Shown: piece by piece, positions 1 to 64,000 of the stretch
How the letters are laid out: each line of letters starts with the position of its first letter
Position numbering within the stretch: the stretch's first letter is position 1
Origin: Mesostigma viride
Taxonomy: Eukaryota > Streptophyta > Mesostigmatophyceae > Mesostigmatales > Mesostigmataceae
Assembly: GCA_009746045.1 (NCBI GenBank)
Contig: RPFO01000667.1
Coordinates: 2,588,317 to 2,652,316, forward strand
DNA: 64,000 nt
Direction: 5' to 3'
Program-made: the position numbers and the translations under genes
Notes under the pieces: generated by a model
What the model saw: the letters and a program-made list of their open reading frames with translations, nothing else
Told to the model about the DNA's origin: nothing
Database searches by the model: none

Positions 1-3000
1 TGGCACACCTGTATGCCACACCGAATGCCAGCTTAGTGTCTAGGATGTCAAAGAATGACTTCCAAAACCCTGACAGCCAAAGGGGGTCCTGATCAGTGAT
101 GATCACTCTAGGCATGCCGTGCAGACGGTAGATCTCCTTCATAAACAAATCCACACACTGTGCAGCGGTGAGATGAGTATTGCAAGGAATCAGATGGCAC
201 ATCCTGGAAGCCTGTCCATGACCACAAGGATCCTGTCATTGCCACCATCTGACATGGGAGACCACAGATAAAATCCATAGTCACACTGATCCAAGGGCGC
301 AGGGGAATGGGCATAGCCATGGGAAAGATGGGCGTGGCTTGGTTCCTGACCTTATTTCTCTGGCAGGAGTCACAGGAATCCACATAGGCCTTAACATCCT
401 GATAAAGGCCAGGCCACCAAAACCTCTGCTGCACCTCATGAAGTAGCTTAGCATAACCAGGATGACACGCAGTCACATCGTCATGGAAACAATGTAACAC
501 TGTGGGAATGGCCATCTCAGGCACATACACTTTTCTAGTCACCGTGTGCTCTGCATCATGAGTGTGAACATACAGAACGCCCTCCCAGTATTCTACAGGT
601 CTATTGCCAAAGTTGCCCCTCTGGATAGCTGCAGTAGCCATGTCCTCCGTCTTGGTGAAGGCCTTGATGACGTCCAGCAGGGAAATATTTAAAGGATTAG
701 GCAACACCAGGTCCTTGTCAGGTCCCAGGGGCTGCATCTGCATCTCCTCTTCCTGCCCAGGGCTAGCCACCAACTGCTTGGATGAGACAGTAGTAGCTAT
801 AGGCCCTTTTGACCTTGCCATCACCTGAGAGGCCAACACCTTGGACCGGCCTACCAACACAGGGTCCATGACCCACTTCCTGGGCCTACCTCTGCTGCGC
901 CTAGCAGGGCTCCCTCACCTGGCTGCACTGTGGGAGTGGGCACCACACCTTCAGGACTTCTCCTAAGACTGTCAGACAGTGACTGGACACCCTCCTGGAC
1001 GCCTGTCAACTCTGGGACAGAGCCCTGGTCGATGAGCATCACGGGACCACCGTTATTCCCTACAGGTGGTGTCAACAGTTGAGAAACCTTCTGGTTGTTG
1101 GCCTGAGCTCTAGTCAAGGCTCCACACTCTACCACAGAAATCAGGGCAGCACAGATGTCCAAGTCCTCATGAAAACTTCCCATCAAATCCCTCCTCCTGG
1201 ACAGGGCGTCAGGCACCACATTCTGCGTACCAGGAATGTACCTCACAGAGAAAGGTCCAAACCCCCCCAGGAACTCCATCCATCCAGCCATCCTCTTACT
1301 CATCCGGGTCTGTTCCAACACATGTACCAAGGGCCTGTGGTCAGTCATCAGGGTAATAGACTCGTTGCCCTGCCCATCCTGGCGCTGCTGGCCACAGAAA
1401 ACTGAGCCCCCTTCAGTAGGTGTTCCCACTTGTGACAGGCCACCACCAATCCCAGCAGCTCTGCTCATGAACAGGGTAGTTACGTTCTGCAGACGTCATA
1501 CTCCTGGACATGTATTCCACTGGTTGAGGGCCCTTACCATGATCTTGCATTAGTACTGCACCAATAGCACCCTGTGAGGCATCAGACCTAACCTGGTATG
1601 GCAAGTCTGGGTTGGGGCCCACCAACAAGGGAGCAGTGGTAAGCTTCTGCTTCAACACATCAAAAGCTTGCTGGCATGCTGCAGTCCACTCAAAGGGAAC
1701 ATCCTTCTTGAGCAGGGCTAACAGGGGACCAGAGATGGCCGCCATGTCAGGGATGAACCGTCGGTACCAGCCCACCAGGCCCAGAAAGGATCTGACATCC
1801 TGAGCTGACTTCAACACAGGCCACTCCAAAACAGCAGAGACCTTGCTGGCCTCAGGAGTCATACCTGCAGCGCTCAGCTGGTAGCCCAGAAACTTCACCT
1901 CTTGGCCCCACTCCACCTTGGACCTCTTCACCGACAGATGATACTGATGGATCACCTTAAGGACCTCCTCCACGTTCTCCAGGTGCTCCCTGAAGGTACG
2001 AGAGTGTACCAGAATGTCGTCCAGGTAGACGACCACACAAGTCCTGAAGACCACCCTGGTAGTGTCACACAAGTGGGCAATGTCCTTGAACCTGGGGTTG
2101 CGAAGGTCAGGTGAGATCTGGGGCAGGGCATTTCCAGTCAGGTGGCCAAAGATGGCATTGACAAACATCTGCATAGTGGCAGGACTGTTAGAGGCACCCA
2201 TGGGCATTACTGTCCACTGGAACTGTCCCCATGGGTAGAAAAGGCCGTCTTGGGGATGTCCTCAGTAGCCACCCTGATCTGCCAGAAAGCATGCCTGAGG
2301 TCAAACTTGGTAAAGAAGGCAGCTCCTGCAGTCCTCTCCAGCAACTCATCAATTCTGGGCAGAGGGTACCTGGACTTGACAGTCACCTTGTTCAGTCCCC
2401 TCAGGTCAATGCACAACCTCCACCCCCCATCATGCTTGGGTACAAGCAAACACCCAGAACTGAAAGGACTGTTAGCTGGGAGGATCAGACCAGCCTCCAA
2501 CAGGCCAATAAGTATGGTCTTCAGCTCTGCCATCTCTGCAGGGCCCATCCTGTACATAGGCACAAAAGGAGGACGAGCACCCTCTACCAACTTGATGACA
2601 TGTGTGATGGGTCCCTCAGGAGGATACTGGGGCATCTTGTCCTCAAAGATGGCTCCATACCTGTCCAACAAGGCATCATGCTGCTGTTGTTGCTCAGTGG
2701 TGACAGTAGAACTGACAGCATTGACAGAATGACCACTAGCAGACTCAGGTTCATTAGGCACCAAATGCAGGAAAAAGATGTGTTCCACTGGATAGGTGGC
2801 CAAATAAGACAGAGTATGCTTGGCAGACCACACATGCTTCAGTAGGGCAGCCCGTTTCTCCTCCAAAGTCGGCTCTTGATCCACCCCTTTCGCACCTGCT
2901 TCCCCTCCCTTGCCATCATTGACAGCTGTCTGTGTGGAACAGCACTCAGTGGCTGTTCTTCTCCCCCCTGGCAACACACAGGTAGCATCCCACACTGTCC

Positions 3001-3316
3001 CATCCTTGAACTGGACCACCCTGTCAGGCCAAGAAATAGCAGGATTGGTGTCAGACAACCATGGGATCCCCAAAATCACATCTGCTGCCGTGAGGGGAAT
3101 GACATCTGCTGTCACTTCCAAAGTCTGGGATGAACAAACTTGGAAGATGAGCTGCACATAGCCAGGTGAGCAGCTTCTCCTGCCATCAGAATACTGCACC
3201 ATGACAGGTGTGGGGTGGGCCAACACAGGCAACTTCAACTCCTGCACCAAGGATGCAGCAATATAATTACTGCCAGCACCAGAATCAATCATAAACAAGC
3301 AAGCTGGCTGAGCCAA
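1..3316 (-). pseudogene. pol: gypsy pol (PR-RT-RH-IN), frameshifted and truncated
   Basis: The polyprotein copies and integrates the element. Visible in order: aspartic protease with FMIDSGAGSNYI near the start and an ILGIPWL stretch; RT with WRLCIDLRGLNK, then the FDLRHAFWQIRV block; after a frame change near 2207, PMGASNSPATMQ and the YLDD catalytic box; RNase H starting RSDASQGAIGAVL and, after another change near 1430, ending in TDHRPLV and PDALSRR; integrase HHCC zinc finger (H...H...CDSCQRNK) and the first catalytic Asp in SVTMDFICG. In 1-107 the second catalytic Asp region (VIITDQDPLW) can be read. The catalytic Glu and any chromodomain lie beyond the window. Confidence 0.93.
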
Positions 3317-3495
3317 GGGACTGGCACGTTGAGGAGCCTAGCCTGAAACTTGAGTAAGTGACCTGGTACAGGAGGACCCACAGGGACAGCAGGGTCAGAA
3401 GCACCCACAGTGTTCACTGGCCTAACGTCAACAGCAGGCAGGTCAGACCTGGCCATGACAGAAGGATGACCTGGGGACCCAACTAGTTTTTTGAC

Positions 3496-5229
3496 TCAGG
3501 TGGGTCTGGGATGCTCCACTGCCCGATGGTGGAAGCTGCTCAGGTGGTGCTGGAGGCTCATCCTCGTCCCCCCATCCTCCTCATCTGCCAGCAGCTGCAT
3601 GAGAGCGTTCACCATCCTACGCTTATCCTGTCTGCTGAAGGGCCGAGCGCGGGACTGGAACCTCCCAGAGGGCTGGAAGTTGGGCTGGAACCCTGGCTGC
3701 ATCCGGTGATCGCCAGCAGGAACGCCAGGAGGAAGGTGGGTGGCCTGGGAGATGGCAGGGCGCCAAAAGGTCCTCTCGTGGCAGGGGGAAACTGGTCCCG
3801 TCTAGGGCAGTCCCGTGCAAAGTGACCTGGCTGGTTGCAGATAAAACAGTTACCCTGGGTGGGATCCAAGGCATTGAGCTCCCCCAGGAGGTCATCCAGC
3901 TGGTTCAGGGACTTCTTGATGGGTGGCACTGGCGTGGCCACAGGCTCCCACTTGACAGAAAAAGCAGGCACACGACAAGGGTGAGCACATAAGACAACAC
4001 CTTGTCCCATTGCCAGTCCACGTAGTCGAACTGGGAGAAGTGCTTGTCCACATCCAGTCGCACGTGTGGAGCCATGCCATGCAGTAGTCTGTGAAGCGCC
4101 TCTGCGTCAGAGCATTGGGGAATCTTGGCTCTAAGGTTGGTGAATTGCTCCACGAACTGTGGCAGCGTCAAACCAGCCTGCGTACAGTTAGCCAGTGCGT
4201 CCCGATCCATGCGAAGCTGATCCTGGGGTAACAGAAACCGGCGAAAGCCCAATAGGAGAGAGGGGAGGTCGGTACACGCACGTCCAGCCACAGAACGCAA
4301 AAACTCATCAAAACGGTCGCTGGCACTGTCGCTCATCCGCTGCCTAACCATTCTCTTCTGGATGTCCATCGTGAGACGTTCCTCTGCCTTGGGCCCGTAG
4401 TTGGCGAAGTGGATAGCGAAGACATCCTGAAACTTGGTGGAGAAATGGTCGAAGCTGCGATGGGTAAGGTTGGTCAGCGATAGCTTGTCTACCGACTCCA
4501 CCTTGGGAAAAGGAACAGTACGAGGATACAAAGACGTGAGCTCCATCACTGGGGCGTGTGGTGCATTCTGACTCTCCGGCAATGTCGCAGCCACCGAGAG
4601 CCGTGGAGGCTCATGCCCCTGTGCATCTGTCCCTTCATCAACAAAAGGAGCGTCAACCGCATATACCCTTCGTATACCCAGTGTTGGAGACGGTTGATCC
4701 ACGAAAACAGACTCTCCATCGCCCGCCTGCCCTTGCGACTCAAGTTGCTGCACACGCGCAATAGTCCTACCCACACTCTTCTCCAGCGCTTCCGCCACAC
4801 TTCTAGCTCTCGCAGCTTCCTCACGTTCATGTTGTAATCGAATTTTCTCCGCTGTCAGCTCGTCAGCCGCTAGCCGAGTGCCGTCTCGCCCCGGCACCGT
4901 GTTGTAGCCAAAACGAATAGCCGAACCGTATTCGGGTGCTGGCGAACGCGTGTCCCCACGTTGGAGAACCGTGGTCCACCTCTACCAATGCCACGCAGGG
5001 AGGGCTCGCCTGGTTGCACACCGAGGGGCAAGATGGAGAACTTTGGGCCGACCGACAGCGAATATCTGCGGGAAGCAGACATTAAGGTGGTATCTCCAAA
5101 TAGTTGACGTCTGGGAGTAGATGATGAAACCCTTTCATCACCGGTCGTCCGTTGAGCTGCTAAAGATGTGGTTGCATCTTCAACTCTCTTACTTGATAAC
5201 GGTGGTTGTGTCTCCGGGTTACTCATCAC
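3496..5229 (-). pseudogene. gag: gypsy gag, frameshifted
   Basis: This would be the structural capsid/nucleocapsid protein of the gypsy element. It reads in at least three frames: an N-terminal part (5229 to 4870), a main part of about 330 residues (4897 to 3905) with an alpha-helical, Gln/Glu-rich start followed by a retrotransposon-gag-like region, and a C-terminal part (4010 to 3609 and on) with the zinc knuckle CFICNQPGHFARDC (CX2CX4HX4C). The order and the knuckle just before protease are normal for Ty3/gypsy. The frame changes near 4880 and 3960 suggest a defective copy or sequence errors. Confidence 0.85.
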
Positions 5230-5431
5230 TCCATGGGTCGCGCATGCCGGACTGGGGAACGTTAGAGACTTGTGCTCAAGGCAGTTCTCAGAGCAAGACT
5301 GTCACATAAGGATGAGTCACACTCTAAAACTGTCCGAACACACAGCATAACGTACCCTCTCTGGGTCTGGCAAGAATTCCATTGTTAATCGTGAACTAAT
5401 ACTGTCAAGACAACCAACACCTAGGTAGAAA

Positions 5432-5443
5432 CCTCCGATACCA
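5432..5443 (-). promoter_or_regulatory. primer binding site of the gypsy element
   Basis: The minus strand reads TGGTATCGGAGG one base from the LTR end. It begins with the TGG expected to pair with the CCA end of a tRNA, and TGGTATC is typical of initiator-Met-type sites. The same 13 bases, including the next T, adjoin the LTR at 63039. Confidence 0.8.
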
Positions 5444-5444
5444 A

Positions 5445-6134
5445 TGTAACGACTAAAAATGTTGTGTTTGCAACAGCCTCAGTTCAACATTGATGTGAAA
5501 AGATCTTTATACCTGGGTTGGAGTCGCGACAGATAACTTCACGTCCAGAGAAGCAATGAAGATGGATCTTCAACAGTTAAGGGAATGAGTCCCCACCCTT
5601 GTTAGACACAACAGACAAGTTATATCCAAGTCGACTATCTGTTGAAGTTATAGTTGACTTTTGGCAAGGGTTGTTTGATTGATGAAACAAGGAAACCCTT
5701 GAATTACACCATAGCTTTAGCTTCTTACACGCACACATGCACAGCCGCCACAAACAGGATAAAAGTCATCGTGCACGCAGATCGGCTCAACCCTAACCCG
5801 GAAGGACCAATCAAAAGTGAGGATCACTCAAGATAAGATCTTAGCTCCGAATCCTCACACAACACAAAGCCAGCACATACGAAATCTCCATGACCTGGAA
5901 CCAATCCACCAGGTACAACGGTATTAGAGAATCTATGACTGACTGAACAAAACCATGCAAAGTACCCTACGTGGATCAGGCCACGACCAATGAGGGTAGA
6001 ACAATAATTCGCAGATCTCAGCAGGCCCAATATCCTCAGACGTCGAAGCCTCCTAACTTCCAAATAATTGTCCTAAAGAACTCATAATAAGATCAACAGT
6101 AGGAAAACTTTGGATGTAACATTTGGTTGTTACA
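5445..6134 (-). repeat. 5' LTR of the gypsy element
   Basis: On the plus strand the segment begins TGTAAC and ends GTTACA, a matching short inverted repeat of the TG...CA kind. It lies one base from the primer binding site. The second LTR is outside the window, so the outer boundary rests only on the terminal repeat and on LINE-like sequence starting right after it. Small ORFs inside it are not convincing. Confidence 0.7.
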
Positions 6135-6588
6135 ACGGCCGGCCTCACCGCCCAGGCAGTGAAGGACATTGCCGCCAAGCCAGCCCCTGCTGGCCTGGCC
6201 GGCGATGCTCCTCCCATCACGACCTGGGCAGACATGCTTAAGCAACATACCACCTGAGTCCACCACCTCCGCCGTCGCAGCCCAGCTCCAACGGCAGACG
6301 CTTGACCTCCGCGAGGAGGCCGAGCTCGCCAAGCGCAGCCTCAACGTCATCGTCAAGAACTTCGACATGGAGGAAGGTGAGAATTCCGAGAAGCTTGCAC
6401 GTGCGTTTGAGAGCAAAACCCTTGCACGCATGGGCCTCCTTGGTGAGATTAAGCTGACCGCCCAGCGCCTCCCCCGCGCGCAGGGTAAGGCCGGGGCGCC
6501 TCCGCTTCTTCTCATCTTTGAGAGCCCAGCGGACAAGATTTCGTTCCTCAGACGCCGCAAGCGGCTCGAGAAGACTCACTTCACCATT
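6135..6588 (+). pseudogene. LINE ORF1-like gene, 5' part
   Basis: The readable protein has a helical, charged stretch (LQRQTLDLREEAELAK), then NVIVKNFDMEEGENSEKL and IFESPADKISFLRRRK, ending at KTHFTI. The order coiled coil then an RRM-like fold with an 'FKDKxxxLRxRR'-style C-terminal block resembles LINE ORF1 RNA-binding proteins. It is cut on the left by the gypsy LTR and on the right by the large inverted-repeat element. A stop and frame change sits near 6257. The other half resumes at 31517 with FTIDDELT, which proves that the two pieces were once joined. Family assignment is by resemblance only. Confidence 0.6.
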
Positions 6589-6624
6589 GAGTTTTTGTAA
6601 ACATCAGACACTGATTTCTTCAGA

Positions 6625-6718
6625 CGATGCGCAAGGCTGGGATGCGCAAGGCTGGGAATGCGCAAGGCTGGGCGCGGCGCAGCGTGCGCAAGGCTGGCGT
6701 GCGCAAGGCTGGGGAGTG
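6625..6718 (+). repeat. subterminal TGCGCAAGGCTGG tandem motifs
   Basis: Five copies of TGCGCAAGGCTGG lie within about 95 bp, 36 bp from the element end. The mirror set is at about 31391-31480. Clusters of short repeats next to the tips are typical transposase-binding or Foldback-type structures. This function is inferred. Confidence 0.7.
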
Positions 6719-8529
6719 CGCGGGCGTAACAACGTTAAGGCAGGCCAGGCGCAGGCACGTAAAAACACGGGCGACGGGCCATGGGCCACGGGCCACGCGT
6801 CGGCCGTCGGCCCAGCCATTCCTGCATTTTAGGAACGTTGCCGGGCACAAAATTCAAATTCTGGTGCGGCATGGCCGCGGCAGCTACCTGGCCCGGGCTG
6901 GCCGACGTTGGCATGGACGACTGTCAAGAAAGAGTTCATCTCGCTTGGGTAAGCTGCGGTTGTTTCGTCTGGGCGCTCTTCCCATTTTATTGCTAACGGG
7001 TCGATTTACTTACCCAACGTTTCCATCCAGGGCAGAAATGCCAGCGACTTTTCAGTCGGCCACTTCCATTTTTTACCCACTTCGAGTCGTAACGTCATCC
7101 AAGGAATACTTTACCCTCTGTATTCCGGCCTGTCTCCTTCTATTTCGCAGGAACCCTTCGCTTCTGGTTGGCGTTCCTGCACTGCAGGCAGGCTGCAGTC
7201 TCTACCGCTGCATTTTTTTGTAAGTACTTCGGTTGGGAAGTTCGTCTAACGTTTTTCCATCGACTGTCCTGCTTCCAAGCCAGGCCGCGTCTCTACACTG
7301 TGTTTCCGTCAGCAACGGGATGGAGGTCCGGTTTTTCATGATCGGCAACCGTTTTGGTCACGTCATTTTCAGCAACACGCAACTGCCTCTGCCTTACACG
7401 CTGCGCTTTGTCGTCCTTCCGTCGGTTCGGGAAAGCTTCTTACGTCTTTCCATTACATCATTACCGTCCAGGTAGTTTCTTACCATTTGCTTTCGGTCGG
7501 CAACGGGTCGGGAGCATATACAGTGGGTCATTATCCGCAATGCAGCTTCCCCCCTGTTTTCCCCACAGGCTCTCCCTGTATTTCCTTGGGGAACATCTTT
7601 GGATTAGCTCCCGTGCATCAAACGTGCATCAAGAACACATTTTTTAGGGAGACTTTGGCTGTTCGTGGGATGGGAAGCACTACTGTGCCCATGTTTTCCA
7701 CTGCCTGATCTTGACTGCATACCCCACGCACCTGTCACCCACCTGACTTTTGCTAGTAGTTGCTGGATTTTTTCTTATAGCAGGTGCTGCGTGCTGGTGA
7801 TTGACATTACGGTCGCCATTGCTTGCCAGTAATTCAAAGTTGCTTGAAATGGTCAGCATCACGGCCAAGTCTACGTTCAGATCCTGCTTGGAATTTGTGG
7901 CGGGCGTTTTCTGTATTGGATGAACGCCAGTTTTTGTGACAGTGTGATTGTGTATAGGAACAAGTTTGAAGCAACAGCACACGTAGCATATTCATACTCA
8001 TATACATGCGCTTAATGTGAACGATGTAGCCTAGGGCGAAGAGCGTTGGTTTACACGACGACGTATTCAAAGTATAACTTCTGTAAACAAGTATCCATCT
8101 GCGTGTTTTAATTCATTTTGGCAGCCATGCATGTGCACAAGAGTACCAATTAATTATTCCTGCACTAGGGGTCGATGTATTTAGCATTCACTTTGGCATT
8201 TACTGCGGCAATGCCATTACTCCGTGGCTCCCCAATGGGACATGTACTGTGTCTTGTTGTGTTGACAGCGTGTAATAAGTGTTGCAACGAACTAGGCAAG
8301 GGCTAATGGACTAAACTGTGAGGGGCAGCACATTGATTGCCGCATTGAAGCCAAGAATCATTTAGCACTCGCAGTTAGGTATCGCCATGATGCAGAGAAA
8401 TTGTTGTGGCCTGACCACTTGAGGCAGTGAGACAAGGTTGGATGCCCTCCCAATCCATGTATAGGGGTTTAAGGTTGTTTTATTGCCACCCATGTAACGC
8501 AATATACGTGTGCTTGATGAGTGGACATT

Positions 8530-8697
8530 GGATGGATGGATGGATGGATGGATGGATGGATGGATGGATGGATGGATGGATGGATGGATGGATGGATGGA
8601 TGGATGGATGGATGGATGGATGGATGGATGGATGGATGGATGGATGGATGGATGGATGGATGGATGGATGGATGGATGGATGGATGGATGGATGGAT
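8530..8697 (+). repeat. GGAT microsatellite
   Basis: About 42 uninterrupted GGAT units. Open frames reading MDGW or HPSI repeats across it are artefacts of the tetranucleotide. The DIRS-like element begins at the last units. Confidence 0.97.
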
Positions 8698-8904
8698 TTG
8701 GTGAGCTATGCTCATTTTATCTATGACTAACCTGCTGAGCGGAGAATGCAACGCCGTATAGCACCAAAAGAAAAAATAATTTTAGAAAAAATATTTTTTG
8801 TGCTGGCACCCGTACCCCAGCCACCCAGGTAGGGGTTGGCTGGAGAGGTGGTTGCTATAAAGGGTGGGCTTCCATTCTAGGGAAGCAGGTTGTTTCTTTT
8901 GCCT
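8692..8904 (+). repeat. A1 split direct repeat of the DIRS element
   Basis: A 213 bp sequence from ATGGATTTGGTGAGC to TTTCTTTTGCCT, repeated with near-perfect identity as A2 at 14572-14784. It contains a TATA-like TATAAAGG (8856-8863) about 110 bp before the gag start and so probably holds the promoter. Confidence 0.9.
8856..8863 (+). promoter_or_regulatory. TATA-like box of the DIRS element
   Basis: TATAAAGG lies 108 bp upstream of the gag ATG, with CCACCATGA start context. A copy sits in A2 at 14736-14743. The promoter role is inferred from position. Confidence 0.5.
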
Positions 8905-8971
8905 GAGAACCTCACGTGACCACATCACAAAAACAAAACGCAAGATAACACATCAAGCAGTATAACCCACC

Positions 8972-10073
8972 ATGACCACAGTGACAGCCCCAGACCGGAA
9001 TTTCCTAGCGAAACTCAAGCAGGCAGCCAAGGAGGGATGCACCCCAAAGGAGGCCGCCACTGCGGTCCAGAAGATCCTAGGGGAGGGGAACTGGCTAGAG
9101 CGGATCCAGAAGCTCACTCCGGGGCGTGCCAAGAACGTCATGGACGTACTGGAGGAAAGGGGGTTTGTCAGCGACTGGGATGGGGAGGAGGCCCTGGCCG
9201 ATGTGCTAGCAGCGCAACCGGGGGAGGCTATTGCGGAGCCGGACCCACCAGTGTCAGCAGGTGCGGTGGGAACGGGGGGTGTTCCCCTTCGGCAGGTGGA
9301 AGCGGAGGGCGGGGCATGGTGGAGCGGGCGCTGGGGAGGACGATGGCGCTCCTGGGGCGATCGACCAGGCTGTGGCGGACCTGGACCGAAACCTAGGTCG
9401 GCTGCTGGGGACCGAGACGGGCTATGCAACGCCAGCTGGAGGGCTTCCATCCCGGCCGGGCAACGCCCGCACTGGCGGAGATATTGGCGACCTGATATCG
9501 GCCATGTCGAAGCTGCTGGACCAGGCAAAGACTCCAGCAGCTGCAAGCCCAGCCGCAGCGACGACTGCTGGCAGGCTGGCGCGCACGAAGGGGGTGGCGC
9601 TGAGTGGGCATGCAGTGCCGGTGCTGGTGAGCAACATGCTGGAGGCGGTGCTGCCGGGAATGCTGGACTACGCGGAGAGCGTGGGGGGGAAGTCCATCCG
9701 TGCATCGTTAATGCTGACGATGCACGGCAGCTCAGCCAGCGGGGAGAGGCGGATGCTGCTCCTGCAGATGGCAGGAATTCTGGACACGATGGTGACAGAA
9801 TTTGGCTACTGGGCCACGCCACGCTCCGAAGTAATTCTGGAGCTGGCAGCAGCCGAGTACCTGGCAAAGCTGATCACGGCATGCCAGCTGGTGGATGTGG
9901 GGTCGACGGGGTGGAAGGGGACGCCGTCGGCAATGCTGCCATTCCAGGAGGGTGGAGCAATGCTGGCGTCTCCGGCGGTGCGGGCGGCGATGAGCATGGG
10001 GAAGCTGCAGCACAAGCTGGAGCAGGGTCCCGGCAAGAAGGGGCAGGGCGGCCCGTCCAACAACAACAAGTGA
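8972..10073 (+). pseudogene. DIRS gag-like ORF1, one frame change
   Basis: The start ATG at 8972 has good context (CCACCATGA). The first about 100 residues (MTTVTAPDRNFLAKL onward) are helical and charged; then the frame shifts near 9250-9330 into one that runs to 10073 through DLISAMSKLLDQ, GRRMLLLQMAG-like helices and a basic, Asn-rich tail ending GGPSNNNK. Position before RT and the lack of enzyme motifs support a Gag-like RNA-binding role, known for DIRS-type ORF1. Without a homology search the assignment rests on context. The frame change may be real or a sequencing indel. Confidence 0.6.
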
Positions 10074-11811
10074 GGGAGCGGTGCCTTCTTCCCTACTCTT
10101 CCAGCACCCTGCCACCTCGTGACTGGTGGCAGCAGGTACGCTCAGGCCGTAGGCGCGATAGGATGAGTCGGGCTTTTAATGCTCGCACACTAGCCTGTCA
10201 GACGGTTAGGGCGTTAAACTGGATGGGGGGGGGGGCGAGACCCGCCTGCTGTAGATTTCAGCCGTGTGCCCGGGCCTCTGCAGCAGGCGGCCCTAGATGG
10301 GTCGATGATGCTTGCAGGTCCTTTGTCCGCCGGAACGGTGGTTCCGTAGCGGCAATGGCAGGATCTGTAGTGGATGGGGGTGAATATGCTGAAGGAGCCC
10401 CTTACGAACCGTTAGTGGCCGCACGCTTGGCTTTGCCTGCGGCCGGGGAAGGTGGCCAAGTGGATGTGCTGACTTACTACTCACCCCCTCTTGGGGAGCA
10501 ATTTTGAATGATGAGAGTAGGATGGTACGGACGCTGAGCCGCAGCGGAGCGGATTTGCAGAAGTCGATGCGGATCTCGCGGGGGTGTAGCATGGAGGAGT
10601 TCGCGCGGGTTTGCACGGTGTGTGTGGGAGGGGGATTTGGGGGTGGATTTTTTTAGGAGGAGCCGCCTATGGTGAACGGTACTTTTGGGGTCGGAAAGCC
10701 CGACGGCCGTATACGGCTGATTGTGGACAACCGGCGTGGCAACATGCCACTACCAGATCCTTGCCCGCTTTTTTACCACACCTTGGCGTGATTTGCGATT
10801 TGCCCACGCGCGCTGGGGAGGATGTTTTGGGGNNNNNNNNNNNNNNNNNNNNNNNNNNNNNNNNNNNNNNNNNNNNNNNNNNNNNNNNNNNNNNNNNNNN
10901 NNNNNNNNNNNNNNNNNNNNNNNNNNNNNNNNNNNNNNNNNNNNNNNNNNNNNNNNGGCGGCGATGAGCATGGGGAAGCTGCAGCACAAGCTGGAGCAGG
11001 GTCCCGGCAAGAAGGGGCAGGGCGGCCCGTCCAACAACAACAAGTGAGGGAGCGGTGCCTTCTTCCACTACCTCTTCCAGCACCCCTGCCACCTCGTGAC
11101 TGGTGGCAGCAGGTACGCTCAGGCCGTAGGCGCGATAGGATGAGTCGGGCTTTTAATGCTCGCACACTAGCCTGTCAGACGGTTAGGGCGTTAAACTGGA
11201 TGGGGGGGGGGGCGAGACCCGCCTGCTGTAGATTCAGCCCGTGTGCCCGGGCCTCTGCAGCAGGCGGCCCTAGATGGGATCGATGATGCTTGCAGGTCCT
11301 TTGTCCGCCGGAACGGTGGTTCCGTAGCGGCAATGGCAGGATCTGTAGTGGATGGGGGTGAATATGCTGAAGGAGCCCCTTACGAACCGTTAGTGGCCGC
11401 ACGCTTGGCTTTGCCTGGTCCGGGGGAAGGTGGCCAAGTGGATGTGCTGAACTTACTACCCCCCTCTTGGGGAGCAATTTTGAATGATGAGAGTAGGATG
11501 GTACGGACGCTGAGCCCAGCAGAGCGGATCTTGCAGAAGTCGATGCGGATCTCGCGGGGGTGTAGCATGGAGGAGTTCGCGCGGGTTTGCACGGTGTGTG
11601 TGGAGAGGGGGATTTTGGGTGGATTTTTTTAGGAGGAGCCGCCTATGGTGAACGGTACTTTTGGGGTCGGAAAGCCCGACGGCCGTATACGGCTGATTGT
11701 GGACAACCGGCGTGGCAACATGCCACTACCAGATCCTATGCCCGCTTTTTTACCACACCTTGGCGTGATTTGCGATTTGCCCACGCGCGCTGGGGAGGAT
11801 GTTTTTGGGGG
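9983..11811. other. duplicated segment around an assembly gap
   Basis: Bases 9983-10832 and 10957-11811 are the same sequence (end of ORF1, intergenic region, start of ORF2), differing by scattered single-base indels. The copies meet at a run of 124 N (10833-10956). Two contig ends that overlap but were not merged is the simplest explanation, so one copy is probably artefactual. Confidence 0.85.
10833..10956. other. assembly gap (N run)
   Basis: 124 undetermined bases inside the DIRS-like element, flanked by the duplicated segment. Open frames running through it are meaningless. Confidence 0.99.
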
Positions 11812-13245
11812 CGTATCAGATTTGGATTCGTACTACAACAGACTCCGCCTGCCAGTTTGGATGCGGCGGTACTGTGCGTGGATGCCGGTGTGGTCGGATC
11901 TAGTGGGCCTGAGTGGGGCTCGTCGGAAGGTGTGGCCGTGGATGTTGTGCTGGCCAATGGGCAACAAGCTGGCCGTCGCGGTGGCCCAGTGTGTGCATCA
12001 GTCTGTGTTGTACCGCTGTGGCCCCAAGCCGCCGTTGGAGGCTAGTCGTGGGCTGAGCATCAACATGTCCGCGCTGATCCTGGTGGCGGAGGCCAACGAG
12101 GCGGGGGAGACCGTCCGGCTGAGGCTGGAGGAGGACCCTGCTGCGCCCTTGGCGCCCTCGCCGTGCTTCGAATCTCGGCAGGATCTGGAAGGTATGCATG
12201 CTGTGACGATCGATGACCTCCATTTCACCCACTGTGCGTCGGTGGATGGGGTGAATCAGCAGCTAGATCGTGTTCAGGCTGCCTACGCCGCTGCATGTTG
12301 GGCTGGTGCAGAAGTCTGACAAGGTGGTACGGGCGACAGCAGAGCAGACTGGTGTGCAGGCGGTGGGGGTCATTCACCAAAGGGATGGTGACGTGGTGCC
12401 TGTTCCTGAGCGTGTGGTGGCAGTTATCGCCGCTACTCATAGAATCTTAGATCGCGGGTTTACATACTACCGCGAACTTAGTTCTGTGCTTGGGAAGTGG
12501 GTGTGGATGCATCTGCTGTGCCGCCCCATGCTTTCGGTGTGGTCTGAGACGTACCGGCTGCTAGCAGCCATGAATGCCTCCCTGCCTGGGCGCCGCTGGC
12601 GCCTCCCTGCGGGGGCCCGCCAGGAGCTTCAGGCGGCGATCGACCTGGCCCCCTTTTTGAGGGCGGCCAGGGCCCGGCCCCTTTCTGACCGGGTCGTCGC
12701 AAGTGATGCGAGCGGCTCCGGCGGTGGGGTGGTCTACAGGGACCTGCCTGGGGCCGATTGTGCCCGGCTGGCGACCCGGCGCAAAGCGCGGGGGTGGCGG
12801 ACGACAGCTTTAACATCTGGGGAGGACTGCATGGGACCTGGAGCGCATGGAGGAGGGGGACTACAGCCTGCTGGATAGTGGCCACTGGCGTACGGCACTG
12901 TCCTAGCGGTGGCGGGGGCAGCCTAACCACATCAACGTCAAGGAGGCGATTGCTGCGACACAGGGGGTCGAGTGGTCGTGCCGGACCAAGGCGTGTCGGG
13001 GTAAGCGAGTCGTCCGGCTCGTAGACTCCAGTGCTGTGGTGGGGGCGTTTGTCAGAGGGCGGTCGTCTTCCTACCGTCTCAACCAGCTGGTTCGGCGCTA
13101 CTGCGCTCTGTCACTGGCTGGCGACATGCAGAGCCACTGGGTCTGGGTGGCTACCGACCACAACCCAGCTGACAAGGCCAGTCGGCGTGGCGCTTGGGTT
13201 CCTGACTTGACCCGGTGTGGTGACGTGCATCCCAACCCTGGGCCT
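11243..13245 (+). pseudogene. DIRS reverse transcriptase / RNase H, several frame changes
   Basis: Coding is spread over three frames. The RT frame (11645-12319) shows GKPDGRIRLIVDNRRGN, the first catalytic Asp in VSDLDSYYNRLRLP, the PMGNK block, and the catalytic pair in VTIDDLHF, with IDD where DIRS elements usually have Y-I/V-DD. The thumb and RNase H continue in the frame of 12270-12878 (VVASDASGSGGGVVYRDL) and end in the frame of 13036 with LVDSSAVVGAF and ATDHNPADKASRR. The coding ends in CGDVHPNPGP (13216-13245), a 2A-like motif, just before the recombinase. The frame changes near 12290 and 12880-13030 make this copy defective unless they are sequence errors. Confidence 0.82.
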
Positions 13246-14185
13246 GAGGGGGCGCGACGCCCTCGGGACTTGGCACTTTTGGAGGGCACAGTCAACCCTG
13301 TGTCTACCTTGCCAGCGTACCGGCGTGCGGCGGCTGTCTACGTGGCGTGGGCACCACCTGGCCCTGTCGACCCAGCTGACGCGGAAGCCATTTTCTGTGA
13401 GTGGATTTCTGCTGTCTACCATGCCAGAGGCGGGCGGGGGCGTACCTTATGCCAGCATGCCAAGGCCTGTCTGCACCTGTACTACCCCGACATTGTTCGG
13501 AATTGGGTACTGGCGGAGTCACCGCCTGCTAGCAGGTTGGCAGCGGCTTGTTCCGGCTGTCAGCCCTCCGCCTATGCCCTGGCGCCTTTGCTATTTCACT
13601 GCCCTGTTGCTAGTTTCACGTCGACAGGTGCATTTGAGTGCGTTGATTATTATTGCTTTCCAGCAGTATTTACGCATTAGCGAGGCGCTAGGGCTGCGGG
13701 TTCGGGATGTGGCTCATCCTGGCCACCCCCTTCTCGAGCCAGGGCCCATGGTCGGTGCCCTTGTGCTGCGCAACCCCAAAACTGCGCAGGGGGCGGCCCA
13801 GCACGTCCTCGTCCGGGATCCACTTTCTTTGTGGCTCCTGCGACGTCTGACGGCTGGCCAGCCCCCGGATGCACTCCTCTTTCGAGGCTTAACGTACAGC
13901 CAGGCTAGGCAGCAGTGGGAGGCTGTGCAGGCCCGCATGGGCATCCCAGGGATGTTTTCTTTTCACAGCCTCCGGCATGGGGGGGCGACGCACGACGCCA
14001 TCGCTGGCGAGTCGCCGGAGGCCATCCAGCTGCGCGGCCGGTGGGCTTCGGCCCTCTCGGTCACGCGCTACATTGGCCTCCACCGCAGCCTCCTGGGGCG
14101 CGACATCCCACCCGCCCTCTGGGCTCAGGCCCTGGGTTTTGACCCAGCGGCTTTCCGGCGCCACTTCGGTGGCGTCGAGTTTTGA
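13246..14185 (+). pseudogene. DIRS tyrosine recombinase, one frame change
   Basis: The N-terminal core-binding part follows the 2A-like motif in the frame of 13036 (AEAIFCEWISAVYHARGG). A shift near 13580 leads to the catalytic domain, which ends at 14185. Catalytic residues are visible: Arg in YLRISEALGLRVRDV, the HxxR box in FSFHSLRHGGATHD, and the nucleophile Tyr in GRWASALSVTRYIGLHR. These are the conserved R, HxxR and Y of tyrosine recombinases, which join circular or linear cDNA to the target without a target duplication. Its product explains integration inside the GGAT array. Confidence 0.88.
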
Positions 14186-14380
14186 CGTCCTCCTGTTTTT
14201 ACCTCTCGTCTTTTAGCTATCAACTGACCTCACCCTTGTGTGGGAGGTCAGGGGGGAAATGGTTTAACTAACCCGAGGGTGAACCTGGGTTGGGACAAAG
14301 TACCCCATAGCTAGGTAGTTTAAGTTTTCTTTTTTGCATGTCCTACGTATTTTTCGGCTGTTAGCCATGTAAGGAGATGT

Positions 14381-14571
14381 GGGTAGAGCAGGGGCACAGC
14401 TGCTGTGGGCTGGCCCTGCACATTCACATAGTGTGCTCACCCTAGCATACAGATGGCCGTGTTGCCATCTGGTAGACATGTCTGTGTTATTCCACCGTAT
14501 AGAGCTAGCACACATATTGTAATAAATTTGATGTTTTGTGGTGATGCATGCAAAGCAAGGCAAGGCCAGAA
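14381..14571 (+). repeat. B1 split direct repeat of the DIRS element
   Basis: 191 bp from GGGTAGAGCAGGGGCACAGC to GCAAGGCCAGAA, repeated as B2 at 14808-15003. It joins A2 directly, forming the circle-junction-like B1A2 block. Confidence 0.9.
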
Positions 14572-14784
14572 ATGGATTTGGTGAGCTATGCTCATTTTAT
14601 CTATGACTAACCTGCTGAGCGGAGAATGCAACGCCGTATAGCACCAAAAGAAAAAATAATTTTAGAAAAAATATTTTTTGTGCTGGCACCCGTACCCCAG
14701 CCACCCAGGTAGGGGTTGGCTGGAGAGGTGGTTGCTATAAAGGGTGGGCTTCCATTCTAGGGAAGCAGGTTGTTTCTTTTGCCT
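14572..14784 (+). repeat. A2 split direct repeat of the DIRS element
   Basis: Second copy of the 213 bp A repeat, abutting B1. It is followed at once by CCCACCCACCCACCC (14785-14799), which is absent after A1. Confidence 0.9.
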
Positions 14785-14799
14785 CCCACCCACCCACCC
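14785..14799 (-). promoter_or_regulatory. G-quadruplex motif between A2 and B2
   Basis: CCCACCCACCCACCC; the minus strand has four GGG runs with single-base loops. It starts at the first base after A2. The same 15-mer follows A2 of the other DIRS-like element at 34965-34979. The function is unknown. Confidence 0.7.
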
Positions 14800-14807
14800 T
14801 GGCAAAA

Positions 14808-15003
14808 GGGGTAGAGCAGGGGCACAGCTGCTGTGGGCTGGCCCTGCACATTCACATAGTGTGCTCACCCTAGCATACAGATGGCCGTGTTGCCATCTGG
14901 TAGACATGCCTGTGTTATTCCACCGTACATATAGAGCTAGCACACATATTGTAATAAATTTGATGTTTTGTGGTGATGCATGCAAAGCAAGGCAAGGCCA
15001 GCA
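14808..15003 (+). repeat. B2 split direct repeat, right end of the DIRS element
   Basis: Copy of B1 with a 4 bp insertion near the CCGTA stretch. It ends GGCCAGCA, and the GGAT microsatellite resumes immediately. Confidence 0.9.
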
Positions 15004-15602
15004 ATGGATGGATGGATGGATGGATGGATGGATGGATGGATGGATGGATGGATGGATGGATGGATGGATGGATGGATGGATGGATGGATGGATGGATGGA
15101 TGCATGGATGCATGGATGCATGGATGCATGGATGCATGGATGCATGGATGCATGGATGCATGGATGCATGGATGCATGGATGCATGGATGCATGGATGCA
15201 TGGATGCATGGATGCATGGATGCATGGATGCATGGATGCATGGATGCATGGATGCATGGATGCATGGATGCATGGATGCATGGATGCATGGATGCATGGA
15301 TGCATGGATGCATGGATGCATGGATGCATGGATGCATGGATGCATGGATGCATGGATGCATGGATGCATGGATGCATGGATGCATGGATGCATGGATGCA
15401 TGGATGCATGGATGCATGGATGCATGGATGCATGGATGCATGGATGCATGGATGCATGGATGCATGGATGCATGGATGCATGGATGCATGGATGCATGGA
15501 TGCATGGATGCATGGATGCATGGATGCATGGATGCATGGATGCATGGATGCATGGATGCATGGATGCATGGATGGATGCATGGATGGATGCATGGATGGA
15601 TT
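15004..15602 (+). repeat. GGAT then GGATGCAT microsatellite
   Basis: About 24 GGAT units, then about 58 units of the 8-mer GGATGCAT to about 15570, then a mixed tail. It is the right half of the array split by the DIRS element. The same order is found inverted at 29205-29582, with fewer 8-mer units. Confidence 0.97.
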
Positions 15603-15603
15603 A

Positions 15604-15914
15604 TTGGCTAACAAAGTAAGTGCTTGCGTGTCGTGCGCATGGTCATGTTAGTCCTCCTTGCCTCCCTATGAAACTAAGGGTTGAGAAAGCATGTTTGGGC
15701 TCGGCGGCTGCCATATCGTAGTGGCATGCGCACACGGGCTGTTGGGAGCCACGGGGAAGAGAATATGAGAAATCGGGTTAGCTTCGATTGCCAATTTGTA
15801 GCCATCCACTAGGCTGCTGTTTAGAATGGTAGGTACTTTTACACACTTTATACAGACGTCCACTTAAGCTAAATTTGGACTAATTGAGCTCTGAGACATC
15901 ATGGTGGTCCCGGT
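15604..15914 (+). repeat. left terminal inverted repeat, inner segment
   Basis: It continues the left inverted repeat beyond the DIRS insertion and microsatellite. It matches the reverse complement of about 28894-29200, through the shared run GAGCTCTGAGACATCATGG, and similarity stops near CCGGT at 15914. It is more diverged (several substitutions) than the outer part. No gene is seen. Confidence 0.82.
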
Positions 15915-16700
15915 GCCCTTGGTGCACCTAGAGCAGGTGTAGTTTACATCCTACCCTTGCAGGAAGTAGCCCAGAATGTATTAAAAGGCCAAATCAAGGA
16001 GACAACCATATGCCCCTTCTCAGGCTATGAGCCACATGTACTCCCAATGTAGTCGTGTTCCTAATTAATAATTAATTAATGCCTCTTGTCAGGGATATGT
16101 GCTACATGTGTTCCCAATGGAGATGTGTTCCAATTTAATTTAATTTAATTTTTTCCTTGAGAAGGGGGATATGGTTTTTAAGTAATTCTCGATCTTGCTC
16201 AGGGATATGTGCGACATTTACTCCCAACGGAGTGATGTTCCTAATTAATTCATTAATAGTGGGCTCAGGTCATGTAGGACTAGTGACTCCAGTGGGGAAA
16301 GGCCGGCGTGTTTGCAAACGGCGGATCGAAGCATGCTAGCTAGAGAAGACCCCTGGGGTAGAGCTAGGGCAAAATAGATATAGAATATATGATTTTTTTT
16401 TTAATAGGTGGACCCTTGTGCACACTAAATCTGTGGCCAACTCAATTTGATCAATGCAAGCTATTAAATTATAACATGCCTCCGTTGGGAGATCATGTAG
16501 CACATATTCCTTGATGGATGGGTGGGGTGGAAGGAGCCGCGTAATCGAACTAACCTAACTCTAATCTAGCTAGTCTAGAAAAGTCCTAACTACCCTACTC
16601 ATCAAAACGCCTCCTCCGCTTGGGGGGAGGTGGTTCGCCCACAGGGTCGGGCGTTTCAGCCTTGACTATGCAAGCTATGGTGAGTAAATTTAATGAAGTA
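15915..16700 (-). mobile_element. 5'-truncated LINE 3' ends
   Basis: On the minus strand a C-terminal coding scrap reads DPVGEPPPPKRRRRFDE and stops at 16595, matching the end of the LINE ORF2 copies at 17161 and 28122. Beyond it lies 3'-untranslated sequence with diverged copies of a block built on 'GGATATGTGCTACAT...CTCCCAACGGAG' and short AT-rich TTAATTAAT runs. The same blocks recur at 26119-26300. I interpret this as one or more 5'-truncated LINE insertions in the same orientation; exact boundaries are not resolved. Confidence 0.55.
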
Positions 16701-16899
16701 ATTAATTATGGCCAGTGCCTTGATCCGCAAGTCCATTTGTAATTGGATCATTTACATGCAGTTTCGGTCAGAAGACGCAAAAAGGGTGGCATCAACCGTG
16801 GGTGCATGAAAACCAGTGTGCAAAGAATAAGAGCACAGCATTATGACTGATTACACCCCCCCCACCTGCAAGTAGCATAGCGCGATACATCATGAGGGT
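16701..16899. other. short AT-rich spacer, no gene seen
   Basis: About 200 bp of unassigned sequence between LINE tails, inside the large inverted-repeat element. Confidence 0.5.
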
Positions 16900-19079
16900 G
16901 CAGGTGCCTTGGTGCACCTAGAGCAAGTGTTGTTTACATCCCCACCCTTGCAGGAAGTAGCTTAGGATGTATTAATAAATTAATTAATTAGACTCGTGCT
17001 CCCGTTGGGGAGTCACGGAGCATTAACCCCGATGGATGGATGGATGGGTGCACACAATCCTACCGGTCTAATCTATCTACATTGGCTACATACTACATCT
17101 ATCTAACAACATTCTAACTACAACATCTATCTAGGCAGCCGCACGCTGCCCTAGGGGAAGCTATCTAGCGTGCCTCCCGCGGGATTGCACACGCGGGCGC
17201 TTCCCCACTGGGGGGGGCTCGTTGTCCTCTATGACCTGGGCCCACTTGGCCTTGTCCATCATCCTCTTCCAAATCACGGAGAGGCCTAGGCCCCCCATGT
17301 CCTTTACTAGCTGTTCCTTGAAGGTGCGGGCCTTGCGGCGTCTAACATCACTGGGCCCAGCCCACGTCAGGAGGTGCCGGCCAGGCTGGGCTGGTCGCAG
17401 TCCTGCGGGGGGGCCACGTGAGGTGTCTACCTGGTTGGTGCGAGCGAGGTGCCCTACTAGCTGCAGGCGGCGTTGCTTAATTGTGCTGGTAATATAGGGC
17501 ATGCCCTGGTACAGGTCCTCATTGCGGACATGAGCAGCATATCCTACTCTGAAAATGGAACGCAGCATGCTGGTGACCGCGCCGTCCAGCTTGCGGGCCA
17601 GGTCGGCGGTGAGGGTCCACGTCTCGGCGCCATACGTGAGAACAGGAAGGACGAGGACCTTGAACAGGTCCTGTTTCTCGATCTTGCCCAGGGGCTTGCG
17701 CCACAGGGCCCGGTACTGGCGTAAAGCGTGCCAGGCGAGGGAGATGCGGTGGTCCACATCAACCTCGCAGCTAGGGAGCAGGCTGCCCAGCAGCTTAACG
17801 CGGTCCCGATACAGGACTCGAGAGCCGTCTAGGAGATAGAGGGGCGGCGCTGGGTTGGTGAGCCCAACCGCCATGCAGGGCCTCTGTCTTCTTGCTGACC
17901 TCAAGCCCCACTGCACGGGCCTCGAGAGCCAGGCAGTCGAGCCATGTCTGCACGTGCTCAGTGTCCTCGAAGAGGGTGGTGTCGTCTGCGTAAATGATGT
18001 CTGCTAGCCGAATCTCCGTGTCCGCACCGCCATGCCAGAATTTGTTAGCAACCTGCACTCCTGGTTCCCTGCCCACGATGCGGGCAAATCGCTTGCGCGC
18101 CTGAATCATTACGTATTCGACAACAATAATGAACAGGTAGGGCGACAGCACGCAGCCCTGCCACACACCCTTCTGTAAAGGGCATGGGGGCGTGGTCCCG
18201 TAAGAAGTGCGCACCAAAGTGGTGGACCCTTCATACAGGTTGCGGATGACAGCAATCAGGGGGCGGGGGATCCGGAACAACTCGAGGATGTCCCAAAGCG
18301 CAGGCCAGAAAACCGAATCGAAGGCTTTGATGAAGTCCACCAGCACAAGGTGCAAAGGGGACTCACCAGGCTGAAGGCGTTGCAGTTCCTCCACCAGTCT
18401 GCGAGTAGCGAAGAGCGCCTGTACTGTGTTGCGACCTGAACGGAAGCCGTGCTGAGTCTCGCTGAGGTGACCGTCCAGGGCCGTGCGCAGGCGGTTCAGG
18501 ATGAGCCGCATAAGAAGCTTGAGGGGGCACTTTGAATGCACACCCCTCTGTAGTTGCCGGGGTCGGCAGGCGACCCCTTGTTCTTGTACAGCATCGTGCG
18601 AAAACTGTGTTGCCAGGCCGCTGGAGGTGGTTGCGACGACAGCAGAAGGCGGTTGCAGATGTCCCGGAAGAGCAGCATAACACCTGTGTCCTCGAATTCG
18701 GCTGCAAGTTTTACAACTGCGGCCGGAATCTCGTCAGAGCCGGTGGCTGCGTCATAACGCAGGCGCTGGACCGCCTCCGTGACCTCGCGAGAGGTGAAAG
18801 GAGGCATGTCAGACGGGTCGCCAAGTGGGCCGACCAGCGGGGGGACTAGGTAGTCCGCCGCTGACCTAGGCGGGGCCGGGGGCCCTGCGGGGCCGGCCAG
18901 GGCGGCCGGGCGGGCGGCGGCGGCTGGGAGCAGGGGTGGGGGCGGCGCAGCTGTCCCCACGACCTCGGCCGTGGCCGTGGCCCAGGTACGAAGCCGCTTG
19001 GCTGGGGCGCCGGGGACGTCGTGGCGGTGGGGCCGGCCGAGGCCGTCCGGGTGCCCGAGGCGCTTGTACCAGAACCAGG
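16900..19079 (-). pseudogene. LINE ORF2 (reverse transcriptase), 3' part
   Basis: Minus-strand coding for a LINE reverse transcriptase. The segment 19079-18496 has the RT start (AATGSDEIPAAVVKL, LYKNKGSPADPGNYRGV). After a frame change near 18540 come QHGFRSGRNTVQALF, motif A LVDFIKAFDSVFW, motif B GVWQGCVLSPYLF and motif C YADDTTLF. After another change near 17900 the C-terminal domain has LTYGAETWTLT and RRLQLVGHLAR, ending GKRPRVQSRGRHAR at 17161. The YGAETWTLT block is typical of RTE- and RandI-like LINE C-termini; the clade is uncertain. The 3' UTR extends to about 16900. The gene is split by copia element A and continues at 25581. Confidence 0.85.
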
Positions 19080-19564
19080 AGTTAGTCTCCATGCTTTGCT
19101 GTAGACTAAGTCTCAAAGGCATTGTGAATACAACGTATGAATAAGCCTTGTAAACCTACGTTGGTATGTGAATATAAATACCACGTGGGCTATGCAGATA
19201 GGAATGCTAGTCGAGTCGCATACGTTTCCCTAGATAGGTACTTTGGGTACTGGGGTACGTGACAGATGTCAGTACCCAGCATACGTAGTGTCCTGTCATT
19301 GGACAGTACTAGAGTATCCTAGATATAGGGACCGTACTGCAGCGTGCATTGATCTGTGATCACACGATGCAGTGACTAGACTGCGACCTGTCATCGTGCG
19401 GCCTCGGGCCAACGGTCTGCACCCAACGGTCACTGGCGGCGCAGCCAGTGAGAGGAACGTTGATAAAGGGTAAACCTATTTTCTAATGAACCAAGCAATT
19501 CATTGCTCACAGCATACAGTGTTCTCAAGCAATATATCGCGTCGTTCATTTCTCATTCCTAACT
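19080..19564 (+). repeat. 5' LTR of element A
   Basis: 485 bp, AGTTAGTCTCC...CATTCCTAACT, with a TATA box TATAAATA at 19173-19180. It differs from the 3' LTR by a couple of bases (for example near 19487). The first inner bases (TGAATTTTATAAAC) do not resemble a normal tRNA 3'-end primer site. Confidence 0.92.
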
Positions 19565-19813
19565 TGAATTTTATAAACGCTCTTCAGCAACATCAAACTC
19601 AACAACGGTTCAAACCGGCACTGGAAAAAAAAAAAAAAAAAGAAAAGAAAAGAGAAAAAGAAACTATATCTTGGGGACGACGATGATGATCAGCGTCGTC
19701 CGCCAGACAACAGGGCACCGGCTGATGTCGGTGCGCCTGCATGCAATAACAACAAAACAAAAAGAAGACAAAGAAAAAGAAAACAAAAGAACAACCATGA
19801 CAATACCAGCCAG

Positions 19814-21195
19814 GTGGAGGGTCCGGCTGCCGCGAGGCAGTCCGAACAACCCCCCTCCCCTGTGCGCCAGCCGGTGGCGGAGCCGGTTCCCCTACGGGGC
19901 ACCGACCAACCCTCTTCCCCGGCGGCTGCGACAGCAGCACCCACTGCTGGAGCAGCCATGGCGGCGGCAATGCGGCAGGAAAACAACCCCCCAGGAGGCA
20001 CCGGCCCTGCGCCGGCCCCTGGGGCTTCCAGCGTAAGCAAGTCCGTTGCTTTCTTTCCTCATGCATGCTCTGATATAATGCTCAAGAGCGGTGGCTATCT
20101 TTTCAACATATCATAACCAAACAGAAAGCTATCGCTGCAGCATGAGGAGCATAGAAACGCTCCAGCTGTTATGTGATAAAAGCACTCCTGGCCTATCCCC
20201 ATCGCCGGCGGTGGGCGGCCTGGGCTGGACGGCATATGCAAACGAGACAAGTATCACAGTCCACCCCAACGTGAGTTATCTGAATGAATGTCATGTCTTT
20301 TGAACGCAGATCTCCCCATTTTATTTGGGATGAGTGTAAGGGTATTGTTGCTTTCTTGGCAGCACAGCCTCTACCCTCTAGGGAGACTGTTGATCCTCTC
20401 TATGTCAGGGCTGAGGGCCCTTAATCAAACCCACTGCTGTCAACTCCCTAGACATGGAGCTTGCCCAGCCGCCGCACATAATCAATAACGCATGCAGTAG
20501 TGGCAGAAGCCATTACCAAACGCATGTACTTGCGGGTAAAGACCTGGCTGGTGCTAACGCTCACCGGGAGGCAATAACAAGAAACACTAACAGAAAACAA
20601 ACAAAAAACTGTTACCAAACCATGGTTGGTGTTGAGGCAGCACAGAGAGATACTGTCCTCTCACTACAAACAAACAAACGAAACGGTTACCAAGCCATGG
20701 TTGGTGTTGAGGCAGCACAGAGATACTGTCCTCTCACTACAAACAAACAAACGAAACGGTTCCCAACCATGGTTGGTGTTGAGGCAGCACAGCTACTGTC
20801 CTCTCATTACAAGCAAACAAACGAAAATGTTACCAAACCATGGTGGGTTTTGAGGCAGCAAAGATACTGTCCTCTCAATCAATACAATGAACAAACAAGA
20901 AAAGCTGCGATTAATTAACAATAACAATACCAACAACATGCCCTCACAGGGCAATAACAACAACAACAACCGGCCCCAACAGGGCAACAACAACAACAAC
21001 AATAGGCAACCTGGCAACCCTGGAAGGGTCAGGTGCCTGAGGTGCTTCCAGACGGGGCACAGCCGCAACCAGTGCAACCACAACCCTACACTGGGCAACA
21101 ATGTGGATCTCTGCCCAGGCTGCCACTACACGAGGCACAACCTGGCCAGCTCCAGGCAGCCGGTGCAACAGGCCTCGCTACCCAAACAAATGTGA
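19814..21195 (+). pseudogene. gag: element A 5' ORF and gag region, decayed
   Basis: A short open frame at 19814-20116 (Pro/Ala-rich, 100 codons) is followed by broken frames and, at 20887-21195, an Asn/Gln-rich stretch leading to the zinc knuckle CLRCFQTGHSRNQC (21034-21075; CX2CX4HX4C) and a second Cys/His cluster (CPGCHYTRH). The knuckle marks the nucleocapsid end of Gag. The region between 20117 and 20886 has no long frame and is partly made of a 66 bp tandem repeat. A capsid domain is not recognisable by eye, so the extent of gag is a guess. Confidence 0.5.
20600..20885 (+). repeat. four about 66-70 bp tandem repeats in gag of element A
   Basis: Units carry ACCATGGTTGGTGTTGAGGC, then ACTGTCCTCTCA, then AAACAAACAAACGAAA. 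Copies differ by small indels, so each shifts the reading frame. Confidence 0.85.
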
Positions 21196-23379
21196 GTTCT
21201 CTCACCTTGCTTACTCTGAGGATGATGATCTCATTACCATTGGGGATGGCAGCCAGGGCATAATTGATTTTGAGGCAGCAACCTTACTGTCCTCCCAACA
21301 CCCTGTACTGGAACCTTACATAAAAGCACTAACCCCTACTGTTGACAACTCCATAGATATCAAGGAGCTTGCTCATCAGCTGCACCTAGCCATGGGTCAT
21401 GAAACAGTGGCTGAGGAACTGGCCAGACGGCTGGGGGGTAGTAGCATGGGAAAACAACTCAGGAATGCAGTAAAACTGGCTAGACAACACTGTCAAGAAT
21501 GTCAGTTCAATAGCCCCAAACCTCAAAAATGGCATACTGCAACTCCTTCCACCACTAGAGGCATGATAGTGGGGGATGTGATGCACATCAACAAAGATGT
21601 CCAACCCTACCTGATCCTAAAAGATTCATGGTCCAGGTTCACAGTCATGGAACCCCTACCTGGCATGTCTGCAGGGCAGCTACGTGTTGCACTCATGATT
21701 GCTTTACCCAGATTCTACCCAGTTGACAGAATTTTGCTTGATCAACAATTTTCTTGTCTGACTGACCTGGAAGGGTGTGAAGCAATAGAGATTGCTGGGC
21801 TGGAAGATCATGAGGGTCAGGGGGTCATTGAAAGAACCATCAGATCTGTCAAAACCCTACTAGCCAAAATCCTTCCAAGGATGCTACTTCAGGGGTCTAC
21901 TGTGACAGGGCACTCTGGTGTCATGAAATGTGCACAACCCTAAACATGAGACCTGTCTTGCATGCCAAGTGGGGTGAAGTAATCCCAGCAGGCCTGCAGG
22001 CAGGTGTATATCCCCCAGAGGTGATAGCACTGTACAACACTGCACGTGCACAAACCTCAGCAAAACTGGCAGAAAAAGATAAAACCCATCCCAGGCCAGT
22101 ATTCCAAAAAGGTGATCAAGTTCTCTATTACAAGGAAAACAGCTTTGGTAAGGTTGGAACTTGGCTAGGTCCAGTTACCATCCGTGGATTTACCAAAAAC
22201 AGCAAGACCGTGGAGGTCAAGCACAATATCAATGGGAAGCGTCACAGGGTGAGCTGTCATAGAATTAAGAAGTATTATTCTCCCATGGCAGACGTGCCTG
22301 GGGAAGAGTCTTTAAGCATGGACTCACTACTTCTATCTGGCAACTCCAGCATGCCCAGCAGTAGCCCTGAGCCACCAATTACTGCTGTTGACAGCACCAC
22401 AGCACCCTCTGTGAACCCTTCCACCCTCAGTGAAGCCAGGCCCACTTCACAACCTGGGGATTGCTTAACCAGGCACGAGGTAGCTGGGTTGGAAGCATTA
22501 GCTCAGCCCCAAGGCACCAAATTGTCTGCCAACCCTCCCGCTCTGAGGTCAAGATTGGCAGTCGCCTTGCAAGCATTACACAGGTCACATAAGCAACAAG
22601 CTGCTGTGGCCGAAGGGTTGGCAAAAGTCTCAGCTGTGTGCACTAGTCAGGACCCCTGGACCCTGGCAATAGACACTCAGGCACAGGTCAGTGTGATCAG
22701 TGCACAAGCCATCCCTGGTCTTGAGATTGCACCTTCATTTTGGGCACGGGTGCAGGATTTCTCAGGCCAAAGCTCACTGGATGTAGTGGGACAGGTGATG
22801 CTCCCTATACTTGGTATTCAGACACCCTTCCAGGTGGTGGAGGGGTACTCTGGTAACACCTTGTTGGGGGAACCTTTTGTATCCTATCCTGGGGTGCTTA
22901 TCTCAGCTAATGAGCTCAGTGTCACAGGGGTGGGTGCAGTTCCTCTGGACCACTTTAAAATCCCTCTCTCCAGTATTGTCCCTGGTATGGATGCTGTCAT
23001 CAAGGCAGTCAACACTCAGTATGCACCAGGGGAGATCCCTGATTTGGACAAGTTAGTGCACAGCCAGTTCCTCCATCCCTCAGCCTTTGGGCTGGGTAAG
23101 TGGGACATAGCCATGCACTCACCCCACCAAATCTCCCACGTCATACAAGAATGCAAAACACAAAAAGGGTTTACCAAGTGGCTGATGGCCATTGTCCACC
23201 AAGCCAGGCAGGAATGGGTCCTGCCCAACCCCAAAAACCCTCAATACAAACCTCCTGTCACCCCTTCATGGGACGTGCCAGAGGGAGCCAAAAAGCTCAG
23301 ATTAAAATTTGTTCTCAAACAAAACCCCAAAAAGTGGGCTCCCCAATCTTCCATGCCAGACCATGTGTCACAGAATTAA
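21195..23379 (+). pseudogene. pol: element A integrase and protease-like domain
   Basis: The integrase N-terminus has the zinc finger (H in HQLHLAMGHETV, later CQECQ), and catalytic-type residues in GDVMHINKD, RILLDQQFSCL and GQGVIERTIRSVK. After a frame change near 21910-21940 an integrase C-terminal part follows (KGDQVLYYKE, GTWLGPVTIRGF). Then, about 200 residues on, comes a retropepsin-like domain: LAIDTQAQVSVIS (Asp codon 22672-22674) and later PILGIQTPFQVVEGYSG and LLGEPFV. In ordinary copia elements protease lies before integrase; here none is seen upstream. DTQ replaces the usual DTG/DSG, so activity is doubtful. Confidence 0.8.
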
Positions 23380-24720
23380 AGGGGACATCCACACTGCCAA
23401 AGGGGAAACCTACACACCTGGGCTGCAACAAACCTCACTCAGGATCATGCTCTCCCTATTCCTCCACAACCTCAATGCAGGCCAAGACTATGTCTGCAAA
23501 GCCACTGATATTAAAAGGGCCTTCCTCAGGGGGGACCCAGAAAAGGCTGAATCTGTGTGGAAAGGGAAGGTGTACGTGGTAGACACCCCAGCTGTGTGGA
23601 AACCTTACATTGATGAGCCCCACCTTATCATCAACATTGGGGTGGAAGGGCTTGTCAGTGCCCCCAAAATTTTCAGAGACTCAGCAGAGGAAGTATTCAA
23701 AAAGCTCAAGGCCACGTATGATGACCTGGACCCATGCTTTTTTGTTGTACCCACCCCCTCTGGACTGCTGCTCTTTGTGTGGCATGGAGATGACCAACTC
23801 ATTTGTGGGCCTAGAGCTGAGGTGGAAACATTTATTCAGCAGGTCCAGGAATCATATGAGATTGGCAAACAGGTGGAATTGAGCACAACCCCCATCCAGT
23901 TCTGTGGCATCATGTTGCAGCTGCATAGGCAGCCAGATCAGTGGGTCTGCTCTCTCTCCCCTCCTGCAGAATATATCCAAGATTGTCTAGATCTGCTGCA
24001 GGACAACTACCTCCCCTTACACATGTGTGCCACTGTTCAGGGCAAACTGGGGTGGTGGTCAGCCATCTGTGGGGCTCCCTTAGCTGTCATCAGCAGGGTC
24101 ACCCATGATGTTCTAGTCAAGATAAAATGCAGTCACATCAGGAAGTTGGTCAATGACTGTCCCCCCCTCATCCTCCATGGCCTGAATCTGATGGAAGACA
24201 TCCACATCCAATGTGTCATGGACAGCTCCATGGAGAGCAGAACAATCAATCAGATGGGGGCACGGGAATCAGGGCTGTTTTTTCTCACCAACAGGTCAGA
24301 TTACATGTCCCTCACTTCCTGGTACAGCAGGCTAGGCTACACCGCAGAAAACCTGGCAGCAGCAACTCAGCTGAATGTCGTGCTGTGGTGTCTGCTGCAT
24401 TGCATGCTCGTTCCCTGCAGCACATGCTCACCTGGCTACAAACCCAGGCAGGCAGCACATGCAATGTTATCTCACATCTCTACACTGACAGCTTTTCAGT
24501 GATCAGTTTTCTAACCAAGAAATCTGTTTCTGCTGCTGTCCACACTGACTTGGATTGGGTGATCCTCAAACAGGAGGCCACCTATTTTTCCAGCTGGACT
24601 CATGTGGATGATGAGGACAACCCAGCAGACGCTCTAACGAAGCTGCGGGATGCTGCTGGCCAACAGTACCAGCTCCTCTTTCAGAACATGAACCCCTATG
24701 ATATCAGAGTCAGTGTTTGA
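23309..24720 (+). pseudogene. pol: element A reverse transcriptase and RNase H
   Basis: Copia-type RT with TDIKRAFLRGD (first catalytic Asp), GLVSAPKIFRD, DPCFFV, and the catalytic box WHGDDQLI (HGDD, 23783-23794) where copia has YVDD. RNase H follows with CVMDSSMESR; after a frame change near 24350 come LYTDSFSVISFL and HVDDEDNPADALTK, the standard copia C-terminal block, with the stop at 24720. The overlapping frames around 23310-23380 show another shift at the protease/RT linker. Confidence 0.85.
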
Positions 24721-25094
24721 ATAAATGACTGGCCATAGCACAGTACACAACCACCACACCCCCTTACCACAGCGATAGCTGCTGGGCGCCATAAAATTCA
24801 ACACATTCGTTGTGGGGTGTGAGTGCTGGCTAGGTCAGATTTGTATCCATTTGCAGCTTGAGGACACAAGCTTTGTATACACTTACTTAATGTGTGCTCC
24901 AATAACTGGCCAAACCAGCCAGCTGTGTACACCTTATTTAATGTGCAATATAACACCTGGCCAGAACAGCCAGCTGTAACCAACCTGGCTCAACCAGCCA
25001 TGTCTCTTTTGTACCCCTAATCAACTTAAAAACAATAACAATAATGTTGGGGGTGCAGACCTGCATTAAGAAATAAATAATAAAACAATACTGG
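24721..25094 (+). other. 3' non-coding region of element A
   Basis: About 370 bp without a gene. It contains two diverged copies of a 'TTTAATGTGC...CTGGCC...CAGCCAGCTGT' block and one GGGCGCCATAA motif near 24785 that resembles motifs in the 3' regions of X and Y. Confidence 0.6.
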
Positions 25095-25580
25095 AGTTAG
25101 TCTCCATGCTTTGCTGTAGACTAAGTCTCAAAGGCATTGTGAATACAACGTATGAATAAGCCTTGTAAACCTACGTTGGTATGTGAATATAAATACCACG
25201 TGGGCTATGCAGATAGGAATGCTAGTCGAGTCGCATACGTTTCCCTAGATAGGTACTTTGGGTACTGGGGTACGTGACAGATGTCAGTACCCAGCATACG
25301 TAGTGTCCTGTCATTGGACAGTACTAGAGTATCCTAGATATAGGGACCGTACTGCAGCGTGCATTGATCTGTGATCACACGATGCAGTGACTAGACTGCG
25401 ACCTGTCATCGTGCGGCCTCGGGCCAACGGTCTGCACCCAACGGTCACTGGCGGCGCAGCCAGTGAGAGGAACGTTGATAAAGGGTAAACCTATTTTCTA
25501 ATGAACTGAAGCAATTCATTGCTCACAGCATACAGTGTTCTCAAGCAATATATCGCGTCGTTCATTTCTCATTCCTAACT
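25095..25580 (+). repeat. 3' LTR of element A
   Basis: 486 bp copy of 19080-19564, TATA box at 25188-25195. The preceding purine stretch is poor (AAATAATAAAACAATACTGG). Confidence 0.92.
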
Positions 25581-26118
25581 CCAGGCCCCCTTGCCGTCGT
25601 GCTTCTGCTGGCAGCTGCGCAGGTCCTTGACCATCTGCTGAGCATCTGCCTTCTCAGCCTGCTCGTAGGCGGCCCTCAGAGCTGCTTGCAGCCCAGGTTT
25701 GGCGATCGGATCTCTGTTGCGTCGGAGCATCTGCCTGGCGGCGACCACTGTCGGTGCGTGACGGTGGACAGCAAGCTGCCGACGCGGAGGCAAGGTGGGG
25801 AGGGTGCGGGCAGCCAGGCGATACTTGGCGGCGACACCACGGAGGATCACTGAAATATCCCCCGGCGGCGGAATGGCGTGTAACTGCTGTCGGCTGCCCC
25901 CGGCGTCGAATACGGCCAGGAAATCATCCCTATGCGACATAGCGGCCTGCTCTGCTGCTGACATCTTGTCGGCATCCTTCAGCACAATCCGGAGCACTTT
26001 CAGATCTGGCTGAGGTGCCAGCTGTCGCGACGGTTTCACCCCAGGAAACCGCAATCTGATGCGAGCGAGCACGAGACGATGATCAGATTCCACCGTGCTG
26101 ACAGAATCTTGCAGGACG
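25581..26118 (-). pseudogene. LINE ORF2, 5' part (end of endonuclease and linker)
   Basis: This is the upstream half of the LINE interrupted at 19079/25581. It opens with STVESDHRLVLARIR, the SDH motif that closes LINE apurinic-type endonuclease domains, and runs through a helical linker to KHDGKGAW, where the copia LTR begins. After removal of the element and one CCTGG copy (minus strand) the frame continues directly as WFWYKRLG in the other half. The coding stops abruptly near 26118, where another LINE tail starts, so the endonuclease is missing through 5' truncation. Confidence 0.82.
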
Positions 26119-26330
26119 CTTAGGATGTATGATAGGCCATATGCCCCCTCTCAAGGGCTATGTGCTACATATACTCCCAACGGAGTTATGTTACAATTCA
26201 ATTCACCTGCAAGTGGTAGCTAAGGATGTATTAAAACCCATATGCCCCCACTCAGGGCTATGTGTTACATAAGCTCCCAACGGAGATATATGTTGTTAAT
26301 TAATTGTTTAATAAATTCAGACTTATGGCA
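26119..26330 (-). mobile_element. LINE 3' tail fragments
   Basis: Two diverged copies of the 'CATATGCCCC...CAGGGCTATGTG...CTCCCAACGGAG' block, as in 15915-16250, adjoin the truncated LINE ORF2. Interpreted as 3' UTR of another truncated copy. Confidence 0.45.
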
Positions 26331-27985
26331 GATGATAAATGATTAATCATTGTTTGGATACATGCTCACGTGACAAAGTTGCGTGCAAATTCATGATTCA
26401 ATTAATAAATGCTCCCATAAATCCATAAAATCATTCATTAATTAACCCATAGTCCGCTGACCCATTTTTGGCACTTTCATACCCCTGAAAATGAGAAAAA
26501 TCATAACTCACAGGCCACAACTCCGAATACCCCCAACCAAGATGCTAGGAGTATCTACACTTCAAGGGCTTTCAGAATATGCAATAATACCATGGCTTTA
26601 TCAAAGCATTTGGATGATAGCTCTAGTCAAAGTTGGCCAAAAGACGATCTTTTTTCCCCAAGGAAAAGTTTACCCCCCCCTTTTTTCCCAGGGAGGGTAG
26701 GGAACCTCAATACCAACATTGGACAATTTAGTTGGATAGTCCAATGGGGGGTTCCTTGGGTCAGACCACCCGGATAACCCTTTACCCCTATATAACGTGC
26801 TCATATATGTGTGTGGGTTACGCGCGTGAAAACAGCTATCTATGACATGCAACACGATAATGCATTATAGCAAGCTATAAAAGGCTGCCAAAAGTGCTGG
26901 AATACAAACACGTTGCCTACCTGCACTAACGGAATGCCATACTCCATAGAAATGCCATAAACTGGGCACTTTCAGGGCTAATACCACTCTCCACAACAGG
27001 CATGGAAGCTTGCTGAAGTATGCATGGATAAAATCGTCATATATAATGCATGGGAGGCGTATTCCGCTGCAAACAACACGCAAATACGTTGTCGTACATA
27101 GCTCGTTCATGTCCTGCCCGGATTCCGCTGGCCGGGACCACCATATCTCACACATACCGTTGCTCTATGGGCATAGACAGCCATAGCCGCAACATGCATG
27201 CATCCTTTATGATTACCAGGTTGATGTTCCGTTCAAAGATTACCTATAAACATGTCCGCATTCCCAGCAAATGCTGCAGCGGACATCCCGTAGCAAACCT
27301 GGATGCTTGGGCTGGCGCAGACTGCCCGGCCATGAGGAGAAAATCGACATATGACAGGCGATGACTCGTCTGGCACTGGCGACCAAGAAGGCAGTATTTT
27401 CCTACCTGCATTTTCCCAATCCTAAAAATCTGGCCATGCCTGACATACAAAAATCACGCATCATCATTCTGAGCAACATTCTAAACCGTTTCTAGCCGCG
27501 AGACGCAAAATTTCCCTGATAACGGCACGTTGACAGCCATATCTCGCTACGCGCGCGCGCGAGTGAAAATTTCCCGCCAAAGTCACGTGATCATTTCTCA
27601 ATGCACGTTGCATTTACCAGGCTATGGCGAATATACCCCCCAAACCTATGCATCACCTTCGTCCTTAAGTGTTCCCAGACCCACCGGACAACTTCCCTCC
27701 GTCACGGGTGGCGCGGCGCTCCAGGAATTACGTGGTTTATTACGTTAAGTCAAAGTGCATGCGATCACATGCAGTTTTCGGACTATGGGTAATAGACATG
27801 AATCCATAAACGTACCCTTGCATGAAAAAGTCTTATTGTAACCTATACAAACCTACACTAGATGCATTGCCGGCCTCGACAACCTGGAGGCATGGCAAGT
27901 CGATATGGAATGAATGGAAGGGAGATCTCGCACAACAAGGAACAAAACTTGAGTAGTCTATGCAAACCAACATAACCAGTCAATA
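26331..27985. other. non-coding interior of the inverted-repeat element, no gene seen
   Basis: About 1.65 kb with no convincing ORF or repeat family. One hairpin, CATTGGAC...GTCCAATG with outer GGAACC...GGTTCC arms, lies at about 26699-26757. No transposase is found here. Confidence 0.6.
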
Positions 27986-28223
27986 TTAAATTAAAGTAAA
28001 TTAAATTATAACATGCCTCCGTGGGGAGATCATGTAGCACATATTCCATGATGGATGGGGTGGAGGGAGCCGCGTGAACGAACTATCCTAACTCTAAGCT
28101 ATCTAGAAAATCCTAACTACACTACTCATCAAAACGCCTCCACCGCTTGGGGGGAGGGGGCTTGCCCACAGGGTCGGGCGTGTGCGCCTTGACAATCTTC
28201 TGCCACCGCTTCTTGCTCTGCAT
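27986..28223 (-). mobile_element. LINE 3' end fragment
   Basis: A minus-strand scrap (28223-28122) reads MQSKKRWQKIVKAHTPDPVG and ends WRRFDE, aligning with the last 30 residues of the LINE ORF2 at 17161. The following 3' UTR (to 27986) matches 16440-16600, including ATAACATGCCTCCG and GATCATGTAGCACATATTCC. Confidence 0.65.
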
Positions 28224-28564
28224 GGCAGTCCAAAGAGGAGAGAGGGAGTGAAAAACCAGTCAATATAATTACTATTAACTGCACCAACATTGGTTTGCCC
28301 AAACAGGCATCTGCCTCTTGCCACCCATGTAGTAACCCCACCGGCCAAAGACATGTCTGAGTGCCAGATCCTTGCCCACCCCCCGCCCACAACATCAACT
28401 GTCTTACTAGGTGATCTCAACCAATGTCATCAAGCAATAAAAAATAAAATGGTGTTCACCATGGCGTGAGTGTTGCCAAATGGAGGATCATGGCAGGTGT
28501 TTCTTGAATCCATAATGGCCAAATCATAACATAAGTGAGGTGTCTACACAATTTTCTGATCAGA

Positions 28565-28745
28565 CACTCCGCAAAGGTGAAAACCTTTGCGTTCAGTGCC
28601 GGGCCGCGGAAAACGCGGAAAACGCGATCTGCAAATGAATCCGACCGGAATCGAACTGGGGACCTCTCGCACCAATTTTGCTGACTATAGGACGGACGTC
28701 TCCGGTTACCATGGCATCGCCAACTTACACCTACAGTCATCCGCA
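28565..28745 (-). repeat. possible tRNA-derived SINE-like sequence
   Basis: The minus strand has a B-box-like AGTTCGATTCC (about 28650) with partly paired T-arm flanks. A perfect 9 bp stem with a four-base loop, CGCAAAGGT-GAAA-ACCTTTGCG, is at 28570-28591. The A box is poor and no acceptor stem closes, so it is not a tRNA gene. Weak call. Confidence 0.3.
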
Positions 28746-28893
28746 AAAGTTCTCCTGTCCGGGGAGTGATGCAAGCCTTTCGGATTTGGTACTAGATAAA
28801 TCACTCGAGATCTGTGTGTAGGAGTACACACAATATTGATATTGCATCCAACAAAAAATGACAGAATGAGAAAAGCTAGAAATGATCGTGTAG

Positions 28894-31516
28894 ACCGGCA
28901 CCACCATGATGTCTCAGAGCTCAATTAGTCCAAATTTAGCTTAAGTGGACGTCTGTATAAAGTGTGTAAAAGCACCTACCATTCTAAACAGCAGCTTAGT
29001 GGATGGCTACAAATTGGCAATCGAAGCTAACCCGATTTCTCATATTCTCTTCCCCGTGGCTCCCAACAGCCCGTGTGTGCATGTCACTACAATATGGTAG
29101 CCGCCGAGCCCAAACCTGCTTTCTCAACCCTTAGTTTCATAGGGAGGCAAGGAGGACTAACATGACCATGCGCACGACACGCAACCACTCACTTTGTTAG
29201 CCAATCATCCATCCATGCATCCATGCATCCATGCATCCATGCATCCATGCATCCATGCATCCATGCATCCATGCATCCATGCATCCATGCATCCATGCAT
29301 CCATGCATCCATGCATCCATGCATCCATGCATCCATGCATCCATGCATCCATGCATCCATGCATCCATGCATCCATGCATCCATGCATCCATGCATCCAT
29401 GCATCCATGCATCCATCCATCCATCCATCCATCCATCCATCCATCCATCCATCCATCCATCCATCCATCCATCCATCCATCCATCCATCCATCCATCCAT
29501 CCATCCATCCATCCATCCATCCATCCATCCATCCATCCATCCATCCATCCATCCATCCATCCATCCATCCATCCATCCATCCACTCATCAAGCACACGTA
29601 TATTGCGTTACATGGGTGGCAATAAAACAACCTTCAACCCCTATACATGGATTGGGAGGGCATCCAACCTTGTCTCACTGCCTCAAGTGGTCAGGCCACA
29701 ACAATTTCTCTGCATCATGGCGATACCTAACTGCGAGTGCTAAATGATTCTTGGCTTCAATGCGGCAATCAATGTGCTGCCCCTCACAGTTTAGTCCATT
29801 AGCCCTTGCCTAGTTCGTTGCAACACTTATTACACGCTGTCAACACAACAAGACACAGTACATGTCCCATTGGGGAGCCACGGAGTAATGGCATTGCCGC
29901 AGTAAATGCCAAAGTGAATGCTAAATACATCGACCCCTAGTGCAGGAATAATTAATTGGTACTCTTGTGCACATGCATGGCTGCCAAAATGAATTAAAAC
30001 ACGCAGATGGATACTTGTTTACAGAAGTTATACTTTGAATACGTCGTCGTGTAAACCAACGCTCTTCGCCCTAGGCTACATCGTTCACATTAAGCGCATG
30101 TATATGAGTATGAATATGCTACGTGTGCTGTTGCTTCAAACTTGTTCCTATACACAATCACACTGTCACAAAAACTGGCGTTCATCCAATACAGAAAACG
30201 CCCGCCACAAATTCCAAGCAGGATCTGAACGTAGACTTGGCCGTGATGCTGACCATTTCAAGCAACTTTGAATTACTGGCAAGCAATGGCGACCGTAATG
30301 TCAATCACCAGCACGCAGCACCTGCTATAAGAAAAAATCCAGCAACTACTAGCAAAAGTCAGGTGGGTGACAGGTGCGTGGGGTATGCAGTCAAGATCAA
30401 GCAGTGGAAAACATGGGCACAGTAGTGCTTCCCATCCCACGAACAGCCAAAGTCTCCCTAAAAAATGTGTTCTTGATGCACGTTTGATGCACGGGAGCTA
30501 ATCCAAAGATGTTCCCCAAGGAAATACAGGGAGAGCCTGTGGGGAAAACAGGGGGGAAGCTGCATTGCGGATAATGACCCACTGTATATGCTCCCGACCC
30601 GTTGCCGACCGAAAGCAAATGGTAAGAAACTACCTGGACGGTAATGATGTAATGGAAAGACGTAAGAAGCTTTCCCGAACCGACGGAAGGACGACAAAGC
30701 GCAGCGTGTAAGGCAGAGGCAGTTGCGTGTTGCTGAAAATGACGTGACCAAAACGGTTGCCGATCATGAAAAACCGGACCTCCATCCCGTTGCTGACGGA
30801 AACACAGTGTAGAGACGCGGCCTGGCTTGGAAGCAGGACAGTCGATGGAAAAACGTTAGACGAACTTCCCAACCGAAGTACTTACAAAAAAATGCAGCGG
30901 TAGAGACTGCAGCCTGCCTGCAGTGCAGGAACGCCAACCAGAAGCGAAGGGTTCCTGCGAAATAGAAGGAGACAGGCCGGAATACAGAGGGTAAAGTATT
31001 CCTTGGATGACGTTACGACTCGAAGTGGGTAAAAAATGGAAGTGGCCGACTGAAAAGTCGCTGGCATTTCTGCCCTGGATGGAAACGTTGGGTAAGTAAA
31101 TCGACCCGTTAGCAATAAAATGGGAAGAGCGCCCAGACGAAACAACCGCAGCTTACCCAAGCGAGATGAACTCTTTCTTGACAGTCGTCCATGCCAACGT
31201 CGGCCAGCCCGGGCCAGGTAGCTGCCGCAGCCATGCCGCACCAGAATTTGAATTTTGTGCCCGGCAACGTTCCTAAAATGCAGGAATGGCTGGGCCGACG
31301 GCCGACGCGTGGCCCGTGGCCCATGGCCCGTCGCCCGTGTTTTTACGTGCCTGCGCCTGGCCTGCCTTAACGTTGTTACGCCCGCGCACTCCCCAGCCTT
31401 GCGCACGCCAGCCTTGCGCACGCTGCGCCGCGCCCAGCCTTGCGCATTCCCAGCCTTGCGCATCCCAGCCTTGCGCATCGTCTGAAGAAATCAGTGTCTG
31501 ATGTTTACAAAAACTC
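28894..31516 (-). repeat. right terminal inverted repeat (uninterrupted, 2.6 kb)
   Basis: It is the reverse complement of 6589-8697 plus 15604-15914 and lacks the DIRS insertion. This shows that the DIRS element arrived after the inverted repeats were formed or last homogenised. It contains the CCAT/CCATGCAT microsatellite at 29205-29582. No recognisable gene. Confidence 0.88.
29205..29582 (-). repeat. CCATGCAT then CCAT microsatellite in right inverted repeat
   Basis: About 25 CCATGCAT units (to about 29412) then about 42 CCAT units. It is the mirror of the arrays at 8530-8697 and 15004-15602. Confidence 0.97.
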
Positions 31517-31745
31517 CTTCACCATTGACGACGAATTGACCCTGGCGCAGCAACAAAGGCGACGGGAGCTATGGCCGACCTACCTCCAGCTCCGGCCGGC
31601 AGACCAAGGCGGGCCAGCCGGTGTACTGGAAGGGGGCGGCCATCTACGTCGGCCACAAGCCCTGGCACGCGACCCCCTCGACCACCGCGGCCCCAGCGAC
31701 CCCAGAAGCCCCAGCCTAGGGGAATACAGCAGTAGTAGTGTAGAA
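31517..31745 (+). pseudogene. LINE ORF1-like gene, 3' part
   Basis: This continues the gene that stops at 6588. After the duplicated target CTTCACCATT the frame reads FTIDDELTLAQQQRRRELWP, then about 40 residues later changes frame (near 31595) to a stretch containing VYWKGAAIYVGHKPW and stops. Joining the flanks across one copy of the 10 bp duplication restores the FTI-DDEL reading. The sequence has the basic, Gln/Arg-rich character seen near the C-termini of LINE ORF1 proteins. It is certainly a fragment. Confidence 0.55.
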
Positions 31746-32630
31746 TAGATAGACCGTGGCCATGTACATGTACGCCTCCTACAGGCACTATACTAGCTAA
31801 GCCACGCGCTTTATTTAACCATGTACATGCGTGCCGATGATGTGCCACACTCCAGATGATGCCTAGCTTTATTTAGTTACGCTGTGCCCATGCAGAGAGC
31901 TGCTCTCTGCTGAGATGTCACGCTCTAGCTTTTGTATAGCTATGATGATTTTAACACGTATGGCTATTTAAAATAGCGCCTTTAGTGATTGAGAATGAAT
32001 GCGAAAGACCTTTGACTTCCTATGCGTCACAGCGCACGATGGTGGCTTAAGAATACTTGTTACACAATACGAATAAGCTCAAACCCGGAAAACCGGTTTC
32101 GTATATTACAATGTTACCACACAGATTAAAACACTCAATGCGGGAAGACTTACACCCAGTAGGCGAGGGATTCACACTCGAGCCCACAGGAGATTTACAC
32201 TCCAGGATTAAGCGATGGTAAATAATCTGTAGAGCAACGTGGTAAATTACGATACAAGGTTCGGATTGCTGGCATAGCTCGTGCCTTGCCTATTTTGTCC
32301 CTTCGTCCCCGTTGGCGGCTGCGCCTGGCGCTGCCAACCAGGCATGACGTGAGGTCCGCGGGGACGGGCTTCTCGAACCGTCTAGAACACATTAAAGACC
32401 AGTACAGCTAGAGGCCTCTCCTGAAAAACATCCAAATGTCCGTAGGTACCATCATAACGCATGTGCAGTGCCACTTGGCTGTCCCGTAACTCTCGTTCAG
32501 GCGCTAGGTCTGCCTACGGCGCAAAGGCCAAGTTCGTCAGCAAAACTTCTACACTTACTTCCACACGGATTGCCTCGGCTGCCAACTATACTATGGCCTC
32601 GGCACTGGCGCCGGATTACGGTCCACTAGG
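31746..32630. other. non-coding sequence, no gene seen
   Basis: About 0.9 kb downstream of the ORF1-like fragment. No domain or repeat is recognised; it may include 3' sequence of that element. Confidence 0.5.
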
Positions 32631-32639
32631 AAGTCGGCG

Positions 32640-32955
32640 GAAATTCGCACTGAGATTTCTTGAGATTGTCCTGAGTTTTTTTTAGATTTACCTACAAAAA
32701 TCTTGAGAAATCCTGAGATGTCTTGAGAATGTCTTGAGAATGTCTTGAGATTGATCTTGATATTTCGTCTTGAGAAAATCTGGTAAGTGCGCAAGTCTCG
32801 GGTCCTGAGATTTCTGGTGAAAAAAATCTCAAGATTTTCAACCGAAAAACTCAGGTCTTGAGATTTTGACTTTGTAGTGAAAATCTCAGGACAATCTCAG
32901 GACAAAATCTCAGGACAATCTCAGGAAAATCTCAGTACAAAAAAACGAGTAGAAT
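32640..32955. repeat. TCTTGAGA-rich foldback repeat
   Basis: The left half is rich in TTCTTGAGAT and GTCCTGAG, and the right half in AATCTCAGGACA and AATCTCAAGA. The two halves are imperfect reverse complements with the centre near 32800. It looks like a simple-sequence foldback or MITE-like element. No clear target duplication. Confidence 0.6.
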
Positions 32956-33164
32956 CTCAAGAAAATCAAGAACATGCACAGGCGAATTCTCCAGCCATTC
33001 TGGGACAAAAAAATGGTGTTATCAGGGACTGTCAGAAATACAACAATGCAATATGATTACAACAGGGGCATGACTCACAATCAGTGCATTTATTACATTG
33101 ATAAATATTATTTAAAAAATCTTTTATTCATAGGCAAAAAATAAATCACAACAAAAAGAGTATT

Positions 33165-35124
33165 CGGGGTTCTTTGAACGGAGTTTCTTCTATACGTGAA
33201 TGCGGGAACAAGAGGCCGCTGGATGAGCGGCTTATAGGTCGTAGTGTTTACTCGTAGCTGTTTGGCTAGAGCTTTTGTGATTAGTAGATGCAATATAGTG
33301 CATGGTTGAAAAATGAATTAAATAAAATGTGCGTTCCGCGCTTGGGTTGATTATACCCGGGCGGAACGGGGCGTGAGGTGCAGTGCCCCTGAAAAGAACA
33401 ACCTACGCATTATTTAATACTAGCCGTGCAGATTCGGGATATTCTACCCCCGGTCTGTACGGTTAGCGTCTTACTAGCATCCACTAAACATAAGGGTTTA
33501 ATGACGTCAGTTAGCTAGGGATAAGGGAGGTTTTGCGACTAAAAGCCGCTCTGGCTGGTTTTGTCGGCCTCTTTCTTTGCTCGTTGTCGTTGCGGCGGCA
33601 GCCGCGGCTATGGGTGCTGCGGAGCAAAATCCCAAAAGCACTGGTTGCACTGGCCACTTGGCCAGTGGTGAGACTTCCAGTTGTTAACCGGCCAGGCGTA
33701 GTTCCTCGCTCGGTTAACTAAAAGAAAAGAAAATGATTACCTCCGGTCCGCACCTTTTCCCCAGCTTGGGGTCTTTGGTGGGCCGGATGCCGTGACAGGT
33801 GCTCAACTGTCGCTTGGTCGGCCCAGTGCGCGAGCTGGTGCTCCGTACCTGGGGATGCTTGCACCCCGGGTTGGAGCCGGATGGCTGGCACTGGCGACCC
33901 GTGTCTCGGTCCGCGGCCTGCGGCTTTTTCTTCGGAAATTGCTGCTGGCCAGAAAACTTTGCAATTGCCTTCCGCCGAGGGGGGGTGGTTGGGGCTGGGG
34001 ACGGCGATGGGAAAAGCGCCTAAGCTAGAAATTTTTTCCCCACGCATAGAAACCTCGGGGGGAATGCGGTCTTGGCTGAACGGACTCTCGTTCAGCCAGG
34101 TGCCTGGGGCTGTGGCCTCGGGCATCCGGGCTGGCGGGGCCTGGGCTAGGTCCACGTTTTTTCTCGAAGCACCCCGGGTCTATGGGGAGACGGCCATAGC
34201 GGTACCGACTCGGGGCCCCGAGAGGGGTCATGATAGGCTGGCCGTGCGCAATCGCAGTGCAAATGCGCTGGGCCTTTTTGGGCCTGGCCATGCATCCACA
34301 GCCGCCGGGCACACGCCTCCCGATGTGGGGGGGCTCCCGTTTTGCGGCAGGGCGGTCACTTGTGACAACGAGCAAGGTGGAGTGCGGCTTCAAGGGAAAG
34401 CCAGGGCGGGGGTGATTGGGCAACGTACTTCATGAAGGGCCTTGAACGGCGTGCCTCCGGGCATGTCAATTAGTGTCACATGTATGCTTCCACTTATTGT
34501 TTTAATGAAGATGCTGGTTTTTGTGGGAGCTACGTGGGACATGAATCGGGGTTCTTTGAACGGAGTTTCTTCTATACGTGAATGCGGGAACAAGAGGCCG
34601 CTGGATGAGCGGCTTATAGGTCGTAGTGTTTACTCGTAGCTGTTTGGCTAGAGCTTTTGTGATTAGTAGATGCAATATAGTGCATGGTTGAAAAATGAAT
34701 TAAATAAAATGTGCGTTCCGCGCTTGGGTTGATTATACCCGGGCGGAACGGGGCGTGAGGTGCAGTGCCCCTGAAAAGAACAACCTACGCATTATTTAAT
34801 ACTAGCCGTGCAGATTCGGGATATTCTACCCCCGGTCTGTACGGTTAGCGTCTTACTAGCATCCACTAAACATAAGGGTTTAATGACGTCAGTTAGCTAG
34901 GGATAAGGGAGGTTTTGCGACTAAAAGCCGCTCTGGCTGGTTTTGTCGGCCTCTTTCTTTGCTCCCCACCCACCCACCCGTGTCTTGGTTGCCTCTAGGG
35001 CAACGTACTTCATGAAGGGCCTTGAACGGCGTGTCCGGGCATGTCAATTAGTGTCACATGTATGCTTCCACTTATTGTTTTAATGAAGATGCTGGTTTTT
35101 GTGGGAGCTACGTGGGACATGAAT
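33165..35124 (+). mobile_element. non-autonomous DIRS-like element with split direct repeats
   Basis: The structure is A1 33165-33582, body 33583-34417, B1 34418-34546, A2 34547-34964, spacer, B2 34998-35124. A1 and A2 are 418 bp each and essentially identical; B1 and B2 differ by a 2 bp indel. This order is the PAT/Ngaro arrangement seen at 8692-15003, but the sequences are unrelated and the 0.8 kb body has no RT or recombinase. Frames in the body (for example 33881-34435 plus, 33718-34155 minus) have no recognisable domain. It probably relies on another element's recombinase. Confidence 0.85.
34965..34979 (-). promoter_or_regulatory. G-quadruplex motif after A2
   Basis: CCCACCCACCCACCC directly after A2, absent after A1, identical in sequence and placement to 14785-14799. 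Confidence 0.7.
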
Positions 35125-35519
35125 GTTTCTTCATCGTTTGGCAGATCTTGTAGATCATTTGGTTCTTCATTTACTCTGCCAAACTGTGCTTCGTTGCACA
35201 TTTACCTGCACGCATAAACCAGGAAGGGGGAAAAACAGCATTAAACATGACCATGATTAGAAACGCTGGGCTGCAGCATGTGCACATGTACACCTAACCA
35301 GACCAAAGGCATAGCAAACAACATGATGCTCGGCATAAAAAAAGATACTTCTGACTGGTACAAAACATTGAAAGGGTGACCCAATTGAAAGCCTAGCACC
35401 GCCATTATTGAGATGTGCAAGACCAAGAAACCACGACATTGCATATGACCGATGCATTGAAAAAGGGAAAAACACGTTTATTAACTGTGAAGCTCCAGGG
35501 TAACTAGACTAAATTTCTT
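35125..35519. other. non-coding sequence, no gene seen
   Basis: About 0.4 kb between the DIRS-like element and the TTAA-flanked element. A minus-strand frame (35201-35010) crosses the B2 boundary; it is treated only as an observation. Confidence 0.5.
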
Positions 35520-35630
35520 TTAAGGGGACGTGGCGCGCCGAATATTTTCCGCGCCAAAAAATTCGCGGTTACTACCGTCCGTACGGTGTATAATGTGTGC
35601 CCGGACCGCTCAACCCTCGCGGAGGTGGCC

Positions 35631-35757
35631 ATGGCGGCATGCCTTTATGCAATATTAATCGATATGGCACGTAAACAGCTAGAAAAAATGCTTGAATTTC
35701 GCAGAAGATTATTTGATGACCTCATTTCATGGCGGAAAGTTTACGGTTTGCAATATC
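35631..35757 (+). pseudogene. short ORF split by element X, 5' part
   Basis: Starts MAACLYAILIDMARK and reads to GLQY at the insertion point. The frame resumes at 54394 (RSFLERLRARG) and stops at 54437, 57 codons in all. Arg-rich and helical; I recognise no family, though the N-termini of Harbinger-type transposases have a similar character. Confidence 0.4.
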
Positions 35758-36374
35758 AGTTAACGTAAAGGATTTACGTTAGATGGATAGAGATTGTTAC
35801 GCTCTTTCCAGCGGCACCTTGAACGCCTCATTTGGTTAAGGAACGTAAAAGTTATGACGTTTCCTAGGCTGTGCCGACAGTACCCGGCGCGCCACTGTGG
35901 GCGCGTACGGACACAGGATGTACAAGTGTCACTTTGATAGTCCGCAGGACGTTGACAGGACTTGTACAGGACTTGATGGTCAATTGATAGGTAGGCGCGC
36001 TGTAGCGCGCCAGGACCTATGAGACAATTGATGTTGAGTAGTGTACGGATAGGTCCACAGGACTAGCCGTATGGACAATTGATAGATCTCCGCGCCAAAG
36101 GCGTGCCAGAGCTCTGTGTAATCAATTGATTGACAGTTCAGCTGTGACAGTGCAGCTGAATACTTGGACGCGTCCCTAACAACCTATATGTGTGACTTGG
36201 TCGCACCGGGACGCTAGTTCTTGCGTGCACGTTCTCTTGGCACTGCGACCCTGTCGTCTGTGCTGCGTGCAGTCTTGGAAGTGACGTGACTTACGTCTGT
36301 GTTTCCTGTTATTAATAAAGGCAACTTCCTGCAAGAACCATGGCGGAATTCGTGGCATTCACTCTCATACAACT
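35758..36374 (+). repeat. 5' LTR of element X
   Basis: 617 bp, with an AATAAA polyadenylation-type signal near 36314. The inner sequence begins CGTATTACACG, not a TGG-type primer site; element Y begins with the same CGTATTA. Confidence 0.92.
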
Positions 36375-36398
36375 CGTATTACACGCCTCGTTCCAAAT

Positions 36399-37109
36399 AT
36401 GCCAAATTCTGAAGAATTCCGGATTCCCGGCGATGAGGAATTAGCCGCTCCGCCGGCTGATCCTTTACCAAGACCGACTGCGCCGTCGTGGCAGCAATTG
36501 CTTGACGAGGTCACGATATCGCTGGACGAACTTCATCGTCGGCAGCGCGCAGCTCTTCCCTTGCTCGGGGATAACCCCGAGGACCCCGATTTGCCAGCAC
36601 TGGTGCCGGCTATACGCGCACTGTTGGACCAGATTCGCAACATTTTATCGCAATTTACGGTCCAGGTGCGGGGAGGTTTGCGGTCGGTGAACGAGGTCAC
36701 CACTGCCATTGAGGAGTTGGATAACGCCATCTCTTCACTCACCGGTTACCAGAGAAACTTACAAAACTGGGCATCGCTACGCACGGGGGGCGCGCCGGCG
36801 GTGTCGACAAACTTATTTCAAGATCTCGCGTTGCTATCGCTGCTCACACGCGGCGTACGCAGTCGCGAGCGCCAGGTTCTCATTAACCTGGTGGCATTTC
36901 TCGCATCTCTGCGAGAGTGGATTCCCGCGGGGTGGGAATTGTTGTCGATCTTTACACATCCTCTGCGCCTCGTCGCGCGTCGGCGCATCGCAACTTACGC
37001 GGCGGGAAGCACACCGGTTTTGATACATACCGGTGCAGGTCCAGAGCTGGATATGGAGGATCGTGAGTTCGCATACGAGTACTGCGACTTCAGGGGCCTT
37101 GACTACTAG
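36399..37109 (+). CDS. element X upstream ORF, unknown function
   Basis: An uninterrupted 236-codon frame starting 25 bp after the 5' LTR and ending 169 bp before gag. The N-terminus is acidic and Pro-rich (MPNSEEFRIPGDEELAAPPA); the middle is helical (EVTTAIEELDNAISSLTG, DLALLSLLTRGVRSRERQ), with a hydrophobic stretch around residues 160-185 (LINLVAFLASLREW). No zinc finger, protease or membrane anchor is clear. Element Y has an ORF of different sequence in the same place. It could be an accessory or capsid-related protein; I do not recognise it. Confidence 0.6.
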   Translation: MPNSEEFRIPGDEELAAPPADPLPRPTAPSWQQLLDEVTISLDELHRRQRAALPLLGDNPEDPDLPALVPAIRALLDQIRNILSQFTVQVRGGLRSVNEVTTAIEELDNAISSLTGYQRNLQNWASLRTGGAPAVSTNLFQDLALLSLLTRGVRSRERQVLINLVAFLASLREWIPAGWELLSIFTHPLRLVARRRIATYAAGSTPVLIHTGAGPELDMEDREFAYEYCDFRGLDY

Positions 37110-37278
37110 GTCGGCCAAATTTTTTCTTTTCCAGTACTCGTCGACATTTTGTCGAATTTTCAACGGCAATTCGCGGGGGCGGAGGCGACACCGGCGCAGG
37201 CGGCAGTTGCGACAATTCTTTGTACATACTTTAATCTGCTGCTTTGCTGAGGTGTTTTTGAATAGCTTGTAGTGCAGG

Positions 37279-37687
37279 ATGGCAGACGGGCGCCGTAGCA
37301 AAGGTGCCCCAGCCAGTGGGAATAATGGTGGTGCTGGTAGTGGGACCGCTCACGTAGATGACGTGGGGGTTACCGGAGAAATTACCAACCTTCATCACAA
37401 TAATAATAATGCACAAGCTGTTCTTGGTTATGATCTCACTACCCAGGGTTTGCTTATTGTGAATCAACTGCAACCTGTCACGTCAGACACAAAGCCCAAG
37501 CAGGCTGAGGAGTTTGTGGAGGGGCTAGAGGGGTTTCCAAGTTTGTACGGTGGTACAAACTATTACCAGATCTGGATAGGTAGCCAGACTTTTGGCAAGT
37601 GTACAGATCAGATAAAGGACCTCACTAGAGAGTGTAAGAAGGCCAACAAGGCCTGGTCCAGCTACGTGGCAGAGTTAAAGGAACTGC
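37279..37687 (+). pseudogene. gag: element X gag, 5' part
   Basis: Starts MADGRRSKG and runs 136 codons to KELQ, where element Y is inserted. Copia-type gag features are a polar Asn-rich start, then helices with FGKCTDQIKDLTRECKKANK. Across one ACTGC copy the frame continues in register at 48494 (LEDQRKKVGIHWQ), which shows that Y landed in a working gag frame. The GACGGGCGCCGTA string at the start recurs in the 3' region of X. Confidence 0.8.
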
Positions 37688-38331
37688 AGTTAGCATTTTG
37701 GGCAACCAATATGCTAAGTGGATACAGTTTGGAAAGACCTTTCCAACGCCGTGCTGACCGCCTGAAACAGACAAGGGACAAGAAAGATATCAAGTCCCGA
37801 AGTCCTAGCCATCCGTGGCCGACTAGGGTGCAGTCCTCTGGTGTAGTGGACAGGACACGTGGCAGGCCGTGCCTGCACAGGCTTAGCCTGTCTATCACGT
37901 GACTGTGGTCCACGTAGGCCAGGAGGAGCAGCAGCCTGTGACTAGTAGGGTACTGGCACTGGCACAAGGCTGCAAGGATACTAGGCCTTGCAGGCTTGTG
38001 ACAGGTCCTGTACTTCCTAGGTTGCAGAGTCTAGGCAAATCCAGTACGTCCTGGCTCTGCGCTGATGCCAGTGGACGTTGTGGATTTGCCTGCACGCCTG
38101 CACGTGCCTCGTCATGCCGATGGGAACGAGGAACAACGCAAGGATATAGCTTGGTCATGGGGGATGACCAGCTATCTCGGAAAGCACGAACCGTGGGTGC
38201 CACCTTGGTCGTGGAAGTGCCCATTGTGGTCGTGGCCTGGTGAACAGATTTAAGGTTGCTGCCTTGCAACATTGGCTAAGACGCGCTGTGAAAGACCAAG
38301 AGCTCACACCCGTTGGGAGCTCTTTCTAACT
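37688..38331 (+). repeat. 5' LTR of element Y
   Basis: 644 bp, AGTTAGCATTTTGG...CTTTCTAACT. The ORF that appears to extend gag of X into it (to 37902) is accidental read-through. Confidence 0.92.
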
Positions 38332-38356
38332 CGTATTATTGTCTCCTTACTTCTTC

Positions 38357-39544
38357 ATGTCCAACGTGCCGAGGGAACAGGCCATTGAGCCTTCGCAAAG
38401 CCAGAGCTCGCAGCCGCAGCTTCGGGTAGGAGCCCCGGAGCAATCACAACCTTTTCATCCCTACGCTCATCCGAGCACCGCATCAACCTTCGTCCAGGCG
38501 GCGTACCTGGCAAGGGGGCTAGCGAAGAAAGGTTGGGTAGCAGTTTGCGGAACTGCAGCAGGGCCGGCGGCGAGCGACCCCATTGTGATGCAGATTGAGG
38601 CTTCGACAGCTCCCGGCGAGTTATCGCGAGAGGCAGTCGAAAAGTTTGTGTCAATACGGGACGAGCTGTCCTCGACCATTTACGGTCTGGAGGTGGCTCA
38701 CCAGGGCGGGCACGTGACCGTGTCGCAGCTGGATTTGGCGCGGGAGGCACTGGGCCAGATCGTGGCTATTGGACTGGGAGCAGCGCGACTGTTTAACCAT
38801 CAGGTGGCAACGTCTGTGCTGGGCGCGGGAGTAGAAGTCCCGGACGTGATCAGGCAAGCGCAGGCGCGCGAAGTCGACAACCCCTGGTCGACAACAGAGG
38901 TGGTTTCACAAACGTGCGAACATCTCGTGAACATTCTTTTGCAGGAGTCACGGGGTAACGCAGACCGGTGGGTGATAACCACACGACCATTTGGGATTTG
39001 GTCAACACTCGATACACCGCGGGCGGCGGATCCAGACGCACACGATCCAGTGGTCGAGGTCATCACGGGTCGGGAGGTAACGCCAGAAGACTTCCATTAC
39101 CAATTCGTTGATCAGCCGGAGGGGATCATCGAACGTTCATCTCAGCAGATAGATCAAGGCGACGGTACCACAGAGGGGTACGCTGCAAGACGTCGTGCTG
39201 AGCTGCACGTCCCGCAAGAGCCCGAACACGACTACGGTGGTCGTGGGGCTTGCAACTACAAGCGGGGTGGTGGAACGCGGTGGGTGAGGAGCCTTGAGTG
39301 GGATCGCCCAAGTGGGAGCGAGCCCCGGATCCCAGTGGAGAAGTCTGCAGACGGGCGACCCGTTAGCAGAGTGTTTGGACCCTACGCCGACGGGGAGGAC
39401 GCCGCTGGCAGCGACGAGGAGCGGCCAGAGACGCCCATCGCAGCCACTGCTCAGGAGCGAGAGCTGGAGGCAGCGAACCAAGCAGGTGCTGAGTCAGTAG
39501 CTGGGACGGTGCCCACGGCATCCCCCAGCGACGCCAGTGCTTGA
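38357..39544 (+). CDS. element Y upstream ORF, unknown function
   Basis: An open frame of about 395 codons between the 5' LTR and gag. I prefer the ATG at 38357 (MSNVPREQAIEPSQS) to an in-frame ATG at 38339. It has a Gln/Ser/Pro-rich start; a helical middle with hydrophobic patches (REALGQIVAIGLGAARLFNHQ, and TCEHLVNILLQESRG near residue 190); an acidic C-terminus (DGEDAAGSDEERPETP). No Cys/His finger or enzyme motif. It ends 53 bp before the gag ATG. It occupies the same slot as the 236-codon ORF of X, but I see no clear sequence similarity. Function unknown. Confidence 0.62.
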   Translation: MSNVPREQAIEPSQSQSSQPQLRVGAPEQSQPFHPYAHPSTASTFVQAAYLARGLAKKGWVAVCGTAAGPAASDPIVMQIEASTAPGELSREAVEKFVSIRDELSSTIYGLEVAHQGGHVTVSQLDLAREALGQIVAIGLGAARLFNHQVATSVLGAGVEVPDVIRQAQAREVDNPWSTTEVVSQTCEHLVNILLQESRGNADRWVITTRPFGIWSTLDTPRAADPDAHDPVVEVITGREVTPEDFHYQFVDQPEGIIERSSQQIDQGDGTTEGYAARRRAELHVPQEPEHDYGGRGACNYKRGGGTRWVRSLEWDRPSGSEPRIPVEKSADGRPVSRVFGPYADGEDAAGSDEERPETPIAATAQERELEAANQAGAESVAGTVPTASPSDASA

Positions 39545-39597
39545 GTCAGTTCTTCCTTTTTCCTTCGCCTTTATTGTTGTGTCCCCACTTGTATATA

Positions 39598-39905
39598 ATG
39601 CCTCGTGGCAAACCGGGCGACGGCGACAAGGGCGAGGAGGGGGCACCGGCTGGAGGGAGCCAGGAGCCTGGGAAGGGCAAGGAGACGCTGGTGGGAGAGG
39701 CGATCCCAGCCAGCGACGGTGATGGGGGAAAGCGACCAGGGAGCAAAAGGCGACACGAAGACTCGGTGGAGGAGGCGCGCAAGGCGCGGGCGCTGGGGGC
39801 ATCTGATGCAATAACGGTGGCGAATGGGCAACCTGCCGTGGAGAAGCGTAAGAGGGACCCCTCTGCTGACGGCAATGGTAAGAGGACTCACGTGGATGTG
39901 CTCTC
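39598..39905 (+). pseudogene. gag: element Y gag, 5' part
   Basis: Starts MPRGKPGDGDKGEEG, a Gly/Lys/Glu-rich, probably disordered N-terminus with basic clusters (KRPGSKRRHED), and reads 102 codons to VLS at the array insertion. The frame resumes at 41443 as PVPAGPSG after one CTCTC copy, so the array interrupted an open gag. Confidence 0.78.
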
Positions 39906-41437
39906 AGTTAGGTTAATATTGTGCGGAAACCTTTTTGCCACTTGGGCTACTCAGGTTCCGCACAATATTACCGGCGATAACCACTCGCCGGACACTCAAG
40001 TTCACGACGTCGTGAACTTGAGTGTCCGGCGAGTGGTTATCGCCGGTAATATTGTGCGGAACCTGAGTAGCCCAAGTGGCAAAAAGGTTTCCGCACAATA
40101 TTAACCTAACTAAGACCTGGATCCTTGCGGGGCGCAGGTTCGAATCCACTCGGAAGCGGATTATTTGGGGGAATAATTCGTTCCGATTTGGCACCCGGCT
40201 CTAATCATATGCGCACCAAGGAGATGCTCATATTCGATCATATTCATATCGATATTTGCACCAACGAGATGCTTATATTCGATCATATTCATGCATACGG
40301 GTGTTCCGAGCCTAGTGATTCGTCCTCGCCCCAAGAGGCTAGGTTTTAGTTAGGTTAATATTGTGCGGAAACCTTTTTGCCACTTGGGCTACTCAGGTTC
40401 CGCACAATATTACCGGCGATAACCACTCGCCGGACACTCAAGTTCACGACGTCGTGAACTTGAGTGTCCGGCGAGTGGTTATCGCCGGTAATATTGTGCG
40501 GAACCTGAGTAGCCCAAGTGGCAAAAAGGTTTCCGCACAATATTAACCTAACTAAGACCTGGATCCTTGCGGGGCGCAGGTTCGAATCCACTCGGAAGCG
40601 GATTATTTGGGGGAATAATTCGTTCCGATTTGGCACCCGGCTCTAATCATATGCGCACCAAGGAGATGCTCATATTCGATCATATTCATATCGATATTTG
40701 CACCAACGAGATGCTTATATTCGATCATATTCATGCATACGGGTGTTCCGAGCCTAGTGATTCGTCCTCGCCCCAAGAGGCTAGGTTTTAGTTAGGTTAA
40801 TATTGTGCGGAAACCTTTTTGCCACTTGGGCTACTCAGGTTCCGCACAATATTACCGGCGATAACCACTCGCCGGACACTCAAGTTCACGACGTCGTGAA
40901 CTTGAGTGTCCGGCGAGTGGTTATCGCGGGTAATATTGTGCGGAACCTGAGTAGCCCAAGTGGCAAAAAGGTTTCCGCACAATATTAACCTAACTAAGAC
41001 CTGGATCCTTGCGGGGCGCAGGTTCGAATCCACTCGGAAGCGGATTATTTGGGGGAATAATTCGTTCCGATTTGGCACCCGGCTCTAATCATATGCGCAC
41101 CAAGGAGATGCTCATATTCGATCATATTCATATCGATATTTGCACCAACGAGATGCTTATATTCGATCATATTCATGCATACGGGTGTTCCGAGCCTAGT
41201 GATTCGTCCTCGCCCCAAGAGGCTAGGTTTTAGTTAGGTTAATATTGTGCGGAAACCTTTTTGCCACTTGGGCTACTCAGGTTCCGCACAATATTACCGG
41301 CGATTACCACTCGCCGGACACTCAAGTTCACGACGTCGTGAACTTGAGTGTCCGGCGAGTGGTTATCGCCGGTAATATTGTGCGGAACCTGAGTAGCCCA
41401 AGTGGCAAAAAGGTTTCCGCACAATATTAACCTAACT
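39906..41437. mobile_element. tandem array of four palindromic LTR-like repeats (TRIM-like)
   Basis: Four 206 bp repeats (39906-40111, 40348-40553, 40790-40995, 41232-41437) separated by three 236 bp spacers: 4x206 + 3x236 = 1532 bp exactly. The whole array is flanked by CTCTC (39901-39905, 41438-41442). Each 206 bp repeat begins AGTTAGG, ends CCTAACT and is an inverted repeat with two 103 bp arms around CACGACGTCGTG. Copies 1 and 2 are perfect; copies 3 and 4 have one mismatch each. The termini and 5 bp duplication match the LTRs of A and Y, so this is probably a non-autonomous LTR element in tandem form. The 61-codon frames on both strands are by-products of the palindrome. Confidence 0.85.
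40112..40347 (+). repeat. 236 bp spacer unit of the array (three copies)
   Basis: Copies at 40112-40347, 40554-40789 and 40996-41231 look identical. Each has GGTTCGAATCC, a pol III B-box match, near its start, and two diverged copies of a GAGATGCT.ATATTCGATCATA block. A possible A box TAGCCCAAGTGG lies in the preceding repeat, 57 bp upstream. The T-stem does not pair well, so it is not a tRNA gene. Confidence 0.75.
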
Positions 41438-42488
41438 CTCTCCCCTGTGCCTGCTGGACCAAGTGGTGCTGTTGTTGTGACACCCGCTGTGGTGGAGCCA
41501 GTGAGGGCGCTGCCAGGGTCGAGACCTCACATGAGTGCTGTCACTGTTATGAATGGACAAAAGCCTCTTAACCCACCACTAGCACAGGAAGCATTGGACA
41601 AGTGGCTAGAGGACATGGAGCTTGTTGTGTGCTCCGTGGACCCCACTGTCAACCTAGTGCAAGTGTTTCACTCGTCCACATGCAACAGGGACTCGTCAGA
41701 GCGTGTCAGGGAGAAGGCTAGGACTGCTGTCAAGGATAAGCTAACCTGGGCACAGTTCCTGGAAGGGTTGAGGGAAGAGTTCTCTGACAAGGTTCTCAAC
41801 CTCACCAACTACTACAAGCATCAGTATGACACCTTTGAGATAGTGGGCCCTGTGGCAGAGGAATGGGCTAGGCTCAACCGTATCAGGGACAAGGGGGCCA
41901 AGTATGGCTTCCTGGTCACAGATAGGGCCTTGGCAGACTATTTCCTGGACCGTATGGGTTTGAGTGTGGATGGGAGGAACGGTGCCCGCATGTTTCTTAA
42001 CCAGACTGATGGCTCCTTGCGTGCTCTGGAGCTTGTAATCCTCAGCATAAGGAAGCCAGATCCTGCCTGCAAGGCTATCCAGTCCCATGGCAGCAATGCC
42101 ACCTCCGCTGTGCAGGGCCAAGGTGATGTCCCCGGGTACCCAGCCCGTGATGGGGCAAGGCCCAACAAGCGTAAGCGCTTCAGGCGCCAGAGGCAGGGGG
42201 CTCAGGGTGGCAAGGGTGCAGGTTCCCAAGGAGGGGTTGGGGCCAGCAAGCTGGTGGTCAGCAGGGTAAGGGTGGCCAAGGGCAAGGCAAGGGCCAAGCT
42301 CAAGGCAACCAGGGCAAGCAGGGTGGGCAGCCTCAGGGAGGCCAGGGGAAGCCTGGCAAGGGTGGGGCTGGGTCTGGGAAGAAGGGTGGAGCATGTTTTG
42401 TGTGTGGCAAGGAAGGTCACTGGCGTCGTGAGTGTCCTGACAGGAAGGCCAAGCCTGCTGGGGCAGGAGGCCAGTCTGGGCAGCAGTG
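41438..42488 (+). pseudogene. gag: element Y gag, 3' part with zinc knuckle
   Basis: Capsid-like helical part: LDKWLEDMELVV, KDKLTWAQFLEGLREEFSDK and NGARMFLNQTDG. Then a Lys/Gln/Gly-rich linker and the zinc knuckle CFVCGKEGHWRREC (42394-42435; CX2CX4HX4C) close to the stop at 42488. The knuckle is in a different frame from the capsid part, so there is a frame change near 42200-42390. The W-x-x-F...L..LREEF arrangement is typical of retrotransposon Gag capsids. Confidence 0.8.
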
Positions 42489-42701
42489 ACTAGCTACATC
42501 ATCCCCTGTAAATAGTCAATCACCCCTTGGGGAAGGTGTGCTGGATGTACATAAGGACGGGGGTGTGCCCCTTGTGCAGCACCAAGGGTGTAAAGATGTT
42601 GTTCTTCCACTGGATTGCAATAACAATGCTGCAGCTGAATTCCCTATGCCTCATGCAGGTGGTGGGTCTCCAGCAGGTGCTGGCCTGGAGGGCCAAGGAC
42701 C

Positions 42702-45700
42702 TTGCTGGAAGGGCCTGGAGCGGTCCAGGGTGCAGGGCCTGACTTGGGGCGTCAGGACGGCCTGCAGGGAAGCCCTGGAACCTCAGGAGTGGATCATGTG
42801 TCCCCACACACGGTTCAGACGTCTCGCCAGGTCAGTACTGACAGAGTGCTGAGCTATGCTGAGGCTGGCCATAGATTGCATCATATGTTTGGGCATTCTG
42901 GGCAGGCAGCAATGTTTGCTTGGAAGCTAGGTAGGGAGCCTTTGTGGGAGGCATGCCAGGCTGCTGCTGAGAACTGTGGTTGCCAGGAGAATGCTGTTCA
43001 CCCACCTCAGTCCCATGCTAGGGAGCCTGCTAGGGAGCGTGGCGACATCCAGATGGATATCCAGCATATCAGGGGCTTGTATATATTGGTGGGGGTGGAC
43101 AGGTTCAGCAGATACAGGCTGATAGACGTTCTGCCTGGTATGCAGGAGCACCACTTGTTGTTGGGTATGAAGGCCCTGATCCCAGGCTTTGGGGTGTGCA
43201 AGAGTGTGCAGGCAGACTTGCAGTTTGACTGTTTGCTCAAGCATCAGGACCAGCTGCCTTGTAAGCTGGTAGTAGTCCCCAGGGAGAGTCATGGGCAGCA
43301 AGGGGCTGTAGAGAGATCCATACGTGAAGTGAAGACAGTGGTGCTAGCAGCAGAGTCAGTGCCACTTGTGGCATCTGCCTTAGAGAGGGCAGCCTGGTGT
43401 AAGGGGATAGAAGAGCAGCTGAACCACAGGGTTAACTATTACTTTGATGGTGTGGCTGTCTCTCCCCTGGCCCTGCAGTATAGCTTGTTGCCTGAGAACG
43501 TGGTGCAGGCCAGTCTTAGGAAGGCAGATAGGTTATTTGCCCAGCTGAGACGTAAGGACAAGAACTGGAATGTGCTGAGGCCTCAGGTGGGGCTGAAGGT
43601 CAGGATGTGGAAGGAACCATCTATTCCAGGCAAGCGGGGGAAGTGGCAGGATGGGGTTGTCACTCGTGTGGAAGAAGCTAACAGATCTTGCCTGGTGGCT
43701 TTGGAAAAGGATCCAAGGCACGTGTACAGGTTGTCCTGGGCTCATGTCAAGGAAAGAAGGCCACATGCAATCTGGCCTGCAGACGGGCCAGGCCCTCCCA
43801 GCTGGGTTGAGGAGCCAGGCCAGAGCCAGGCAGCAGCAGCTAACAATCCTCTGGTGGTGGATGATGGTCTGTCCCTGCTGGAAGATGACGAGCAGGAGGA
43901 GGCTGCTGAAGCAACTGTCACAAGGCCAGAGGGGACGGGGCAGCCACCTAAGGCCCGGGGGCCTCTCATGGCGGACGTCATCCGAGCACTCATGCGCAGC
44001 AAACATGATCCCAAGGTATCCAAGCTCACGGGGTGGGGGTCGTGCTGGGCAGCTACAATGGAGGTAGATACCAACTCACAGGTGTCTGTCATCAGGGAAG
44101 AGGATGCTGTAGGCTTACAGATGTCCCATCCCAGTTGCCTTGCTGTGTCTGATTTCTCAGGAAAGGTGTCCATGAAGATCCTTGGGGAAGTGAGTGTGCC
44201 TATCTTAGGGGTGCCCACCACGTTCTGTGTGGTAGAGGGCTATCAGGGGCCTGCCATTCTGGGTCAGAACTTCTTGTGCATGCCAGGGGTTACTTTGACC
44301 TCTGATGAGTTGGCACTAGAAGGCAGGGGCAGCCTCCCCCTTGAAAGATATCACTATTCCCAGGGTCTTGCAGTGGCGGTGAAGGCTGTTAGGAGTCAGC
44401 CAGCTGAGGGTCCTCAGAGTCAGGAGCCCATAGCTGAGGACTTGTTGATAATCCCAACCACCTTTGATCCAAGGCAGTTAGGGGTAAACAGGTACCAGAT
44501 AGCTGCTCACAGTCCTATTCCCTGGCGCCAGCTAGTCGAGATGATGCAGAGCCCCAAGATGGCTAAGGCATGGACTCTTGGCTTTGTTGCTTCTGGGCAT
44601 GAGTGGATAGTTTCCAACTGTGCAGAACCTGTGGATGAGCTGCCAGAAGTTCACCAGCTGCTCAGATTGATGTTTGTCCTCAAGCTCAAGGAGGTAGATG
44701 GTGTCCAGGTGCCACATGTCAGACCAGTTGTAACCGAGTATCATGGCACTGGCCAGTTGTTAGATGAGGAGCTCTATACTCCAGGGATGCTGCATGACAC
44801 GTGGAGGATTCTGCTGTGTATATTTCTGTCTTTTCTGGTTAAGGGTGTGCCCTATAGCTCTGTGCTGATTGATTTCAAGAGGGCTTTTCTCAAGGGTGAC
44901 CAAGATCAGGCTAGGCAGACTTGGAGAGATATCCCTCCTTTCTTTGTGACTGTACCTGCTGTATGGAGAGCAGAGATAAAGGCCAGGTACCTGAGAATTC
45001 TGAAAGGGTTGGAAGGTCTCAGGTCCAGTCCCATTATCTGGAGAAAGAGCCTAGAGAAATTCTTGAAGAATACTTGTGGGTTTTCTGTGTCTCCAGTGGA
45101 TCCCTGTTTGTTCCAAGGGTCCACAATGGCCTTCCTGTCTTTGCCTCACTGCATGGTGATGACCTGCATCTCATAGGTCCACCAGACTGGGTTGAGGCTG
45201 TCTTGGCTAAGATCCAGAAGCGGTTTGAGCTGGGTAAGATACAGCACATGGTGGAGAATGAGCCTATGGTCTTCTGTGGCATGCAGGCTACGTTGTTCCA
45301 AGCCAAGGGCTCGTGGTTCATCAGGATGGAGGGTGGTAAGGACTACCCACAGCAGATTGTGATGCATTGCAGGAGCCCATCACGCAGGCTAGGTGTGCTA
45401 CCATCAGGGGCATGCTGGCATGGCTTGCAAGTATATGTGCCCCTGACTTGCTGGTTCTGAGTCGACTTACTGATTCCCAGCTGGTTGAGGTGGGTGCTGA
45501 GAGTGTGGTGCAGGCTGTCATGATGTCTCCCCCTCTCATACTGGGTCCTGTGGATTTGTACAAGCCCCTTGACATGGTTCTCTATGTGGACAGTTCTATG
45601 GATAATAGGAAGGTCACAGAGGTCAGGGGCAGGGCAGCAGCATTAGTTACCCTGGAGCAAGATCACACCTCACTTGTTACCTGGTACAGTCGGTTGCAGA

Positions 45701-46059
45701 ACAGGGTTACACCCAGCAGTGATATTGCTGAGTGCAGGGCAATCTGTGAAGGGCTGCATACTGCTCTTTACTTGAGGGAGCTCTTCTACCAGCTATGTCA
45801 AGTGGCTTCCTGTAGGTTGCAGCTGCACACACTGGTGAGGACTGATAGCATGGGCATGGTGCAATTTGTGCACAGGCAGCTGGCCAGGAGCAGGGACCTT
45901 GACTACTTGTTGCTCAAGGAGATGTCCTACCTAGCTCACATTGAACATGTGCCTGGTGTGGACAACCCTGCAGATGCCCTCACCAAGCTGGAGGAGAAGG
46001 CGGAGAGGCAGTACCCCCTGCTCCGTGGGCTCATGGACCCCTTACACGGGCGGCCATAG
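42702..46059 (+). pseudogene. pol: element Y pol: integrase, protease-like, RT, RNase H
   Basis: The first frame (42702-45176, up to 824 codons; the ATG chosen is only the first one) holds the integrase finger (HHMFGHSGQ ... CGCQ), MDIQHIRGLYILVGVDRF, VQADLQFDC and HGQQGAVERSIREVK, then an SH3-like tail (GLKVRMWKEPS). A protease-like domain follows at residue about 450-530: MEVDTNSQVSVIR (Asp codon 44067), ILGEVSVPILG, AILGQNFL. RT starts with VLIDFKRAFLKGD, GLRSSPIIWRK, DPCLFQGS. A frame change near 45130 leads to HGDD (45152-45163), and a second near 45365 to RNase H with YVDSSMDN, SSDIAECRAI, RTDSMGMV, GVDNPADALTK. The stop is at 46059. Confidence 0.9.
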
Positions 46060-47059
46060 AGACCAGGCCTTGCTTCAGCTTGGGTGCCCCCAGTGGGCTG
46101 CTTGACCAAAGTACCAAGTGGTGACTGGTGCTTACTGGTTGACAGCCGGTCCTTCAGGGTTAGGTACACCCTCCTGGACAGGAGTTGGTGTGGAATGTCA
46201 CTCCTACCAGCTGAGAATCATGCCTGGCCCTCCCCATGGGGTTCAGAAGAGTCGCCAGGACTTAAGTCGACGCCTTTGGCCTCAAACAGTTAGGCCATGC
46301 AAGGGCAACCCGAATGCTGGTTCTTACAGGTTGCTGTATATATGTTTTCTAGTGCTTGTTTCCAACCTGTTGCTAATAAAGAACCTGGTTGTGTGACCAT
46401 GTGGAACATGGTTGCCAGGGGCCACATTCTGGGTTATATAATGCTTGAATAAAACATAATCATGTCTCTCTCATGTTGTTTCATGGTTGTAATGTTTCTC
46501 TTGTGAAGTTCCAGGTCACCTATAAACCTGGAGGTTGGGGTGGGGTTCAATTCCCCAGCAGAGCCACAGCCTGGCATGAGTGATTCCTGGGCTTAACACC
46601 CAGTGAAGACATGGGCTCCCCAATGAGGCAGTATTTGTATAGGTGCTACCTGAGTCTCTTTGAGCATAAAAGGGAAAGGCTGGCCAAGGCGGGCGCCATA
46701 AGAACGGGCGCCTGTGATAACTGTGAAAGATCAGGAACTCACAATAATACGTTCTTGGCATCCTTTAATCCCAGCCATTGGACTAGGTAATGTGCCTTGA
46801 CTTTAATCTAACACCAAGTTCCCAAGGAAAGGTTGGGAGCTGACCAAGGGGTCAGGGGATAACCTGGGGTGACCTCTGATTCACTGGCCAGTACACCTAG
46901 CCTGGTCCAAGGGCGTATATGTTGTTACCCAAAGGAGGCAGGACCTGGGCCCTATCAGGTCTGATCAACCCAAGGGACCAAGCGGTCTGTGGCTGAGTGA
47001 GCACAAGCAAGGTTAGGCTTGTTTCAAGCTGGTCCAGCTCCAAAAGAAGAAAGGGTTGG
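46060..47059 (+). other. 3' non-coding region of element Y
   Basis: 1 kb without a gene. Motifs: AATAAA near 46376, T-arm-like hairpin GGGGTTCAATTCCCC (46542-46556), paired GGGCGCC (46691-46712), polypurine tract just before 47060. The arrangement parallels element X. Confidence 0.65.
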
Positions 47060-48488
47060 AGTTAGCATTTTGGGCAACCAATATGCTAAGTGGATACAGT
47101 TTGGAAAGACCTTTCCAACGCCGTGCTGACCGCCTGAAACAGACAAGGGACAAGAAAGATATCAAGTCCCGAAGTCCTAGCCATCCGTGGCCGACTAGGG
47201 TGCAGTCCTCTGGTGTAGTGGACAGGACACGTGGCAGGCCGTGCCTGCACAGGCTTAGCCTGTCTATCACGTGACTGTGGTCCACGTAGCATTACAATTC
47301 GTTCAAGTGGCCCGCCGGAGCGGCTGTACAATTTTTCCCAGTGAGCGCGCTGCCAAGTGTACTTGTGGGCAAATTTTTAGGTGCCCCGTCACTTCGAGGT
47401 ACTAAAAATTAGGCTACGGTACGAATTCAGCGAATTTCAGCGAATTTTCAGTCGAACCAAAGGAAGTGACGCCAACTACCAAAAAGTTTCCGTTACGAAT
47501 TTTCAGCCCAACACTCGCGCAAAATGAAGTGACGGCAACTACCAAAAAGTTTCCGTTACGAATTTTCACTCCCACACGTTTGCACAAAAGGAAGTGACGG
47601 CAACTACCAAAAAGTTTCCGTTACGAATTTTCAGTCCCACACTTCGCGCAAATTTTAGTAGGGCTGCACGCAAGCTACCTTTCAAAATTTTGCGCTAGTA
47701 TGGAACGCATTTCATTCGTCTGGAGGAACGCTGCCCGCCAACTACCCCCGTTCAGAAAGTTCCGCCGAAATTTACCCGAGATTTGGAAATCTGAACGTCC
47801 GCGCAAATTTTAGTAGGGCTGCACGCAAGCTACCTTTCAAAATTTTGCGCAAGTATGGAACGCAATTCATTCGTCCGGAGGAATGCTGCTCGTCAACTGC
47901 CCCCGTTCAGAAAGTTGCGCCGAACTTTACTTGAGATTTGGAAATCTGAACGTGCGGTTGGAGTTTCGCGGGGAAACCCAAGTTCCCAAGTAATTCACCA
48001 ATGACGCGCTTCGAACACTTGTCCGCTAAAACCTAAGCAGCCGCTCCGGCTGGCCACTTAAACGAAACTTGATGGCCAGGAGGAGCAGCAGCCTGTGACT
48101 AGTAGGGTACTGGCACTGGCACAAGGCTGCAAGGATACTAGGCCTTGCAGGCTTGTGACAGGTCCTGTACTTCCTAGGTTGCAGAGTCTAGGCAAATCCA
48201 GTACGTCCTGGCTCTGCGCTGATGCCAGTGGACGTTGTGGATTTGCCTGCACGCCTGCACGTGCCTCGTCATGCCGATGGGAACGAGGAACAACGCAAGG
48301 ATATAGCTTGGTCATGGGGGATGACCAGCTATCTCGGAAAGCACGAACCGTGGGTGCCACCTTGGTCGTGGAAGTGCCCATTGTGGTCGTGGCCTGGTGA
48401 ACAGATTTAAGGTTGCTGCCTTGCAACATTGGCTAAGACGCGCTGTGAAAGACCAAGAGCTCACACCCGTTGGGAGCTCTTTCTAACT
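47060..48488 (+). repeat. 3' LTR of element Y, interrupted
   Basis: 47060-47289 plus 48075-48488 equals the 644 bp 5' LTR; the middle 785 bp is a separate inserted element. Confidence 0.92.
47290..48074. mobile_element. 785 bp inverted-repeat element (MITE-like)
   Basis: It is inserted in the 3' LTR of Y; comparison with the 5' LTR gives exact limits and shows no target duplication. Ends: CATTACAATTCGTTCAAGTG and, inverted, CATCAAGTTTCGTTTAAGTG, both leading into GCCGGAGCGGCTG. Inside are three about 63 bp repeats containing CTACCAAAAAGTTTCCGTTA (47460-47650) and two about 150 bp repeats (about 47645-47955) containing TAGTAGGGCTGCACGCAAGC. No coding. Confidence 0.82.
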
Positions 48489-49199
48489 ACTGCTGGAGGA
48501 TCAGAGGAAGAAAGTGGGGATCCATTGGCAGGATAAATACCAGGGGTGGGAGGTCAAGGGGGACCTGATCCAGAACTTCCTTAACTATTGTAAAATGGTT
48601 GAGGAGGGCAGGGCTCACGGCTTTAATGTTGCTGATAACATAGCCCTGACCAACTGGCTCAAGGTTTCTGGGCTGGATAAGGCGACACGTGGCTCCTTAA
48701 AGGTCATGTGTGCCCCACACTCAACCCTCAAGGCCTACAAGGTCATAATCAAACAAGCACTCGAGGCAGAGGAGCTGTTTGAGGGAGGAGTGCCAGCAGT
48801 GAAGGCTACCCACGCAGGTGGGCGTGCCCAGGGGGCTCCAAGACGTCTGAGGCTGACAGAAGCCAGGGAGGACGAGGGGCAACCATAACAAGCGCAAGGG
48901 CGATCATTCACCCGACTCTGACAGGAGGTCACACTCCAAGTCGGTGTTCAGGCGGGTGGGTGGTAAGCCCAAGCAGGGCAACGCGCCTGACAACGGGGGG
49001 GAGGCCAGGGCAAGTCAAAGATACAATGCTACCTGTGCAAGGGGTGGGGGCATATCAAGAAGGAGTGTCCCAGCTTCAAGAAGTCCCAGGGCCAGGGCAG
49101 CAACAAGAATAACAACAACAACAACAAGAAGAACAACAACAAGTCCCAGGGCCAGCCTTCAAAGGGCAGTCAGCAAGAAGACAACAAGGAGCAGTGACT
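48489..49199 (+). pseudogene. gag: element X gag, 3' part with zinc knuckle
   Basis: Continues gag after element Y: helical capsid-like segment to about 48850, then a basic linker in a shifted frame, and the zinc knuckle CYLCKGWGHIKKEC (49027-49068; CX2CX4HX4C) followed by an Asn/Lys/Gln-rich tail. Two frame changes (near 48850 and 49010) break it. The knuckle binds the genomic RNA in related elements. Confidence 0.75.
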
Positions 49200-49338
49200 G
49201 TCTGAGGCAACCCCTACACACCTTAATTCACCCAGGGGGGAGGCCAGGTGCTCCAATGCAGATTTTATATCTGGGCAACAAGAGGGTGATCTCCAGGTTC
49301 AGGGTGGCCCCAGGTCACCTGGAGAGGTACAGGTTCCT

Positions 49339-52300
49339 ATGAAGACGTCCTTGACAGCTGATGCAGCTGTAAGTATGTCTGACCCTATGCATCCTCGTGC
49401 TGGGCACGAGGGTGGACCTCTCATGTTGAGAGAAACCAATGTACAACCACAGAGGGGTGTGAAGGCCTCTGGTGGTATGCATGTGGTCCCTGCTGGCGGT
49501 CCAGGTGTTGGGCATGAGCAGGGTGACTCAGGCTCTGAGTCAGAACAGGATGGAAGTCAGCATGGTGATGCTGGACAACCTGACAGCACAGTCCTGACTG
49601 TGCCAGGGACTGCTTCCTCTGTGTACCAGGAGTTGGGTGCCCGAATCCACAACATGTTTGGGCATGCCACTTCTCTGTCAAACAACTTTGCCTTCCGTAT
49701 GGGCAGGGCACCCCTTCTTAAGGCGTGTCAGCAAGCTGCCTCACGGTGTAAGTGCCAGTTGTCCTCCAACAAGCCCAGGAAATCACATGCCAAAGCTCTA
49801 CCTCAGAGCATTGGTGATCTACAGTGTGATATCCAACACATCAGGGGCATGCAACTGTTGGTGTGCGTGGACAGGTACACGAAATACAAGGTGCTAGAGC
49901 ATTTACCTTCTATGAAGAACAGGTACTTGCTGGCTGCCCTGCAGAATGTAAGAGCCAAGTTTCCTACCACAAGGATCCAGGTGGACATGCAGTTTCAGCA
50001 TCTCAAGGGTGATCCTACCCTTCCTGAGTTGCTGGTTACACCTAGGGAGGCTCATGGGCAGCAGGGTGCTATCGAGAGGGCAATCCAGGAGGTCAAGAAA
50101 TTGATCATCTCTGAAGACTGGGTACCCTTGTCTGCACCTGCACTTGTCAGGAGTGCATGGCTGAGGAACGTGGAGCAGCAGCTGAACAGCAGGGTTAACT
50201 TCTACTATGATGGAGTTGCTGTCAGCCCAATGGGTCTATATCATGGCCTGTGCCCACCACATGTGCTGGAGGGCTGGAAACATGCTGCACATGTCACCTT
50301 TGCCAAGCTGAGGGAGAAGGACCGGGGTTGGAAGATGCTGGAGCCACAAGTGGGTCAGAAGGTCCTAGCTTGGAAGGAACCTAGCCTTTATGGCAAACGT
50401 GGTAGCTGGAGTCCTGGGGTGGTTACCCAGGTTGATGAAGCTAGCCACGCATGCTTGGTCAGCATGGAGGACGAACCAAAGCATGTGCACCGGCTGAGTT
50501 GGTCATATGTCAAGCCTAACCTGATGAATGAGGGCAGTCAGGCACAAGGCTCACAGGATCTGCAGGATTTTCAGGTCCCAGGTGACATCACTGACGCAAC
50601 GACCACATCTGTTGCAGGGGAATCTGTCAGCCCTGGCCAGGTTGCAGAGGTACTTGTTGAACAGGCTGCAAGGTCAACAGCTGGGGAGTCAACTGTCAAG
50701 CCCAAGGCACTAACCAAGCCCAGGGGGACAAGTTTGGCTGGATTGATTGGGGCTCTACAAAGAGCCAAGAAGCAGCCCAAGGTAGCCAAGCTCAGGTGGC
50801 ATGGCAATCTGGGGCTGGACACTGCCTTAGAGGTAGACACTAATTCTCAGGTTTCCATCATTGGGACCAGGGCTGCAGCAGGGTACAGCATGTCTGAACC
50901 CAGCTATCAGTTTGTGTCTGACTTCAGTGGCGGGGTACACGTGAAGGTACTGGGTGAGGTATTCATTCCTATCCTTGGACAGGACACTGCTTTTTGTGTC
51001 TTGGAGGGCTATCAAGGACCTGCTCTTCTGGGGCAGAATTTCCTATGCCAGGATGGGGTAGTGATCACGTCCTCTCTCCTGACTAAGGAAGGGGCTGGTC
51101 AGGTCCCACTGATTAATTTCAGGACCACTCACCTATCACGTGCAGTAACCAGGACGGTTAAGCGTGTGCAAGTGTGCCAGGGGCAGGAGCCCTTGGTTGA
51201 TGACCTCATATTGCCAGCTGCTAGTCATCCAAGCAGTTTGGGCATTGGTCCTCACTCACTTGCTGGACACAGCCCTATCAACTACCAAGGCCTGGTGAAG
51301 CTCATGTCCTCTCCCATTATGTGTCCCCAGGTCACACTGGGTCTGATTAAATCTGGGGAGGACTGGATCTCCAAGAAATGCGTGGAACCTGTCAATGACC
51401 TGCCTCCTGCACGACGTCTACTCAAGCTCAAGTTTGTCATCAAGATGAAGGAGGTGGACGGGGTCAAGGTACCACATGTCAGGCCAGTGCTGAATGAGTT
51501 CAAGGGTACTGGTGAGTGCACTGCTGAGGAGTTGTATACCCCTGGCATGTTGCATGACACTTGGAGGCTGCTGCTGTGTGTATTTCTAGGCCTTCTCAAC
51601 AAGGGCTTGGACTATGGCTCAGTGGTGGTAGACTTCAAGAGGGCATTTCTGGAGGGGATGCAGATGTGGCACAGGAAAAGTGGGAGGGCAAGACGCCTTT
51701 CTATGTTAGGGTGCCTGCTGTATGGAAAAGGGACATCCACACGGAGTTCCTTAAAATCCTCAAGGGCCTGGAGGGCCTGAGGTCAAGTCCAATAATCTGG
51801 AGGGAGACTCTCAACCGTTTCCTGAAGGAGCATTGCAACTTGAAGGTCTCTCCTGTAGACCCCTGTCTGTTTCTGGGGCAATGGGAAGGCCTACCAGTGT
51901 ATGCTTCGCTGCACGGGGATGACCTACATCTGATAGCTCCCACGTCGTGGCTTAAGGAGCTGATCTCCATCATTAAGTCCAAGTTTCCTCTGGGTAGGGA
52001 GCAATGGCAGGTGGAGAATGAGCCTCTGCTGTTTGTGGGCATGGAGGCCACACTGGTGAAGAAGAGGGGGAGTGGCGTATGCTGCTGGTGGGGGGCAATG
52101 ATTATCAAGAGACCCTCATTAGCAAGCTTCCTCCAACCATCACACAGGCACTGTGTCCCATGGTGAGGGGCATGGTTGCTTGGGTGGCAGGCATTTCCAG
52201 GCCAGACCTTATGGTCATAGCCAGGTTGCCTGATGACATGCTGGTGGAGCTAGGGTCTGCCAAGGTGGCTGATCAGGTCAGGGCTTCATCTGGCATTCTG

Positions 52301-52822
52301 TTGTCTGCAGTGGATTTATCACAACCCATTTGCATGGAGCTGTATGTGGATAGCTCAATGGACAGCAGGCAGGTCTCCAAGGTCAGGGGCAGGGCTGCAG
52401 GGCTCTTTGTGCTCAGACAGGAAGGCCTGGGGAGTTTGGTGAGCTGGTTTAGTCGCCTGCACAAACGGGTGGCTGTCAGCAGTGATGTGGCAGAATGCAG
52501 GGCTATTTGTGAAGGCATTCACACAAGCCTTTATCTGAAGGAGTTGCTTCATCAGATGACTTCTAACACTCCTTGGCCACTTCAGGTTACCACTCTTCTA
52601 AAAACAGACTCCATGGGGATGGTGCAGTTTGTGCACAGGCAGATGGCCAGAAGTAGGGACTTGGATTATCTCCTTCTTAAGGAGTTGTCCTCCTTGGCCA
52701 ATATTGAGCATATCCCTGGGGTTGACAATCCTGCTGATGCTTTGACCAAGCTAGTGCAGAAGGCAGCAGTGCAATACAAGGTTCTTCAGTCTCTGATGGA
52801 CCCATCTCAGCAAGCTGTCTAA
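49339..52822 (+). pseudogene. pol: element X pol: integrase, protease-like, RT, RNase H
   Basis: The first frame (49339-51780) has the integrase zinc region (HNMFGHATS ... CKC), catalytic-type residues in CDIQHIRGMQLLVCVDRY, IQVDMQFQH and HGQQGAIERAIQEVK, and an SH3-like tail (VGQKVLAWKEPS, HRLSWSYVK). A retropepsin-like domain follows at about residue 500: ALEVDTNSQVSIIG (Asp codon 50836) and VLGEVFIPILGQ, ALLGQNFL. RT then starts with VVVDFKRAFLEG. After a frame change near 51660 come GLRSSPIIWRE, DPCLFLGQ and HGDD (51912-51923). RNase H is in a third frame from 52079: YVDSSMDSR, SSDVAECRAI, LKTDSMGMV, GVDNPADALTK. DTN replaces DTG. Confidence 0.88.
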
Positions 52823-53771
52823 GCTGGTGCATGGTTATAGGGCATTGGAGAGCAGATTGTGTGGTAGTGTCAGCATTGTGACTGGCATAATACCTGTATT
52901 TTAGTCTGTACTAAGGCTCATGGACCATGGTACACTCACTCTGATTTTAATCAGGATACAGCCAGGTTTTGGCTGGGGTTCATGCTGTTGACTACACAAG
53001 GTTGACAGGTCCATTACAGACCATGTATTCTATTTTAAAAGAAATGTATATTTGTACATACCTCTCACAATGGTCTGGGAACCTTTATTCTGGGGTTTAT
53101 AGGGCGGGGTTCGATTCCCTGGTATTATGTTTCTACAAGCTGGCCTGTTCAGGTGTTTGCCTGTTCAGACTTCCCTAGTTCCCCAGGGCAGGATTTAATT
53201 GTTGCCTATGTGTTTCATTTTGTCATTTGTTTGCTGTGGCAGTTTACCATCTGGCAAGTAGACGGGCGCCGTAAGACGGGCGCCAATAGACCCCTGTTGA
53301 GAGAATGACAGGCAAACTATTGTAATACGCCTTACTTTGTCAAGTGGTATTTTAATTGTCATGGATTTATTGTACTTATATTGAATATGTACTGGGTTTT
53401 ATGGGATTAGTATCTGGGATTAATGTAACTCACCGCCAGAAGGTCATTGTACTGGAGGCTCTACCGAGGTGATGGGATTAATTCCTGGAGAAGACCTCAT
53501 AGAATTAACCTGTATGTATTTAATTTTGTGTGTTCTAATATCTGGTGGTACTCTGTAATGCCACTTCCATAGGTTTTTATCCATTTCTCATGGAATGGTT
53601 TTCCCTGTGGCAGATCTGTTTCTTTTCCAGTTCCTTAAAAGAAAAGGCTGGGGGAATGGCAATGGCCATTAAAGACATCTGTTCAAGCTTCAAGCTGGAG
53701 TGAAGGACATTTCAAGCTACTTCAAGGGTCCCTGGCAGGGGATGTGATCCCTAAAGAAAAGAAGGGATTGG
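52823..53771 (+). other. 3' non-coding region of element X
   Basis: Just under 1 kb without a gene. It contains a tRNA T-arm-like hairpin GGGGTTCGATTCCCT (53106-53120), a paired GGGCGCC motif (53264-53284), and the polypurine tract before the LTR. Element Y has the same set of motifs at matching places. Confidence 0.65.
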
Positions 53772-54388
53772 AGTTAACGTAAAGGATTTACGTTAGATGG
53801 ATAGAGATTGTTACGCTCTTTCCAACGGCACCTTGAACGCCTCATTTGGTTAAGGAACGTAAAAGTTATGACGTTTCCTAGGCTGTGCCGACAGTACCCG
53901 GCGCGCCACTGTGGGCGCGTACGGACACAGGATGTACAAGTGTCACTTTGATAGTCCGCAGGACGTTGACAGGACTTGTACAGGACTTGATGGTCAATTG
54001 ATAGGTAGGCGCGCTGTAGCGCGCCAGGACCTATGAGACAATTGATGTTGAGTAGTGTACGGATAGGTCCACAGGACTAGCCGTATGGACAATTGATAGA
54101 TCTCCGCGCCAAAGGCGTGCCAGAGCTCTGTGTAATCAATTGATTGACAGTTCAGCTGTGACAGTGCAGCTGAATACTTGGACGCGTCCCTAACAACCTA
54201 TATGTGTGACTTGGTCGCACCGGGACGCTAGTTCTTGCGTGCACGTTCTCTTGGCACTGCGACCCTGTCGTCTGTGCTGCGTGCAGTCTTGGAAGTGACG
54301 TGACTTACGTCTGTGTTTCCTGTTATTAATAAAGGCAACTTCCTGCAAGAACCATGGCGGAATTCGTGGCATTCACTCTCATACAACT
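53772..54388 (+). repeat. 3' LTR of element X
   Basis: 617 bp copy of the 5' LTR, preceded by a clear polypurine tract (about 53754-53771) and followed by the ATATC duplication. Confidence 0.92.
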
Positions 54389-54393
54389 ATATC

Positions 54394-54437
54394 GCTCATT
54401 TCTCGAACGGCTACGGGCGCGGGGGTCCAGGATATAA
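54394..54437 (+). pseudogene. short ORF split by element X, 3' part
   Basis: Continues the frame from 35757 across one ATATC copy and ends at a TAA. No domain. Confidence 0.4.
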
Positions 54438-56048
54438 TTTCTCTTGCGGATCATGAAATTTAATGCAGGTTTACGGCAGCTATTGTGAGGCAACGTAGGC
54501 TCTAAAGAGCGATTATGAAGCTAGCTTAATGGTGTTGTCGAGTTTGTGCCGAAGCTTCCCGGTTTCTTTTACACTTCCGGCATTCAAGGTAAGAACCTAC
54601 GCAGGCCTGCGCATGTCGCCTTCGACGTATTCACGGAAGGCGCACCTTCCTTGTTCGCCTGGTCAATGGATGATGTCTTTTATTGTTCGAGCTTGCGTGC
54701 CAGCTTATGCATGAAATATTTCCACGCAGGCAGGTGCATTAACGTCGGCCTTTCGCCTTTTTTTCGGGCAGTTTCCCCGCAGGAAGCGCTCCATTTCTTT
54801 CGGTTGCATCGTCAGATTCCTAGCAATTTCGTACAATTTCGTGTAGTTCATGGCTGGCATGATAAATGCGCCGAGGTCAAGTTGTTGGTAACGTGTTGAC
54901 ATTTGTTTTCCATAATCCTTTGGACATGAGCTTGCTCAGACGCTTTGTTATGTGCCGGATCTGACACGCCTGTTTTAGTAACGACATCCGGCATGTGCCT
55001 AGAGGCTAACAAGCTGGCATCAGCTTCTTAGCAAATTGCCCTATTGGAAAGGAAGGTGAGAGTGGTTCTTTTGCTGGCCATACTGCATGAGTGGCATTGC
55101 ATTAGATAGGTGTTTCCATTGCTTTCCTTGAGCTATAACCATTAAGACTTCCCTGCTATGTGTGCAGCAAGGCAAGCTGGATAGGATGTGAATGCTTGGC
55201 AGACAACATGTATGATTTGCTGCCAAGTTTGCAGGCTGCAGTTGCCTCTGTTGCTTGGGCAGTCTTTCTAAGGTTTTTACACATATACTTGCTGAGTTCT
55301 TGGCATAAATTTACATGGTAACCTTGGGCTGAGCATAGTGTATGCTCTCTTGGTGCGTGTATGCCTAGCGATGGTGTTGCTATGCGCACGCTGGCAAGGC
55401 TGGCCATGCTGAGGGCAGGGGAGGGCAGATGAGGTGCCTAGCCTTTTCTTATGTTGTGCGATCGAGTTGTGCATGTTTTTTGGCTTCTTGGATGGAAAAC
55501 ATGATGTCTAGGTGGCCTTATACACAGAAAACCTCATTTAGCGTATGTTCAGGTTTTAGCACGCAAAACCTTATAACTTGAGCTAGACTTGTCGGAATGA
55601 CCTGGGACTTGGACCACTGCTGTCCCCCTGTTAGCCGGATTTTCGCTTGATTTTGTGGCCTTATCTGAAGTGTTTATGATATGTTTATTCCCAATGTCCG
55701 GTAAAAAAAGACCTGTTTTGCGGGGAAATTAATAACTGTTCAAGGTTTTGCCATTTCCATGATGTAAATAGCTCAGCAAGCTACACACTCAGGGAACTAC
55801 AAATGGTTGATTTTTGGTTGCCAACAAATGTGTGCATTGGCTGGGGCATACCCAGCCCTAATTAGCATCTTTTTCTATTTATAGCGCAATATTGGCGTAT
55901 ACTTGGGGGTAGTACCCCCAACAAGTGCATGGACAACTCACAAGAGATGTTATTTAGTGCCCGCAATCATATTTCAGCATTGTGCAAATGAATTTCAAGT
56001 GTTATTACCATAGTTCAATTTTTAAGGGTTTTGGGGTGCCACCTCCCC
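54438..56048. other. non-coding right part of the candidate TTAA element
   Basis: About 1.6 kb. A 117-codon frame (54546-54899) has no recognised domain and may be chance. Nothing else is supported. Confidence 0.45.
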
Positions 56049-56052
56049 TTAA

Positions 56053-56853
56053 AGGGCTGATTCTGGCAGGAACGGCATTAAAGCAAGTCACACCGAACCT
56101 AGAACCCAGGTATGGTGGCTAACCTTCATGTCACTATAAGAAACTAAGCTTGGAGAACCACGAAGAAACCGATGGTAATAACGATCAGAAGGTAATTAAT
56201 AGAAGATTCAGCAGATGGGATATTACATTGCAAAAAGCCAGGTTCTGGTTGTCGACAGCAGAGACTGGCACCATGGGGAAAATGCGGCACGCACATCTTG
56301 CTAAATGTAAGAGGAGCATTGCAAAAAAGTCATGTAAAGGGAGTAAGAAAGAGCATGCATTCTAGCAAGGCCGCAGACAGATCAACGCGGACGACAATAG
56401 TATCGACTCTAGGAATGGGATGGTAGCAGCTACTTACCACAGGTCTCGAGCAAGAGCCAGTCTCTGCCATTCGCGCGTGGGCATCATGCCAGTTGGACGG
56501 CGTCGGTCACCCGCAATACACGCGCAAAATTGAAGGGGAAACGGCAACATAGAAGCATACATGCATAAGATGCTGAGCGCAAAAAAGCCATGGTAATGAA
56601 AACATTCAGAGAAAACACATGAATAGCTCTGAGAAAGATGGCCAGCTTTACCCGCAACGAAATGGCCTACGCATGAGCACTGACGGCCGGCATGCTAACT
56701 GTAAAGACGTCAAACCATACGATGAAACTTCGCTGACCCTAGTGGTTGAAGTCCTTGGCAGGCTCCAGAGGTCCTGATCGTGCAAGCGTAAAGAACTCCA
56801 TGATATATTATACCACAGCCGGCTATCTTCAAGGCCATACCTAGTGTACTGTG
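56053..56853. other. non-coding flank, no gene seen
   Basis: About 0.8 kb of sequence left of the LTR element. Its last bases CTGTG form the target duplication. Confidence 0.5.
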
Positions 56854-57362
56854 TGTTAAAGGGCATGGGGTTATTATGGGGACTTAAATTAATAATTTGT
56901 AGGTGGTGAATCATTGCCAACTTAAGCGTCAGGAGCCAGGAAAATTATTTGTTACGTCCATATGGTGTGGCTTTCCATGGCTACCTCAAGGTAGCGTGAA
57001 CATTGGTAATTATGGTAGGTGAGTGGTGGCGGCGGCCCTGGTATGGGCATGGGCCGACAATGGGTCGATAACGACAGCTGGTATGTTGGAACATGGTGCA
57101 TGCGCATGCATGACTCGGTACGGCATGGTATGACATGCACATGACACAATACTATAATCTGGTGAAGATAGTGACCAATGGTCCTAGTGCCATTGTACAA
57201 CTTGGCACATAGTCATAGTGTCCATTCACGTAGGACAAATCCCACTTAGGTACTACTATCCGAGCATATCTATTTGTTAATTAGGGCTCGAATACAATTG
57301 CCCGTATTATAGATTTCTGCACTGTCAGCATAATGGGCATATTCAAGACAGGATTCTTGACA
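56854..57362 (-). repeat. 3' LTR of the LARD-like element
   Basis: 509 bp; plus strand TGTTAAAGGGC...TTCTTGACA. CCCTCCTT (57363-57370), minus-strand AAGGAGGG, directly adjoins it as a polypurine tract. Confidence 0.92.
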
Positions 57363-57879
57363 CCCTCCTTGCACATGATGCTGTCTATAAATACAAATGC
57401 TAGATCCTGGGCGAGGGTAGTCGGGTACCTAAGTGGATTCCCTCCTTACACGACACCCTGGTCTTGATATAAAACAGCAAGAAAAATGAGGGCAAGGTTG
57501 TGTAGCCCCATATTGTCACATGGAGTGCGCCACACGAGGGTGGAGCCAAACTGGAAACAGGCTCTTAACCCCTAAACCGTCCTCGTGCCGATTTTCGACT
57601 GCGAGTTTTTCTCATGCCTCACGTTCGGCATGAGTTTGTGCGCCCTGTAGGGATTTGGCGGGAAGGTTTTGGCGGGAACCAACTAGACCCCCGAAAAGAT
57701 CTAGATTCACTCTATCCGTAGGACACTTGTCTGACCGTATTTGACCACCGTATCAGGGTGGAAACCCTGGTCAAAGTCAACAGGGTACCCTGGTGCATGC
57801 AGGTTTTGGCGGTAAAAAAAATTGACAAAAACGTACGAAAACGAAGGATGCGAAAAAAGGGGGGAGCGCGGACGTAGAC

Positions 57880-60303
57880 ATGGCGGACGAAATGCAGGCA
57901 GATATACGGACTTTCAAGGTAAAGAAGGGCATTTTCATTGCAGTGCCTGTGGAAAAGTTCGGACTAGACTGGGCGATACAGCAGTATGGGGAAAAACACA
58001 GCGAGGTACGTTTGCCGGGCAAGGTAGTGACAGTGAACAGGTCCGGAGATGGTGCACGTTGCTATTTCCCGGACGACAAGCTCACGTACCCATTCACCCG
58101 TGAGCAGATTTTCATATATTCGTGCAGCTCAGATGAGTACGAAGCTCTAGTGAAAGAATGCGCAGCCAGGAAGGTCCCAACGGCAGGTAGCAGTGACGAT
58201 GATAGCGAGCAGGGCCAGGATAGCGATTCTGACGCCGGCGAGGACGACGACGACAAATCCGAGGATATCGAGCTGCCCACACCGGTCAAGCGACGCGAGC
58301 CGGGGAAGCGCGCTGTCGGCAACCCGAAGAAGAACCCAGCCATCAGCCACGCCCCGAAAAGGCGCCGTCAGACCAAGGCGGCGGCCAGCGAGAGCGTTGT
58401 CTCGGACGCTTCCGATGACGACTTTGTTTACCAGAAGGGTGCGGAGGGTCCGGTGCCGAGCGGTGAGGCTGAGCTCGATGATTCGTTTTTTCCTGACGAT
58501 ACGCCTGCCACTGAGGAGCCAGCCGAGACCGTCTGGAAATTTGGTTTCGGCAAGCCAGGCGTGTTTCCTTTTCCCGATACTCCGGTGCTGTCGCCGATGA
58601 CGGGTACCGCCTGCTATCAAAACCTTTCCCCTGCCCAGCTCAAGTTTGGGCCCCTCGGGCTTTTCTCCCTTTTCTGGTCCCAGCGTGATGTCATGGCCAA
58701 GATTGTCAAGGAGACCAACGACTATGCTGAGCTCAAGGGGGCGGGCAAGCCAGGTGGGCGTGAGTGGCATCCGTTAACACTGCATGAGATGGGCAAATTT
58801 CTGGGCATCGTCATCACCATGGCCCTGGGCAGGTTCCCTTCGAGGGATGACTACTTTTCCAGCGAGGGGATGGGTGTGGCAAAGCCCGTCTGCTTCCAAG
58901 ACGTGATGCCGCAGAAGCGGTTCGAGCAAATTGCACGCTTCCTCCACTGCCAGCCGACTGCCCAGCGCCCTGCCCGCGACACTGACCCGAGGGCGCACAT
59001 CCTCTGGCAGACCCTGTGGCTCGAGGAGCACCTCAACGCCGCGTACATCAAGTACGTGAAGCCCGGGGACCGCATCGCGCTGGACGAGCGCTCCATCCCC
59101 ACGCGCCACAAGATGTCCCCCGTGAAGTGCTTCAACCCCACGAAGCCCGAGCAATTCCACATCAAGCTGTTCGCTCTGAACGACAAGACGGGCTACCTGC
59201 TCAAGGTGGAGACCTACGACAAGGTCAAGGAGGAGGACCACACGTTCAAGGTGGTGACGCGCATGGTGTCCGTGCTCGAGCGCCCCGCCATCGTCGCGAT
59301 GGACCGGTTCTACACGAGCAAGCGCGCCATCGACTCAGTCGCTGAGATGGGCCACCGCGTGGTCGGCACCATCTGCGCGAACCGCAAGGGGCTGCCCTTC
59401 GATGAGGTGGCGAAGCTCATGCCCAAGAAGAAGGAGGTGGAGCAGGGTGACTACGCGTGGGCGGCAAGCAACGAGGGGCACCTGCTGTGCAGCTGGCAGG
59501 ACAAGAAGCCGGTGTGGACCCTCTCCAAGGGGCTGGGCGCCCTTGCGGAGGTGGCGGTCACCCGGCACGGCGGCCACACCGGGGTGCGGAAGACGGTGAC
59601 CGCACCCCACAACATCGTGGAGTATTGGCTCACCTACAAGGCCACGGACGTGTGCGACCAATACTGCGCCGAGTACGACGTGTGCAAGGCCCTTGTGACG
59701 AGGGTGTGGTGGGTGCGCCTGCTGATGGGGCACTTCGCCAACGTGCTCACCAACAGCTACCTGCTGCACGTGATGATCCACACGGAGTCCAAGACCGCCA
59801 TGACCCACTCGAGGTTCCTGAGCGTGCTGGCCAAGGAGCTCGAGGCGAACGCGTGGCCGGGCGCAACCGTGCCCATCCGTGAGCTGCAGGCCGCGGACAT
59901 CCCCCTCAGCCGCACGGTGGGCCGATTTGGCCCCCTGCACTACCCCGCCAAGAAGATCCCGTGGGTGGAGCAGGTGCTGTGCCAACTGTGCTGCGCGCAA
60001 GGCAGGAAGCACAAGACCTCGGTCATGTGCGAGCACTGTGACATGGCGTTCTGCAGCAACAGCGAGCGGAACTGCTTCGGCCTCTTCCACTCCGGGCAGG
60101 TGGAGGGGCTGGACTTCAACGTGACGAAGCAGCGGGTATGGCAGCGCCTCTCCCAGCGTGGCGAATGCGCCAAGAATTTCAAGGGCGCCACTACCACGAG
60201 GGGGGCAGCAGCCACCACCCGGAAGCTCAAGGGGGTGGCGCGGCGCCGCCATCTCAGGGCGGAGCATGTCCGCCTGGGATATAGTCCTACGGAGGCTGAC
60301 TAA
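57880..60303 (+). CDS. piggyBac transposase (807 aa)
   Basis: A single uninterrupted frame. Residues 1-200 are a non-catalytic N-terminus with acidic Ser/Asp runs (SSDDDSEQGQDSDSD) and a basic nuclear-signal-like PKRRRQTK. The DDE domain follows: RFPSRDDYFSS, PQKRFEQIARFLHC; catalytic Asp candidates D402 in IALDERSIPTRHK, D475 in VAMDRFYTSKRA, D590 and D593 in ATDVCDQYCAEYD. The C-terminal Cys-rich cross-brace finger is CQLC ... CEHCDMAFC ... CFGLFH (about residues 704-746). Length is above the about 600 aa of classic piggyBac because of the N-terminal extension. It excises and inserts DNA at TTAA. ATG at 57880 is preceded by GTAGAC. Confidence 0.95.
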   Translation: MADEMQADIRTFKVKKGIFIAVPVEKFGLDWAIQQYGEKHSEVRLPGKVVTVNRSGDGARCYFPDDKLTYPFTREQIFIYSCSSDEYEALVKECAARKVPTAGSSDDDSEQGQDSDSDAGEDDDDKSEDIELPTPVKRREPGKRAVGNPKKNPAISHAPKRRRQTKAAASESVVSDASDDDFVYQKGAEGPVPSGEAELDDSFFPDDTPATEEPAETVWKFGFGKPGVFPFPDTPVLSPMTGTACYQNLSPAQLKFGPLGLFSLFWSQRDVMAKIVKETNDYAELKGAGKPGGREWHPLTLHEMGKFLGIVITMALGRFPSRDDYFSSEGMGVAKPVCFQDVMPQKRFEQIARFLHCQPTAQRPARDTDPRAHILWQTLWLEEHLNAAYIKYVKPGDRIALDERSIPTRHKMSPVKCFNPTKPEQFHIKLFALNDKTGYLLKVETYDKVKEEDHTFKVVTRMVSVLERPAIVAMDRFYTSKRAIDSVAEMGHRVVGTICANRKGLPFDEVAKLMPKKKEVEQGDYAWAASNEGHLLCSWQDKKPVWTLSKGLGALAEVAVTRHGGHTGVRKTVTAPHNIVEYWLTYKATDVCDQYCAEYDVCKALVTRVWWVRLLMGHFANVLTNSYLLHVMIHTESKTAMTHSRFLSVLAKELEANAWPGATVPIRELQAADIPLSRTVGRFGPLHYPAKKIPWVEQVLCQLCCAQGRKHKTSVMCEHCDMAFCSNSERNCFGLFHSGQVEGLDFNVTKQRVWQRLSQRGECAKNFKGATTTRGAAATTRKLKGVARRRHLRAEHVRLGYSPTEAD

Positions 60304-60770
60304 GAATGCTAGCATTTGTTGCCTACGTGGCATGGCATTTGGCCTTTCCTGCCCGCGCTCATGCGCGCCGTGTATCACCATGGGCCGGCATGGTTTGAAG
60401 TGTGTGTTATTGTTTCATGGACCCACCTGTGCATGTGTTATTTGGTTTCATGTTGTTAGCCTGGGTTATTGTTTCATGGTCATGTCTTATTAGCTTTCAT
60501 GTTTATGCATAACTTGTGCAGTTTGAAAATCTGCTCCGTGATGGTCACAGTGCCACCTATTTCTAGTTGGCAATTTTCAGTGTTACTGCATGCATGGTCC
60601 CTTGGTCACTAATTTATCTAGGAGTGCTGGGATGTTTTGACTTTGTGTCATTGAAGGTCCATCATGCATGTAAAAATAAGTACCACAGTATCAGCGGGTC
60701 TGCAAGCATTTACGCTTATTGTGGCATATATTTGTGCCACATAGGCTGGAATAAACATAATCATGCATGT
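60304..60770 (+). other. piggyBac 3' non-coding region
   Basis: No gene seen after the transposase stop. It has repeats of a GTGTTATTG/GTTTCATG kind. Confidence 0.5.
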
Positions 60771-60834
60771 TTCATGCTTACCTATCATTTCCATGTTCAA
60801 AACTGCACTAGGATGTTTATTCTAGCCCCCCAAA

Positions 60835-61575
60835 AACTGGTGACTCAAAATAGTCACCAGCTATTTTTAGCATTATCTTGTGGGTCCCTGGGTGAAACAA
60901 GACATGTAAGTGTTTGGATGTAGTGCTTGGGTACAGTTGCAGTCCCCCCTGAAATACTAGGGTGAAATCCAAGGTATACGTGCTCCATCATGCATGATAA
61001 GGTTGTGAACCCCGTACTCGCGGCCCGCGCGTAGTCGTCTCCAATCATATCCGGCAGGGACCTGCAGCGGTTATGGCAGGTATTGGTGGCACACAGGTTG
61101 GAATAAGTGTTAGCATGCATGTTTGCCCATACTCCATGCTTACCTATCGTTTCCATGTTCAAAACTGCACTAGGATGCCTATTTTAGCCCCCAAAAAACT
61201 CGCGACTCAAAATAGTCACCAGTTATTTTTAGCACCAGCTGATGGGTCCCTGGGGTAGTTACAATTTTTAGTGTTTGTATCCCATCCTAACTAAAAAATC
61301 TATCTACAAAACCAACCCCAGGGTCAACTCATTGAGGAAAGGGGTCTATCATCCATTATAAGGGTGTCACCGCGCACACTCACCGTACCCCCCTGAGGGG
61401 GGGGCTATTTATAGAGCAGGTGGGGCTAGCACTGGGACCACCCACTATACCCCCAGGTGGGCCCTAATATGGTTATGCTTGGTTCCTAGTATGGTCTAGA
61501 AAAAATAATTAGGCTGAATGGGGGCACCTGTGGCATACTGTGCAACTCGTGACTCATTTTAGTCACGAGTCAAAG
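60835..61575 (+). repeat. subterminal GACT-AAAATAGTCAC repeats of piggyBac
   Basis: Short palindromic motifs of the form GTGACTCAAAATAGTCACCA at about 60840, a near copy at about 61200 (GCGACTCAAAATAGTCACCA), and CGTGACTCATTTTAGTCACG at about 61547. The first two lie in a longer repeated block (TTCATGCTTACC to TATTTTTAGCA, about 60770-60880 and 61130-61240). Confidence 0.75.
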
Positions 61576-61591
61576 ACGGTTGAGGGGTTAA

Positions 61592-63025
61592 ACTGTAAGG
61601 ACTGGTTGCTCAGTGTTGAGTCTGGATGCAGACTGTAGCCGGTACTGGTTGATGCCAGGGTTGCAGCTGGAAACGTTGGGTACTGGTAGCTGCTGGTAAA
61701 CCGGTGACGTCAGCTGTTGTGTGTGCACACACGATCTATGCTGTGTGTGGGTACAGTGTCTTGTGTGGTGCTGGTAGTGCTACTTTGACTTGTTTGCCAA
61801 CAGGGTTTGGTGCAACTTACTGCAACTACTACAAGGTGAACTGTGACGTGAGGATGTAGAGCTGGTTGCTGGACTGCTACTTGCTAGCTAGACAAGTGCG
61901 TGCAGCTGACTGCAGCTACTATCTACTCTACGCCTGTGGTGGAGAGTCATGCATGTGCTGCTGGGTGCTACTACTTCTCCTTGCTGGCTAGGCAAGTGTG
62001 GGTAGCTGCCTGCATGGACTATGCAGTGTACTCTGTTCCTGCTGGTGTTGCCTGCTGTGCTTGTTGATGCCAGTGTGATGGTGCTGATGGGACTGTGCTG
62101 TTACTGCTGCCTACATTACAGTATGGGGCAACTGGTTGCTAGTGGGTGTCTAGTGCTGGCACGTGATAGTGCAACTAGCTGTTACTGCTGCTAGTGGTGC
62201 CTGCAACTAGTTAAATGTGACTGAATTATAAAACTGCAACTAGTGCTGAAAACAACGTGGGGAGTTAGTGAGCACCCTCCTTAGTGTGGTGTGCAGCTGT
62301 GTCAGCAGGCTGGCCTTGAGAGCAGGACCCAGGGAATGTTCCCTTTTTTCTTGGAAACTTGGAGCATGGCAGGCTCTGGGCTCTTGAAGTGATGACCGTT
62401 AAAAAAGAATTCCGGTTTAAAAGAATGCGCCCAAAAGAATGTTGATGCCACGCGAAATGGTGCCGGTACAAAAGAAAGACCGGTTCTCATGAAAAATTCT
62501 TGAGGTAAACAGCTCCGCCGATTTCTCGTCGATGCTCACAGCTCGCGCGGCTCAGTGGGAGCCCGTCAGTGACCCCGCGCCGATTGAACGCACTGCACTC
62601 GGCCAAAAATGTGCTGCCAGGTAAAAAATCACTGGCGCTGCCTGGAACCAGAGCCGGCACCTTTTGAGTGCCAGGCTTCAGTGCCGACGTCCCCATCACC
62701 GAAATGTTGGCGTTTGATCAGTTTCGGGCATATATAAGTATAAAAGCGTAGATCTGGCCTGCGCACCGGAGCTTGGGAAATTCTTGACGGATTTTAGCGA
62801 CGGTAGGTGTCACCCCGAATATTTGGTGTTACCACACGTTGAAGTAGGTCGATTGAACGCCTGGAATTTCACGGTAGCATCTGCGCCATAATCATGGTCG
62901 TATCAAGTACAAGAATTCGACCAAGCTGCTCCGTATATGAAAATATTAACGGTGATCAAAGCGCTCAATAAAATGTGAGCTGCCGCTTAGAGGTTGGTTA
63001 ATTCCGTTGAAAGATCTTGCCCCGG
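61592..63025 (-). other. interior of the LARD-like element, non-coding
   Basis: 61600-62230 is low-complexity (CTGCTG/ACTGCAACTAG-like words). On the plus strand 62728-62747 has a TATA-rich CATATATAAGTATAAAAGCG that looks like a core promoter, but it points against the element. No gag or pol remains. Confidence 0.6.
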
Positions 63026-63038
63026 ACCTCCGATACCA
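63026..63038 (-). promoter_or_regulatory. primer binding site of the LARD-like element
   Basis: The minus strand reads TGGTATCGGAGGT immediately after the LTR, the same 13 bases as the gypsy primer site at 5431-5443. Confidence 0.85.
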
Positions 63039-63547
63039 TGTTAAAGGGCATGGGGTTATTATGGGGACTTAAATTAATAATTTGTAGGTGGTGAATCATT
63101 GCCAACTTAAGCGTCAGGAGCCAGGAAAATTATTTGTTACGTCCATATGGTGTGGCTTTCCATGGCTACCTCAAGGTAGCGTGAACATTGGTAATTATGG
63201 TAGGTGAGTGGTGGCGGCGGCCCTGGTATGGGCATGGGCCGACAATGGGTCGATAACGACAGCTGGTATGTTGGAACATGGTGCATGCGCATGCATGACT
63301 CGGTACGGCATGGTATGACATGCACATGACACAATACTATAATCTGGTGAAGATAGTGACCAATGGTCCTAGTGCCATTGTACAACTTGGCACATAGTCA
63401 TAGTGTCCATTCACGTAGGACAAATCCCACTTAGGTACTACTATCCGAGCATATCTATTTGTTAATTAGGGCTCGAATACAATTGCCCGTATTATAGATT
63501 TCTGCACGGTCAGCATAATGGGCATATTCAAGACAGGATTCTTGACA
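63039..63547 (-). repeat. 5' LTR of the LARD-like element
   Basis: 509 bp copy of 56854-57362, followed by the CTGTG duplication. Confidence 0.92.
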
Positions 63548-63552
63548 CTGTG

Positions 63553-64000
63553 CACCTACCGACATCCATACTGATACGCCGCGTTTGCTACAGAAATCAC
63601 CGCATTTAGCGGACCTGCAGCGCTTGTTATTCAGTTGTTGCATTCATTGGTTACGTATGGAAATCGGTTGCCCCATCGCTCGAGCTAGCGTGTATGTGCC
63701 CTCACTGCCCGCTAGCCCCAGCACTGACTGTTAAGCATGGACTTGCCTGCGAACAACGGCTACGTCAAACGTTTTTTTGAAATTTGCGCAAAAAAAAAGA
63801 TTGCGACTAGGTCACATCCGTAGCCAGCGGCAGGCGGAATGTCACGAGTGATTCCAGCCAAGCGATCTTCCGTATTGTCATGACAGCTTACCTTTCCACT
63901 GGTTACTACTCGTCTCAAAGCCTTTTAGAGCGGTCGGAGCCGCAAACTGCCGATAAATTTGCAGGTACAGTAACTAGTATTCACCAATGAAAGCCACAGG
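63553..64000. other. right flank, no gene seen
   Basis: About 450 bp after the CTGTG duplication, with no recognisable feature. Confidence 0.5.

Follow-up and report, generated by a model that had tools for sequence, protein, structure and literature searches.

The palindromic array and its insertion site

The window analysed here is a stretch of 64,000 nucleotides of the Mesostigma viride genome. Positions 39906-41437 of the window are filled by four 206-bp palindromes (P, each with arms A and A') and three 236-bp spacers (S, or S' when reversed), with the target duplication CTCTC on either side (39901-39905 and 41438-41442). From left to right, the array consists of P1 (39906-40111, dyad between 40008 and 40009), S1 (40112-40347), P2 (40348-40553), S2 (40554-40789), P3 (40790-40995), S3 (40996-41231) and P4 (41232-41437), the spacers being given on the forward strand. 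The two arms of each P abut with 0 bases between them, and the three S are mutually identical. P1 and P2 are perfect palindromes and P3 and P4 contain a single mismatch each (40928 C>G and 41305 A>T, respectively); both this composition and the two imperfections had been described in the original prediction and are confirmed. Chance repeats are ruled out: the 21-base end of P occurs 8 times in the window and 0 times in 100 shuffles. A scan of the arm start against viral contigs gave 0 matches.

The array resides in LTR element B (37688-48488, forward strand), which has LTR ends AGTTAG..CTAACT and the duplication ACTGC. The insert and one duplication add up to 1537 bp, which is 1 mod 3, and exactly this shift separates the reading frames of the ORFs that start at 39541 and at 41402. 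The continuity of the interrupted frame, which was predicted to be an open gag frame that rejoins when the insert is removed, fits this arithmetic, whereas its identity as gag finds no such backing, the ORF at 41402-42490 matching no Pfam family. A paralogous empty site (L035:1133-1732) aligns to the two flanks of the array over 600/600 gapless bases at 91.5% identity, and other copies also have gapless empty sites, for example, L039 compared with window positions 50051-50650 (99.7%). The array is therefore a precise insertion.

The AGTTAG..CTAACT ends, together with 5-bp duplications, are found in two full-length LTR elements of the window, element B and element A (19080-25580, forward strand; LTR AGTTAGTCTCC..TTCCTAACT, duplication CCAGG), and the palindrome array has these ends in common with both; the LTR of a further element, C, has the ends AGTTAA..CAACT. 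The group of element A is the candidate helper. That the array is a parasite of the AGTTAG..CTAACT group, as originally proposed, agrees with the common ends and with a captured gag-like stretch described below; the label copia-like holds weakly, the sole RVT_2 match, in element A (E 0.00074), scoring 19.6 bits against a cut-off of 31.6. At 20595-20877, element A contains 72-73-bp tandem repeats and stops where the related locus L055 has a gag-like ORF, and this copy may lack an intact gag.

Copies across the genome

A search of the 440-Mb genome yielded 1410 P|S junctions, against 0 for the reversed control. For the family of the window copy (F1), 51 loci were collected and 14 were removed as their 30-nt flank repeats that of another locus, leaving 37 sites, which are the best matches to the window copy and not a random sample. 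Most of the removed loci represent the same place twice, and another three (L015, L028 and L029) stem from duplication of a region and lie on other contigs. The same insertion with its flanks is found on different contigs, two of them reversed, in L012/L015 and in L006/L028/L029, which appear to be duplicated regions or unmerged haplotypes.

Among the neighbouring S pairs at the 37 sites, 31 are divergent (P-S'-P-S-P), 8 are tandem, including one (L005) that depends on a 31-bp S' fragment, and 0 are convergent. Classified by the order of S, 27 sites hold a simple divergent pair (in some of these P is rearranged), 3 hold a single S and 7 have other arrangements. The single-S copies (P-S-P; L009, L038 and L049), each with its own duplication, have the TRIM-type layout of direct terminal repeats around a short non-coding interior, as does the window array. 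The first 100 listed of the 1410 junctions, a less selected sample, include 38 pairs at most 800 bp apart, with 34 divergent, 3 tandem and 1 convergent (C100). A genome pattern search for the divergent central P returned 65 places, F1 and F2 (a diverged family, see below) mixed. The expectation that a tandem array is the characteristic form is thus not borne out: divergent inverted dimers dominate, and the four-P tandem of the window belongs to a minority.

Target duplications at the 37 sites are 5 bp long in 34 cases and 6 bp (poly-C) in one, and are missing from two, namely, L001, where an LTR of the element A type has overwritten the end, and L041, which starts at the centre of P. The anticipated 5-bp duplication of its own for each copy is thus seen, at 5-6 bp, at 35/37 distinct sites. 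The target positions at 35 sites display a weak palindromic preference. A deletion between direct repeats is seen in L013, in which one P is cut to 73 bp. The asymmetric variant S' 10A>T recurs at the separate sites L006 and L016, and S' and S differ within one element in L033, L042, L043 and L050.

Symmetry of the palindromes

Long perfect palindromes are usually unstable. Of the 104 F1 palindromes that were parsed (including the 73-bp one of L013), 90 are perfect; the sequence of 48 departs from that of the window P, and 34 of these are perfect all the same. Non-identical P are present in 14/37 elements by script count, some by way of single mutations; L052 contains three distinct P, each perfect, and in L032, L044 and L052 the P differ by mirrored pairs. 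Across these 14 elements, the mean arm difference is 1.1 positions within one P (42 P) and 3.5 between different P (88 comparisons), which implies that one arm serves as the template for copying or correcting the other. Changes shared by several P are mirrored, and fresh one-sided changes persist in P3 and P4 of the window.

Defects are concentrated towards the middle of P: in 6/14 imperfect P, one falls in the central 6 bp (binomial 1.5e-6, one defect per P assumed). Perfect P account for 30/33 at the left, 30/37 in the centre and 30/34 at the right of the elements, and imperfect P are not clearly commoner mid-element than at the ends. The centres of perfect P come in the variants GACGTC, ACCGGT, GCCGGC and AACGTT.

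Joints near the palindrome centre

ACGT occupies the dyad of P1 (40007-40010), and a search aimed at the boundary |ACGTCGTGAAC, two bases off the P centre, found non-canonical sequence beside it in eight loci (L016, L036, L037, L041, L042, L043, L046 and L047). An F1 arm is joined at the boundary to a short F2-like stretch in L036, the arm is repeated from the boundary out to the exact outer end in L037 and L042, and an outer end is attached to the boundary in L046. On the side facing the centre, the full set of 222 matched arm ends shows GACGTC in 182 cases, ACCGGT in 14 and other sequences in 26, the latter including symmetric centre variants and mixed centres without the boundary (L047, L048 and L050). 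The ACGT at the dyad would correspond to the putative 3' end of the minus-strand cDNA (..GACGT) and to the putative 5' end of the RNA, and the odd joints fit ..GACGT-3' strands that act as templates or as joining partners. Identical ends would be left by nucleases cutting a hairpin open two bases beyond its tip. Such nucleases, or breakage after insertion, could yield the same ..GACGT ends, and the odd joints alone are therefore no proof of reverse transcription.

In L016, the sequence running on from the boundary comprises three unassigned bases, a foreign stretch of 83 nt and the final 15 bases of S. Among the 40 scored of 272 candidates, 39 other places match this stretch at 100% identity. 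At L055 the 83 nt fall in a gag-like ORF with a Cys-rich motif, read by eye, and the L055 DNA just downstream of them is 87% identical to window positions 20968-21425, inside element A; the capture thus agrees with parasitism on that group. For the 83 nt, gag RNA packaged in a virus-like particle would be a simpler source than capture during break repair, which is possible, the source being abundant.

Diverged families

Three diverged families resemble F1. In F2 (L051:3586-4130, duplication CACCC) and F2b (L050:1208-2092, duplication TACGG), which are partially identical to F1, P again measures exactly 206 bp, and F2b, like most F1, is a divergent dimer. In F3 (L053/L049, duplication GTCCA), S measures 507 bp and P 78 bp, the palindrome being perfect in one copy and carrying 3 mismatches in the other. 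Common to F1, F2, F2b and F3 are the ends AGTTA..TAACT, the S start AARAC and the S end GTTTT, and in all families a B-box-like GGTTCGAAWCC follows AARAC by some 20-30 nt. The F2 matches listed, parsed by eye with the better-scoring orientation taken at each place, comprise 17 divergent pairs and 1 tandem pair, clusters C1391, C777, C1868 and C402 and a partial match in C2111 being excluded; cluster C1391 may hold a second convergent pair. In one F1 palindrome (L036:3038-3245), the centre is taken up by a short stretch resembling F2, so that two families meet in a chimera at this joint.

Folding and promoter-like motifs

The smaller inverted repeats that had been named within the arm are present. 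The left arm of P1 includes, on the forward strand, hairpin A (39914-39970, with the stem 39914-39928 pairing with 39956-39970) and hairpin B (39971-39991, CCGGCGA TAACCAC TCGCCGG); both recur in F1, F2 and F2b, with paired changes noted by eye. The DNA fold of the arm reaches -26.3 kcal/mol, compared with a shuffle mean of -9.4 (z -7.6; equalled by 0/200 shuffles). For S, a rod in which the first bases pair with the last is predicted in F1 (RNA fold of S1), F2b and F2, the fold of arm and S of F2 being matched by 1/200 shuffles.

Several motifs on the forward strand resemble parts of a polymerase III gene: TAGCCCAAGTGG in the right arm (40068-40079), read in the sequence, which we take to be A-box-like; GGTTCGAATCC (40137-40147), common to F1, F2b and F3, which is presumably B-box-like; and the TTTT that closes S (40344-40347), common to F1, F2, F2b and F3. 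The presence of an internal TTTTT in F3 and the loss of TAGCCCAAGTGG in the common, amplified 44A>T subfamily argue against polymerase III. Moreover, the chance of having no internal TTTT is not small (0.29 for F1, 0.39 for F2 and 0.45 for F2b), and on these three grounds a firm claim for polymerase III has been dropped. A tRNA gene is rejected, ARAGORN predicting no tRNA in the window. An Rfam RNA is rejected as well, the window having no match at the gathering threshold, 5S RNA gene included; the sub-threshold miRNA matches merely mirror the hairpins. S begins with AAGACCTGG and ends with CTAGGTTTT, and by eye no usual PBS or PPT is apparent. An origin of the geminivirus or CRESS-DNA kind is also rejected, the string CAATATTAC, which we take to be a geminivirus-like nonanucleotide motif, lying mostly in the stem of hairpin A and not in a loop.

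Comparison with known elements

The palindrome family shares features with several known types of elements. tRNA-derived SINEs have a B-box-like motif in the 5' part, a 3' T-run and no coding capacity, and the palindrome family likewise combines such a motif with a T-run and a non-coding sequence; unlike SINEs, it is bounded on either side by LTR-like repeats, its ends are exact and it has 5-bp duplications. The telomeres of parvoviruses such as AAV are palindromic ends with smaller internal hairpins, and their products include inverted dimers, all of which have counterparts here; the palindrome family differs in having no capsid or Rep and in the almost one-sided orientation of its dimers. 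Foldback or hairpin elements are DNA transposons with long inverted repeats and structural variants, like those of the palindrome family, in which, however, the ends and the duplication match LTR elements. The pFOXC linear retroplasmids are described as reverse-transcribed linear elements with a clothespin (hairpin-like) structure, but, unlike the palindrome family, they are mitochondrial plasmids that encode their own reverse transcriptase and are protein-primed (PMC3035579).

The nearest published relative, so far as the passages compared here allow, is Cassandra. These plant TRIMs are described as tiny and non-coding, with tandem arrays of LTR and internal domain and a polymerase III promoter in the LTR; their LTRs are predicted to be complementary and their internal domain self-complementary (PMC7215508). 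Both Cassandra and the palindrome family are thus tiny non-coding LTR elements with tandem arrays, and the predicted complementarity in Cassandra makes self-complementary LTRs as such less novel. In contrast, the Cassandra promoter is a 5S RNA gene, to which the palindrome family has no match, and its arrays are direct; the passages on Cassandra mention neither an exact palindromic LTR nor divergent inverted dimers, both of which are features of the family described here. The ta-TRIMs of Echinococcus, as presented in the portions of PMC4558846 used here, have two short LTRs, a short interior without coding capacity and some tandem copies, attributed to unequal crossing over, and in these respects resemble the palindrome family; in the text of that article, 'inverted' is absent and 'palindrom' occurs solely in a reference title. 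Across titles and the beginnings of abstracts, no prior exact palindromic LTRs, divergent dimers as the main form or palindrome-centre joint were found, phrases on palindromic LTRs referring to retroviral integration or DNA forms, or to LTR-finding software. We file the family as TRIM-like, not as a proven TRIM, our reservations concerning the primer site and the identity between the LTRs.

Origin and propagation of the palindromes

We give about equal weight to accepting and to doubting that the family is a non-autonomous, TRIM-like retroelement of the LTR type, the LTR of which consists of two mutually reverse-complementary halves. The use of LTR machinery is suggested by the 5-6-bp duplications, the weakly palindromic targets and the ends in common with LTR elements. 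The retroelement model is further supported by the divergent bias (31 divergent, 8 tandem and 0 convergent pairs at 37 sites, and 34, 3 and 1 among the 38 pairs of the first 100 junctions listed), by the symmetry of variant P (34/48 perfect, and each of the three in L052), by the eight odd joints, the central defects (6/14) and the gag-like capture in L016, and by the S rods. The lack of a recognised PBS or PPT counts against it, and at least one convergent pair (C100) runs counter to it.

The promoter, the priming and the helper in this model are putative. A would be U3, A' would be R-U5 and the P|S boundary would be the primer site. Transcription would start at the centre of P, and the RNA would consist of one arm (A') and S. 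With priming at the P|S boundary, A' would be copied to strong-stop DNA (A + GT), which would have the same sequence as U3, making a second LTR at the RNA 3' end unnecessary. The cDNA 3' ends, ..GACGT, would join one another through the self-complementary ACGT or, alternatively, the enzyme would switch templates by moving to a second cDNA at the 3' end of the latter; this would rebuild P and give rise to P-S'-P-S-P, or to single or tandem forms. Divergent pairs would be favoured and convergent ones disfavoured because the free 3' end would always be on the A' side of S, and tandems would result when more units are joined at the same end. The integrase of the AGTTAG..CTAACT retrotransposons would then insert the product. 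The most speculative step is self-priming, in which the 3' UUUU of the RNA would fold back on the beginning of S. If cDNAs of different RNAs were simply joined, P that differ within one element and yet are each symmetric would not be expected, and such P count against the model in that form; local hairpin correction would be our preferred addition to account for them.

The unusual template route envisaged in the original prediction looks right. A more radical version, in which the 3' LTR has dropped out of the copying cycle, the centre-started transcript primes itself, strong-stop DNA supplies the missing half and cDNAs join head to head, is possible but doubtful. If it holds, inverted dimers would be the normal product and perfect palindromes would be remade in each cycle. 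With the palindrome being both a product and a tool of reverse transcription, an LTR element could work without 3'-LTR strand transfer, the inverted-dimer insertions would be explained, and the family would offer a natural system for testing end-to-end template joining by retrotransposon enzymes. At stake are 1410 P|S junctions with mirrored arm changes, maintained despite the usual instability of long perfect palindromes.

Among the alternatives, we regard as unlikely an intermediate of linear DNA closed by hairpins that have no loop, following the logic of parvoviruses or telomere resolvases. Each P would then be such a hairpin after opening, replication around the hairpins would yield inverted dimers, and the extended form would be inserted by an integrase or a transposase. 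This would account for the separate symmetry of each P and for the ends two bases past the tip, but it predicts convergent pairs to be about as frequent as divergent ones, against the observed 31 divergent versus 0 convergent, and 34 versus 1 among the first 100 junctions listed; no candidate enzyme was found, and the gag-like capture in L016 better suits reverse transcription. An origin as a foldback DNA transposon or MITE, with P-S'-P-S-P as a 1090-bp palindromic unit moved by a transposase and the other forms derived by deletion or unequal exchange, similarly strikes us as improbable. The single P-S-P copies with their own duplications (L009, L038 and L049), the differences between S' and S within one element (L033, L042, L043 and L050) and the match of ends and duplication to the LTR elements of the window all speak against it, although the dimer is the commonest form and the presence of S' 10A>T at separate sites (L006 and L016) would be explained if whole dimers moved.

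We hold it quite improbable that this is a TRIM of the usual sort, in which a palindromic LTR originated a single time, with recombination between copies producing dimers and arrays and gene conversion or replication slippage matching the arms. Tandem arrays are on record for TRIMs, as far as the parts of PMC7215508 and PMC4558846 drawn upon here describe them, and deletion between direct repeats is seen in our data (L013). Inversion between palindromes, however, predicts equal numbers of convergent and divergent pairs, and random inversion of this kind is rejected by the orientation bias; moreover, one-sided changes persist in P3 and P4, yet changes found in several P are mirrored. Finally, errors of sequencing and assembly arise easily at long perfect palindromes, but an assembly artefact has a negligible probability and is rejected as the main cause in view of the 37 distinct sites and the paralogous empty sites; the many different duplications, the site-specific mirrored variants and the diverged families with the same 103-nt arms also contradict it.

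Other repeats and ORFs

Several other repeats were encountered. A near-perfect palindrome with arms of about 139 bp or more (L021/L022, centre near 3067 in L022) lacks the AGTTA ends and is a repeat of another kind. In the window, a 2.1-kb inverted repeat (6589-8697 and 29411-31516, 99.7% identical, about 20.7 kb apart) terminates in simple-repeat arrays, and a tyrosine recombinase ORF (13217-14182; Phage_integrase, E 4.6e-8) lies near 861-bp direct repeats at 9983-11810. An ORF for a piggyBac-type transposase (57880-60300; DDE_Tnp_1_7, E 5e-50) is located between 510-bp direct repeats that are 99.8% alike (56854-57363 and 63039-63548), so that 56854-63548 has an LTR-like arrangement around a DNA transposase.
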